This document shows positions 1-64,000 of a DNA stretch of 64,000 nt, piece by piece; the first letter of the stretch is position 1; each line of letters opens with the position of its first letter. Under the pieces are notes generated by a model. That model saw only the letters and a program-made list of their open reading frames with translations, was not told the DNA's origin and searched no databases. The position numbers and the translations under genes are program-made. The DNA lies in NCBI GenBank assembly GCA_963691655.1, contig CAVNUY010000016.1:124001-188000 (forward strand). The letters run 5' to 3'. The DNA comes from Toxonevra muliebris. Taxonomy: Eukaryota; Arthropoda; Insecta; Diptera; Pallopteridae.

Positions 1-339
1 AAAGAAACAATCTGTGCGAAATTTGAGCTCAATCGGACAATTGCTAGGCGGCTCTCATCGACCATGAAGTTGTACATTGTCGCTCGAAAAATCATTTTTT
101 CAGATAAATCAATTTTTTGTTCTTGGATTTCTTGAGCAACACTTTTCCATGAAGAAAAAACACCGATGTGATTAGTCAGAGATGTTGGAGTTAACAATGA
201 TTTATGCGTTCAAGATATACCTTTCTCAAGACCAGTTTCAGTTATCTCATATGAGAAAAACTCTTAAAAAGAATTTGTATTTTTCTTGCACGGGTGTATT
301 AAATTATTAAAGCATGCGTCAATTGATAAATTATTAGGA

Positions 340-700
340 TATTGATTGAGAAATCAGAAAGGTGCTGCGGAAAAATTTGTTACCCACCTCGAGCACTTAG
401 CTTCCCAAACAGTTCTATCTTTATTTGATTAAAATGTTCCAACAGCGGTTAAGACAAATAAAGCTTAAATTAAGCTACAAAAAATCAAAATCATCAGCAC
501 CGATTTCTTCAACAAAGAACTTTCAACATGGAAAGATGATCCAGGTTACAAAAATGGAATTGAAAAACTTGAGAAGTTGTTGTTGATGACGTTGCAGAAA
601 AAAATGTGAAACTCATTGAAACTGAAGCTAAAGCTTTATTTCACAAATCGTTGCCGAAGACCGAAAAAGATACCTAACTACTACTAAATCCTTTCTTATT
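340..700 (+). pseudogene. Fossil coding fragment of a repeat-associated protein
   Basis: Short coding-like stretches appear in shifting + frames, separated by stops and frameshifts. One reads LASQTVLSLFD before a stop, another reads FFNKELSTWKDDPGYKNG, and a third reads DVAEKNVKLIETEAKALF. The order and wording resemble a family of uncharacterised proteins that is multicopy in arthropod genomes, where a segment like 'NDTAERGVKLI' follows a variable 'W..D' segment. No start codon and no intact frame remain, so this is at best a decayed copy. The family call comes from memory of its motifs and is weak. Positions 1-339 show nothing recognisable. Confidence 0.25.
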
Positions 701-1950
701 GTGATACACGAGAGTGAATTTCGTTGAACTTTTGAATTTCAAATTTAGGTGGGCACACGACAAAAAAGGATTTTCATTGAGAAATTTCGTTTTTGAGTGA
801 TTATAAGTTTGGAAAAGAAGAAGAATTTTTGTGTGTGTTTTGTGACAGTAAAAATAAATTGAAATACTGCCTTTCAATTGAATTTGGATTGCAAGAATTT
901 ATATACCAATTATGGTTAATTGGAAGAATAGCAATGAGTTTTTCAATCTTACTTTTTTTAATAAATCTGGGGTAAAAAGGAACAACAGCTTAAGTTTATT
1001 TTTATGTCAGCCAAGTTTAATAGCTTTGAATAGAAATATTAGAGAAACTATAGGATTGTTTCAAATGACTTTATCTTAAAATTAAAAATATTTCTGAAAA
1101 CGATATGTAATTCTAAAAATTCGCATCAGTTTATTATTTATGGACAAAAATTTGTGATATAATATTTTCCATCTTAAGTCGAGTTATGCTGTTTTTCATT
1201 TTTAAAACAAATATTGCAAGAGCAATATGTCTATTTACCCATTTTTTTAAAACCATGTGTTTGAGGGTTGCTGAGTTACTTTCGGTATTTCAAGTGAATT
1301 TCTTTGAAATTCTTGTAAAATTCAGAATTGATTCTATAGATATTATTTCTGTAAATACAAATAAGTTTCTGCTATAGAAGTTGTGTGCGATATTAAAAAA
1401 AAAACGTAATATTTCTTATATTTTTCATATTGTTTCAGGAATTGTGCGAAATTACTTTTAAAAAGTTTTATTCAGAAAGTTTTCACACAATTTCCTGGAT
1501 GTTGCCAAATAAATTTCTCTAATATCGCGCGATTTTTTTTAAATATTTTAATTTTTTCTTTATTTTTGTAAAAATGTTTCGCATGTGGCGCTTCTAATGA
1601 TCTGAATCAATAACTACATATATCCTATAATATTAAATATTTTACGTGCAATATATTATTGTGACTTACATGTTTATTCTGCCCAAAGTATATTATAAGC
1701 AATTGCTTATACAAACAAAATGGTACGACCGAGAATGCAGCGTCATTTAAATAATGCCGATTATCAGCTTCAATATAGTTCTTTTTTATATTCGCAATTG
1801 GCACTGAAAACAAAAGCGTATATACGAATGACACGATGCTAAGCCAGATTTTAGCGAAACGTTCTAAACGTAATACTGATTTCTAAAAGTAACTGATTTT
1901 TAATCAAAACACGATTTTCACGATTGAAAACAAAATATAACAAGAAATAA
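701..1950. other. No gene seen; AT-rich with one dispersed-repeat match
   Basis: Every open frame here is short and AT-driven. The stretch around 700-800, with the word TTTCAAATTTAGGTGGGCACACGAC, split by no feature, resembles TTTCAATTTAGGTGGACACACGAC near 30850-30880, so a dispersed repeat is present in both places. Nothing else is recognisable. Confidence 0.4.
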
Positions 1951-1955
1951 TTGTT

Positions 1956-2111
1956 GGGCCTCATGGCCGCTTCTAAGGCGGTCATAAAGCCTAAAAAAAT
2001 TAGGCAGTCATAGCACCTAAAATGATTTTGGGTATTATGGTCATTCCTAGGGCGGTCATAACACCCAACATTTTTTTTTGGGCGTTATGGCCGTGGGCGT
2101 TATATCCGGGC
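1956..2111. repeat. Cluster of imperfect hairpins with a shared word
   Basis: Two adjacent fold-backs have nearly the same sequence. At 1956-1992 the left arm GGGCCTCATGGCCGCTT faces AAGGCGGTCATAAAGCCT. At 2030-2066 the left arm GGGTATTATGGTCATTCC faces GGGCGGTCATAACACCC around a CCTAGG centre. A small AT hairpin lies between them. From 2080 the word GGGCGTTAT occurs twice in direct orientation. The GC-rich arms stand out from the AT-rich surroundings. No coding function is visible. Confidence 0.6.
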
Positions 2112-3075
2112 ACCGTTTTAGACTCGTAAATTTTGACTTTGTTAAGAATAAAATTCGAAAAAAGATTGAAAGAAGTTTTTGGAAAGGCTGTAGAGCTTTT
2201 GGAGTTTTGTACATATAATGACTAAAATGAATGCATATTTTTTAATTATTTCTTAATTTTTAATTATTGAAAAAACAATTAAAGTTTATTTTGCAACATC
2301 AATTAATTTTTCAGTCTCGAAAATGGTTTTAAAGACACACTTGTTCACTGCGTATAAAAGGTGAAAATTTGAAACATTTTTAGAACTTGGGTTTATTTTT
2401 ACCAAAATCAACTTTACAGATTTTTGTTGTTCAGTGACCTATAGTAAAATTTGATGAGCAACGTATTTTTGGAACATATTAACCCTCTATCAATCCTTGT
2501 AATTGGTCAAAAGAGAAAATTTTTCAAAAAGAGCTAAAAAGACCTATAATTGTTGGTGCCAAAGGGTTAATATGTTGGAGGAAAATATTCTATAGAAAAT
2601 TCGACTATAAATTGTCGAACATGCAATAACCGTACTCGCAATAACAAGGATTTATGAGGTTTTGAGTCTTTCATTTCAAACAAAAAAATTAAATTCAAAT
2701 TCATTCCCGATGAAAATAAAACACAAAAAATAATTTTTATTCTGAACCTTTAACTATGGAGATGAATTTTTTACCTTTTAACTTTACTAAAAAATTTTAG
2801 TACAAGAAAGATTTTTTGATAATTATTTGTTCTTTGAAAACAAGCCAATAACATTTTTAATTAAAATAAATCTAAAATTTGAAAACTTTTTTTTTAAGTT
2901 CAACAAAACTGGCACTTTATTTCACAAGGTGGGGTAAAATTTACCACTACCTCCACAGTTAAAGGTGAAGCAAAAAAATTTAATCAAACAATAATTTTTA
3001 TTCTCGAAAAAAAAATTAAATTCATAAGTTGATTTTTTCGGATGAGCAAAAACATTAAAATCAAAAATAATTTTT
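2112..3075. other. No gene seen
   Basis: AT-rich sequence with only short chance frames on both strands. I recognise no element here. Confidence 0.5.
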
Positions 3076-3079
3076 AAAA

Positions 3080-3411
3080 ATGTCAGGTCAATTGGATAAG
3101 GGGAAGTGGTGCCCCAAGAGCTCCAAAATTTGGAAAAAACTGGTTTTGTGTACAAAATTCATATTTGATTCTCTATATCTCAGACATTTTTCACTTTACT
3201 TAAAAACTGTCTTAATAAAATTTATAGATCTATCAAAGAGGAATAATTCACTCATACAAATTTCTTCGGTATTCCTAATTACTATTGAATAAAAGAAAAA
3301 ATAAGCTGGAATTACCCGATTAAATCTAGCAAGTTTTACAAATGCACAAATGTCCGCAAAACTGCTTTTTTTACTTATTCGCTAAAAAAAACATAATAAC
3401 ACCTGCATAAT
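3080..3411 (+). repeat. Dispersed repeat, left copy of an inverted pair
   Basis: This stretch matches 16229-16552 in reverse complement over about 330 bp with moderate divergence. Shared words include GGAGCTC/GAGCTCC near AAATTTTGGA, the 'gatagatctataa' word, TTCGGTATTCCTAAT, and the terminal word CACCTGCATAAT / ATTATGCAGGTGT. The two copies enclose the Helitron-like element and the gypsy element. It has no ORF of note. Confidence 0.7.
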
Positions 3412-3420
3412 AAAAATTAA

Positions 3421-3433
3421 CTAGTCGGTAAGG
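3421..3433 (-). mobile_element. 3' tip of a Helitron-like element, cut off by an LTR insertion
   Basis: Read on the minus strand this is CCTTACCGACTAG. It ends in CTAG followed by T, which fits the CTRR|T end of Helitrons. The matching tip of the second copy, CCTTATCGACTAG, is contiguous with its hairpin at 31941-31969. Here the hairpin lies at 14607-14623, on the far side of the gypsy element, so the gypsy insertion separated tip and hairpin. Confidence 0.6.
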
Positions 3434-6205
3434 TGTAGGGGCGCTTGTAGCTCAAGCAGTTTCCGCTTACAATTTCATTTTGGTTATTTGAATGTTCACA
3501 CATAAAAACATCACTTCCGTTTGAGTCGCCATCTGTGTGCGAGAAGAAGAAACAGACCACACTACTTATTCACCATAATTTGAATTAAGTTCCTTATGTC
3601 CAAATTTTCATTAATTATTTTCTTTTCCGACAGTAGAAATACTGTTACTCTCTCTAATTTTTGATGATTCATTATACTAGACAGAGCTTACCTCGTCAAG
3701 AAAAGCAATTTTCTAATCCTTTGCGATTCCAGACGTCTTCAAGTTAACTTGTGTAGAAGTGTTAAGGCAGATAATTGCGTTTGCTTAGTACAACTAAGTA
3801 CAGTCGGTAATTTTCAATTTATTTCAACATTTAACTCAAACCTTAACATTTTCATCAGTTTTCTACGCAATATAAAATAATAAAGAGAGTAAGTAAATAA
3901 TCCGAAAATTAATAAAATTCGCACATACATTTGTATGCTTGCATTCATTTCATTTTTGCATTAAAATTTAATTATTCTACGATTTTTAGCAATCGCAATA
4001 TTTCATTGGATCAGTTATTCGTATCAACATTTTTCAAGTTGTGGATGAAAAGGCAGAGAAAGGGGTATAAAATCATTATACTGGTGCCAATTCCTACCAT
4101 GGGTAAAAATTCCACAATGTTGATCATAAATTTCGCTATTCTTCAAATTTATTTTTTTTTCTATTAGATTTGGCACCTAATACATAAGATCATAATACCT
4201 AAAATAAAACCTAATACATAAGATCATAATACCTAACATAAAACCTAATACATAAAATGATAATGCATAACATAAAACCTAATACATAAAATGATAATGC
4301 ATAACATAAAACCAAAGATAATAATACTTAAAATAAATCCAAGTAAAACAACATAAAACCTAGTACATACATAATACATAGAACCTAACATGTACCTCAA
4401 CTAAATACCTACACCTACAAAACCTCTATCATACCAACTCGGGTACACACACACAAACCATTGGTCAAGGTGTCAGAAGCGGTCAAGCAGGTTTCAGTTT
4501 CTTTCGCGCATTCAGAGATGATGTATTAAAATCCCGGGGGCCTGCTGTAAACGAGAAATTCGACATGTGGAGTGAAGTGAAGTGATAGAACCTAGTTTAG
4601 TTAGATAAATTTAGTATTAGAATAAGTATTAAAAAGTATATATAGTGAGTTAAAAATATCTACAATATTATATATGTGTTAAAAATAGACAAAACAAAGT
4701 AAAGCTAAACCCCTGAAATAAAAATACTAAGAAAAAAAAGTGCTTGAAACAATAATGATGAAAAAGAGGTAAAAACATATTACACCAAAACCCATGCATA
4801 ACAGAAAAAAACTAAAAAAATATTAAATTTAACAAAAACTATATCTAAAACCTCTGAAAAATACATAAAAACAAATTAAAATAAATATAAAAATCAAAAT
4901 CTGCATATCTAAGTGACTAAAAGCTACATGAAAATAAACTAGTATGAAACTAGTATGACACTAGTTTGCAACTAGTATGTTATCAGTGCAGTGAATTTAG
5001 TTAGTGAAAATAACATAAGCAAAAGAATAGAGAATAGAGAAAAATATGAAAACAACAACAATTGTATAATACTGCACATATAAATATGTATATTAATTTT
5101 TCGAATTACGGTTAATTCATAATTTCTACTTGTGCAAAGGCAAAGTGTTGTTAGAATCGGTATAAACATTTTTCGACCAAATATTGAATACAGTGTCGAG
5201 AAATATTTATACATATTTTGTTGGTTTTTTTTTATTTTTTTTATTAAATCATTAAAATATTTTTGCCTTAATATAATAATAATAATATTCATTAAATAAT
5301 AATTTTTAGAAAGAAAAGAAAAAAAAAAAAGTTAATAATCACTGTGATTTAAAAACAGTATTAATATAAACATACGTGCAAAAATGTTGCAAAGCATGGT
5401 TAGCAACATGTTTCCAACTAATAATTTTGGTAGATTTACAGCATTGTCAACATACACATACACCATGAAAGATCTTTCATCGTGGGAGCAACGACCTTAA
5501 AAGTTGTAAGTGTATTTTGTTAATTTTTTTTTATTTGTGTAATATTTATATTTTGTTAGTACTATTTATATTAGTATGGGACAAATTGGTTCTTTCTTGG
5601 TCATTTTTTTTCTTTTCGATAATTGAATATTTAAATTCTAATTTACCTAAGTTAAATTTTATCGCTAATTTTAATATTTAAATATAAATACCTAATATAA
5701 TTTTTCTTTGAATTTTTTTTTAAATTGAATAATTGTAATGCATTCTACAGTATATTTAAATTGGTTTTCTAATATATTAATTAAATAAAATTTATTATAA
5801 TGAAGTGCTAAAATTTTCGGTATTATGATTACGAGCAAGTTCGGTTAGGTTTTTTTTTGTGGTTATGTTTAGGGACTATCAAGTATTTCTTTTGTTGTGG
5901 ATTTTTATCTGATAGTCATGGAAGGGAGGGCAAAGTGTTGTGACAACATTCTAACACAACCAAATCGTAGATCAATTCGATGATGTGGAATCTTCTTCTC
6001 TTGTGTCCTATTGTTTTTTTTCTTGCTATTTCTTCCAACTTTAATGCACGCGAAATTATTATTTTTATTTATATGGCAACGTATAATCACCAGGCGGAAG
6101 GTGCAAGAACACCACCCCATTAGCCGACGAGCCGGAGCCGGAACTCGAAGCGTGCATTCGCTACCTACCCCTGCACAAACATTCACCAAATCGTTGCATG
6201 CTACA
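3434..6205 (+). repeat. 5' LTR of the RING-Gag gypsy element
   Basis: It runs from TGTAGGGGCG to GCATGCTACA and matches 11831-14603 almost exactly. At 2772 bp it is much longer than the few hundred bases usual for fly gypsy LTRs. It holds a four-copy 34-bp tandem array and long AT-rich tracts. Short frames inside it (for example near 5905-6246) are identical in both LTRs and do not look like genes. I could not place the U3/R/U5 borders. Confidence 0.95.
4176..4311 (+). repeat. 34-bp tandem repeat, four units, in the 5' LTR
   Basis: Four head-to-tail 34-bp units each start CCTAATACATAA. Units 1-2 share AGATCATAATACC and units 3-4 share AATGATAATGC, so the array probably grew from two types. 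A degenerate fifth unit (CCAAAGATAATAATAC) may follow. The same array lies in the 3' LTR at 12573-12708. Confidence 0.85.
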
Positions 6206-6223
6206 ATATAAATATAAAATTTT

Positions 6224-6241
6224 TGGCGCCCAACGTGGGGC
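6224..6241 (+). promoter_or_regulatory. Primer binding site, tRNA-Lys(CUU) type
   Basis: TGGCGCCCAACGTGGGGC is the complement of the 3' end of fly tRNA-Lys(CUU), including CCA, over 18 nt (tRNA sequence from memory). It begins 18 nt after the LTR end, a larger gap than usual. Confidence 0.8.
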
Positions 6242-6887
6242 CCCACGATACTAACTTATCGAAATCAATAAACTATAAACTGGGTATGGAATGAAGAAGT
6301 TCATACTTTGGAGTGGGTCCTCATTCTACCTGGCTCTTTTCTATCTATCTTTCTAATTTTTTTTCTTACCTTGTTAAGACTCGCAAGGAATTTATAATGT
6401 TGCTATTTTGCTAACATATAACCAGCTTGCTTGAAACGAAGTAACTATTTGTTTTTTTTGTCAGTGATCTTATTAGTCCTTATTTTTGCTGAATGGAAAT
6501 GCAGATTTTGTGGTATATAAAGCTACGGTCTGACCAAGGTTTAAAATAAGTGATGATGTAAAGATTTCCCTTCTGTTTCTCCGTTTATTTTCTTTCAGGA
6601 AAATAGCATTAGTTATTGGCCCTGGCTCAAACTAATGACCAAAGAAAATGTATCTATTCTTTCTCTTTTCTTTTCCGTCCATTACTCGTATTGATCTGTT
6701 ATAACGAAAATAAACATAACGAACTTTTGCTGACTTGTCTCGAAATCATAAAATAATTATCTCGATTTATATTTCTTAGCTTGTGAAAATACTTACTTAA
6801 TTTTATATAATTTTAAATTTTTTTTTCTAGTATTATTATTAACTTTGCTTTAATAGAATTTTTTTTAATTTAATTGACTTTTTTCTA
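6242..6887 (+). other. Leader between primer site and gag
   Basis: About 646 nt of AT-rich leader without a substantial ORF. Gag starts at the first ATG followed by a long open frame (6888). Any packaging signal would be here but is not recognisable. Confidence 0.6.
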
Positions 6888-8450
6888 ATGCCTGATCCTA
6901 GTACAGAAGATTTGAACTCAGAATCCAATGGTCAGCATTGTAACATTTGCACAAACTGGATTTCCGTTCGTGCTAATTTAGTCTCCATTCCATGTGGACA
7001 CTGTTTTCATAGATCCTGTATATATAAATACCTCCAATCGAAACGTAATTGTCCTACTTGTGGAATTTATTGCGATTTACAAGATATTGTTCCCAAAACA
7101 CCTGGTCCTGCTAGTACTATTGGTGCTGCAGATGCTGCAGAGACAAACACAAATACCGAATCTTCCACAACAACTGCGACTAGTGAAGTTGTTCAGGGTC
7201 CAGTAATATCACCTTCTAGATTATCTCCTTCAGAGCATAGAGCTACCCTTAGAAATTTAGTCACTGCTGCTGTAGGTGCACAGCAGGCAGAGCTTTTAAG
7301 TACGCTTAGTACACAATTATCAAATTTGATTGCGACGAATATTGAAGAAGGGTTCAAGCGTATCAGTTTACAAAATAGTCTACCTACTGCAATACCATTG
7401 CAACCAAATAATATCCCCACTATTAGCAACAATGCTCAACGCTTATTTCCGCCAAACGCGCAGGTGCATTCTTTACCAGCAGTGGAACGTCAAACAATGG
7501 AGGAACTGCTTGGTTTACCCGCAGCCGCTAATGCTAATCGTGATAGTAGTGGTGGAACATCTATTCGAACTCGAAATTTCCATTCTAATCTTGTATCTCG
7601 TCCTGATAAAGTTGGTTCCATTATGTATAATTGGAAGTTAAAATTTACTGGTACTAATGATGGTTTGTCAGTAGACAAATTCATTTATCGTGTAGAAGCA
7701 TTGACCAATCAGACTCTAGGTGGAGATTTTGATTTACTGTGTCAGTATGCAAGTGCTTTGTTTGATGCAAAGGCTAGCGATTGGTTCTGGCGTTTCCACA
7801 AATCCGTCCGCGAAATACATTGGCCTGATCTTTGCATTGCTCTGAGAAGACAGTTTAAAGATTCCAGAACTGATGTTGACATTAGAGAGTTAATACGTGA
7901 TAGAAAACAAACACCGAACGAAGGATTTGATTCGTTTTACGATTCAATTTTAGGGTTGACTGATCGGCTTGAACAACAACTATCAGAAAATTCTCTTGTG
8001 GAAATATTACGACGCAATTTATTACCGGAAATACAGCATGAGATTTTGAATCTGCAAATTCACTCAGTGTCACAGCTGAGAGATATTTGTAAGAAAAGAG
8101 AATTTTTCCTTCAGGATATTCAGCACAGACAGCAATATGCTAAAACATCAACACGTAAACATACAAATATTTCTGAATTAATTGAGAAGTTTAGTAATGA
8201 AGAAGAAAATGATATATCTGTAATTTCTGCCATTTCTTTGAAATGTTGGAATTGTGGGCTTGATGGTCACCGATACCAGGATTGTCTTAGTGAGCGTAAA
8301 GTTTTTTGCTATGGTTGTGGCATTCCTAATATTTATAAGCCTAACTGCAAAAATTGTAGTCCAAAAAACTACCAGCAGAACGCACTGAGAAGTGCACGCA
8401 AACCACTCGTAACCAATACGTTCAAACATCAATCGACCAACACCGAATAA
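6888..8450 (+). CDS. Gag with N-terminal RING-H2 finger
   Basis: This 520-residue protein starts at ATG 6888. Residues 18-58 form a complete RING-H2 pattern: C18, C21, C36, H38, H41, C44, C55 and C58, with spacing C-x2-C-x14-C-x1-H-x2-H-x2-C-x10-C-x2-C. Residues 60-240 are Ser/Thr/Ala/Asn-rich and probably unstructured. A retrotransposon capsid domain follows from about residue 248 (NWKLKFTGTNDG) to about 410. A CCHC zinc knuckle lies at 453-466 (CWNCGLDGHRYQDC), then a C-x2-C-x9-C-x2-C finger. RING-H2 domains usually act as E3 ubiquitin ligases, so this Gag may recruit a ubiquitin-conjugating enzyme; that role is inferred. The finger is in frame with no stop or splice signal between it and the capsid. 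The stop overlaps pol. Confidence 0.92.
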   Translation: MPDPSTEDLNSESNGQHCNICTNWISVRANLVSIPCGHCFHRSCIYKYLQSKRNCPTCGIYCDLQDIVPKTPGPASTIGAADAAETNTNTESSTTTATSEVVQGPVISPSRLSPSEHRATLRNLVTAAVGAQQAELLSTLSTQLSNLIATNIEEGFKRISLQNSLPTAIPLQPNNIPTISNNAQRLFPPNAQVHSLPAVERQTMEELLGLPAAANANRDSSGGTSIRTRNFHSNLVSRPDKVGSIMYNWKLKFTGTNDGLSVDKFIYRVEALTNQTLGGDFDLLCQYASALFDAKASDWFWRFHKSVREIHWPDLCIALRRQFKDSRTDVDIRELIRDRKQTPNEGFDSFYDSILGLTDRLEQQLSENSLVEILRRNLLPEIQHEILNLQIHSVSQLRDICKKREFFLQDIQHRQQYAKTSTRKHTNISELIEKFSNEEENDISVISAISLKCWNCGLDGHRYQDCLSERKVFCYGCGIPNIYKPNCKNCSPKNYQQNALRSARKPLVTNTFKHQSTNTE

Positions 8451-11400
8451 CGATTGATACCAACCAAAATAATTCTAATATAGTTTTAAATAATATTAAT
8501 AACAAATTACTAGTTTTAGGTCCTCATAAACCTTTCCATGTCCGACTGGCCGAATATAACAAAGTTCGACAGCGTATTTTTGGAAATTTTCCTACACCTC
8601 CTACAACACCTAGTCGCTCTAGTTTACGCATTCGTTCCTTTTGGGAAAAAGTGCGCACTAATCGCAAAAAGTTTTTGTCTTCCATTTTTGATAAACATAC
8701 AGATATTCGTCCTTACGCTGAAGTGCACTTATTTGGTAAAACAATAAGGGGCCTTTTAGATACGGGTGCATCTATTAGTTGCATAGGAGCGCAGTCAGCT
8801 TCCGAATTTTTGTCGTCCAATATACCGTACAAGAAAATAAAGTATTTCATACATACTGCAGATGGTAAACCACAAAATATCGTTGGTATAATTGAAACTC
8901 AAATAACTTTTCGTAATGTTACAAAACCCATCACAATTTTTATAATACCTAGCTTATCGCAAAATCTCTATTTAGGAATTGATTTTTGGAATTTATTTCA
9001 TCTTTTACCTTCATGCTTTGTTAGTGAAGTTAATGTATCTAATATTTCGAATTCGACTATACACTCTTTAACTGATGTCCAACAAAAACAACTTCAAAAT
9101 GTCATAAACTTATATCCATCTTTCTCCAAAGAAGGACTCGGAAAAACAAATCTCATTTCACATGTTATTGATGTTAAAGATACAAAACCTATCAAACAAA
9201 GACATTTTCCTGTTTCTCCGGCGATTGAAAAATTAATTTATGATGAATTAGACAGAATGTTGAAGTTAGGAGTGATAGAAGAATCCGATAGCGCGTGGTC
9301 TTCACCAATTGTTTTAGTACGCAAACCAGGTAAAGTGCGGTTGTGTTTAGATAGCCGTAAAGTAAATACAGTAACACTAAAAGATGCATATCCATTGCCA
9401 ATCATAGACGGAATTTTGAGCAGGCTTCCAAGAGCTGAATTCATTTCGACCATTGATTTTAAAGACGCTTTTTGGCAAATACCTCTCGACGTAGGATCAC
9501 GTGATAAAACCGCGTTTACTGTCCCTGGTAGATCACTGTATCACTTCAAAGTAATGCCTTTTGGTTTATGCAATGCGCCACAAACAATGTCTCGTCTCAT
9601 GGATAAAGTCATTCCCGCACATCTCAGATCATATGTGTTTATATATCTGGATGATCTTTTAATTGTATCCGAAAATTTTGATAGGCATTGTGAAGTGCTG
9701 CGCGAAGTTGCTCATCATATTCGTTGTTCTGGTCTGACAATTAATGTAGAAAAAAGTAAGTTTTGTCTAAGGGAAGTACAGTACTTAGGTCACATTGTGG
9801 GTAATGGTACAATCCGTACAGATCCCGAAAAAGTATCTGCTATCACAGAATTTCCGAATCCAAGATCTGTAAAGCAGCTAAGACGATTTTTAGGTATGTC
9901 AGGATGGTATAGAAAGTTCATTCGGAACTATGCTTCAATAACTTCGCCATTAACAGATTTGTTAAAAACTAATAGAAAGTACGCTTGGAACGAAGAAGCA
10001 CAGAAAGCATTTGAAGACTTAAAAACCATCTTGAGCTCTGCACCGGTTTTGCATAGCCCAAATTTTTCACGGCCGTTTTACATACACTGTGATGCAAGCA
10101 AAACTGGAATAGGAAGTGTATTGGTACAAGTAAATGAGGAGGGTGAAGAGTTTCCCATAGCATTTATGTCCAAGAAACTCAACCAAGCCCAACGCAATTA
10201 CTCAGTGACCGAACAAGAATGTTTGGCAGCAATGCTTAGCATTAAAAAGTTTCGCGCTTATGTTGAAGGACACGAGTTCACCGTGATTACGGACCATGCG
10301 TCTTTAAAGTGGCTCATGTCTCAAACAGATTTAAGCTCACGCTTAGCTCGATGGGCTTTGAAGCTGCAAGGCTTTTGTTTCAAAATTGAGCACAGAAGGG
10401 GTAGTCAGAACATAGTTCCCGATGCGCTTTCTAGGGTAAATACTGAAGATCTGTCCGCTATAACTATTGATGAAGGAATTTCCGTAGATTTAAATTCAAC
10501 TCATTTTCATTCTGATGAATACAAAAGACTTATCGAAAACGTAAGGGCAAACGAAGCCAAATTTCCAGACTTAAAAGTTGTTGACGGTTATTTGTACAGA
10601 CGGACTGAACACGCAACTGGAGAGCAATTGCATGATGATCTCGTGTGGAAACTATGGATTCCCAAAGCTATGATACCTAGTATTTTAGAAAAGGCTCATG
10701 ACAGTCATTTGTCATCACATGGTGGCATAAATAAAACACTTTATCGAATTCGGCGGTTTTGCTTTTGGCCAAACTTAGTGTCCGATGTCAAAAACTATGT
10801 AAATTCTTGCGAAATTTGCAAAACCACAAAACATCCTAATTTTACTTTGCGTCCACCTATGGGTAAAACTTCGGAAACGAAAAGATCTTTCCAAAAATTA
10901 TATGTTGATTTCTTAGGTCCTTATCCACGTTCACGTTCTGGCAATATAGGCATTTTTATAACTCTTGATCATTTTACAAAATATCCATTTTTAAGACCCG
11001 TGAAGAAATTTACCGCTGATATAGTCACAAAATATTTGGAAGAAGATTTGTTTCATTGTTTTGGCGTACCAGAAACCATTGTATCTGATAATGGCTCGCA
11101 ATTCAAATCCGGCCAATTTAATAACCTTCTTCTCAAATATGGCATTAATCATACATACACTGCTGTGCATTCTCCGCAGGCGAACGCATCTGAACGTGTA
11201 AATCGCTCAATCATTTCCGCAATTAAGGCATACATTAAGCCAGATCAGAAAAACTGGGATGAGTATCTCAGTAGCATTTGTTGTGCTTTACGATCAGCTG
11301 TCCATTCCTCTATAGGTACTTCGCCTTACTTTATGACTTTTGGTCAACATATGGTAACTAACGGTGCAACCTATGCATTATTGCGCAAACTAGAAATGCT

Positions 11401-11722
11401 CGAGGATAGATCTGTGAATTTTACTAGGGATGATACTTTTGAAATCATACGTACTAAAGCAGGAAACGTAATGAAAAAGCAGCAAGAACGCAATGAGCGT
11501 GCGTACAATCTCCGATCACGTATTGTATCCTATGAGGTGGGTCAAGAAGTTTTCAGACGTAATTTTCAACAAAGCAACATTGAAAAAGGTTTCAACGCAA
11601 AGCTTGCTCCTTGTTTTATTAAAGCACGAGTAAGGAAGAGGTTAGGTAATTGTTACTACGAGCTTGAGGATTTACAGGGTCATCTTATTGGTATATATCA
11701 CGCCAAAGATATAAGGCAGTAA
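8360..11722 (+). CDS. Pol polyprotein (protease, RT, RNase H, integrase)
   Basis: The frame is open for 1120 codons from 8360. There is no ATG before the protease, so it is probably made as a Gag-Pol frameshift fusion. Counting from 8360, the protease motif DTGAS starts at residue 134. The RT motif YLDD is at 429-432, and RNase H has CDASKTGIG near 577. The integrase zinc finger begins at H780 (HDSHLSSHGG, later CEICK). The integrase triad is D850 (VDFLG), D910 (SDNGSQF) and E945 (ASERVNR), giving the expected D,D35E spacing. The C-terminal region (residues 1070-1120) matches the usual fly gypsy integrase tail, ending in YHAKDIRQ. All catalytic residues are present and no stop interrupts the frame. 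The family is Ty3/gypsy (Metaviridae); the exact clade is unassigned. Confidence 0.95.
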   Translation, partial: SKKLPAERTEKCTQTTRNQYVQTSIDQHRITIDTNQNNSNIVLNNINNKLLVLGPHKPFHVRLAEYNKVRQRIFGNFPTPPTTPSRSSLRIRSFWEKVRTNRKKFLSSIFDKHTDIRPYAEVHLFGKTIRGLLDTGASISCIGAQSASEFLSSNIPYKKIKYFIHTADGKPQNIVGIIETQITFRNVTKPITIFIIPSLSQNLYLGIDFWNLFHLLPSCFVSEVNVSNISNSTIHSLTDVQQKQLQNVINLYPSFSKEGLGKTNLISHVIDVKDTKPIKQRHFPVSPAIEKLIYDELDRMLKLGVIEESDSAWSSPIVLVRKPGKVRLCLDSRKVNTVTLKDAYPLPIIDGILSRLPRAEFISTIDFKDAFWQIPLDVGSRDKTAFTVPGRSLYHFKVMPFGLCNAPQTMSRLMDKVIPAHLRSYVFIYLDDLLIVSENFDRHCEVLREVAHHIRCSGLTINVEKSKFCLREVQYLGHIVGNGTIRTDPEKVSAITEFPNPRSVKQLRRFLGMSGWYRKFIRNYASITSPLTDLLKTNRKYAWNEEAQKAFEDLKTILSSAPVLHSPNFSRPFYIHCDASKTGIGSVLVQVNEEGEEFPIAFMSKKLNQAQRNYSVTEQECLAAMLSIKKFRAYVEGHEFTVITDHASLKWLMSQTDLSSRLARWALKLQGFCFKIEHRRGSQNIVPDALSRVNTEDLSAITIDEGISVDLNSTHFHSDEYKRLIENVRANEAKFPDLKVVDGYLYRRTEHATGEQLHDDLVWKLWIPKAMIPSILEKAHDSHLSSHGGINKTLYRIRRFCFWPNLVSDVKNYVNSCEICKTTKHPNFTLRPPMGKTSETKRSFQKLYVDFLGPYPRSRSGNIGIFITLDHFTKYPFLRPVKKFTADIVTKYLEEDLFHCFGVPETIVSDNGSQFKSGQFNNLLLKYGINHTYTAVHSPQANASERVNRSIISAIKAYIKPDQKNWDEYLSSICCALRSAVHSSIGTSPYFMTFGQHMVTNGATYALLRKLEMLEDRSVNFTRDDTFEIIRTKAGNVMKKQQERNERAYNLRSRIVSYEVGQEVFRRNFQQSNIEKGFNAKLAPCFIKARVRKRLGNCYYELEDLQGHLIGIYHAKDIRQ
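8363..8369 (+). promoter_or_regulatory. -1 ribosomal frameshift heptamer A AAA AAC
   Basis: In the gag frame the codons read cca-aaa-aac, giving A|AAA|AAC, a canonical X XXY YYZ slippery site. The pol frame opens at 8360, just after a TAG at 8357-8359, and is -1 relative to gag. A 5-bp hairpin with a GAGA loop (GCACT 8382-8386, AGTGC 8391-8395) follows after a 12-nt spacer, rather longer than the usual 5-9 nt. Confidence 0.8.
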
Positions 11723-11830
11723 ACATTTTTATATTTAATTTAACCCTTTGATTTTTTTTTGCTTCTCGCTTCAAGCGGTATCAGTTTTTGGAGATTTCAT
11801 CCCCAAAATCTGATTTTGGCGGGGGAGTTA
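11723..11830 (+). promoter_or_regulatory. 3' untranslated stretch and polypurine tract
   Basis: The 108 nt between pol and the 3' LTR contain no ORF, so env is absent. The purine run GGCGGGGGAG at 11818-11827, three bases before the LTR, is the probable plus-strand primer. Confidence 0.75.
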
Positions 11831-14603
11831 TGTAGGGGCGCTTGTAGCTCAAGCAGTTTCCGCTTACAATTTCATTTTGGTTATTTGAATGTTCACACAT
11901 AAAAACATCACTTCCGTTTGAGTCGCCATCTGTGTGCGAGAAGAAGAAACAGACCACACTACTTATTCACCATAATTTGAATTAAGTTCCTTATGTCCAA
12001 ATTTTCATTAATTATTTTCTTTTCCGACAGTAGATATACTGTTACTCTCTCTAATTTTTGATGATTCATTATACTAGACAGAGCTTACCTCGTCAAGAAA
12101 AGCAATTTTCTAATCCTTTGCGATTCCAGACGTCTTCAAGTTAACTTGTGTAGAAGTGTTAAGGCAGATAATTGCGTTTGCTTAGTACAACTAAGTACAG
12201 TCGGTAATTTTCAATTTATTTCAACATTTAACTCAAACCTTAACATTTTCATCAGTTTTCTACGCAATATAAAATAATAAAGAGAGTAAGTAAATAATCC
12301 GAAAATTAATAAAATTCGCACATACATTTGTATGCTTGCATTCATTTCATTTTTGCATTAAAATTTAATTATTCTACGATTTTTAGCAATCGCAATATTT
12401 CATTGGATCAGTTATTCGTATCAACATTTTTCAAGTTGTGGATGAAAAGGCAGAGAAAGGGGTATAAAATCATTATACTGGTGCCAATTCCTACCATGGG
12501 TAAAAATTCCACAATGTTGATCATAAATTTCGCTATTCTTCAAATTTATTTTTTTTTCTATTAGATTTGGCACCTAATACATAAGATCATAATACCTAAA
12601 ATAAAACCTAATACATAAGATCATAATACCTAACATAAAACCTAATACATAAAATGATAATGCATAACATAAAACCTAATACATAAAATGATAATGCATA
12701 ACATAAAACCAAAGATAATAATACTTAAAATAAATCCAAGTAAAACAACATAAAACCTAGTACATACATAATACATAGAACCTAACATGTACCTCAACTA
12801 AATACCTACACCTACAAAACCTCTATCATACCAACTCGGGTACACACACACAAACCATTGGTCAAGGTGTCAGAAGCGGTCAAGCAGGTTTCAGTTTCTT
12901 TCGCGCATTCAGAGATGATGTATTAAAATCCCGGGGGCCTGCTGTAAACGAGAAATTCGACATGTGGAGTGAAGTGAAGTGATAGAACCTAGTTTAGTTA
13001 GATAAATTTAGTATTAGAATAAGTATTAAAAAGTATATATAGTGAGTTAAAAATATCTACAATATTATATATGTGTTAAAAATAGACAAAACAAAGTAAA
13101 GCTAAACCCCTGAAATAAAAATACTAAGAAAAAAAAGTGCTTGAAACAATAATGATGAAAAAGAGGTAAAAACATATTACACCAAAACCCATGCATAACA
13201 GAAAAAAACTAAAAAAATATTAAATTTAACAAAAACTATATCTAAAACCTCTGAAAAATACATAAAAACAAATTAAAATAAATATAAAAATCAAAATCTG
13301 CATATCTAAGTGACTAAAAGCTACATGAAAATAAACTAGTATGAAACTAGTATGACACTAGTTTGCAACTAGTATGTTATCAGTGCAGTGAATTTAGTTA
13401 GTGAAAATAACATAAGCAAAAGAATAGAGAATAGAGAAAAATATGAAAACAACAACAATTGTATAATACTGCACATATAAATATGTATATTAATTTTTCG
13501 AATTACGGTTAATTCATAATTTCTACTTGTGCAAAGGCAAAGTGTTGTTAGAATCGGTATAAACATTTTTCGACCAAATATTGAATACAGTGTCGAGAAA
13601 TATTTATACATATTTTGTTGGTTTTTTTTTATTTTTTTTATTAAATCATTAAAATATTTTTGCCTTAATATAATAATAATAATATTCATTAAATAATAAT
13701 TTTTAGAAAGAAAAGAAAAAAAAAAAAAGTTAATAATCACTGTGATTTAAAAACAGTATTAATATAAACATACGTGCAAAAATGTTGCAAAGCATGGTTA
13801 GCAACATGTTTCCAACTAATAATTTTGGTAGATTTACAGCATTGTCAACATACACATACACCATGAAAGATCTTTCATCGTGGGAGCAACGACCTTAAAA
13901 GTTGTAAGTGTATTTTGTTAATTTTTTTTTATTTGTGTAATATTTATATTTTGTTAGTACTATTTATATTAGTATGGAACAAATTGGTTCTTTCTTGGTC
14001 ATTTTTTTTCTTTTCGATAATTGAATATTTAAATTCTAATTTACCTAAGTTAAATTTTATCGCTAATTTTAATATTTAAATATAAATACCTAATATAATT
14101 TTTCTTTGAATTTTTTTTTAAATTGAATAATTGTAATGCATTCTACAGTATATTTAAATTGGTTTTCTAATATATTAATTAAATAAAATTTATTATAATG
14201 AAGTGCTAAAATTTTCGGTATTATGATTACGAGCAAGTTCGGTTAGGTTTTTTTTTGTGGTTATGTTTAGGGACTATCAAGTATTTCTTTTGTTGTGGAT
14301 TTTTATCTGATAGTCATGGAAGGGAGGGCAAAGTGTTGTGACAACATTCTAACACAACCAAATCGTAGATCAATTCGATGATGTGGAATCTTCTTCTCTT
14401 GTGTCCTATTGTTTTTTTTCTTGCTATTTCTTCCAACTTTAATGCACGCGAAATTATTATTTTTATTTATATGGCAACGTATAATCACCAGGCGGAAGGT
14501 GCAAGAACACCACCCCATTAGCCGACGAGCCGGAGCCGGAACTCGAAGCGTGCATTCGCTACCTACCCCTGCACAAACATTCACCAAATCGTTGCATGCT
14601 ACA
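11831..14603 (+). repeat. 3' LTR of the RING-Gag gypsy element
   Basis: The 2773-bp copy of 3434-6205, one A longer in the poly-A run near 13727. It contains the same four-unit 34-bp array at 12573-12708. Its end, CTACA, is followed by the target duplicate AAGG. Confidence 0.95.
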
Positions 14604-14953
14604 AAGGCCCCAGTAACTGGGGCTATTTTTTGCGCAAGAAATCTCTTTATGAAAAAACAAATATCAAAAGAGAAACATGCTACTCGTTGGTGTTTGTTTT
14701 GTTTCTTGTGTATGCAGATAATTTGTTAGATAATTCTGAAAAATGCCGTTACTCATATCTTCTCTCTCTCATTTATTATTTACTCCCGCTTAAGCAAAGA
14801 TTTTTTCAAGGATGAATGCAATGCTTTGTTCAATGAGTGAATTTTAAAAAACTTCCGGCGCTAATATTTTGGAATTGGCTTAACCGATTTTAAATTTGGC
14901 TAACCTACTCGTAAAGCTCTTTAAATTGATATATAATATGATATCGTAGGGTA
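14604..14953 (-). mobile_element. Helitron-like non-autonomous element, copy 1 (main part)
   Basis: Together with 3421-3433 this is a roughly 360-bp element on the minus strand. It matches 31596-31969 along its whole length, including GAGAGAGAGAAGA, the 'tactcccgcttaagcaa' word and the CTAGxTT tip. The 3' end has a perfect 8-bp stem hairpin (14607-14623, GCCCCAGT-A-ACTGGGGC), eight nt from the terminal CTAG in the unbroken copy. A hairpin near a CTRR end without terminal inverted repeats is the Helitron pattern. The 5' end near 14953 is less clear: CTACGATATCATATTA on the minus strand. It has no ORF, so it depends on an autonomous relative. A Helentron/DINE-1 type element is an alternative. 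Confidence 0.6.
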
Positions 14954-15165
14954 TGTTGGGGCTAGCCTTGCCAGCTCATTGGTTTTACAATTGCCTGGAA
15001 TGTCCTTGTGCCCTGATACCCAATACCGGTGTACCTTGGGCCTTTCCGATATCTCTTTAGGAGATAGTCGGCAGTTAGCGACCACCTTAGAGGTAGTAAA
15101 TAAATATCAAGTAATTTTATGGCTGTTTGACTATCTATTAACTAGTAGTGAAGATAGCTAGCTAA
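14954..15165 (-). pseudogene. RNase H fragment of a non-LTR retrotransposon
   Basis: This stretch matches 26385-26580 closely, with shared words CTAGCCTTGC, TGTGCCCTG, ACCCAATAC, GGTGTACCTTG, GCAGTTA and CGACCACCTTAGA. In that copy the minus strand encodes an RNase H (LYWVPGHSDISGNCKADEL), so this is a shorter, more decayed fragment of the same family. The Helitron-like element directly abuts it, so insertion into or beside the fragment is likely. Confidence 0.65.
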
Positions 15166-16004
15166 AAGCTATTAAATTTACAAAAAGAGTAAATAGGGAA
15201 ATACTGACGAATTTGGGAAATAGAAAGGCATGTGATTTTCATAAAAAATAACACTGCAAAATGAAGTTTTGATAAGCATTTCTTTTCGATTTTAAATTGA
15301 ATTTTAAAACTAGGAATGAGAAATTCATGAACCCTGTTTCACCTGTCCACCTCTGTTTGTATCTCTAACGCGTCGCAACATCTGGAAAAATTCCAAATAG
15401 CATTGCCAAAAATTAGAACTTTTTTTTTCTAAATTTACAAAGACTCGACTACTGTTTCTATTTCATATTAATTTTTTAACTTTTTAAATCTAGTGGTACT
15501 AGGACAAACATTTCAAATTGAGAGTTCTTAACTTTGAAGAGCGTTTACAAAAATTGGTTAGAAAAAATTGTGAATTTTTTAAATTGGAATTAATTTGTGT
15601 ATTTTTCAAAAATGTGGTCATCAGAATAATATGTGTAACAATTTCAGCTTGATAGGTTGAAAAGTTCTTAAGAAAGCAACATTTAGAAAAAAATACGTTT
15701 ACAGTTTTGAGAAACAAGAAAATTTCATATAACCTATCGGATCAACTCCATAATTTTGGGAAACAAACATAAAATGTTATTCTTTAATTCTAAGTCGTCG
15801 TTTTCCATTAAGCATAATCTTCTGGCGTTTGGTATCCGTATTTATTTTCACAATTGCAGACATAACTTAGTAAACTTTGATTTTCGAATTTAGAATTTAA
15901 ATTTTATAATTTCAGTCCGTGTTTGCTATAAGAAACAAAAAGACAGAAAGACCCAAAAAAGTATACCAAAAAACATTATTAACAAAATTTTTTACCAATT
16001 TCAG
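15166..16004. other. No gene seen
   Basis: AT-rich; a 72-codon minus-strand frame (15499-15717) has low-complexity composition and looks like chance. I recognise no repeat family here. Confidence 0.4.
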
Positions 16005-16174
16005 TGACTGGGACTAGCACAATTACTGGAACATTAACCTCGTTTGTAGCTACATTTTTTGTTATTAATACAAAGATACCATTATTTGGAGTGGGAATCA
16101 TGAGAACAGGGTCACTACAACTTTCGAGAGCTAGCGAGTGTTTCGAGTTACTCGACGTTCATTTTGATGGATAA
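16005..16174 (+). other. Possible exon or decayed coding fragment, unrecognised
   Basis: A pyrimidine-rich run ending TTACCAATTTCAG (16004) looks like a 3' splice site. After it one frame is open for 55 codons to TAA at 16172. The peptide begins TGTSTITGTLTSFVATFFV, possibly membrane-spanning, and continues with mixed polar residues. Base composition is less AT-rich than the neighbourhood. I do not recognise the peptide; chance or a decayed repeat is quite possible. Confidence 0.2.
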
Positions 16175-16228
16175 ACAAGTCTCAGACCACTTTTGAACAG
16201 AAAAATTGTTTTCATATTCCAATGAACG

Positions 16229-16552
16229 ATTATGCAGGTGTTACTATGTTTTTTTTTAGCGAATAGGTAAAAAAGCAGTTGTGCGGACATTTGTAAAACT
16301 TGCTAGATTTAATCGGGTAATTTCAGCTTATTTTTTCTTTTCGGTATTCCTAATAACTATTGATATTAGGAATATCGAAAAAATTTATATGAGTGAATCT
16401 ATAACTTTGATAGATCTATAACAGTTTTTATGTAAAATCAAAATTTTCTGAGATATAAAGAATCAAATATGAATTTTGTTCACAAAAACAGTTTTTTTCC
16501 AAATTTTGGAGCTCTTGCGGCACCACTTTCTCTTATCAAATTGACCTGAAAT
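16229..16552 (-). repeat. Dispersed repeat, right copy of an inverted pair
   Basis: Reverse-complement match of 3080-3411. The two are about 12.8 kb apart and face each other across the Helitron-like and gypsy elements. Without those insertions they would lie within about 1.7 kb. Confidence 0.7.
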
Positions 16553-16671
16553 TTTACACAGATTATTTTTTGAGTAAAACAAACCGATCGAGGGGGTGCC
16601 GTGGAAAATTTTCTGACTTTTGAAAATTAATGGCACTGTAATGTATACATAAATATATATTCTACTCCCGC

Positions 16672-16911
16672 TAAAGCAATGATTTTTACAACGATGAATG
16701 CAATAGTTTGAATAAAATTCAAAAACTTCCGACGCTGATATTTTATATTGTATTATATTTATATATATTTTAAATATTTCATTTTGCATTGTCATCCAGT
16801 TCTGTGCTATATTTAAAATTTCAAGTCTCTAGCGTATCGGCAAGTTAGTTGCAAAATTCCTATCGAACAGACTGACAAACACCATTGAAAGCGAGATGAT
16901 ATAAACGTGGT
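16672..16911 (+). repeat. Dispersed repeat, partner at 21461-21705
   Basis: It matches 21461-21705 in reverse orientation over about 240 bp (TTGAAATTTTAAATAT, AGACATTGAAAGCGAG-like words, TGCATTGTC). Its first 75 bp (CTCCCGCTAAAGCAATGATTTTTAC and following, interrupted here) also occur in both Helitron-like elements. It may be a related non-autonomous element. Confidence 0.65.
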
Positions 16912-18896
16912 GAAAATTGAAGCTTTTCTTCGGTTGTTTTGCCAAACTTTATTTTTTACTCATTTAAAAATTTTTATAGGTTTTGATTTTTCAAATTGCA
17001 TCACAAATTTTTAGTATTTGGCTTACTTTTTTTTGTATTCCAGACCATATTTATTGCATATTTTATTAATTTCCCAAATATTATACTATAGGGCTCTTTT
17101 ACGCCAATGTGGGTCAAGGAGTAGATTTAAAGTCATGCTTCACATTCATACTTACTGCCTCTTTGATCCTTTTTTATTTCATAAAAATATCTGTAAGTTT
17201 ATCGTTTTAAATACTTTGTCCTGCCATAAGTTCTGCTACAAGTTTAAAAAGCTGTCAAATTTAAATGTAGAAACTTTTTGTACTTAAACAATTTTTAATT
17301 AGTTTATAATATAATTGTAAATACGAAAAACAAAAGTATATTCGAAATGATCGTCTTTTACTTTTGTACAGGCCTTTAAACGGTCCGGCCATTTTGCTAC
17401 TTCGAAGCACAAGTCACTGCGTTAATTAGAAACAAATTTGATGAACGATGAAAAACGAAAAATGTCTGGCTAGAACGAGATATCGGTTTAAGCATTAGCC
17501 CTTCGACGCCCAATACGTCCGATTTCAATTAAAAACATACTCAGAGGGAGTATTTGTGATTCCGAATAACGTTTGTTCTTCGTGTTTTCAAATAAATTTG
17601 TTTAAGGTGCAGTTATTTTAATTTACATGGTTGATCTCTGTAGTAACCTTTGGCGATTATCTGGAGAATAAATTAAAATACATTCGCAATAATTTTTAAA
17701 AACAGTTATTTGGTGTTATCCCATACCATCTGACACAAATTTGTCCACACGGCAATATATTTATTACACAAAATTCGAAAATAAAAACACCTTTTTTTCA
17801 GTTAGTTGTTTAAAATTTTTGCAAAACATGCTTTTCGAGCTAAAAATAACTGTAACTGTACGACAGTTGTCATTTTTCCATTCTTATTCATACGTATTGA
17901 TAAAGAAAACTTTAGACAGTAAGATCAGATGTTTATTTTAAATGGCGAACGTAAAATGGCGGCACAGACAGGCGCAGAAGTGGTTGGTCACTGCAGTGAC
18001 CAGTGGGTATTTAAGGGTAAATAGGCAGTGCATGAAGGGTTTAATTGAATAGATATATATAAATATATATGTATAACTCTTTATAATAAAATATCAAGCT
18101 TGGCTATCCATTGTCCTATTTTTGTATTATCGCTTTCAAAGTTATTGAGACAATTGATAGTTCGTTTAATTCATTTTTAAGTCTAAAATTCTTGCTCACC
18201 AAATTAAAATTTTTCGATACCGCGCCGTCGATTTTACAAAATTGCTAGTAATTTGGATTATTCATAGCTTCCAAAATATTGAGTTTCATTCGAAAATAAT
18301 TTTTTGGCCAAATTTGCATATTTTCGTTAATATCTTATCAACTACTGAAGATTGGAATAGTACCTCGTTCGTCGGAAAGATAGTCTTAGTCAAAACTTAA
18401 CAACATCTGAAATCGGAATTTTACGTATTTCCTTTTTCAGCTACATCGAGTTCAACAAATCGCTTTAACCGAATGAAAAAACTATAAATGCCATTGTGCT
18501 CAGAATGATAAAATATAAATGTCATAAATATCATAAAATACATACATATATCATATTTCCTTTAAAATCGGTGCACACATTTTAATTGATTTTTAACTTT
18601 TTGTTGTTTCAACTTTATGTGCTCATACGCAAGTTATGTTATACTTAATAAATTGAATACCACGTCTCATGTACTATACCAGTAGTTTCGTTTATTATAT
18701 TATACGAATCCGTACTACAAACCTGAAATCAGCATGGGTTCCTCTGAAATTTGTGGAAACATTCAATGTGTTTAGTAAAGTCTCTTGCTGAAAATTACGA
18801 AATTAAAGTAAATTTTTTATCAATTGAATACTCAAATTCGTTTTGTAACTTAACAAATTTCCTGCTTCTTTTATTATGAAAAAATAAAGTATTTTA
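16912..18896. other. No gene recognised; upstream of the Abcd1 exon
   Basis: AT-rich flank. A GC-richer patch at 17940-18035 includes two ATGGCG words and a perfect palindrome (listed separately). Upstream non-coding exons or the promoter of the transporter gene may lie here but cannot be placed. Short frames look like chance. Confidence 0.35.
17985..18002. repeat. 18-bp perfect palindrome
   Basis: TGGTCACTGCAGTGACCA is its own reverse complement. It resembles a binding site for a dimeric protein, but its role is unknown. Confidence 0.6.
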
Positions 18897-19067
18897 ATGT
18901 GTCTTCTATATTACAGCGTATTTGATTGCGATCTCCGCCCACAAACAATGCATGTACATGCTGCCTATATACAATTTCAAATTATAACACATCGAAGCTC
19001 TGGATTGCCTGCGTGTACTCACATAAGAAAAGAAAAAGATCGTTTGAAAAGTGGAATTGTTTTTAAA

Positions 19068-19717
19068 ATGGTTGTTTTATCGAAATACATCAATCAAGCA
19101 GTGCATAAATATGAGGAAAGTGGTTTACCTAAAACAGCTATTAGCCATGCTCTTATATGTGCTGCTATTTTCGCATATACTTTTAAACTAACATATCCTT
19201 TGATTTGTAAAAGTCAAACCGATAAAGATGTGAATGCAAAAGAAAGCCGTAAAAAAAGCAGCAATAATAATAACGAATTAAAACACCATAACTCAAGTGA
19301 CACTCTTACACCGTCACAAACAATCATCGATCCAATTGATGACGAATCAAAACTGGCAGAAGCCGAAAAGCTCTTGGTTGAAAAACAGCTTAAAAATCAA
19401 AAAAATAAACATCAGTTGGAGCCCGGACTAAATAAGGAATTTATACAGCAGCTTAGTAAGCTTGTGCAGATTATGATACCTAAACCATTGTGTTATGAGA
19501 CTGGTTTACTTGGCGTGCATACTTTTTGCCTTATATCACGCACATTTTTAAGTATTTATGTGGCGTCGTTGGAAGGTGCAATTGTCAAGTTTATCGTACG
19601 CAAAGATGTTAAACAATTTTCAATTGTTTTACTTAAATGGTTTGGGATCGCAATTCCAGCCACATTCATCAATTCTATGATACGTTTTCTAGAAAGCAAA
19701 TTGTCATTGGCATTTAG
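19068..19717 (+). CDS. Abcd1: First coding exon of a peroxisomal ABC transporter, subfamily D
   Basis: The exon encodes the N-terminal part of an ABCD-type half transporter, which imports very-long-chain acyl-CoA into peroxisomes. The start at 19068 (ATG in AAAATGG) gives MVVLSKYINQAV, like the MxVLS start of ABCD1. The first membrane segment follows (TAISHALICAAIFAYTFK), then a charged linker with an NNNN run. The second conserved block has PKPLCYETGLLGVHT, LISRTFLSIYVASLEG, FIVRKD, and IPATFINSMIRFLE, ending SLAF plus a split Arg codon. These match the human ABCD1 blocks LLALHS, SRTFLSVYVARLDG and ALPATFVNSAIRYLE. The exon ends at AG|GTAAAA (donor 19718). The frame is open upstream to 18897, but that part is more likely 5' UTR, with a possible acceptor TATTACAG at 18915. 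I found no downstream exon in the window. Confidence 0.88.
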
Positions 19718-20780
19718 GTAAAAACAATCATTTTACTGTACATATATACACATCTACAGTGATTTACTGCTTAAATTATTCTACTAATTCGAATAGTCCA
19801 AATTAAAATACAGTTACAATCTACATACGTGTTTTACGAAAAAATATATTGTTAAAGTTAAGATAATTTTAATAGAAAAACATTAGAAGACAGTGAAAAA
19901 TAGTTTTTGAAAATTTATGTATGTGTATGTATATTAAATTCCTCTTTTTCTAAACAACACATGAAATGTTTTGAAATATTCAGTAATGAATCGCCATAAC
20001 TTACTTAAAAAAGATGAACTGGAATTTAAGGATCCTAAGAGTGAAAAGGTCAATAACATATTGCCGAAACCGTGAATTTAATGTCCACAATCATTTAATT
20101 GTGAGATCTTTGTGCATGTAAATGATGCAAGGAAAAATATGTCATACCTACTAAGGGTTAATTGCTCTGCATTATATTAAGCTGTGATCTATTTTTCTGT
20201 CGAATAGCTGTATTTTGGTATTTGCTGTCTTTTATTGTTTTTCAAATAAAAATTATCTTAAATTAGATGATACATTGAGTTTTTCAAAAAAGAATATCCG
20301 GATTTTGAAGTACATAATTCGTTATATAAAGTTATAATTTAAGTTTTTACCCACTGTATTTTTATTGTATTTTACATAAGTTCATTACACATGTCCAACT
20401 TTGATAACAAAATTTTAACGTTATATCTGAAGAGAAAAGCTGAATAGGTAATGTTTTTGTCATCTCAGGTCACAACGGTAATTCTTTAAAAAATTTTGAA
20501 ATGTGTTCGTAATGATAATGAAAATAATTTGTAATGATTACCTTTAAGTATTGGCTCATCAAATAGTATTGCCAGGACAGATTCAACTTGAATGACATGA
20601 ATCAACTTTTATTTCAAAAAATCTTTGTTTCGCAAAGGTACAATAATTTTTAGGCTAGCTTTAATATAGTTGCTAGGTATTTTAATAATTCTGACAAGTT
20701 TTGAGTTTTTGTAGCTCATTGCTCCTAGTTTTATAAGTTTTAATATCGTATCGTTAAATTTCTTCACTAGTTAAGATACT
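19718..20780 (+). other. Start of intron 1 (GT at 19718); no gene seen
   Basis: The intron begins GTAAAAAC. The following kilobase is AT-rich without recognisable coding or repeat sequence. How far the intron runs is unknown: the ATP-binding exons are not visible, so the whole remaining window could be intronic, or the exons may be short and missed. Confidence 0.45.
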
Positions 20781-21196
20781 TGGATATAAAATCTTATGCT
20801 CTGCAGATGCGATGTTACCTTGAATTTGATTAATTTGGTTCTCTAGAGATTAAAGAGAGCAAATTTTTGACTATTTCGTTATTTCTCGAGGGCGCGCTGT
20901 GTCCAATCAGCCGCAAACTATTTAATTTGTGTTTTTCAAACACTAATTAAAGTAGCCGGCCGCTGCCACTCAAATGACTTTACAAGTTTGGATATAAAAT
21001 CTTATGCTCTGCAGATGCGATGTTACCTTGAATTTGATTAATTTGGTTCTCTAGAGATTAAAGAGAGCAAATTTTTGACTATTTCGTTATTTCTCGAGGG
21101 CGCGCTGTGTCCAATCAGCCGCAAACTATTTAATTTGTGTTTTTCAAACACTAATTAAAGTAGCCGGCCGCTGCCACTCAAATGACTTTACAAGTT
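20781..21196 (+). repeat. Perfect tandem duplication of a 208-bp unit
   Basis: Copies 20781-20988 and 20989-21196 look identical base for base. Each contains TTCTCGAGGGCGCGCTGTG and AGTAGCCGGCCGCTGCC, GC-rich patches unusual here. No ORF spans a unit. Identity suggests a very recent duplication, gene conversion, or an assembly join. Confidence 0.9.
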
Positions 21197-21383
21197 TTGA
21201 GATGTAGCTTGTTGTTTTACTTTAATGATTTTATGCTATAAATAAGAAAAATTGTAGTTGTAATATAAAATTCACCTTGCGTCAAAATTTTTTTTTTATT
21301 TTACCTTAGCTAAAAGAAAGTTGTTTAAAATATAAGGAAGGAAAAAAATTACTTAGACTGCAACACTCTACCAACACCCCTTA

Positions 21384-21455
21384 CCAAGGCCCTTAATACG
21401 GAGGTTTTGGGAGTTTTGACCCCACCTCAGAAATGTGGAAACTTCTAATTTTTAC
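21384..21455 (+). mobile_element. End fragment of the hAT-type element family
   Basis: The words CAAGGCCCTTAATACGGAGG, TTTTGGGAGTTTTGACCCC and AAATGTGGAAACTTCTAATTTTT match the first 75 bp of the copy at 55458, with a decayed terminus. The rest of the element is missing. Confidence 0.6.
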
Positions 21456-21460
21456 CATGT

Positions 21461-21705
21461 TTATATCAACTCGCTTTCAATGTCTGTTCGGTACAAATTT
21501 TGCAATCGATTTTAAACTAACTAGAGACTTGAAATTTTAAATATAGTTTAGAACTGGAAGACAATGCAATATGAGATTTCTAAAATATATATAAATATAA
21601 TAATATTTAAAATATTAGCATCGGAAGTTTTTAAATTTTTTCATATATATAAAAGCATTGCATTCATCGTTGTAAAAATCATTGCTTTAGCGGAAGTAGA
21701 ATATA
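21461..21705 (-). repeat. Dispersed repeat, partner at 16672-16911
   Basis: Inverted counterpart of 16672-16911. It directly follows the hAT fragment and ends with GCTTTAGCGGAAGTAG, the same word as in the Helitron-like copies. Confidence 0.65.
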
Positions 21706-21728
21706 CATGTGTGTACATGCGCACATGC

Positions 21729-23000
21729 AAAGAGGTCGCAATTCGCTCTTGTTGAAATTGGAACAAAGAAATGTAGAAAACAGGAACGAGGTGCAATACC
21801 GATAATGTGAAAGCGACGGTTGTCAACACATCCAGCGAACAAAATGTATGAATGGATCAGTTTGCCGTGTTTAATGCAACAAATATTTAACATTTCTTTT
21901 GACAAATAACATTCAACATTTACAATATTTATATATTCTTTATATCAAGGCCGTAGCCAGAAATTTTTTTCGGGGGGGGGTTTTCAGAAAATATTCATAA
22001 ATAATTTTTATCAAACTGATTTTGAAATACAATAAATTAAATCAATGATGCATTTGATGGACCCTATAAAATTAAAATTTTAGGAAAAATTTTCCGATTT
22101 TTTTGTAATCTTAACCTCAAAAAAATGGCAAAAAGTGACAAAAAAATTCCCAGAATAATCAAATTAAATTTTTTCAAATAAATATTATTCAATTTGCATT
22201 CTAGTGCATTTTTTCCCACTACTGATGATGTACCCAACCTTAAAAAAATTACCAAAAATTGAAGAGGCTAATTATTTTCAAATGATCATCATTGGGAATT
22301 TGAGCCATTATCAATAATAAGGAACCCGGATGAGGTTGGCTTATAATCCCTAAATTCGTGAAGTCACTGCATTGAAAGAGATCATTCTAGTTGTGGTGCT
22401 CTGAGCAATAATGCGTTGAAAAATTAATTTTAAGATGGATTTTGCTAATAAGATGCAGTTTTTGCGAAAGAATTTTTCACGTTGAACACGAGTCTGAGGT
22501 CAAAAACTTCCCATTACGTCACGTTTAAGGAAAAAAATGGGGTTCAATCAAGTCTTATTTTACAAGAATCCGATAATTTTTTCTATTTTTATTAATTTTT
22601 AAACTTTTCAAACTGATTCAGGACGAAACCTTAAATCAAAAACAGTTACTGACCCAGAAAAACTATGAATGCAGGAGGGCTCAGTATCACCTTCTCTTTT
22701 TGAATCCGTAGTCAAACCTCATGTCGAAGAAAACAAATCGGATTTGACCGCATAGTGTAACTAAGATTTCAAATTTATTTTTTATATTTGACTTTTTAGA
22801 AAAACCGATGGAAGTAAAAAATATCGTTAAACAGATTTTATTTTGACTTTTTTTCCATCCATTGGCAATTAATCTCAAAAATTAGAATAAAGTTTCCACA
22901 TTTCGGGGGGGGGGGGGGGGTCAGAACCCCCAAAACCCTCCCCCTAAATACGGCCTTGCTTTATATACAAATATGTAAACGTTTGGTTGCGGTTTTGCAT
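21729..23000 (-). repeat. Inverted-repeat family copy 1, split by an hAT-type insertion
   Basis: Positions 21729-21945 and 22967-23000 together match the reverse complement of 23555-23800: GTCGCAATTCGCTCTTGTTG, GAAAGCGACGGTTGTCAACA, AATAACATTCAACATTTAC, ACAAATATGTAAACGTT. A 1013-bp element sits between the parts. Frames across it are degenerate. Confidence 0.75.
21946..22958 (-). mobile_element. Non-autonomous hAT-type element, complete copy
   Basis: The 1013-bp element has terminal inverted repeats CAAGGCCGTA...TACGGCCTTG followed inward by G/C runs. It is flanked by an 8-bp duplication, CTTTATAT (21938-21945 and 22959-22966). These features fit hAT elements of the Tip100/Zaphod kind, whose ends often read CARGGCCG then a G run. 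The paralogous unfilled site at 23555-23600 has a single CTTTATAT. No transposase ORF is present; the longest frame is 63 codons and is shared with the copy at 55458. An 18-G run lies near 22903-22920. Confidence 0.85.
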
Positions 23001-23554
23001 ATTTCATATAATTACTTTTGAATATTTTTCTACTGATTTCATGAATTGTTATTACTATTTTCCACATTTCACCGAAATATATGTAAATAAGTATATTTAA
23101 GTAAAATGTTGAAATATTTTAGTTGAATATATTTAGATAAAGTGTTGGAACTTTATTTCATTTCTGTTACAAAAAGTAGAATCACAACTAGGTGCAATGT
23201 TAAAACGATTGAAAATGTTAAGTTTGAAATTCTGTAATGGCTTATTTACGTCAACTATCGGGAAAACAACAAAAACACACATCTCTTCTTCTTATTCTTT
23301 GCTTTGGTTTTCTGTTACAGTCAGATTTTAACATGAGGTGCAGTGTTAATTCTTTTGTATATGTTAAATTTAATATACCGCTGCTACGATAACATGTAAA
23401 CAAACAATTTTTGTATTTATTTTACATAAATACATATAAATTCTACAAACATACATGTCGAGGTATAAATGCCGATGGTGTGAAAGCGACGGTTGTCATA
23501 AAAATAAATCTGATTGTAATAATACTTACATCAAATACATAAAATCAAAAAATA
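23001..23554. other. No gene seen
   Basis: AT-rich spacer between the two inverted-repeat copies. The word GATGGTGTGAAAGCGACGGT (near 23472) repeats a piece of the flanking family. Confidence 0.4.
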
Positions 23555-23800
23555 GAACGTTAACGTATTTGTATATAAAGAATATATAAAAAAAACTGTA
23601 AATATTGGATGTTATTTGCCAAAAAAAATGCAAAAGATTTGTTTTATCAAACACCTTCAACTCATCCATTCCAACATTTTGTCCGCTGGATGTGTTGACA
23701 ACCGTCGCTTTCACATCTTCGGTATTGCATTTTGTTGCTGGCTTCTACGTTTCTTTGTTCCTATTTCAACAAGAGCGAATTGCGACCTCTTTACAATCTA
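23555..23800 (+). repeat. Inverted-repeat family copy 2 (unfilled site)
   Basis: Counterpart of 21729-23000 without the hAT insertion. The minus strand reads ATTCTTTATATACAAATACG across the site, with one CTTTATAT. Confidence 0.75.
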
Positions 23801-24043
23801 TCCTCTTTGTCTGCTCATTCAAGGGAACGAAACACAATTGCGTCGTATGACGGTATATATTAGTGATGGGGTTTTCGGTACGATCGTAAAAAACGTGGGT
23901 CGCATGCAATAAATTGACAGATGAATAGTTCACTTCAGCCGCTACCAATTTTACCTCTATCTATAAGCGTCCCACGCTTTCCGTTTTAAATCATGCAAAT
24001 ATTTTCAGACCTACTAAAATTCGCAATTACGTATTTTCAGGAC

Positions 24044-24097
24044 AATCTTTATGGGGTTATGAATCTGTATGGGGTTATAAATCTTTATGGGGCTAGG
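24044..24097 (+). repeat. 18-bp tandem repeat, three units
   Basis: Three head-to-tail units of AATCTTTATGGGGTTATG with one or two changes each. Confidence 0.8.
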
Positions 24098-24179
24098 AGC
24101 AATTATTTTATACTTTTTAGTCAGTTTTAAAAACGTGGTATATTAATTTTTTTTTTTTCATTTAAATTATTTTTATATT

Positions 24180-25612
24180 AATTACCAGGGAATGGTAAAA
24201 AAGTTAAAGCAAAATCTATTGAACGATGTTTAAATATTTTTTTATTCCATCGGTTGCTTTATAAAAAGTCAAATATAAAAAAACAAATTTTAAATCTTAG
24301 TTACACTATGCGTTCAAATCCGATTTGTTTTCATAAAGTTAAACTTCGGATTCAAAAAGAGAATGTGATGCTGAGCAATCCTGCTTTTTTTTTCTAGGTC
24401 AGTAACTGTTTTTGATTTAAAGTTTCGTTCTGAAACAGTTTGAAAAGTTAAAAAAATTAATAAAAAATAGAAAAGATTACCGGATCTTTGTAAAATTAGA
24501 CTAATTTGAAAGATAATAAAAAGCAATATTTTATTATGTAGTATATTTGGAGTTTTCCAGATGGCTTTTTCACCCGAAACTTCTCTGTCATATTTGATCC
24601 CCTATTTTGAATTTTTAAAATCGGACTGCAGATTCGCAACCACTGTCCTTAAAACACTTCGTACCACTACACTTTTCATTATGTTTGGCCGTGGGTGTAA
24701 GTAAGATGAAATCCGTTCCGTTTACATTTTTTCCTGCGCCCGTAGACATAAACACATCCACTGCTTTAAGGGCGCATGCAAACAATTTGGCTTAGTGCTC
24801 ATTTGAAAGGGCCATTAATTTTTGAATTTCGAAGTTTGTAGCATGTCAAGGTTCAGTACTGCAATTTTTCAAAAATGGTCAAAAACGCTATTTTTGGGGG
24901 TTTCAATCTAATTTTTTCTAAAACGAGGCGTGATGGGAAGTTTTTGACCTCAGATTCGTGTTCGGCATGAAAAATTAATTCGCAAACACTAGGAAGCATT
25001 TTAGTCGCCAAACCCATACAGGGCAGTGTTATTGGATCAGCTCCAAAGTTTTAGGAGGCAATCGTAAAATATAATTAATTCTTTAACCCATTATTGCTCA
25101 GAGCACCCCTATTCGGAAGATCTCTTTCAATGCTGAGACTGCACGAATATACATATGCCAACCTCATCTAGGTTCCTCATCGTTGATAATGGCCCGAATT
25201 CCCACTGATAATCATTTTAAAAAAATGAGCCTCTGACTATTTTTGAGTACATCATTAGTAATGGTAAGTCAAAGAGTTATCGAAGTTATGTCCTTCACGA
25301 CAAAAAAAAAAAATGCATTGAAATCCACATTGAATAATATTTATTTGAAAAAATTTAAAATAATTATTCTGTGAATTTTTTTGTCATTTTCTTCCATTTT
25401 TTTTTTTTTTTTTGGGGTTAAGATTAAAAAAACTTGGAAGCAAAAATGTTTCCTAAAGCTTCAAGACATCCAATTTGGTTCTTAATTTGATAGGGTCCAC
25501 CAAATGCATCATCGTATTTAATTTATTGTATTTAAAAATCAGTTATATAAAAATTATTTATGAATATTTTCTTCGAATGAAAACCCCTCCGAAAAAAAAT
25601 CCTACGGCCCTG
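24180..25612 (+). mobile_element. hAT-type element copy, diverged and missing one end
   Basis: It follows the order of the 55458 copy: the 'ccatcggt...aaaagtcaaatataaaaaa' word, TTAGTTACACTATGCG, CAGTAACTGTTTTTGATTTAA, AGTTTTTGACCTCAGA, ATTGCTCAGAGCACC, TAGGGTCCACCAAATGCATC. It ends CTACGGCCCTG (25612). Extra internal sequence makes it longer, and the CAAGGCCGTATTTAGGGG end is absent. It is clearly older than the other two copies. Confidence 0.75.
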
Positions 25613-26370
25613 CCCCTTACCCACTCTTTTGAATGTTATATGAAGCCACTATTCGATATATGACTATATCGGGTAAACAATCGCGAAACCTAACATAGGG
25701 TTTCGGTGAAAAATGTTCCCCATCGAAAAGTAGTTGCGGTCAGCGAAGGCCAAAATTACCTAGGTCCAACTTTTTTTTAAAAAATTAACCCTTAAAAAAC
25801 CAAAAAATTTTTTTGGGAAAAGATAACAAACATTCTTCGGTTGAAATCATTGAAGCTCAAAACCATCTAGGTCCAACTTTTGCCTAGAAATTAATCTTTG
25901 AAAGACAAATTTTTTTCTTTTTGCTACAATGCTTGATAGTGGATTTACTGTTACTGTGAAAAAAGCAACACCGATCCAGATTTCAGTACCCTTACATAAG
26001 AAGTTTAACTTACATATTTTTTTCGGTATGTACCTAATTATCACATAAAAATTTGGCAGGATCAGTGTTGCGATTAACAAATTTATAAAGGTGCCAAAAT
26101 TTGAGACAAAAAGGTGCTTTTCAATACCAAAATGTACCTCACAAAGATTGTGTTGCATGTATCAGTGTATAAAACTACAAATCGCTACATTTATTTTGCT
26201 ATAGACCTAAAAACCCTTTTCCAAAATTGAATTTCTGATGCATTAGGATTAAATTGATTTGGAATAGGAGCTCGTGTGCGTTTCTTGCCATCTGTAGTTA
26301 GTTAGCTCTGTTTAACATTTCGCTATATGTACATATATTTAATTTGCAGGTTGCCAAAGGCATATCTGGT
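25613..26370. other. No gene seen
   Basis: AT-rich. A 103-codon minus frame at 25847-26158 has no recognisable motif. The word AGGTCCAACTTTT occurs twice (25770 and 25870). Confidence 0.4.
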
Positions 26371-27130
26371 TCATGGCTTGTGTGAGAGATAGGGAAGGTC
26401 TAGCCTTGCGAGTTCATCGGCTTTACAATTACCTGAAATGTCACTGTGCCCTGGTACCCAATACAGGTGTACCTTGAACCGTTCTGAACTGTTAAGAGAT
26501 AGTTGGCAGTTACCGACCACCTTAGAAGTGGAAAGTACACTATCAAGTGATTTTATGGTTGCTTGACTATCAATGAAGATGAAAATAACACATGGTGATA
26601 AGGTACTGCACTTTAGCCAGTCAGCAACTTCTTTAATCGCCAAAACCTCTGCCTGAAGTACACTGCAGTGGTTCGGAAGGCCAAAAGATATCTGAATGTC
26701 CAAACTATTTTCGAAGATGCTCCCTCGTTCAGCTTGCAGCCATGAGTAACTAACTGGATGGAATCCATTGGCTGAATCACACTCTCTGCCGATTCCTGTC
26801 TGGTAGAAACACGCGTGATAAACATCAAAAGATGGCTTCGATAGAGTGTGCGCGATATATTTCGTTATCGGCTATCTAGAATGTCCCTAGCTAGAGTGTG
26901 CCCATTTTGAGACCATGTGTAGCCTTATGGCTGCAGCTTTTGCTATATATTTGCCAGCAAGATCAATGGGAAGTAAATAGAGCATGGTATCTAAGGCTTT
27001 GGAAGATTTAGTTCTGAATGTCTTGTTACCAGTAGGCACACCATTCTCTGCACCTTAGCCAATCCCCTGCAGCGGATATCTTTCTCCATCACCATTTTCT
27101 AAGGAATTGGCTAAGACAGTTTTATACTTA
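26371..27130 (-). pseudogene. Non-LTR retrotransposon 3' part: RT tail and RNase H
   Basis: On the minus strand the order is an RT C-terminal segment near 27060 (LAKVQRMVCL), a block like 'MLYLLPIDLAGKYIAKAAAI' in broken frames, then RNase H at 26703-26371. The RNase H keeps IFIDSQATIKSLDS and LYWVPGHSDISGNCKADELA. Stops and frameshifts break the frame between the blocks. RNase H after RT places it with the I/LOA/R1-like clades. Upstream RT and endonuclease are missing, as expected for 5' truncation. The fragment at 14954-15165 is of the same family. Confidence 0.75.
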
Positions 27131-27157
27131 TCCAAGTTGGTCCTATAAAAGGTCCGT

Positions 27158-27337
27158 TGCGTATCATTAAAAGAAACGCACCATTTCAATGTTCAGAGCA
27201 AAAACTAGCCTCCAGTTTATTATGTTAATTAAGCAAGGTAAACAAGAGAGTAGAAATAGAGTGATAAGTAATAGTAATAGATTATATATATATAGGGTAG
27301 TCAGAGTATCGACTATTAATGACAGGGATGCATTACA
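27158..27337 (-). repeat. Possible 3' LTR of the decayed gypsy element
   Basis: On the minus strand a purine tract AAAAGGGAGG directly precedes TGTAATGCATCC, as expected at a 3' LTR start. An AATAAA lies further on and a CA end may be near 27158 (ATACGCA). I found no matching 5' LTR, so the borders are a guess. Confidence 0.35.
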
Positions 27338-27650
27338 CCTCCCTTTTCATTTTAAAAAGAAAGAAGTAAACAAGGGGTACCGTCCTTGTTTAGTTCTTGC
27401 TTTTTTTATAAACTTAAAAATATTTTAAATCTAAAGTATGTTTTTTTTTATTAAACATATTTCAAATTGATCTATAGTAATAACTTATATAATTTATTCT
27501 AAGGCACTTAGATTTATTTATTACAATATCTTTTTTTTTTTTGAAGAATTAAATATTTAGATATATACTGTTTTAGCTTTTCAGTTTTTTTTTTGTTTTT
27601 GTGTGTGAATATAATGGAATTATTTATTTATTTTTTTTTTTTTATTTTTT
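27338..27650. other. AT-rich 3' region of the decayed gypsy element
   Basis: T-rich and A-rich runs between the pol end and the possible LTR; no ORF. Confidence 0.4.
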
Positions 27651-29676
27651 TTATTTTGCTTTACGAATTCTGTTTTTATGAATTGTTTTTTCTTTCTTTG
27701 TTACTTTGTCATAAACGACTACATTACAACCATCGACGCTTTTGACGATGTAAGGACCTTCGTAAATACTTTTGTGTTTATCATATACTGGCACTTTATT
27801 TATGCTACCATCTTTTTTCGGTATGCTAACTACCATTTGTTTTTCTTTAATTTGCTTAGACATTCCGCGGGTTGTCACAGCAAGGATTTATCTATTTGCG
27901 TTTTTCAATTCGTCAATTGAAATTCGCGAGAGTGCATCTGCGGCCACATTATGTGTGCCTTTTATGTATTCTATTGTGAAGTTATACTCTGATAGTTCTA
28001 ACCTGATTCTAGTTAATTTTGAAGAGGGGTCTTTTATGTTAAATAAGTATACTAGAGGTCTATGATCGGACCTGACGGTAAATTGAGTACCATAAACATG
28101 TGGTCTAAATTGTGTAATTGCAAAATGAATAGCTAGAAGCTCCTGTTCAATAGTAGGTTTCTTTTGTTCGGCGTTATTGAAAGATTTTGATGCAAAATAA
28201 ATCGGTAAATCATTTCCATTAAAATTCTGACTTAAAATAGCGCCACATCCAACTTTTGATGCGTCTACTGTTATCAAAAACTTCTTGGTAAAATCCGGGT
28301 ATTGCAAAAGCTGAGGAGATATTAAATATACTTTCAACTCTTCGAAAGCGTTCTGGCATTTGTTATTCCAATCAAAATTAACTTTTTTCCGAGTGATGTA
28401 TGTAATTCAACGGTGCTGCTAATGAAGCAAAGTTTGGAATAAATCTTCTATAATAATTAGCTAAGGCCACAAATCTCTTAACTGCATCTTTATTATTTGG
28501 AATTGGATATTTTTGAATTGTTTTTATTTTTGAATGGTCTGGAAGGAGACCTTTTGAAGTGCACTTGTGACCAAGAAAAATCACTTCAGACCTAAAAAAG
28601 TTACATTTATACGGATTGATTTTTAAATGGAATTTTCTGAAGGTTTCGAAAACACTTTTTAAATTCTTTTAATGATGTTGTTTACTACATCCTATAACAA
28701 TTATGTCATCGACATACAAAAATGCTTGATGTGGCGCAAGACCTGAAAATGCAATTGACATCATGCGCGAAAAAGAATTTGGAGCGATATTTAAATCAAA
28801 CGGTAAGACTTTCCATCGAAATGAACCACTATCTGTACTAAAAGATGTAATATCTCTTGAATCTACGTGAAGAGGTATTTGGTGAAAACCGGAAAATAAG
28901 TCGAGAACTGAAAAATATTTAGCTCGACCAAGGTTGTCTAAAATGTCATCGATACGCGGGAGGGAAAATTTATCTGCTATCAACTTTTTATTTACCGCTC
29001 TATAATCAAAACACATTCTATAAGCCATTTGCCCGTCAATGCTCTTTTTTGGTACTAAAATTAAAGGACTATTGCAATTTGACTGACTAGGCTCTATTAA
29101 ATCATTTTCCAACAATTTTTTGACTTGTGTATTAATTTCCATTTTCTGTGAATGTGGCAGGCGATAGTTTTTGATGTATACCGGTGAAGCATCGTTTACT
29201 CTCAGCTTTTGCTCGTAGAAATTATTTACTGTCATTTTATCATCTTTTAAAGCAAAAATATCAGCGAACGTTTCGCATAAATGCATTAAATTATCTTTTA
29301 CCTCGTTTGGCATATGATTCTCTAATAACTTTTTTAGTTTTTCGATGCGTTTATATTCTGAGTTAACTTCATCAATTGAGTAAACATTGTACTTTTCAAG
29401 ACTTTCCGACCTAATATTAAAATTTTGGATACATTTAAATTCTTCTGTTGTGTTTACTACACGCATAACTGGTGTACTTGAATTGACAATGCATTTACCA
29501 ATAAATACTCCATTGCAAACCTCTTGAGAGTCTATAAAAATTGGTTCCGTACCTTTTTTTAATTTAAAAATTCTAAACACCTCACATCTTGGTGGAATTA
29601 TACAATTTTCGTTACTTGTACCATTTAAGATAGGAATTTTCAACTTATTATTGTAATACCAAAGCGAAATTGCCAT
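27651..29676 (-). pseudogene. Decayed gypsy pol lacking the integrase
   Basis: Minus-strand fragments follow in order. 29676-28669 holds the pre-RT linker and RT, with LPRIDDILDNLG, FSGFHQIPLHV and the active-site motif YVDD. 28584-28378 is the RT thumb (FLGHKCTSKGLLPDHSKI). 28337-27888 is RNase H (TVDASKVGCGAILSQ, SDHRPLVYLF, ADALSR). 27878-27651 is the pol C-terminus (VYDKHKSIYEGPYIV). Frameshifts separate the parts and a TAG interrupts the run just after DELKNANR. The whole integrase core is gone: the linker TTRGMSKQIKEKQ passes directly into the C-terminal tail, which implies an internal deletion. It is a Ty3/gypsy element of the mdg3/micropia-like kind by linker style (tentative). It cannot be autonomous. 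Confidence 0.85.
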
Positions 29677-30819
29677 AATTTCATAATTAATCTTGCATTT
29701 GTGTACTTTTAAAAAGTGTAAAATTTGTTGATCAAGTCGTTAAATTTTTCTTGATCAAATTTTGACATCTAAATTAATTTCCTTTGCTAAACCTGGCAAC
29801 AGGTCATTAAACATTAAACATGATCATTAAATATTTTCCCCTTATTTCCTTTCTTTTCCTTTACATATGTAATAAAACTTAATTTTTAATTATATATATT
29901 TATAGCATTATATATTTTACAAAAGCATTGCTTTTGTTTTTTTTTTTTTTTTTTTTTATAAATGCTTTTATTTCATATTTTGATCCTTAGATATCCATAT
30001 TTAATTTATAGAATATTGTAGGTTGGTTTACAATTTTGTTTCACCACAGTGGGATTTTATTAGCAAAATACTTTAGGTGGTGTGTTGTTAGCGCCCAAGT
30101 CCTGGTAGGACGTACGCCTGTGGCTAAAACAACAGCCTGGTCCCTGTTCCTATGAATAAAAATCCAGTGTTACTGCCCGCCGAAGTACTGATGCTGTTCC
30201 TTTGCCTACCGTAGTTGTGCTCTTCGCTGGAGTTTAGAGAACGAGAAGTTTCAGCGGAGGTGGCGAGTTGTTCCGTGCGGGACGGTGCAGCGTTGATCGC
30301 AGTTCGCTGCCCTATGTGGGAGGGCGATGGTGGAGTCTGATTTATTTCCAAGGCTGGGTTCATTATCATCTGATTCGTGCCGACCACTTTTTCGGCGAAG
30401 CGATACTCATGACCGAAATAAAGTACAAATACTTAAGTGAAAACTCTGGATCTGTATACTTCGGCTTCCTAGGGTTAATCCCTGACTGCCAAACCAATAA
30501 GCACGGGTCGCATGACATCCTGGATCAGGGGAGCTTTTATTTAATAGAGTTTGCTCCCTCCGCCTGATCTGTCTTTGCCAGTTATATATCAGTAATCTGA
30601 TGTGCAACTGTTACCAGCCGCCCCGCGAGGAGCCGATAGACCACACTTCCATCAGTCCACTCATGACATGGATCTAAGTCCGTGTTGGTCCCCTTGAGCG
30701 ACTGACAGCTTGACAGCCTTCTTTTAGTTAATATAAAAAATTTTGAAAACAAATACGCGGTATATTTATGTATGGAACTGTTTTTTGCTTTTACAAAATT
30801 TAAAACATGTGTGTTATAG
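29677..30819. other. Unresolved; possible retroelement leader or LTR remnant at 30060-30720
   Basis: 29677-30059 is AT-rich with a 20-T run and no gene. 30060-30720 is notably GC-richer. On its minus strand lie AATAAAAGCTCCCC and an 87-codon frame starting VVGTNQMIMNPALE, rich in Ser, Thr and Asn. This could be the LTR/leader and start of gag of a gypsy-type element, perhaps the one at 27651-29676, but I see no LTR pair, primer site or capsid motif. Confidence 0.3.
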
Positions 30820-31010
30820 TGCGGACACACGAATTGAAATCATTGAAATTCTAAATTTCAATTTAGGTGGACACACGACAAAAAAAAAAATTTCAAATTC
30901 GTTTTTTGACATATTACATAGTGTTACAAAATTTAGTGAAGTAGAAATACCTGAGAAGTGATACTATTTTTCTTGTAGGTCTTGTCGAGTAAAACAAACA
31001 CCCCCAAAAT
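30820..31010. repeat. Dispersed repeat pieces
   Basis: The word AGGTGGACACACGAC with flanking AAATTTCAA recurs near 745. ATACTATTTTTCTTGTAGGTC and CTTGTCGAGTAAAACAA recur inverted near 44212-44250. No ORF of note is visible; the minus frame 31220-30933 is unrecognised. Confidence 0.5.
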
Positions 31011-31249
31011 CTTGAAGGGATGTAAGTCTAAAGGGTCTAAGTACCAAAAACATTGAACGGATATAACAAAAATTATAAATGAAGCGGCTGCAATTAGTAT
31101 TAGATTTAGACCCCAAGCAAATATTCTCGTATTTTTGTTATTTTTTTTAATAGATACGACATAAAACTCTACAATCATATTAGGCTTGATAAATATGTTC
31201 GAAAAAATATATCTTCTCAAAAAAAAAAAAGTTTGGCGCTTAGACCCTT

Positions 31250-31595
31250 TAAAAATACAACCCTTCTATTGTAGCCATTCTTAGTTAAAATGTTCGTCAT
31301 GTTCATCGTTGAACTGGCCCAGTTTATCTGAGAAGAAGTCTAATTGCGAATGCAGGAAATGAATTCTTATGGACATATTGCAGTCCATTTCACCATAAGC
31401 ATTTAATTTATATTAATTTATTACAATCGTGACATAGTCGTCGCTTCTGTGATTACCAAGCAAATTATCTCACAGCGCAACAAAACTCTTCTATGCACGT
31501 ACTGCAACAAAACTGAGCTTGTTCATAAAGTTTACATTGCTCATAATCTATACATTTATTAGTGTAACCACATTTTTATTCCAGAAGATCCAGAA
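31250..31595 (-). pseudogene. C-terminal part of a repeat-associated protein pseudogene
   Basis: On the minus strand near 31385 one frame reads YGEMDCNMSIRIHFLHSQ and continues LDFFSDKLGQFNDEHDEHF before a stop. This resembles the conserved 'MSxKIHFLHSHLDFFPxN' and 'SDEHGERFHQ' blocks of a widespread, uncharacterised arthropod protein family found in many copies. It continues the pseudogene at 31970-32378, from which a Helitron-like insertion separates it. The catalytic role of the family is unknown to me. Confidence 0.6.
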
Positions 31596-31969
31596 ATGCT
31601 ACACTATCATATTATATATCGATTTAAAGAGCTTGACGAGTAGGTTAGCCAAAAATTAGATTTCAGATTTAAAATCGGTTTAGCCAATTCCAAAATATTA
31701 GCGTCGTTCTCTAAAAATCACTCATTGAACAAAGCATTACATTCATCGTTGTAAAAATCATTGCTTAAGCGGGAGTAAATAACAAATGAAGGAGAGAGAG
31801 AAGACATGGGTAACGGCATGTCTTAGAAGTATCTAACGAATTATCTACATACACAAATAACAAAACAAACACCAAGGAGTAGTTTGATTCTCTTTTGATT
31901 TTTGTTTTTTCATAAAAAGATTTCTTGAACAAAAAAAATAGCCCCAGTTACTGGGGCCTTATCGACTAG
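31596..31969 (+). mobile_element. Helitron-like non-autonomous element, copy 2 (uninterrupted)
   Basis: This is a full copy of the element at 14604-14953 plus 3421-3433. It starts near CTACACTATCATATTA and ends in the hairpin GCCCCAGT-T-ACTGGGGC (31941-31957), then CTTATCGACTAG, followed by T. There are no terminal inverted repeats and no evident target duplication, as expected for Helitrons. It lies inside a pseudogene whose two parts flank it on both sides. It has no coding capacity. Confidence 0.65.
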
Positions 31970-32378
31970 TTTTACGAATTTGAGGTACAATGAAAATATC
32001 TAAAAATTCATCAAAAGCGAGTACGATGAACAAAGTTCTAGGCATGGAAACAAATAATTTAATACTTCCTTTCATTTTAGCGTCAGTTAGCTTTGGGAAC
32101 AACGCTTTAAGATGGCAAAATGGGTCGTCTAATTTTTTAAGAAATTGTTTCATGTAGCCTAACTTTAAATACAGTGGTGGTAGAATAACATCCTCAGCTT
32201 TAACTAATTGGACGTTTAAAACGTTAGTCCGGCCTATTTGATGCGACTCACGAGATCGCCGTATTTTGCGATATGGTTTCTTTATAAAATAGTGTGTAGA
32301 AACATCGCCAAAGTTTAGAAAATGCGAAAAAAGTGAAAAAAATTGTGTTTGCTGCACAAACCGAATCAAGTTTCGCAT
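31970..32378 (-). pseudogene. N-terminal part of a repeat-associated protein pseudogene
   Basis: The minus frame starts at ATG 32378 and reads through blocks typical of the family seen at 31250-31595. These are EDVILPPLYLKLGYMKQF, FCHLKALFPKLTDAKMK and, near the end, FIVPQIRK. The equivalent blocks in the family read 'PPLHIKLGLMKxFVK', 'FPxLSEAKIKEGIF' and 'GPQIR' (from memory). The frame runs three codons into the Helitron-like element and stops at 31959, so the insertion truncated it. A short non-matching stretch between AKMK and FIVPQIRK suggests further decay. Function unknown. Confidence 0.6.
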
Positions 32379-33036
32379 GGACCCTTTTAAAGCACTTAAT
32401 TTAAGAATGATTTGCCTAAATTTTCAGATCATTATCTGCAATTTTTAATGAGTAATGGCAGATTTTGTAAATTTCGTTTTTCGCGTTTTTCAGCTTAACT
32501 AATCATAGGAAAAATCTGAAAATATTCACAGTGATTTTTTGGTTTTTTCTAACGCAAAATTCGCGGTGAAAAAAATAGCGAAACTTTTTACATGCGATTT
32601 TTTCATACTAAAAATAGTTTTACTACTCTGATTTTTCTTATGTAAATAAGTCTCTTCCGAATACTCATACTCCAATTTTTTCAGATTTGGAAAGGTGTGG
32701 ACGGGGGTCAAAAAAATTAAAAACCAAAATTGGTATTTCATATGAAATGCAATAAGGCCATGAAAAAAAATCAATTAAAACTATTAACTATCTGCTATTT
32801 TTGCAGAATTTTTTTGAAAATTTTGTTTTGCAAAAATTTTTTTTACCACCCAGATACGAATTTGTTATCTGAAGCAAAGTTTTTAAGCACAAAGAGATAA
32901 ACAATTTTTTTGTATTAAATTTTCCTCCATCTCATACCTGTTCTCTTGGAAATGGGGTTTTAAGCCTCTTTTTCAATAAATAAACAATAAAACGAAAACC
33001 GCTTACACTACGTAAGTAAATAATGGAATTGTTTGT
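32379..33036. repeat. Repeat-rich flank of the second gypsy element
   Basis: 32615-32815 matches 43835-43960 in reverse orientation (TGGTATTTCATATGAAATGC, AACTATTAACTATCTGC). 32865-33000 matches 39885-40030 in reverse orientation (AAGCACAAAGAGATAAACAA, GGGGTTTTAAGCC). No gene is visible. Confidence 0.6.
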
Positions 33037-33040
33037 TGTT

Positions 33041-33910
33041 TAAAACGTACAATTTCCGGGGTAACCTCAGCGGATTCCAGTAATCCAGCCAATTAAAATA
33101 AACACTCATAGTTTTTCCGAAACGTTATAATTAATTAATTTATTTTGTTGCAAAATAACTCAACAATTTGAATAAAAAAAAGATTACTAGTAGATAATAG
33201 AAAGACCGCAGGTTAACAGTAGCACCTGATCGAGCGCGTGGCCAGACTCCTAACAGATTGGATAGACTTCTCCGGACAAACTCTTCGATGGACTCTGTGC
33301 ATCGACCTTTCATATCGATAAGGCACCGTGGCTTGTTTAATGGTGTTGGTGACGGTGGAAGGTGCAGGGCGTCTGAGGGGAAAGGGGCTAGCAGTTCCCA
33401 CTCTCTACGACCAGGCGCACACTTGTGTCACCGTCGTGAGTGTGACAGCGATGTTTGTAGGTGGTTGCCAACGATGTAGTAAGTACTTGCGTTACAGCCA
33501 CCTACAACAGTGTGATGTCTGTATGGTCATCATCTTGCACTGATGATGACCACACACGATCACAGTCACTGTCGTACTGATGCGATTGTTCTGCAGTTGT
33601 GATGAACTGAGGTGAGGAACAGTGATGCTTGAGTGTGTGTGTATCACCGATTAGTGTGGTGAGTTTGTGTTGTGATGTATTGCTGTGGGTAACTGTGATG
33701 ACTGCGTGTGTGTGTATCAGCGAGTGATGTGGTGAGTTTGTGTTATGAGATATTGATGTGGGTAACCGTGATGACTGTGTGAGTTATGGTGAATAACTTA
33801 AGTAGAATATAAGTAAAGAAAAACTAAGAATAGATAATTAAACATAAGTGCATAAATTCAGAATGCAAGTAAAAAATAATAAATTTCAGTTATAACGACG
33901 CTTCGTTATA
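33041..33910 (-). repeat. 3' LTR of the second gypsy element
   Basis: 870 bp. The minus strand starts TATAACGAAGCG and ends GTACGTTTTA. Inside lies a GT-rich tandem duplication of about 74 bp (33641 and 33715 onward, TATCAxCGA...TGTGGTGAGTTTGTGTT), also in the 5' LTR. Confidence 0.92.
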
Positions 33911-33929
33911 TTCCCCTCTGTCTTCATGG
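33911..33929 (-). promoter_or_regulatory. Polypurine tract
   Basis: The minus strand reads AAGACAGAGGGGAA directly before the 3' LTR start, the expected plus-strand primer. Confidence 0.7.
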
Positions 33930-33938
33930 CAATTGACA

Positions 33939-34366
33939 TTATATGGCAATATCGTTTCTGGGTTTCGGAAGTACCAGTTTTTCTCCCTCTCTGCAGATCC
34001 ATATATCGCCGGAGCAGCGAATATAAATTTGCACGTTGCCAATGGTTGTATTAAGTTTAAACCTATTTCGTTTCGTACCGCCAGGATTTGCTTTTATGTG
34101 CTGAGCAATCTCCGGAATTTGGTTGTACAGTGTTTCCTCTTCATCGATCTCCAGGTCCATAACAAGTCTAGCTAACTTACCGCCTTTTTCGTAGTTGCAG
34201 GGCAAATGAGCTCATTACTCAATATTTCCAACTTTTGCCTTTTCGGAGATAGAATTTCTGGAGTAGGGAGGAAAACAACCTTCCTCCTAGAACTGGATAT
34301 TTTGAGAAAACTGTTCCGGAAGTGCTCTGTGCTGATTTTGAATTTTTGTTCATAATCATAGTCCAT
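33939..34366 (-). pseudogene. Extra ORF between pol and 3' LTR, frameshifted, unrecognised
   Basis: An ATG at 34366, 36 nt after the pol stop, opens a minus-strand frame of 64 codons ending at 34172. A second frame overlaps from about 34205 and runs to 33939, ending just inside the purine tract. A single shift near 34200 would make one protein of about 140 residues. The first part is basic (SSRRKVVFLPTPEIL, SPKRQKLEIL). The second is mixed and charged (LARLVMDLEIDEEETLY, GGTKRNRFKLN). No signal peptide, membrane segment, furin site or fusion motif is visible, so it is not an env gene. I do not recognise it. Its position suggests a spliced or reinitiated accessory product. It could also be decayed. 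Confidence 0.5.
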
Positions 34367-34401
34367 AGTGATTTACAGAAAATATAACTAAAGAATTTTA
34401 A

Positions 34402-37400
34402 TTAAATATTAGAATGATAAGGTTTTAGATCTTTTAAGTGTGCAGTACACTTGGATTTTCTTTCACTGGGGTGCTTAACTTTCACGATGACGGGCGAAAT
34501 GAAACTGACGACTTCGAAAGGGCCGTCAAATTTTTCTGCGAGCTTAGAAGCAAAATAATCGCTGGCTTTGGAAATATGATGTTGGCGGACAAGTACCAAA
34601 TCGCCGATTTTCGGCTTCCAATATCGGTGTCGAAGATTGTAATGTTTTGCCTGTTGGGCTGCAGCTGTAGATAGGTTATGCCGTACAAGTGCGAATATTT
34701 GCTGTAACTGATCAGCTTTCTCCTCCGGGTCTTGTACAGTTTGCGTTGATTGAGTGCCAATCTTTTCCATGTAGAGCAATTTTGGTAATCGTAACTCTCT
34801 GCCTTGAGTCAAAAACGCTGGTGAATATCCGGTAGATTCCTGTCGACTGGAGTTTAGTGCGAGTGTCAATTCGGGTATGTATTTATCCCATTTCCGTTGG
34901 TTTCCATGACTAAATTGAGCCAGCATAGTTTTGATTGTGCGATTTGAAAGTTCTGTAGGATTCTCATGAGGGGAGTACGGAGCAGTGAGTTGGTGCTGGA
35001 TTCCCATATCGTGGAGGAATTTCTTGAATTCACGGCTTATATATTGCGAACCATTGTCGGTAATAAGTCGTATCGGTATTCCAAATCGTGCAAGTATGCG
35101 CTCTCTGAATGCTTTGATTAATGTTTTGGTAGTGGCTTGTCGTACTGCAATAAACTCTGTCCACTTGGAGAATTTATCATGGAAGACGACCAGCATATTG
35201 TTGCCATGAGAAGTGCGAGGCAACGGGCCAACGAAATCTGAGCAAACCGTGGACCAAGGTTCTGTGTCCACCGTTGTATGCATTTTCCCAGCGGGGCTCT
35301 GCTGTAATGATTTAAATTTTTGACATGTGGTGCAACTTCGTACATACCTTGCTACATCTCGAAAGAGTCCAGGTCAATAGTATAGTTTGCAGATTCTGGA
35401 TATAGTTTTGTTGATTCCTAGATGACCGGCAGTAGCGCTGTCGTGACTCTCCTGTAGAACCTTCATGCGGTCGTTTTTCCGGACGCACAATTTCCATGGT
35501 ACCGGATCATCCTCATTGTAAGCTGTAGAATCGTAAATATGTCTTAAAAGGTTACCTTGTTCATCCACCTGATAATCGGGCAAGGCTTCCGGGTTGTTCT
35601 TCACTGTATCGACTTTCTGCGTGTACCAGCCGTCGACGGTTGCGACCTGCAAGCCACTGAGATGTTCCACTGTATCGTTTTCTTCCACTGGCGATCGTGA
35701 TAGTGTGTCAGCTATCACATTTAGTTTGCCACGTCTGTATTTTATTTCGTAACTGAATTGCATTAATTCGAGGGCCCATCGGGCAATTCTCCCAGATGGA
35801 GTCTCAATTGAATTTAACCATTTTAGAGATTGGTGATCCGTTATAATCGAAAAGTGGTACCCCTCCAGATAATGTTTCAACTTTCGTACCGCCCACACAA
35901 TTGCAAGGCATTCCTTCTCCGTGACGGTATAGTTCCTCTCAGCCGCATTGAGTGTACGACTGGCATATGCAATAATTCGTTCGCCATCATCGAGATTTTG
36001 GAGTAGAACGGCGCCTAGGCCAACATCACTAGCATCAGCCTGTAAAATAAAAGGACGATTAAAATCCGGACAGGCTAAGATTGGTGCTGTCGTTAATTTT
36101 TGTTTGACACTTTCAAAAGCTTGTTGTTGGGCCTCAGTCCAGTTCCATTTTTTTGATTTTTTTAATAAGCTTGTAAGAGGACTTACCAAAGTGGAATAGT
36201 CAGGTATAAACCTTCGATACCACGATGCTGTGCTGATAAATGATCTCAATTTCGATATGTTTGTGGGCGGTGGTATTAATGAAATTGCTTTCACCTTCTG
36301 AGGGTAGGTGTGCACTCCATGTTGACTTACCAAATGTCCCAAATAGCGAATTTCAGGTTGCACGAAATGACATTTATCTGGGTTGATTTTAAGTTTGGCC
36401 TCAATTAGTCGGTCGAAGACTCGTTTTAGATTTTGTAGATGTTCTTCGAGGGTATTGCCGATGACGACTATGTCATCTAGATAAGCGAACGCAAACGGTT
36501 CCATCGTCGGCCCTAATACGGTATCCAGTGCTCGTTGAAATGTGGCAGGGGCCGAGTGTAGTCCGAAAGGCATCACTTTCCACTGATATAGACCGCGTCC
36601 AGGTACAGTGAATGCCGTAAAAATTCTGCTTTTAGAAGCCATAGGTATTTGCCAATAGCCCTGTTTTAAATCGATTGAACTGAAATATTTACCATTACGC
36701 AGCTTGTTTAGGATGGCATTAATCTGCGGCAAGGGGTACGCATCACGTACGAAATGCTCATTAACCTGTCGAAAATCGATGCACAGTCTCCATTCGTCAT
36801 TTTTCTTCTTGACGAGAACTACTGGGGAGCTGTACGGACTGTTTGAGGGTTCTATATAACCATTTTTGATCAATTTATCGATTTCACTATCGATAATGCT
36901 TTGCATCGCCGGATTTCGCGGAATATATCGCTGTTTCAATGGTCTATCGTGTTTCATTGTAATTATATGTTCGGTAATGTTTGACGTACCTTCAATGTTT
37001 TCGAATCTCTGAATTTGCCCTGAAATGAAGTTATTAATGCGATGCTCTTCTTCTGTGGGCAGCGAGTGCAGCTTGCCATCAGTTGCACCAGCTGTAGGGA
37101 TAATTGATAATTCCGCCTGAGGGGCACGTTGGGGTGAAAATGTGATATTGCAGTTCATACGACGAAGGAAGTCCATTCCCAATGTAATAGTATCGCTAGA
37201 TGATTCGATGACTAAAAATTCTTGTTGTGTCACCACTCCAGCAATGGTTAACCAACAGTTAATAGAACCTAAAACAGGCACCTTGGAGACATCCGCCAAT
37301 TCTAAGTATTTAATAGAGCGGGGAAGGATTCGCATCTGGAATAGTTGAGGTATTTTAAAGTTAATTATACAACGAGAAGCACCTGTATCAACCAAAGCAT

Positions 37401-37554
37401 GAAATGATTTCCCGCGTATAGTAATGTCCGCGAAAAGTCGGGATCCCTTTTCGTGGACTGCATTTTTAATTTGGAAGGCTGAGAGTTTTAGAGGTTCGGT
37501 GTGCCTTCTCCTTTCGGACCTCTGGTACCGTTTCCCGACCGTTGACGACAACAC
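34402..37554 (-). pseudogene. Pol of the second gypsy element, one stop codon in integrase
   Basis: The minus frame is open from at least 37554, in -1 relative to gag, to a TGA just before 35374, then open again to 34402. Counting from 37554, the protease motif DTGAS is at residues 56-60, the RT motif YLDD at about 358, and RNase H (QADASDVGLGAVLL) at about 504. The integrase zinc-binding region (AGHLGINKTISRI) is interrupted by TGA in place of a conserved Trp codon. After it the integrase continues normally (RSCTTCQ; SDFVGPL; TDNGSQY; NPTELSNR) to a chromodomain-less C-terminus ending LKDLKPYHSNI. All other catalytic motifs are present. Without readthrough of the TGA, the product would lack the integrase core. 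The element resembles the mdg1/412 group in sequence style (tentative). Confidence 0.9.
37474..37536 (-). promoter_or_regulatory. -1 frameshift signal: G GGA AAC with possible pseudoknot
   Basis: In the gag frame the minus strand reads tcg-gga-aac, giving G|GGA|AAC (37536-37530), a canonical slippery heptamer. After a 6-nt spacer AGAGGT (37523-37518) can pair with ACCTCT (37495-37490). Within that loop GAAGGC (37508-37503) can pair with downstream GCCTTC (37479-37474), forming an H-type pseudoknot. Pol is in the -1 frame and open across the site. Confidence 0.75.
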
Positions 37555-38479
37555 TCAATGGTTTTTATTCCATGCTTACCACAGTCAAAACAAAATATTA
37601 CTTGCGGATTTCTACAATCCGTGCGGGCGTGACCTCTTTGTCCACACCTGTAGCATATCATGGGCTGTACTGGTCGAATAGTAATAGGCTGCGTAGTACT
37701 TTCCTCCAGACGAATTCTTTCGAAATCTCGCGCCATTACTAGAAGTTCTCGAAGCGTAGAAAAATCAGTGCGTTTGACATACAGTTTGTACTCGGGCCTG
37801 CAGTTCTCATAAATTCGATTCAATTGTTGGAAGGGTGACATCGGAGAAAGCCATCTCATCATAGATTGTAGGTCAGTCAAATAATCGCAAAACTGTTCGC
37901 CAACATTTTGCTTTCTCTGTCGCATTTTGTCTTCAAGATCTTCGAAATATCGTGGAGGTAAAAAAAAAATAGCTTAAAGTCCTCTTTGAAATCGTTGTAG
38001 TTGTTCCAGTTCATCTTGTTGTTACAAAACCAAGACAGCGCAGTATCTTTCAACAGTTCTGGCAACGAATGTAAAATATGATCCAGAGTGAAGTTGTAAG
38101 CAGTGGAAAGCTCCTTGATTCGTTCCATGAATCCTAAAGGATCTTTACCACCATCAAACCGTACTCCCCATTTACGGACTTGGTCACAAACGCCAGCTAG
38201 ATCAGGTACAGCTGTGACAAACGCCGCTGGTGATGCGGATCTCGATTTGGACCCAAAGGTTGGCACTTTTAATACATCCGCTCCAGACGCAACTGGTTCA
38301 TATCGCGCACTTAATTTTTGCAAATATTCGTTTTGTTCCTTTTTTAAGTCGTCACGACGGAAGAAATACCGTAGCCGACTACGAAGTTCATCGACGTTGG
38401 CTATAGGATCTTCACCAAGATCCATGAAAACCTGCTCCAGGTCAGACTTGCTCAACAGACTAATAAAGGCTTTCCCCAT
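37488..38479 (-). pseudogene. Gag of the second gypsy element, one homopolymer frameshift
   Basis: The ATG at 38479 (MGKAFISLLSKSDLEQ) opens a minus-strand gag frame. The capsid region includes KWGVRFDGGKDPLGFMERI and LLKDTALSWFCNN. The frame shifts at a 10-base A/T run near 37960-37970 and continues in another frame (QRKQNVGEQFCDYLTDLQ) to the end at 37488. The nucleocapsid has CYRCGQRGHARTDC, a CCHC knuckle, followed by a second C-x2-C finger (CFDCGKHG). One base in a homopolymer is the only defect seen, and it could be a sequencing or assembly error. The stop lies after the frameshift signal that leads into pol. Confidence 0.85.
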
Positions 38480-38714
38480 TGTATGAATGACCAAATTATT
38501 TAATTTTAAGTTTTATATACATATATTTCTCTTTATTTTAATTTTTTTTATCTTAATTTTTCCACTGTCTGAAGTTTTTTTTTTTTTTTTCTCCAACTGT
38601 TTTTTTTCTAAAATCTGTATTTAATTTTTTATTTTTTGGAAGTCTTTATACAATTTTTATTTAAATTTTTCATAAGTCCTTATTAAATTTTATTTTTTTA
38701 TTTTAAATTTTCAA

Positions 38715-38734
38715 AAGTTCCTACTCGGGCGCCA
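38715..38734 (-). promoter_or_regulatory. Primer binding site, tRNA-Lys(UUU)-like
   Basis: The minus strand reads TGGCGCCCGAGTAGGAACTT immediately after the 5' LTR. It matches the tRNA-Lys(UUU) 3' complement except for about three bases (tRNA from memory), so the tRNA assignment is tentative. Confidence 0.65.
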
Positions 38735-39621
38735 TAAAACGTACAATTTCCGGGGTAACCTCAGCGGATTCCAGTAATCCAGCCAATTAAAATAAACACT
38801 CATAGTTTTTCCGAAACGTTATAATTAATTAATTTATTTTGTTGCAAAATAACTCAACAATTTGAATAAAAAAAAGATTACTAGTAGATAATAGAAAGAC
38901 CGCAGGTTAACAGTAGCACCTGATCGAGCGCGTGGCCAGACTCCTGACAGATTGGATAGACTTCTCCGGACAAACTCTTCGATAGACTCTGTGCATCGAC
39001 CTTTTATATCGATGAGGCACCGTGGCTTGTTTAATGGTGTTGGTGACGGTGGAAGGTGCAGGGCGTCTGAGGGGAGCCAGGGAGGCCAGCAGTTCCCACT
39101 CTCTACGACCAGGCGCACACTTGTGTCACCGTCGTGGGTGTGACAGCGATGTTTGTAGGTGGTTGCCAACGATGTAGTAACTACTTGCGTTACAGCCACC
39201 TACAACAGTGTGATGTCTGTATGGTCATCATCTTGCACTGATGATGACCACACACGATCACAGTCACTGTCGTACTGATGTGATTGTTCTGCAGTTGTGA
39301 TGAACTGAGGTGAGGAACAGTGATGCTTGAGTGTGTGTGTATCACCGATCAGTGTGGTGAGTTTGTGTTGTGATGTATTGCTGTGGGTAACTGTGATGAC
39401 TGCGTGTATGTGTATCAGCGAGTGATGTGGTGAGTTTGTGTTATGAGATATTGATGTGGGTAACCGTGATGACTGTGTGAGTTATGGTGAATAACTTAAG
39501 TAGAATATAAGTAAAGAAAAACTAAGAATAGATAATTAAACATAAGTGCATAAATTCAGAATGCAAGTAAAAAATAATAAAAAAAAATAATAAATTTCAG
39601 TTATAACGACGCTTCGTTATA
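38735..39621 (-). repeat. 5' LTR of the second gypsy element
   Basis: 887 bp, 17 longer than the 3' LTR because of an AATAAAAAAA-type insertion near 39580 and a five-base change near 39075. About nine substitutions separate the pair. Confidence 0.92.
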
Positions 39622-39625
39622 TGTT

Positions 39626-40345
39626 GTAATTGCATTAGACTTATTATTATTTAATTGATTGTAAAAAAAGAAATTGTTGACCGTTGGCTCAATCTAACAC
39701 CAAACGATTCCATTTACTAACGTACTTAGTGTGAGTGGTTTGGTTCTAAAGTAAAAATTCGGTTTCTGCATTATCCTGGAAAAAGTGTACTTCGTAAGTT
39801 ATTCCGATGTTTTAGAATTCCTATAATTTTTAGCAAGAAACATTTTCTTTAAAGACAGTATAATGGTTTCCCCAACTGTTTTCGTTTTATCGTTTATTTA
39901 TTGAAAAAGGGGGCTTAAAACCCCATTTTCAAGAGAATCGGTAAGAGATGGAGGAAAAGTGAATACACAAAAATTGTTTATCTCTTTGTGCTTAACAACT
40001 TTGCTTTAGACAAAAAATTCGAATCTGTTGAAATAAAGAAATTTCTTAATAGGCCCTGAAGACCCCATTTTTCCGACTTCAGGTGGGTGAACTAGAGGTG
40101 ATGGAGGAAAACTGAGTACACAGTCGTAATTAGCGACCCTAAATTACTATAAAACCGTTGGAAAATCTCGCACCTGAGGTAAAAGTTAAAAATTTGTTCC
40201 ACTAGGGTTTAGAGTTGTGGGTGGGCTGTACTTAACCAAAGCACTCAGTCAACGAGGACCATTGTGCTATACCTAAGGATAGAACCAGTAGAAGAGAGTA
40301 GAGAGACAGTAAAGTTATGTGGGGATAAATGGGAAGAATAAAGGT
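39626..40345. other. No gene seen; repeat match at 39885-40030
   Basis: 39885-40030 is an inverted match of 32865-33000 on the other side of the gypsy element. ACCGTTGGAAAATCTCGC near 40157 recurs near 60890. The rest is AT-rich and contains the probable 3' UTR of the adjacent non-LTR element. Confidence 0.5.
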
Positions 40346-42066
40346 CTAGGGTCTCTCAATCTCGAACTTCTTTGTTTCACTTATGAACCTTAGAAGCTCA
40401 GGAAGAGGGGGAGTATGGACATTATTCATACTCAAGATATCACTACCTAACAACCTTAATCTGATTCTCGCGAACGCTGGACAGCTACAAAGATAATGCT
40501 CCGTAGTACCGTCGTCCTCAAGACACGATTGGCAAATTGGATCGATGATGACGCCCATGTTAGTCATATGCTGACCACATGTGTTGTGCCCTGTGACGAC
40601 ACCCACCAGTAATCTCAGTTCCTTTCTTCTCAGTTTGAGAAGAAATTCCCCTGATTTCCTGTTAGTTTGTCTCACGAAGCACCTTACGGTTCTGCAGGAG
40701 TCAAGCTCGGACCATCTTTCTCTATGGATAGAACCCACGAAATCGTTGATCCAATACATGATCTCCCCAGAACTTACGCCAAGAAAAGGTGTGGGACCCC
40801 AGTGTCCTGGAACCCATATAAGGCATAACTTGTTGTGTTTTGCAACACTATTAAGTTTTGCCTTACACTCGCTGACCGATTTTGAGGTGCTGGCAGCGTT
40901 AGCAAGGCACTTCCCATGCCACCTCTTCTCAATTATCCAGCTCACAACGTCTAGGATAGCGAAAACCTCCGTTAGGAAGACTGACGCCATCTGTCCAGTG
41001 GAAAAAGAGTACTTGGTCTTATCGTCCAAGTACTAACCGGATCCAGTACCTTTTGAGGTTTTGGGTTCGTCGGTATAGAAGACGTCTTCGTCATGTCCCG
41101 GAGTACGACCTCTCGACTTAATCATTGATAACGTTTCGGGAACCTGACTTCATATCTTCTTCCGAAGCGGATGCAAGACACATAATTGTCCTCGGGCATC
41201 AAGAACAGTGGGCACTGTACTGACAACTGGTGGTATATCATACTGTGCCCTAAATCCTCCTCGACATGACAGACTCCATTTAACCGGAGTCTGTAGGCCG
41301 CTCTCATCGCTTCTTTACGGATTTGAAGATCCAGAGGAAGCAAGGCATCAGCAGATGTAGTACACATTATACCAATGATATCCAGGCACACACTTCTCTG
41401 AAGCCTTGTCAGAGAGGATACTGTGGACTTAACCAAAGTTCGTATCCACCATACTACAGAGGCATACGTGACAATAGGTCTCACAAGAGCAATGTGTACC
41501 CAGTATACCAGAGCTGGATTCAGACCCCAAGTCTTGTCAAAAGCTAGCCTGCACTGCCAGAAAACCTTTAGTGCACGCGAGACCTTCAGCTCGTCATGCG
41601 TCTTCCATAACAGTTTGCAATCTAAGGTTAACCCTAAATATTTAACTTCAGAAGACAACTGCTGTGTTACTCCCTTCATTTTTGGTAGTAAGAGGCCATC
41701 CTTCTCGTGTTTACTGGTGAAGAGCATTAAGGTGCTTTTACCGGGATTCACTGAAAGACCCTGCAGATCGCACCAAACCTCGATCTTGTCCAAGACTTCT
41801 TGCATTTTAATGCACATCGTCTGTAAGGACCGTCCCGAGATTAGTACGCACACATCGTCAGCATACGCTTGGATGTGAACTCCAAAATTTTTCAAATCAT
41901 TAAGGAAGGAGTCCACCACGAAGCACCATAGAAGAGGAGAGAGTACGCCTCCCTTGGGCGCATCCTTTCTCAACCTCGACCATAACACTGTCACCATTTT
42001 CTCCCCCCGTGATAAGCAGCCGTCAACTAGAGTGGTAAAACAAAATTTTTGCAAAAAAAAAATCAC
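40346..42066 (-). pseudogene. 5'-truncated non-LTR retrotransposon: RT and RNase H
   Basis: The minus strand encodes the second half of RT from about 42020 (GGVLSPLLWCFVVDSF, active site AYADDVCVLISG, EVKYLGLTLDCKLLW). The RT C-terminus follows (TRLQRSVCLDIIG). RNase H begins near 41100 (FYTDEPKTS), is broken by a stop at 41037, and resumes with LIWVPGHWG. The protein ends in a CCHC-like cluster, CQSCLEDDGTTEHYLCSC. The order RT then RNase H fits the I/LOA/R1-like clades. RT motifs upstream of GGVLSP and the endonuclease are missing, so the copy is 5'-truncated near 42060. It is a different family from the fragment at 26371-27130. It is not functional. Confidence 0.85.
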
Positions 42067-44340
42067 ATGCGCAACTTAGTGCACTCGATGTAAGTGAAAC
42101 TTCTTTGGTATGTTTGTGACTGGGAATTTGTAAGTACAATAACAGCAGTCTGGGAGATATAATTGTATGTATGCACATGGCATTTAAATAGTTAATATGA
42201 GTCGGTACATATCTAAAGTGCCAAGGCCACATACGAAAATTTTCCAGATTTTTAATGCAATACACACTGACCGTACAAATAAATAGTTTAAACAAAAGAA
42301 ATGAGCATAATTAATGTTAATTAAATTAAAAAACCTATTTCATTTAACTATTTTTTCGAAAGTGACTATGTCCCATCGTAAGTGTAAATCAAAATTGCTT
42401 AAGTCCCTTTCAGCCAATCGCATTCTTTCCTTGTTCTGCTTCTGCATTGTAATAAATTTAAATTTTTGGCTTTGCACATGGCCGCATTCATACAGATGCT
42501 TTATGTTTTCTTGTGCTTAAGTCCAGATAATTTTTTTCAAAACTAATTAGGTCCATATGGTATTTATCAAAAGTGCTTATGTGCAACGTAAAACCGGTTT
42601 ATTTTGGATTTGGCTTACTTTATCATTGTTTTTTATTCGCAAAATGTCTCCTAAAACAGTTTTCTAAATACTTTTACCCATGTTACAAGTATTTAGAGGT
42701 AGATGCTTTTTATTCAAAACGTAGCATTTTTGAACATTTTAGAGGTGCATTTTTTTAATGGATTGAAAAGAGTGAGTTAATAGAAGATTATTAATACTAC
42801 TTTTATTTCTTAGTACTAAATTATAAATTTTATTTATAATAAAAAACGTATAAATAATGTTATTAAGATTAGTTTTCTTTATTGAACATGTTAAGAGTCA
42901 AAAAATAATATAAAAAGCAACAACTATTTCTCCCTATGTTAATGCAATACTATACAAATTATTTTCTTATAAATTCTCACCTAAAAGTTTAACTATGAAA
43001 GTACAACTCTGTTGCAAAAACAAATGTTTTCCCAATTGTCAAAGTTCCTTTTACTTGTCAAAATGCATCTACCTTCTTAATTCTTCTGCCATAGTAGAGA
43101 GTGTGGATTTTCTCGCACACCAGCTTGATTGCTACCGAAATTTTGATGAGATTGATTTTGCACTGTTTCCTTTTTAATGTAAACGAAAAGGTAGATTCAA
43201 CTATATTTATATTGTTTATGTTTTGCATTGCGCTATAAAAGCAACAGATGACGTTGCTATTGATATATTCGTATTTATGTTTAGCATAATGCTATCAGAT
43301 GGCGTTTCTATTGAAAAACTACGTTAATAATAATAAACAGTTTTTGATGTGCAACACTTACTTGTATTAAACAAGTCATAACGCGCTGTAAATTTTTTAT
43401 CTTTTGGTCGCACTAAATATTTGCGAAAACGTTTTGCTTTTGTTGTTCTTTTCATTATAGTAGTAGATTCAAATATATTTGAATTGTTTATGTTAACAGA
43501 TGGCGTTATTATTGTATCGATTCATCTCTTTCTCACTCATTGCAGATCTGTCATTTATGTTCTATTGTGAAAACAAATATTCTTCTTTGTACACAAATAA
43601 CGCACACACATATTCTAAAAAATAATCACTTAAAAAATTGTTTTCAGTAAATTAAAGTTTAATATACCAAACCAATTTGAGGGATTTTCAACATTTCTCA
43701 TTTCTACATCTCTTTTGTTTTTCACTTCAATAACCCCAAATGGAAGCATTGTGGTTGTGGAGTTGAATAGTTTTCGTCCCGTTCTTCTTTTTATTTTAAC
43801 GGCTTCCGTCCCCAAATTCTGCGAAAATAGCAGATAGTTGATAGTTAATAGTTTTAATTGATTTTTTTCATGGCCTTTTGGTATTTCATATGAAATGCCA
43901 ATTTTGGTTTTTAATTTTTTTGACTTATTTACATAAGAAAAATCAGAGTAGTAAACCTATTTTTACGATTGCGGTTACGGGGCATTTCTGACATGGAAAC
44001 CCGGATATGCCCTTTCTCAAGTTTCCTTAAATCAAATATATATCATTCAATAGGTCTAAGTTTCTTTTTTCTAAAACCGGTAAGAAACTGAAAATCTGTT
44101 GATAATCCAATAAGTAATAGGCTTATAAGTGCGCAAAGGTACGCAAAACCGGTTTTTAAACGGTAAATCAAGATTTTGGGGGTGTTTGGAAAATTTCACA
44201 TACAGACTCTTGTTTTACTCGACAAGACCTACAAGAAAAATAGTATTACTTTCCAGGTATTTTTTACTGTCGCACCGTGTTATAAGTTTGGAAAAAAAGA
44301 AGGAATCCTTTCTGCACTCGTAACATGATGTGATAATATA
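42067..44340. other. No gene seen; short repeats
   Basis: AT-rich. GTAGATTCAA-TATATTT-ATTGTTTATGTT occurs near 43190 and again near 43466, each followed by an AGATGGCGTT word (also near 43308), suggesting a decayed local duplication. 43835-43960 and 44212-44250 match, inverted, 32615-32815 and 30958-30995. Small frames (for example 43630-43815, minus) are unrecognised. Confidence 0.45.
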
Positions 44341-44870
44341 CCCTTGATCAAAAAGTTCCCGGAATTTATTCATAAAATTAAAAATACAACTTTATTCATC
44401 TAAATTTATATTGTTCCCTTCAAAGTAATAATCGACTGCAACACACTTACGCCAGCGCTTGAGCCAATCCTCGAATCATTTTTTATATTCGGTTTTCGGT
44501 ATGCCCATCAGTGCTTCCTGCGATTTTTCCATTACTTCCTCTCGGCTGCTGAAATGCGTTCCCCGTAATGGTTTTTTAACTCGATTGAACATAAAGAAGT
44601 CACAGGGAGCCAAATCAGGTGAATTCGGTGGCTGTTTTTGTCAAAAAATTACGAATAATGATGGCACTGTGCGACGTTGCGTTATCATGGTGCAAAATCC
44701 ACGAGTTTTCTGTCCACAATTCTGGTCTCTTTCTGCGAATTGCTTCACGCAAACGCCCCATAACGCCCAAATAATACTCTCTGATGGTTAATTTGCAGTT
44801 ATTGACCAAAATTTCTTTTACTTTATCAACGGGGCTAATGAAAACTCCAATACAGTAACAAAACTATTTT
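44341..44870 (-). pseudogene. mariner transposase remnant with one terminal repeat
   Basis: The minus strand holds the C-terminal half of a mariner transposase. 44809-44615 encodes YYLGVMGRLREAIRRKRPEL and SWILHHDNATSH, which contains the second catalytic Asp. A shift follows, then SPDLAPCDFFMF, which has the third Asp of the DD34D triad. The end reads CVAVDYYFEGNNINLDE and a stop. Beyond it TTGATCAAAAAGTTCCCGG (44345-44363) is the terminal inverted repeat, next to TA. The first catalytic Asp, the HTH domain and the other terminus are missing. The copy is non-autonomous and cannot move on its own. Confidence 0.85.
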
Positions 44871-44929
44871 TAGAAATAATAATAAATACCCAATATACAT
44901 TATTGTTTGATATCAATTTGAGGTAGATT

Positions 44930-45650
44930 TGAGGTCAAATACCTTTCTCAAATCTCCAAAGTTAATTCTCAAATGCACCTCAATAGTCCGATTATAGTCT
45001 TCTCAACTTAAAAGGCACATTTTTTATATGGTGATTTTCTTAGTTATCAAATTGAGAAATTTATGATTCTCAACTTGTTATCAAAGGAATTTCTCCAACC
45101 TGTCAAACCTCACTTTTCACTTTTTTTTCTCTTGCGCATCCCGCAAATTGAATTATAATTATACAAAATATACATTATATAAAGCATATATTTCCCTTTA
45201 ATTCATTTTCACCTCCCTTTTATTTTGAATTTTTTCACTTTCACTCAGTTTTTTATATTTATTTTTCACAATTGAATTAAAGTTACAGAAAATGTTTTCC
45301 ACAAATTAAAATTCTGTGAGAATCTGTGAGAAATCAATAGTATTGCCATACGAGTATACTTATAAAATATTGTAAATAATATCTCAAATTTAACTCAAAT
45401 TGTATTCAAGTTGATATCAAGCGTTGGAAAAAATGTTTGGTTTCAAGTGGAGAAAAGTGTTTGATAACCAATTGAGAATTATAATATTTTTCAAACATTG
45501 AAAAAAATGTTGATTCTCAACTTGATGCCAACTTCAAAGTAAACAAGTTGAAAAATGTTTAAACTTAAATTGAGAATTACATTGGAAATCAATTTGAGAA
45601 CTAAGCTTTTCTCCAACATTGGAGAAATAATTTTTCAATTAATATTAGAT
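44930..45650. repeat. Repeat rich in TTGAGAA / TTCTCAA words
   Basis: At least nine TTGAGAA, TTCTCAA or TTTGAGAAC-type words in both orientations fall in about 700 bp (for example near 44961, 45055, 45071, 45470, 45510, 45577, 45592). Many sit in the palindrome-like context CAAxTTGAGAA. Sequences such as TTGGAAAAAATGTTTG and AACATTGAAAAAAATGTTG recur. It may be a non-autonomous DNA element with subterminal repeats; I could not find its ends. Confidence 0.45.
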
Positions 45651-45856
45651 AAAGACAATATGATTGAATCATTCAATTTTGTTTGTGTTACTCATACTTG
45701 CATTGTCAAGAGACAATTGCTACACTAAGCAAACATTACAAGAATAAAAGAAAAAATTTTAATCTTAGTTGGCAAGTGCTTTGATCGACAATCACGATAC
45801 GGAATTTCAGCCACAGGTTCGAGCCCAGAAAAATTTCGTCAATAGGACAACTCAAT
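45651..45856. other. Left flank of the BEL element
   Basis: AT-rich. GGTTCGAGCC near 45817 is a B-box-like word 50 nt after AGTTGGCAAGTG, faintly tRNA- or SINE-like. The stems do not pair well. Confidence 0.25.
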
Positions 45857-45861
45857 ATAAT

Positions 45862-46248
45862 TGTTGAGTTATTAATCTTTTTTAATAACTATTAAAATTT
45901 TAGCAAAATGATGACAAAATTAACTATGAAAGAAAACGACTAAATGTAGCGATACAAGTTTATACGCTTTATTTGAAGAGTCTTTTCTTCACGAAAATTC
46001 AATAATGATTAACAATTCATTTTGGATGAAAGTACAGTTTAGCTTACAAAAAAATCGAACAGCTAATCGAACTAGCAATATATGTTTATATATAAAAAAT
46101 AAGAGAGAGAGCTTTTAAAAGAAGTCCCGCTTGCACAACTATGCTAGCTAATGCAGTTATTAAAATTAGTAGAAAGAGATAATATAATGTGTTAGGGATG
46201 ACAAAACTAAATGCGACAATTATAGTTCAGGAACTATTGCTCCCGACA
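45862..46248 (-). repeat. 3' LTR of the BEL element
   Basis: 387 bp. The minus strand starts TGTCGGGAGCAATAG and ends AATAACTCAACA. The first 22 bases encode the last codons and stop of the polyprotein. GGGTGGAGGA just before it is the likely purine tract. Confidence 0.95.
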
Positions 46249-49200
46249 TCCTCCACCCGTTGGAAGTTTCGGCTTTCAACTATATCATCTTCAATTGGTA
46301 AAAGACATAATTTTGTTACAGCTCGCTTGAATATTCCATAAGAAGTTTTTAGCACCGCGACCCGAACTACACCATCATCTCCAGAGATCGTCTCCAAAAC
46401 TCTCGCCAATGGCCATTTGAGTGGAGGCTGATTTTCATCTTTGATTAACACCATAGAACCTGCGCACACATTCGGTGAAGATGAGTGCCACCTTTGTCGT
46501 TGCTGAAGAAGAGTCAAATATTCCGAATGCCATTTCCTCCAAAATTGCTGCTGCATATAGCACACACGCTGCCATCTACCAAGGCGACCTATGTTTAAGG
46601 AAGAAACGTCAGGCTCCACAACGGATGTATACGGCGCCCCAATTAAAAAATGCGCTGGTGTAAGCACTCCCAAATCGTCGGCGCTCTCTGAAATGGGACA
46701 TAAAGGACGTGAGTTTATGATTGCCGAAATTTGACAAATTAGTGTACGAAATTCTTCGAAGTTTAGGGTTGACAAGCCAACCACACGATAAAAATGAAAT
46801 TTTATTATTTTAATTGAGGCCTCCCAAAGGCCCCCAAAATGAGGAGAGCGTGCTGGGATAAACTTCCAGTCAATACCATCGCATAAACACTGCTCATGCA
46901 CAGCCTTTATGTGAGCGTCGTTCAGGAAAAGCTGCTTCAGCTCCCTCAGTTCATTTTTCGCGCCTACAAAATTGGTCGCATTATCAGACCATATAGTTTG
47001 AGGCCTTCCACGGGTACAAACAAATCTTCTAAGAGCTGCCAAGAACGAAGGAGTTGACAGATCCTTGACCAACTCGAGATGGACGGCCTTAGTTGAAAAA
47101 CATATAAATAGACATATGTAGCATTTGATTGGAGGGCGAGTTCGCACTTCTGATTGATGGTAGAAAGGTCCGCAAAAGTCCACTCCTGTGGTTAGAAAGG
47201 CTCTATAGGGCTGAACCCTTGCCGAAGGTAAACTTCCCATGATATGCCCCATTAACCTGGGTTTAGCGCGAAAGCAACGCACGCATTTAGCTATCACTCG
47301 TGACACGGCTTTCCTACCGCCCAATGGCCAGTATTGTAATCTGATCGAAGCTAGCAACGACTGGGGCCCTGCGTGGAGCATTTGATGGTGGAAGTTATCG
47401 ATAATTGAATCAGTTACAGGGTGTCGCTTGGGCAAAATAATTGGGTGCTTAGATTTAAATTCCAGCAACGAATTCTGCAATCTGCCGCCAACTCGAATCA
47501 ATCCATTTACGTCTATAAAAGGGTTCAGGGATCGAATATCAGAAGAAATTTCTACCTCCTTATTGGCTTCCAAAAAGCGATATTCTTTGCGTAGGTGCAC
47601 CTTTTGAATCATACGAATAAGAAGAAATGTACCCTGTTGAACTTCGTTTGTTGTTAGTGGTCCAGAACATTTAGTACCAACAGGCCTTGAAAAGCGATAA
47701 ACGTAGGCGTAAACTCTCCGCATTCTCTCGAATGAATTGAGAAACTTGCAGCTTGCCGTGAAGTCCATTGTGGCTACTAGGACGAATGCTCGTTTGCGCC
47801 TCTCTGGCAAATCTTGTGACAATATAGGGGATGCAGGCCACTCACTACGATCACTGCAAAGAAAGGCTGGTCCATGCTTCCATAGCGTCATATTCAATAG
47901 TTGCTTAGGACTGGCTCCTCTTGAAAGGATATCCGCTGGATTTAATTCAGAAGGTACATAATGCCAGGCCATGTCCTTTGTGATTGTTTGAATGCTGTTA
48001 ATTCGGTTAGAAACAAAAATATTGAAATTAGATGGTTCATCGCGGAGCCATGACAGAACAACTGTTGAATCTGACCAGCAGTGAAATTCGCCCTGGAAAA
48101 CATTTAGCCTTGAAACACAAGCTAGTAAATCGGCTAATAAGAGAGCAGCGGAAAGCTCTAGCTTCGGCACAGTGATTGTCTTTAGAGGTGAAACGCGCGA
48201 TTTTGAGCAAATAAGATTTGTGCGTACCACTCCGTTTTTCTCAGCGCGTATGTATACGCACACGCCGTACGCAGCCAAGCTTGCGTCGCAAAAAGCGTGT
48301 ATTTCTATGCTGGCATCAGGCATCAAAACATATCTATCGAAGCTGAAGCGATCCACTAGCTCATACTCATTGCATATTTCAACCCATTCTGACTGTAGCG
48401 CCTGCGGCAGACTTTCGTCCCAATGTAATTTTTGCTTCCATAGATGTTGTAAAAAAATCTTAGCTTTGGCCACAACAGGCCCAATTAAGCCTAGTGGATC
48501 GTAAAGTCTAGCGATGGTTGATAAAACTGTGCGTTTTGTTATTTTTGGTTGTGTCACAAATGGCGAAAATGAAAATATAAAAATGTCGGAGTTTGGTTCC
48601 CAGATCAACCCAAGAGTTTTCGTAACGTCAGTACCATCGTGAAATTTAAGGAATTTTTCTCTATCTGCTTCTGCAACATCAACTAGGACACGACTATCGT
48701 TCGAGCACCACTTTTTCAATTCGAAATTTCCTTTTGATAACAACGACCTAGTTTGATTAAGAATTGTGCGAGCTTCTTCTACAGAGTTTGCGCCGGAAAT
48801 CATGTCGTCTACGTAAAAATCTCTGCAAATGATTTTTGAACCAATTGGATAGGCATGACCTTCATCAACAGCCAACTGCTGCATTGCCCGAATAGCGAGA
48901 AAAGACGCAGGCTTTGTGCCGTAAGTAACGGTATCGAGCTTAAAAATACTAATTTCTTCATTGGGGTGGTCCCTCCATAAGATGCATTGGAGGAAATCGT
49001 CTGGATATGACATCCTAATGCAGCGGTACATTTTGCATATGTCGCTAGTAAGAGCGATTTTGAAGGAGCGAAATTGAAAGAGAGTATCGAAAAGACTGCG
49101 TTGAATAGTGGGACCTGCCATTAATATTTCGTTTAGTGAATAACCGCTAGTGGTTGGTGCAGAACCGTCAAATACTACACGCAGCTTTGTTGTTGTGCTA

Positions 49201-51518
49201 TCGGCCTTTAGAACACAGTGGTGAGGCAAGAAATTAATAGAAATTTGTTTTGGCATAGTGCTAATAAGTGACATATGATTGAGGTCACGATACTCTTTGA
49301 TAAACGACGAATATTGTTGCTTGAGCTCAGGATTACGCTGCAGTTTTCGCTCCAAATTTTTGAAACGACTAAGAGCTTGCTGATACGAATCCCCTAATTG
49401 ATTTGCGGATAGTTTAATGGGTAATCGAACTGAGTATGCTCCAGAATACAAACGTTGATAATTCTCGAGAAAATGGTTTTCACATTTGATCTCCTCTACG
49501 GTTGCCTTTGGTGCCGAATCGCTGCAGTTTTCTACTTCCCAAAAACGTTTAATTAAATTGTCTATTCGAGCATCAACCTCATTCTCGACAGAAACATCAA
49601 TAGCTGATAAACAAGACGGTTTAAGGAGTTTTTCTGTGCCCCCACCAGATACAACCCATCCCAATTTAGTTTTTTGCAACAGTGGCAGCTCTTCGCTTAA
49701 TCGTATCTGACCAACGCATAGTAGATCGAAAAACAAATTAGCTCCAATGAGAACGTCGACTCGTTGCGGTTCGAAGAAGAGAGGGTCTGCTAAGCGTATG
49801 TTTGAAGGAATGTTCCACTTAACATTTTTTAAAGAGCGACAAGGTTGGGTATCTGTTATGGTGGGGGTGACGACAGCCGATACAGAAACGCTGTATTGTC
49901 CGATGCGTGAATGCAGCTCTAGATCAACCATATGATCAGCAACAAAATCAGTTTGGCCTATACCGGAAATTGATATTGTCGATTTGATTTTCTTTAATTG
50001 AAGTTGATTAACTAAGCGATTAGTAACGAAATTAAGCTGTGATGCAGAATCGAGTAGCGCCCTGCACGGAATGAGAGACCCAGTGCGATTTTTAATAAAA
50101 ATTACCGCAGTTGCCAGGAGAACGAAATCTCTCTGAGACTCAATAGTCTCAGTCTTTGAACTGACGAGCGATGCTGCTGCTGAAGAGGACTGTAACGAAG
50201 AAGTCGAAATAGCTTCTGCAACATTGACCAACGACGGCCGTGAGATAACTTCATTTGCAGCGGGTGCTGAAGAGTGAGATGAATTATGCATTTGTGAAAA
50301 TGGCCCTGCTAGCAGGGAGTCTTGATGAAGAAGAGTGTGGTGCTTCGATGAGCAATATTTGCAACAGCTGGATTTGCACATTTTACATGAATGGCCGCTT
50401 CGTAAACAGTTCAGGCAAAGTTGGAGTTTTTTTGCCTCTTTATATCGCATAAGTGGCGAAAGGTTTATGAATTTATCGCAATGGAACACTGCGTGCTGGT
50501 TTGAATTGCACACCGAGCACCTACTTGTGGAGGATGCGACAAACACTTTGCGATTGTGATTAAAAATCGATTTCTTGCTCACCTGCTTGCTCGGTGCTTT
50601 GGTTACCAGAGCGTTTTCCACATTCTCGAGTCGTTGGCAGCGTTGCTCTAAAAATGATGACATTTTGCTCCAAGCAGGTATTTCGTTTATAGATGTTTCT
50701 TCCTCCCATTTAGTGCGCGACGCAACGTCAAGTTTTTGACACACCAGATGAATCAACACGCAATCAGCAATCTGATCTTTTGTTCCCATCGTTTGCAAAG
50801 CGCGCAGATGTGCATTTATCTTATCGCTCAGTTCGCGGAGTTTTCCCACTGAATCTCCTTCAACGCTGCTCAACTGAAAAATGTCTCTAACATGAGCCTG
50901 AAAGTTAAGGCGTTTGTTATCAAATCGATTTTTTAATAACTCAATCGCTTTATCGTAATTTTGCTCAGAAATTTCCAGAGAGCGTATGGTATCTAATGCA
51001 GCGTCACATAGGTTAGAACGAAGATGTTGAAATTTCTCAATCCTGGTTAGGTCAGCATCATGGTGAACCACGGTCTTAAACATAGAAAAGAAATCTGGCC
51101 AATCCGTGTAATTACCGCTGAATTTTGGAATCTGCAGCACCGGTAGTCGTTGCTTCGGAGAAGCGAATATGACCGATGGACGCTCTTCGGAAGTTAGTCG
51201 CATAGTCGAACGATGCGCTTCTGAACTGCGCCACGTGTATAATTGGCGCGTTAGCTTAGTTTTCGCTTCGATGTAATGCGTTGAAAAACTTGTAAGCATC
51301 TCTTCGGCGTCATCTTCGTCCTCCACATGCGATTGAGCAACATCAAACCTTTTCTCCAAACGTTCTACCTGGTCAAGCCTAACCTCCACAGCAGCTTCGT
51401 CGAGATCACGTAACATTTCAATGGTCAAAGAACCATTAATTGAAATTATTTGTTGAAGGATAGAGTCGCGCTTCTTCTTTTTTAGCTCAACTTCGTCCGA
51501 CTTTTTTGTGGGCGCCAT
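46227..51518 (-). CDS. BEL/Pao Gag-Pol polyprotein
   Basis: The 1763-residue ORF starts at ATG 51518 (MAPTKKSDEVELKKKKRD). A Gag region with a coiled N-terminus runs to about 300 (LPVLQIPKFSGNYTDW, NRFDNKRLNFQAHV). Zinc fingers lie near 334-400 (CSVCNSNQHAVFHC, CLNCLRSGHSCKMC). The A17-type aspartic protease has LLDSASQLNF near 487, with Ser in place of the usual Thr/Gly context, normal for Pao. RT follows with FYVDDMISGAN near 899, then RNase H with FCDASLAAYGV near 1073. The integrase has a zinc domain (HAGPQSLLASIRLQYWP) and GVDFCGPF, WSDNATNF near 1508 and GGLWEASIK near 1564. The C-terminal domain (LGRWQRVCYMQQQFW, ENQPPLKWPLARV) is the usual one after Pao integrases. The ORF is intact; the stop lies in the 3' LTR. 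Confidence 0.96.
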   Translation of the reverse strand: MAPTKKSDEVELKKKKRDSILQQIISINGSLTIEMLRDLDEAAVEVRLDQVERLEKRFDVAQSHVEDEDDAEEMLTSFSTHYIEAKTKLTRQLYTWRSSEAHRSTMRLTSEERPSVIFASPKQRLPVLQIPKFSGNYTDWPDFFSMFKTVVHHDADLTRIEKFQHLRSNLCDAALDTIRSLEISEQNYDKAIELLKNRFDNKRLNFQAHVRDIFQLSSVEGDSVGKLRELSDKINAHLRALQTMGTKDQIADCVLIHLVCQKLDVASRTKWEEETSINEIPAWSKMSSFLEQRCQRLENVENALVTKAPSKQVSKKSIFNHNRKVFVASSTSRCSVCNSNQHAVFHCDKFINLSPLMRYKEAKKLQLCLNCLRSGHSCKMCKSSCCKYCSSKHHTLLHQDSLLAGPFSQMHNSSHSSAPAANEVISRPSLVNVAEAISTSSLQSSSAAASLVSSKTETIESQRDFVLLATAVIFIKNRTGSLIPCRALLDSASQLNFVTNRLVNQLQLKKIKSTISISGIGQTDFVADHMVDLELHSRIGQYSVSVSAVVTPTITDTQPCRSLKNVKWNIPSNIRLADPLFFEPQRVDVLIGANLFFDLLCVGQIRLSEELPLLQKTKLGWVVSGGGTEKLLKPSCLSAIDVSVENEVDARIDNLIKRFWEVENCSDSAPKATVEEIKCENHFLENYQRLYSGAYSVRLPIKLSANQLGDSYQQALSRFKNLERKLQRNPELKQQYSSFIKEYRDLNHMSLISTMPKQISINFLPHHCVLKADSTTTKLRVVFDGSAPTTSGYSLNEILMAGPTIQRSLFDTLFQFRSFKIALTSDICKMYRCIRMSYPDDFLQCILWRDHPNEEISIFKLDTVTYGTKPASFLAIRAMQQLAVDEGHAYPIGSKIICRDFYVDDMISGANSVEEARTILNQTRSLLSKGNFELKKWCSNDSRVLVDVAEADREKFLKFHDGTDVTKTLGLIWEPNSDIFIFSFSPFVTQPKITKRTVLSTIARLYDPLGLIGPVVAKAKIFLQHLWKQKLHWDESLPQALQSEWVEICNEYELVDRFSFDRYVLMPDASIEIHAFCDASLAAYGVCVYIRAEKNGVVRTNLICSKSRVSPLKTITVPKLELSAALLLADLLACVSRLNVFQGEFHCWSDSTVVLSWLRDEPSNFNIFVSNRINSIQTITKDMAWHYVPSELNPADILSRGASPKQLLNMTLWKHGPAFLCSDRSEWPASPILSQDLPERRKRAFVLVATMDFTASCKFLNSFERMRRVYAYVYRFSRPVGTKCSGPLTTNEVQQGTFLLIRMIQKVHLRKEYRFLEANKEVEISSDIRSLNPFIDVNGLIRVGGRLQNSLLEFKSKHPIILPKRHPVTDSIIDNFHHQMLHAGPQSLLASIRLQYWPLGGRKAVSRVIAKCVRCFRAKPRLMGHIMGSLPSARVQPYRAFLTTGVDFCGPFYHQSEVRTRPPIKCYICLFICFSTKAVHLELVKDLSTPSFLAALRRFVCTRGRPQTIWSDNATNFVGAKNELRELKQLFLNDAHIKAVHEQCLCDGIDWKFIPARSPHFGGLWEASIKIIKFHFYRVVGLSTLNFEEFRTLICQISAIINSRPLCPISESADDLGVLTPAHFLIGAPYTSVVEPDVSSLNIGRLGRWQRVCYMQQQFWRKWHSEYLTLLQQRQRWHSSSPNVCAGSMVLIKDENQPPLKWPLARVLETISGDDGVVRVAVLKTSYGIFKRAVTKLCLLPIEDDIVESRNFQRVEDVGSNSS

Positions 51519-51621
51519 TTTATTATGTACCTACTGTACACGATGAACAAAAACCAAAAAAAAAACGTGATAGTGCTGGGATCGAAATGGCGTGAAATTC
51601 GATTTATTTCCCTTCCCAACG

Positions 51622-51641
51622 AAATCACGTCGGGGTCACCA
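51622..51641 (-). promoter_or_regulatory. Primer binding site, tRNA-Trp
   Basis: The minus strand reads TGGTGACCCCGACGTGATTT two bases after the 5' LTR. It is complementary to the 3' 20 nt of tRNA-Trp including CCA (tRNA from memory), the primer also used by some avian retroviruses. Confidence 0.88.
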
Positions 51642-51643
51642 AA

Positions 51644-52030
51644 TGTTGAGTTATTAATCTTTTTTAATAACTATTAAAATTTTAGCAAAATGATGACAAA
51701 ATTAACTATGAAAGAAAACGACTAAATGTAGCGATACAAGTTTATACGCTTTATTTGAAGAGTCTTTTCTTCACGAAAATTCAATAATGATTAACAATTC
51801 ATTTTGGATGAAAGTACAGTTTAGCTTACAAAAAAATCGAACAGCTAATCGAACTAGCAATATATGTTTATATATAAAAAATAAGAGAGAGAGCTTTTAA
51901 AAGAAGTCCCGCTTGCACAACTATGCTAGCTAATGCAGTTATTAAAATTAGTAGAAAGAGATAATATAATGTGTTAGGGATGACAAAACTAAATGCGACA
52001 ATTATAGTTCAGGAACTATTGCTCCCGACA
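51644..52030 (-). repeat. 5' LTR of the BEL element
   Basis: 387 bp, apparently identical to 45862-46248. It holds the promoter for the ORF; TATATATAAAAAATAAG lies inside, but I cannot fix the start site. Confidence 0.95.
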
Positions 52031-52035
52031 ATAAT

Positions 52036-52265
52036 AAATAATACAAATAAGAAAAATGTATATACGAACTAGCTGGCCCAGCAGACTTTGTTCTGCTCTT
52101 TCTGCGAAAAACGCGAAAATTTAAGTTTATTTGAATGAGGAAGAATAAAGTACTTGATATTTAAAATTGAACGTTGGTAATGACCAGGGAGCGGACTATG
52201 AGAAATTCTCCTTTTTTTCTGCTTAATCTTATATGATGGCCGATAAAATATATACACGTTTCAAG
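52036..52265. other. Spacer between BEL and RTE elements
   Basis: Contains ACTAGCTGGCCCAGCAGAC and TTGTTCTGC (52067-52096), a word I have seen near repeats in other insect genomes. No gene is visible. Confidence 0.3.
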
Positions 52266-55070
52266 CCTTTTACTTAGTTGGTTCTACAACCAATGATCGG
52301 TCTTGGCCTCTTCTATAAAGCCTCGCCAGTCGCTTCTGCAATGCGCGCGCCGGCGCCAGTTAGTAAGGCCAAGTGCAGACAGGTCCCCCTGCACCTGGTC
52401 TTCCTCTTCTGCGCGTTCCTCCTCCGTGGCTGGAATAAAATACCCTTCTAGCCGGAGCACTTTCATCCATTCGCTCAACATGACCCAGCTAGCGAAGCCG
52501 CTGGAGTTTTATGCGCTTGACTACGTCAATGTCGGCGTACAGCTCATGGTTCCATCTTAAACGATACACGTCGTCGCACACAGGACCATAGATCTTGCGA
52601 AGTATCTTTCTCTCGAACGCTCCCAACAGCCTCTCTTCGTTGGTGATTAATGTCCACGTCTCAGCGCCATACATTAGGAAGGATGAGTGACTTGAAGAGC
52701 GTTATTTTCGTACGTCGAGAGAGGGCCTTACTTTTCAATTGCCTACTGAGCCCGTAGTAACACCTGTTGGCAAGAGTTATTCTTCGCTTGATCTCAAGGC
52801 TGACATTAATGTTGGTGTTGATGCTGGATCTAAGGTAAACGAAATCCTTGACGACTTCGAAATTGTAATCGTCAACAGTGACATTTTGTTCAAGACGCCG
52901 TGACTCTTTGTTTGTTGACACAAGGTATTTCGTTTTGTTCTCGTTCACCACTAGACCCACTCGACGAGACTCCCTCTCCAAGTTGGAGAATGCTGCACTG
53001 ACTGCTCGCGCGTTGATTCCAATGATGTCAATATCATCAGCATATGCTAGCAGCATGACACTCTTGTAAAAGATAGTGCCAGAGATGTCGATGTTCCCAG
53101 TTCGAATTATTTTTTCCAGCATTAGGTTAAAGAAGTTGTCTGAAACCTCTTTTGGTATCAAATGGCGCGGAGAGGTTAGTCCCAATTTTCACTGCTCTGG
53201 TGGTGTCTGTCAGTATCATTTTGCAAAGACAAATGAGCTTTGCAGGGATACCAAAATCAGACATTGCGGCGTATAGGTGATCTCTAATTGTGCTGTCGAA
53301 AGCGGCTTTATGATCGACGAATAGATGGTATGTGTCGATTTGTTTTTCTCGGGTCTTTTCCAGGATTTGGCGTAGTGTGAATATCTGGTCGATTGTGGAT
53401 TTACTAGGCCTGAAGCCACACTGATGGGCTTCAGTCTTTCACATAGTACGCTCGATAGAACTTTGTATGCGATGTTAAGAAGACTTATACCGCGGTAGTT
53501 GGCGCGGATCGTGGAATCACCTTTCTTGTGGATTGGCAGAGTACGCTGAGGTTCCAATCACTGGGCATGCTTTCATCCGACCATATTCTGCATAAAAGCT
53601 CGTACATGCGTTTTGTGAGCTCTTCGCCTGCAGTCTTAAACAACTCAGCAGGCAGGCAATCTGCATCCGCAACCTTATTGTTTTTCAGCCGCGCGATGGC
53701 TGTTAAGACCTCGTCATAGTCGGGCGGCGGTACTTCAACGCCGTCAGTGATTGGGGTTTCCGGAACAGCTTCCCGAATGGTGAGATTCTTGTCGTCATCA
53801 CCATTGAGCAGCTGCGAGAAGTGTTCCCTCCATAACCTCATAGTACCCTGGACATCTGTCACCAGATTTCCGTCTTTGTCCTTGCAGGAAGAGGCGCCGG
53901 TCTTCAAACCGTTAGTCAGGCGTCTTATTTTTTCGAAGAATTTTCGAACCTCATTCCTGTCTCCAAGCATCTCTATATCGTCGCACTCACGTCTTTCTGA
54001 CTCTAGTTTCTTGCGCCTGAAAAGACGTTTCTCCTCCCTCCTCAACTCTCTGTATCGCTCCTTAGCAGATCGCGTTGAAACTGAGTGCAGGGTGGCTCGA
54101 TATACGGCATTTTTCGCTTCAGTCGCATGGCGACACTCTTGGTCGTACCGCCTATTTCGCCGTCGACGGTTGTAGCCTAGCAGCTCTTCGGCAGCTGTAC
54201 GCATAGAGCGGGTTGTGGATTAGCGAAGGCGTCGGCTGCCCGTTGTAATTGCAGCTTTTCGACATCCAGCTTTCTCTGTGTACTGGTACGTACGCGTTTC
54301 GCGGCACAGAGGCGTGTGCGGACCTTGGCTGCAACCAAGAAGTGGTCCGAGTCGATGTTAGCGCCACGTATTGTGCGTACGTCCAGTAGTTTCGTCATGG
54401 AGACTGAATTTTCCGATCGTCGGACCAAAGAGACCCTCCCTGCCCACCTTGGCATTAAAGTCGCCTAGCACGATTTTAATATCGTGGCGGGGCAGTGCTC
54501 ATAGGTTTGTCGAGGAGCTCGTAGAAGTCATCTTTGGTCGCTTCGTCCTTCTTATCCGTCGGGGCATGGACACAAATCAGGCTGATGTTGAAGAGTTTTG
54601 CCTTGATGCGGATAGTGGCTAGGCGCTCGTTCACGGGCGTGAACCTCGAGACAAGATGGCGTAGTCTCTTCCCAACCACAAACCCGACACTAAATTCGTG
54701 TCGTGAATCATGACAGCTGCAGTAGATGTCACAGGATGCTCTTTTGGAGCAACCCTGTTCCGTCCATCGCATTTCCTGTATAGCGGTGATGTCAACTCGA
54801 TATCGTTCGAGGACATCTACCAGCTGGATAGAGGCACCTTCCCTGTAAAGGGTCCGGACATTCCAGGTGCATATCCGTAAATCGTAGTCCTTTGGGCGTT
54901 TGCGGGGGTCGTCAACATTAAGGGAGTCCGTTATCCGAGGCTTCTTTATTGGATTCATTGGAGATTATTTTTGACGTGGTGGGTTCCAAGCCCGACGCAC
55001 AACCGTTCATTCAAGATCAATGTGGACTCTCCTGAGCCGGTCACAAACTTTACCTTGTGTTCTCCGCCCC
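52266..55070 (-). pseudogene. RTE-clade non-LTR retrotransposon, decayed
   Basis: The minus strand keeps the order of an RTE ORF. The endonuclease starts near 54958 with CTWNVRTLYREGA, AIQEMRW and ICVHAPT; GDFNAKVG is readable near 54460. An internal deletion then joins it to RGANIDSDHFLVAAKVR. A linker with a basic region follows (54204-53485), then RT: LPIHKKGDSTIRANYRGISL near 53530, the active site AYADDIDIIG near 53045 and NENKTKYLVS. The thumb-like tail has MYGAETWTL and IYGPVCDD. Frameshifts occur near 54470, 53530, 53200 and 52670. A poly-C rich 5' region ends about 55070. Sequences like this endonuclease are often misnamed craniofacial development protein 2. It is not functional. Confidence 0.88.
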
Positions 55071-55457
55071 AAGGCCCCCCCCCCTCCCCCCGTTTCAAGC
55101 CTCCCTGATTCCAAATATTTAAATTTTTTTTTGTTATTTTTCAAACGTTTTGCCTTTTTCGCTGCCCTTTAATCACTTACTATTTTTAATGGCCGATATT
55201 TTGAGAATGAAATTTTTGGAATTGGAAACAATTTTTTTTTGCTCCGTTTGTCACGCAAAACAAATATGTGAAGCAGGACGTAAACCGATAGAAACATTCA
55301 AAATTCAAAAACTGTTTCAAAAAATACTGAAAGTTTCCAATAAATTATTTTTATCGCTTTATAATGAGAAAAATGGTGAAAAACGCTTTTTTCAACTTTA
55401 GGGCTCGTGAGGGACCTCTAAATTTTCTGCGATCGGCATGAAACTTTATATTTCTTG
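55071..55457. other. No gene seen; C-runs at the RTE 5' edge
   Basis: A C-rich run (55074-55100) borders the RTE element. The 83-codon frame 55150-55401 (+) is AT-driven and has no recognised motif. Confidence 0.35.
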
Positions 55458-56437
55458 CAAGGCCGTATTTAGGGGGAGGGTTTTGGGGGTTCTGACCCCC
55501 CCCCCCCCCCCCCCCCGAAATGTGGAAACTTTATTCTAATTTTTGAGATTAATTGCCAATGGATGGAAAAAAAGTCAAAATAAAATCTGTTTAACGATAT
55601 TTTTTACTTCCATCGGTTTTTCTAAAAAGTCAAATATAAAAAATAAATTTGAAATCTTAGTTACACTATGCGATCAAATCCGATTTGTTTTCTTCGACAT
55701 GAGGTTTGACTACGGATTCAAAAAGAGAAGGTGATACTGAGCCCTCCTGCATTCATAGTTTTTCTGGGTCAGTAACTGTTTTTGATTTAAGGTTTCGTCC
55801 TGAATCAGTTTGAAAAGTTTAAAAATTAATAAAAATAGAAAAAATTATCGGATTCTTGTAAAATAAGACTTGATTGAACCCCATTTTTTCCTTAAACGTG
55901 ACGTAATGGGAAGTTTTTGACCTCAGACTCGTGTTCAACGTGAAAAATTCTTTCGCAAAAACTGCATCTTATTAGCAAAATCCATCTTAAAATTAATTTT
56001 TCAACGCATTATTGCTCAGAGCACCACAACTAGAATGATCTCTTTCAATGCAGTGACTTCACGAATTTAGGGATTATAAGCCAACCTCTCCTGGGTTCCT
56101 TATTATTGATAATGGCTCAAATTCCCAATGATGATCATTTGAAAATAATTAGCCTCTTCAATTTTTGGTAATTTTTTTAAGGTTGGGTACATCATCAGTA
56201 GTGGGAAAAAATGCACTAGAATGCAAATTGAATAATATTTATTTGAAAAAATTTAATTTGATTATTCTGGGAATTTTTTTGTCACTTTTTGCCATTTTTT
56301 GAGGTTAAGATTACAAAAAAATCGGAAAATTTTTCCTAAAATTTTAATTTTATAGGGTCCATCAAATGCATCATTGATTTAATTTATTGTATTTCAAAAT
56401 CAGTTTGATAAAAATTATTTATGAATATTTTCTGAAA
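55458..56437 (+). mobile_element. Non-autonomous hAT-type element, one end lost
   Basis: Begins CAAGGCCGTATTTAGGGGGA and matches the copy at 21946-22958 in reverse, with only scattered differences. A shared 63-codon frame differs by one residue. The far end stops at TATTTTCTGAAA, so the last 35 bp or so of the terminus are missing. A 17-18 base C-run lies near 55496-55517. No transposase. Confidence 0.8.
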
Positions 56438-58435
56438 TAGTCCCCGTCTCAAATTAAAAATATTTTAATACTTCATATTAATTCCTTGCTATATTACATT
56501 GTGCAACACATTTTTCTCACGGTGAATCGGTCAACACAGGTCGATAGTACTGGTCTAAAGTAACAAAACTCTAAAGCGGGTTTGTAAAGTTAGCTCGGTT
56601 TTAAAAGATATAGGCAATCAAAGTTTGCCTCTTGCAACTTTTTTTTTTATAAATGAAGTGCTCATTTTTTACTACTTTTTTCAGCGAAATACGAATAAAA
56701 ATGTTACTAACAATTTTAACATTATAGAAGTTTCCATATTCAGAAGTTTAAACTACTCATTACATGACTTTTGCAAAAAATAAGCGATAATACTATTAGC
56801 AAAAAGGTATAAAATTTAATAAAGTTTGGGTTTTCAAATTTTTGTTTTTATTATAAACAGAAAATAGAATTCAAGAATATACTAAAACAGCTCAACTCTG
56901 AAAGGCTATAACATTTAAAAGCGAGCTAACTTTTTTAAAACCCTCTTGAATTTAATTATTATTATTATTTTTTTTTCACATTTAAGTAGAATATATTTTA
57001 TTTTCAGTTGGATATCAAACTAAAATAAATATTTGCTTAAATCGAACAAAATACATTAAACTATTAATATCGGATAATTTATTTAAGAAGTTTACAAATT
57101 TATTTAAGAAATAGAAATAGAAGTACATAAGAATAAATATTTTTCGTACAATACGTTATAGTTAAGATATATCACAATTCCTTTCTTTATTAAGTAACCT
57201 AATACCATATTTACATATTGCTACTGAAGTCGTTTTCAAGTAAAAAAGCAAAGGCATCTTCAGGAGGAAGCGAAACTAATTTGCTTTGTTCGGAAGAAAG
57301 CGGTTTTCATATCTTGCTTGACCATGTTGGAAAAGACGTACTTTTTTTTACAACAAACGCCAAACCATTAAATCAATATTGTGATTTTGCTCTAAAGAGA
57401 GAGATCAGTTACCAGCTTTCTCTTTAATCGCTCCTTTGCTTCTGCACAACTGAGCTGAGTTCATCCCATTTTACATGAACATAGTTTTTCATAATATTTA
57501 TCATTAATTGGAATAATAATGCACGCAAAAACCCACTTTATGTAGTTTTCTTTAAACCGATTCAACATTCTTTTACAACCCAAAAGTTTTTTTGTTAACA
57601 AAACCATGCAAATTTCGTATTTTTTCTTAATTTTATCTTTTTCCCCTAAACTCAGTTCATTGCTATTGTTTTTTTTTTTTTTTTTTTGAGAACCCAATCG
57701 AAAATAACATTATTTTTACGACTACTCTCTTGTCAAACTATAAGCATTTCTTTGTGTTGCAATTTAAATGTTTCTAGAAGTTCCAAATATCATTAAATCG
57801 GGCAATAACGGACAAAAGATTTTAATAACACATTATTCTGGATACTTTTGCTAAGAACTTGCTATTTACAACTTTTTGCAATCGATTGCACTAAAAAAGT
57901 AATATTCCATAAAACACAAACACAATTGTTAGGTTTTATATAAAATTACACATGAACCAAACATCGCACAATTGGACAACAACACACAATTATGAAAGAA
58001 GTAGTATTAAGTATTAACCATTTATTTAACACACCTTAACTAATGTTTTCCATATTTACACTTTATCTCCGTTTTAAATTTTGAAGAAATATGTGTGCTT
58101 AAAGGCAGTCAAGTCAACTTGCTACTCAATCAGCTGACTTTGATCATGCTCCAAAAATAAAGTGTTCTCCATAAAATTCAATCCAATATACTTTTTTTCT
58201 ATCTTGGCTATCCAGATTCCGAAAATTAATTCAGTTTCAAAATAAAAAACCATAAAAAATTTGACTTTATGCAAAAAAATTCGGCTTTTGGACCATAGTG
58301 CTTTGGTTAAAAACGGAAGTTGGTCTGTAGAAATTTTGGAAAAGGTAAACGCATCTGGAACTTTATGTGATGGCTCCTCTAACTCCATTTTTTTGGTTTA
58401 AAATTTGAAATTTCTATTTAAGTAATCTCTTTAAC
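56438..58435. other. No recognised gene; two small ORFs of unknown status
   Basis: Mostly AT-rich. 57218-57427 (+) has a 69-codon frame containing ESGFHILLDHVGKDVLFF and AKPLNQYCDFALK, a less biased composition than its neighbours. 58388-58122 (-) has an 88-codon ATG frame starting MELEEPSHKVPDAFTFSKI. Neither matches a family I know. They may be chance or pieces of decayed elements. Confidence 0.3.
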
Positions 58436-58437
58436 TA

Positions 58438-60082
58438 CACTGGCGGTCACAAAAACCGCACCACCCACCAATTTCAAGAAAATCGTTTTAGTGAATGTAA
58501 TTTTTTTTTATTTTTGGGAACAAAATGAACTAAATTGCGAAAGAAACAACATACATACCCACAAATTTTATTACTTTTTAATTAAAACAAAAATATGGAA
58601 GAAATTTTACGTTTTTCAGAGTATCAATTAAAAATAAAAATATTTGTTATATTTTGAAGTAAAACTTAGATTAATTTGTTTCATAATAGAGTCATAAGCA
58701 AAATTGTTTAGTTTGATAGTGCCCCTCTCTTAGCGTTTCTTATGACCGTTATCTTGAATGGCATAGAGTCGACAAGCACTTTAAGGATATCATTCGTTAT
58801 TTTTTAAATACCAAACTTTTTTTAGAACTCCAACAAGGGGTTTTTATTCTTTGGCATGTTTTGATCAACTTTCCGTTTCATTATATGACAGAGGTGGTCT
58901 ATTGAACTTAAACCGCGCGAGCTACCTGATCATTCCCGCCAGAAACACCATTGAAAACATTTTGAATATGCAAACAAATAAGAATTAATAATCTAACTTT
59001 TTTACTATTTCTAAAGTTATCAAACATTAGGCATTAATTACTAACTACCCTTGCCAATTTGGCGCGATGATATGCCGTAGAAGTCGTCCGGAAAAATAAT
59101 GTCATTAATGAGCGAAAGCGCACTAAAATTGGCTTACAGTAATTGCTCCATAAATTTTTTGGGCGCTCACAGTTCCTTCAATATAGTATAAGGGACCCAG
59201 GATATACTATCCAAACGCAAATGTATTGATCAGTCTATAGAATTTCGAAAGATGTCAATTTGCCAGTCGTTAGTCCAAAATATAATTAATTTAAATAACA
59301 AATCAGGAAATACAGAAATTAGAAAGAAATATGGTCGCAACGATTGCAAAAAAAATCTACTAGATCAATACATTTGCGTTTGGGTAGTAGTAGGAGAAAT
59401 CCCTTCAAGCCATATGACTTTGTGGGAATTTGTCCGATCATATAACTTTTCTCGAGTCTGCCAGAGTTCAATTGCTGTAGATTTTAGTCTATGCCAAGCG
59501 ATTTGTTTCCATCCATTTCGTCAACAACGACTTTGGCTGATCGCCTCCCATACAGACCGAACTTTCGTTTCTTTCTGCGTAAGGTTTCGACATTTATATT
59601 CACGTTGTAATAGCTCTTTAGCTCAGTCCTTATTGTGACTACACTTTTGAATCGATAATTTATTGTTTCTCTTTCAGTTTATGCTATTTTCTCTCGTATT
59701 TGTCTTCCATAGTCTTCCTGATCCTTTTGTCCTTTCAAACGGGTATAAATTGCATTTTTTTCTGGATCAGTCCAACAGCAGTCGAATGTAGGCATTAAAT
59801 TTCTTCACTTTATGACACTTTTTGATACCTAAGGACAAAAATTTCGACGTTTTGGTTGCGCGACAATTTTTTATACCTTGCAGTTGTTTTTAACACTTTT
59901 TCAAAAATTCTTCTTTTCGCCAAACAAGCGGAATAAAAAATGGTACATTCCGCTTAAATACATTCTTAAAACATAAACAAGGGAATCTCTTTTACAAAGG
60001 AAGGGAAATTTGGCCTAAGTTGGGAAATATTACCGAAATTGCAGCAGTATTGCAAGTGATGCGGTTTTTGTGACCGCCAGTA
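58438..60082 (-). mobile_element. Tc1-like DNA transposon, decayed copy
   Basis: The 1645-bp element has 22-bp identical terminal inverted repeats (ACTGGCGGTCACAAAAACCG and two more bases) at both ends and a TA duplication (58436-58437, 60083-60084). Transposase traces are on the minus strand. Near 59560 lies a segment like YGRRSAKVVVDEMDGNKSLG, recalling the Tc1 segment before the first catalytic Asp. Near 58900 the segment resembles 'NPIENLW', in broken form. Near 58770 one frame reads KVLVDSMPFKITVIRNAK, matching the Tc1 C-terminus 'LVDSMPRRIQAVIKAKG'. Stops and shifts disable it throughout. The ends are better preserved than the gene, so the copy could have moved in trans. Confidence 0.8.
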
Positions 60083-60084
60083 TA

Positions 60085-61963
60085 AATGATCTCAGATTTT
60101 CTCTAAATAAGTGATACGGACCTAAAATATAAATTTCTATGTATCGATAGATATAAAACTTCGTTTTAAAACGCATTACAAATTTTTGAATAAAAGAAGA
60201 ATGGTAGTGGTAGTATCTTCAATAATATTATTCAGTCAAAATGACTGTCTTTGTAATTCTAAATTACTTGACAGTATTTTCACTTATATAGATTGTTGAA
60301 ATTGTGGAATTATCACAAAGATTACTGATGAGAAACCATAGCGGGTTCCGAAACGATCGTCTGATCTGCTAGTTCTATGAACTTTTTGACATTCTGCTGG
60401 CATCATTGTTCATTTAAAGCTTATTAATTTTAATAAAAATTTTTAAACTGAAAATGACTTCCAATTTTTTTTCAGTTTAATGCTGCCTTTTTGAGTGTCT
60501 TTTAGTGCCTTTTTTGCAATTTTTCTTAGTTTTTAGGTCCACAAAATCCGGTCTCTGATAATGGCAATTCAAGTTTAAAGTCCGCACATAGAATTTAGAA
60601 AAAAATCCTAGATTTCAAAATGCGTCATCAAAATTGACATTTTCAAAAGTATTCAACTTGCACAAATGTAAGTTGAAATCATTATAAATGAAAATCTCAA
60701 ATCAATATTTTGATAATGAAAGCTCCTTTCATTATAATGATTTCATATCAAATTTGTTGACCAATAAATACATCTATTGCTAGGCTGGTTCTTGAAATAT
60801 TTCATAAAGTAGTAGAAATAATAGTAGAAAAAGGAATGGAAAAAGTAGGAGAAAATTGCAGTAAAAAAGTAGTAGAAATAGTGGAACCGTTGGAAAATCT
60901 CGCGCATAATACAAAAGTTGAAAATTTGTTGCACTGTGTAATCAAACGATTACTCGTAAATGCGTAGACGATTATACGAGTACATAAACTTATTGTTGTA
61001 TTCATCAAAAGAATATTTATACATGTACTCGTACGATGCCGTACTCACTCGTGCAGCTCTCTAGTACACACAACAATACTAACACCGCTCGTCTTTTAAT
61101 TTCCTCAGCATCTAGCACCTTCATGCACGCGACGCACAGTGTAGCGTCTCCATACAACCGGTGGACAAAACTAGAAGGAGTAGTGGTAAGCCAATGAAAT
61201 TTTACACAGATATTTTTTACTAAATCGGTTAACGGAGACGCCCACTTCCTATATAAGCTGAATTAAAAAATTACAATATCTCAAAAACTTTTGAAGTAAT
61301 AAACTTGAATTTTTGTTCAGTAGCTACTGATACTGCAACTACTTATTTCTTAAAAATGGTCAAGATATATGGGCGTAGCACGTCCCATACAAAACATGCG
61401 TCTAAATTAGTTTTTTGGCTCAAAACTGCCGTAAAACCCAATCTCATGCCTTGAAAATTGGAGTACGATAACAATTTATAAAAATTATCTAAATCAAAAA
61501 AGTAGGCGTGGCATCTCCAATATAGTCAAAGTATTTTACGGTATATATTAAAGCTGCAATGATTATCTATATTTTTAATGTTTTTTGTGTAATTCATTCA
61601 ATTGATGTAATATACAAAATTAATTAGGTATTATTATCCTTGTAAAATTCAAAAAAAAATTTTTACCGTTCTATATGTTTTATTTATTAGTTTCATAAAA
61701 AACATTTGAAACTTCTACGAGTTTACGAGGGTTGGATAATTTTTTTTGCCAAACTTTCTTCATACTTAATCTGGATCTAATACCTATAGAATATGCATAT
61801 ATACAACTATATTTATTTATGTAAAATATATATATTTATATATGTATGCATAAGTACATACATGGGGTACAACTCAGATACCGCTTAAATTTGGTGTGTT
61901 CACATTTTTCAAAAAATTGCTTTTTTCATTCGAGATTCCGCTAGAAAATTTATTACTACGCCT
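60085..61963. other. No gene seen
   Basis: AT-rich. CACGTCCCATACAAAA and GTAGGCGTGGCATCTCC (61380-61520) look like a decayed dispersed repeat. TACGAGTACAT and ACTCGTACGA words (60955-61060) cluster but form no clear array. Confidence 0.35.
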
Positions 61964-62070
61964 CATTGCTATGAATATTTGTTGTTGCGGTCGCGCGTAA
62001 AGAATATTTTTTGAGCCTCGTTGCCGAAATCATTGCATTGCTATGAATATTTGTTGTTGCGGTCGCGCGC
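61964..62070 (+). repeat. 72-bp direct duplication
   Basis: CATTGCTATGAATATTTGTT followed by GTTGCGGTCGCGCG occurs at 61964 and again at 62036; the second unit is incomplete. Confidence 0.75.
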
Positions 62071-63149
62071 TAACAATATTTGTTTTTGTTTTTCGCTTGA
62101 TCACATTTGGTTGTGTGGTTGATGTCTTATGCTAGTAGCTCAATGGGCTCTTTTGGCTCTTTACAATAAACACAAAAATTTTTGTTGTTATTTTCATTTC
62201 GCAGCGCCCGATCAGGGATAGTTGTTTGTGTGTTTTATTTTGCTTGATCAAATTTCTTTAATTTGTTATTGTCCCACCACCAAAATCATTTAATTTCCTT
62301 CATATCGCATCGAGCACTTGATAAATTTTTGTTGCTGCACTACTGAAATAATAGAAATGTGCGCATAGAAGAATATTGTTGTTTTTTGGGTGTGCTCTGT
62401 TTGGTTTTTGCTTCCATTCTCATTGTGTCACAGGTGATGATGTTGTGATCGTTGTGTTATTGTTGTTGCTTGGCTCCCAATATATTTTTGTTGGTCACCC
62501 CAAGTATTGTCTCTTGAAAGAAATAAGTAAAAATTAGAGAGGAAGTTTTTGGACGATTTTTTTAAAAGGTCTTTAAACTTTGGGGTTTTTTTGTGTTTTA
62601 AGATGGTGATTTTTCAAGTAATGGTACTTCAAAACTAAAAAAGAAAATACATCAAAATTGGGTATCTCCTTAAGGAATAGTACAAATAACATTGAGAAAA
62701 ATTTTCATTATATTTAAAACAAAAATAAAAAAGTTACAGGAGTTAGAAGTGAACCTACCAAAGTAGTAATTACTGCAAAAAAATGTCATTGTTGCAAATG
62801 CTTGACTTTCAATACGTTTTTCATGGCAAAATAAAAGTAATTTTAAGCTTATCTAATTGAAGTATTTACAATTGAACTGCATTCAAATATTATCAATATT
62901 CGAACTTGACTTTATTGAATTGTTTCCACCTTCGTTACACTGTGCGACGTCGGCAGCGGGCAGCTGAACTGTACATCCCTACTCTAGCCAAAGCAAATAT
63001 ATTCTGGCCGTATGGCTTCAATCAGTCAAGTCGGTGAGAAGTTACACGAATACAAACGTACTCTACGATTATATATACATAGATAAATATAGCATTATTA
63101 TAATTTTAAAAAATTTTAAATTTGTAGGGATTGAACTTTTTTAAAAAAA
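62071..63149. other. No gene recognised; possibly 5' region of the next element
   Basis: AT-rich with a GC-richer patch at 62941-63030 (GACGTCGGCAGCGGGCAGC) that could be the 5' untranslated region of the non-LTR element downstream. No ORF is supported. Confidence 0.3.
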
Positions 63150-64000
63150 AATTTGTATGTATTTGAAAACTCTCTTGTTGACGTTATATGTGTTTCGGAA
63201 ACTTGGTTTAGGTCTGACTTGCAGAACTCCCATGTTAATATGAATAATTATAGTCTAATTAAAAATGATTGTATAGATAAAAAAAGGGGGCGGTGTGGCA
63301 ATACACTGCAAAAAGTGCCTAAATAACCATTTATTCAATCGGATGTTTCTGGCATTGAATTTCTTGTAGCTGAAATCTCTGACAACAACACTAAAGTTTT
63401 GGTATCATGTATTTATAATCCTCTATAATTCTAGCATAGAGAGCCATTCTTCGCGAAACTATCTCCTTACCTTATTGATTATGATCATTATTTAATTTGT
63501 GGATATTTCAATGTAAACTAGCTTTGTGACGATCATTATTCTGTGGAGTTATATGATCTTATTGGGTCTGCTGGTCTTTCCGTAGTAAATTCAAAACTCC
63601 GTACAAGATTTGGAAATAATGTTAGACCTAGTCTGCTTAACCTTTTTATCGTAGCTGATGTCTCGCAAGTTTTAAAAATGAACCAAATATTTTTTATATT
63701 TGACCATGACCTAATCTTTTGTACTCTAAATGTTCAACTTAACCGGAAAAATGTCTTCAACACTTCTTCGTGCCGTGTTTTTAATGCTATTAATTTAATC
63801 TGACCTTGAATGTATTAATTAGAATAACTGTTGGTTTTTGGACATTGTCGTAAGAAATTTGAATGTTGTCTTTAATAGTCATGTACCCCTTCATACTATT
63901 ACCATAAATTATAACTCTTGTTCTTGGTATAATAAATATGTTGTTGCTATTAAAAAACGCAATAAATTACACTTTGTTTGGAAAAAGACACCAACGCTAT
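63150..64000 (+). pseudogene. Non-LTR retrotransposon endonuclease remnant, cut by window end
   Basis: The plus strand encodes pieces of an apurinic-type endonuclease. VDVICVSETWFRSDLQNS lies near 63180, with the catalytic Glu in the SETW motif. VLVSCIYNPL follows near 63400, then DYDHYLICGYFNVN near 63480, where the usual GDFN is changed to GYFN. A frame at 63543-63803 gives VVNSKLRTRFGNN, LLNLFIVADVSQVL and IFDHDLIF. The last matches the SDH-like end of the domain. Stops and shifts are frequent. The wording is typical of Jockey/I-type fly elements. RT would lie beyond the window. Confidence 0.75.

Follow-up and report, generated by a model that had tools for sequence, protein, structure and literature searches.

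The window analyzed here, a 64,000-nucleotide stretch of contig CAVNUY010000016.1 from the fly Toxonevra muliebris, contains an intact gypsy-type LTR retrotransposon at positions 3434-14603 (Table 1). Its two LTRs, which had been described as nearly identical from the sequence alone, indeed differ by only 2 mismatches over 2772 aligned bases in addition to one gap column. A target-site duplication of AAGG flanks both LTRs, with its 5′ copy at 3430-3433. The putative primer binding site is presumably of the tRNA-Lys type, and a purine run lies ahead of the 3′ LTR. Both gag and pol are uninterrupted; the Pfam domains of pol are arranged in the order RVP/Asp_protease_2, RVT_1, RT_RNaseH, Integrase_H2C2 and rve, and the window's ORF list contains no env-sized ORF downstream of pol. 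The direct LTRs with a short target-site duplication, the order of the pol domains and a Ty3-type capsid altogether identify the element as a member of the Ty3/gypsy group. Each LTR also contains a small block of tandemly repeated ~34-bp units, at about 4141-4377 and 12538-12774, respectively.

Table 1. Features of the LTR retrotransposon, in positions of the window.
Feature	Position	Strand	Description
5′ LTR	3434..6205	+	2772 bp, TGTA...TACA ends
Putative primer binding site	6224..6241	+	TGG start, 18 nt past the LTR
gag ORF	6888..8450	+	520 aa: RING, linker, long helix, linker, capsid, zinc motifs
RING-H2 finger	6939..7061	+	Gag residues 18-58, spanning the eight zinc ligands
Predicted long helix	7227..7367	+	Gag residues 114-160 in the AlphaFold2 model; possible oligomerization segment
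Capsid-like region	7578..8144	+	Gag residues 231-419
Nucleocapsid zinc motifs	8244..8357	+	Conserved columns
pol frame	8360..11722	+	Protease, RT, RNase H, integrase; first ATG/GTG/TTG at 8651
Slippery heptamer A_AAA_AAC	8363..8369	+	Gag phase; candidate -1 frameshift site
3′ LTR	11831..14603	+	2773 bp, TGTA...TACA ends, AAGG directly after

Several other features are found in the window. An uninterrupted BEL/Pao polyprotein of 1763 residues (46227-51518, minus strand) carries DUF1759, Peptidase_A17, DUF5641 and an integrase zinc-binding domain, and no Pfam match to a RING was obtained in it at E 0.001. A second gypsy-type element (34402-38494, minus strand) is broken into several ORFs, and inspection by eye of those that are Gag-like revealed no RING-like start. 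Fragments of further reverse-transcriptase elements are located at 27888-29676, 40346-42066 and 52661-54958 (minus strand), where three of the tested ORFs gave RVT_1 matches and the others, as judged by eye, resemble RT, RNase H or endonuclease sequences. The segment 18897-19721 on the plus strand is a likely host exon with an ABC_membrane_2 match (7.5e-24), which we take to resemble a peroxisomal ABCD transporter.

The gag and pol frames of the intact element overlap by 91 nt (8360-8450), with pol in the -1 frame. The RNA segment 8370-8470, immediately following the slippery heptamer, has a folding energy of -15.6 kcal/mol compared to a shuffled mean of -6.97 (z -3.69), and none of 200 shuffles was as stable. 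The Lys-Asn pair encoded at the heptamer is also present in 88 of the 132 aligned rows that have a letter there. Because of the overlap, the in-phase heptamer and the stable downstream RNA, a retrovirus-style -1 frameshift is likely to operate at the gag/pol junction.

Gag adopts a modular architecture, of which the first 58 residues (6888-7061) extend to the last zinc ligand of the RING-H2 finger. The eight ligands Cys18, Cys21, Cys36, His38, His41, Cys44, Cys55 and Cys58 follow the C3H2C3 pattern with RING spacing, exactly as assigned in the sequence-only reading. Pfam zf-RING_2 (PF13639) matches residues 17-58 with an E-value of 1.8e-9 and 38.2 bits for the whole Gag, and with 3.5e-11 and 43.6 bits for the first 71 residues, both exceeding the curated cut-off of 27.3 bits. 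The closest solved sequence relatives are RINGs of E3 ligases, including AMFR/gp78 (1.1e-8) and RNF126, RNF24 and RNF165 (1.3e-7). The AlphaFold2 model has a RING at residues 21-60, with pLDDT values of 93-97 in 10-residue blocks, and a fold search with a RING-only model, built from a 68-residue alignment, returned mostly RING and the related U-box structures. The profile matches and the predicted models together show a RING fold at the N-terminus of Gag.

Downstream of the finger, the same frame encodes a Ty3-type capsid (PF19259, residues 245-403, 1.7e-8), the structure matches of which are dArc capsid structures. The same reading had placed the finger in frame with a capsid and zinc knuckles, which holds for the capsid and for the first zinc motif, a CCHC formed by Cys453, Cys456, His461 and Cys466, but not for the second motif, which has the pattern CX2CX9CX2C (Cys474, Cys477, Cys487 and Cys490) and is not a classical CCHC knuckle. 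The long helix between RING and capsid was considered as a candidate coiled coil, but this is not supported, as its heptads are weak, with I/L/M/V/F at no more than 5 of 14 core positions.

The protein search with Gag listed 104 matches, the candidates being those that share most words with the RING-bearing query. At the protein level, all eight ligands are kept in 78 of the 105 aligned rows (the listed matches plus the window), although the shares of rows with and without RING do not represent natural frequencies because the candidates were picked by word overlap with a query that has the finger. His38 is the only ligand replaced in two otherwise complete fingers (P0086 and P0093), two sequences start inside the finger (P0004 and P0099), and the other 23 rows start downstream or are not judgeable. 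Three rows near the window, P0014, P0021 and P0042, are apparently RING-less and were excluded from the loss counts, since truncated ORFs or gene models are indistinguishable from real loss without the DNA. The eight ligands are invariant in an alignment of 57 rows with 29-52% identity to the window, partly by choice because these rows (the window and 56 of the 104 matches) were hand-picked as RING-bearing. Taking the listed matches of both protein searches together, the finger is present in 82 of 147 rows.

Over the 78 rows, the non-ligand RING positions are nearly as variable as the linkers, with a mean entropy of 2.60 bits compared to 2.97 (residues 66-115) and 2.62 bits in the linkers and 1.12 bits in the capsid. 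The RING distances of 81 rows correlate with the capsid distances (Mantel r 0.618, with none of 999 permutations as high), and 72 of these rows share one of five nearest neighbors between the two sets of distances. As the divergence of the RING follows that of the capsid, the finger is probably old and appears to have been inherited with Gag rather than repeatedly captured. The element belongs to a widespread lineage, which contradicts the possibility raised in the sequence-only reading that the finger was a chance capture confined to this copy, with decay elsewhere. The 82 fingers among 147 listed rows, their co-inheritance with the capsid and the scarcity of single substituted ligands, namely His38 in only two rows, leave such a capture scarcely credible. 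Altogether, we are nearly certain that the element is a recently inserted, intact fly Ty3/gypsy retrotransposon of the Osvaldo / Isis-like kind, in which the RING is an old, vertically inherited module of Gag.

The hosts that are named, for a minority of the matches, are flies of the genera Lucilia, Musca, Drosophila and Scaptodrosophila, in addition to Glossina for P0103, a row dropped before tree building. One RING-bearing Gag followed by the start of a protease frame (P0076) is labeled Puccinia striiformis and lies on a contig of 3014 bp; this label may reflect insect contamination. Scans of viral contigs and genome contigs with the Gag alignment found no relatives at the DNA level, and a scan of viral contigs with the RT-RNase H piece likewise found no relative.

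A second search, using ten aligned RING-bearing Gags of which nine are distant, yielded 48 proteins, 42 of them new. Four of the new proteins, P0105, P0106, P0107 and P0142, possess the RING; P0142 is LOC119606371 of Lucilia sericata, an annotated Gag with all the canonical E3 residues in its RING. Another 31 Gags that were judged by eye from their start peptides to be complete at the start lack the RING, and most of them begin with M-P-x-x-R-S-x-E-N-L. Relatives with a RING begin with a comparable peptide, after which the finger follows; the RING thus appears to be a module placed between a leader and the linker.

Trees were built from the capsid and zinc motifs, leaving out P0102-P0104 for weak or partial similarity and P0093 and P0096 for capsid coverage under the limit. 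In the tree of 142 rows, all 31 RING-less Gags fall into one clade of 44 rows (SH-aLRT 99), which also contains five RING-bearing rows, and a tree of 51 rows hand-picked from these 142 gives a corresponding clade of 22 rows with a support of 100/98. Thus Gags without the finger do exist, in a separate neighboring clade, and other deep branches carry RING-bearing rows as well. Both trees are unrooted and require a minimum of two changes between RING and a complete start without it. Forcing the RING-less rows of the 51-row tree into one clade (14 versus 32 rows) is not rejected (p-AU 0.119), so that a single event might still underlie the RING-less state. Loss is a simpler reading than gain for these rows, albeit not proven by unrooted trees.

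In canonical RINGs, an Ile, Leu or Val ahead of the second Cys makes the first contact with the E2, and a Trp of the helix also has a role on the E2 side. Four E2-side positions were scored in the 82 RINGs, with Ile/Leu/Val, Trp, Pro and Arg/Lys as the canonical residues. The window copy has Ile20, Tyr48, Pro56 and, at the linchpin position, Gly59. The complete set is found in none of the 74 members of the window's group, a group that comprises all remaining RING rows and includes P0096, placed by no tree. It is present in five of six rows of the neighboring clade A, a count that includes P0091, whose placement is unsupported in the 142-row tree and outside the clade in the 51-row tree (five of five without it), and in one of the pair P0097/P0101. 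The sequences with a complete I/V-W-P-R set are P0094, P0105, P0106, P0107, P0142 and P0101. Position by position, the window's group retains Pro in 73 of 74 rows and Ile/Leu/Val at the first contact in 44, leaving 30 without it, whereas Trp is found in a single row and an Arg/Lys linchpin in nine; Asn occupies the linchpin position in 31 of the 74.

With the canonical set confined to relatives, ubiquitin ligase activity is plausible for proteins such as P0142 and P0106 and doubtful for the window copy, judging from their residues. The suggestion of the sequence-only reading that the Gag might direct ubiquitination thus holds as a plausible one for the canonical relatives, but is weakened for the very copy on which it was made, where Tyr48 and Gly59 replace canonical residues in a group that has no fully canonical member. 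According to the available passages of PMC7667886, the Arg linchpin is missing from at least half of the RINGs of human and yeast, and Rbx1 has Asn as its functional linchpin, while Ala and Glu stimulate less in the assays of that study. Since RINGs can do without Arg at this position, and Rbx1 functions with Asn, some activity of the window copy would still be conceivable. On the same passages, the identity of the linchpin is a poor predictor of activity.

A Gag that brings its own RING, with the zinc fold kept across very diverged relatives, offers a defined handle on the contact between an insect retrotransposon and the host ubiquitin system. In such settings, ubiquitin ligases are usually host restriction factors that act on Gag, such as those of the TRIM5 type. 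Our slight preference is for a mechanism in which the RING of this lineage serves as a docking module clustered by the capsid, with weak or E2-restricted activation. Capsid assembly of Gag would bring many RINGs together on one particle, and each of them, folded around zinc, would touch a host ubiquitin-conjugating enzyme or another host protein. Ubiquitin transfer would be weak, take place only with particular E2s, or be absent, and the outcome could be an effect on turnover or host defence. Owing to the weak heptads of the long helix, a coiled coil is not supported as the means of clustering, which would depend on the capsid lattice alone. The frequent Asn linchpin in the window's group, in addition to the Ile20 and Pro56 kept in the window copy, counts against this docking mechanism. 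Ile20 and Pro56 would rather fit an active E3 ligase, in which an E2~ubiquitin is brought in by assembled Gag and the targets are Gag itself, trafficking adaptors, or host factors of restriction or the piRNA pathway, with altered particle turnover or release as the consequence. The RING-H2 fold, the E3 RINGs among its nearest solved sequence relatives, the strong retention of the zinc ligands and the six relatives with a complete set also speak for such an activity. However, Gly59 provides no side chain for a linchpin, Tyr48 stands in place of Trp, and the full canonical set is missing throughout the group of 74, of which 30 lack the hydrophobic first contact; moreover, neither a substrate nor an assay was found in the accessible parts of the open-access literature. 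We consider an active ligase possible, with less than even credence.

An improbable alternative is a purely structural RING, a zinc-stabilized, matrix-like N-terminal cap that would help Gag to fold, to oligomerize or to bind RNA or membranes, independently of ubiquitin. It would fit the conservation of the ligands and of the hydrophobic core residue Phe40 (72 of 78 rows) amid the drift of most other positions, and the fact that the neighboring clade with its 31 Gags complete at the start manages without a RING. However, Pro56 is kept in 77 of the 78 rows and Ile/Leu/Val at position 20 in 49 (the alignment count, which differs by one row from the pattern scoring), probably beyond the need of a bare scaffold. 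Beyond the docking mechanism itself, we tentatively propose, as a history less likely than its opposite, that Gag gained a host-type RING E3 that stayed canonical in one branch, turned into a fold-preserving pseudo-RING in that of the window, which dominates the listed matches, and was discarded in a third; we infer the direction of the E2-side changes among the groups. If true, the three branches would form a natural series from which to learn the task of a ubiquitin ligase carried on Gag and the reason for its becoming dispensable. The canonical, eroded and RING-less relatives make the ligase question testable with natural sequences.

The RING-in-Gag architecture itself is not new, which limits the surprise. 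The accessible text of Negre and Simpson (2013; PMC3630058) describes an “Isis-like” element of Calliphora vicina, of the Osvaldo lineage, with a RING in Gag, and states a RING finger for Osvaldo of Drosophila buzzatii as well; the arrangement, for which no described gypsy family had come to mind when it was first noticed, can therefore not be regarded as novel. The present element resembles the Isis-like element of C. vicina in its long LTRs (2772/2773 bp, compared to 2577/2574 bp), a 4-bp target-site duplication, two ORFs and no env, a Gag of 520 residues (531 in C. vicina) with RING and CCHC, a pol with RT and IN, and near-identical LTRs that point to recent insertion. They differ in Pol, which has 1137 residues in C. 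vicina, whereas 1120 codons are open here from 8360 and the protein from the first ATG/GTG/TTG would have 1023. Membership in the Osvaldo lineage, or among Isis-like elements, is an anatomical match, as the likeness to Osvaldo is one of description, and among the best 120 of 5108 pol relatives no element name points to Osvaldo, Isis or Ulysses. Unlike the present element, Isis of D. buzzatii has no RING, LTRs of 742 bp and an env domain, despite being a close relative of the C. vicina Isis-like element with identities of 40% in Gag and 60% in pol (PMC3630058). The same paper also marks a RING in its legend on a C. vicina Pao element, in contrast to the BEL/Pao polyprotein of the window.

In other sources, as far as their accessible main text goes, RING does not appear as a word in the BEL/Pao review PMC3118150 or in the gag-pol survey PMC2577118. 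The available passages of PMC12910113 use RING as a domain abbreviation in the legend of a D. virilis TE figure and do not specify the element, and those of PMC12992720 use “ring” for ring canals only. Within the searched open-access PMC literature, we recognized no experimental study of what a RING does in the Gag of a retrotransposon.

Counterparts are also found among dipteran Gags, which combine a RING and a capsid-type Gag in one protein and share 41-50% identity over the aligned part. They include CVS40_9622 and CVS40_1659 of Lucilia cuprina, in addition to proteins of Musca autumnalis, Drosophila gunungcola, D. yakuba and D. pseudoobscura, and in public data bear no annotation beyond hypothetical, uncharacterized or RING-type domain-containing protein. 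The capsid fold is shared with dArc1 and dArc2, two domesticated host genes, the matched structures of which have no RING. As for the finger, the accessible text of PMC11992055 describes how divergence of the E2~Ub or dimer interface turned some TRIM RINGs into pseudoligases, a parallel that speaks for the docking mechanism. Although TRIM6 and TRIM22 are host proteins with a B-box and a coiled coil, and common descent is not claimed, they resemble the RING of the window's Gag in keeping the fold, in a diverged E2~Ub interface and in a linchpin other than Arg.
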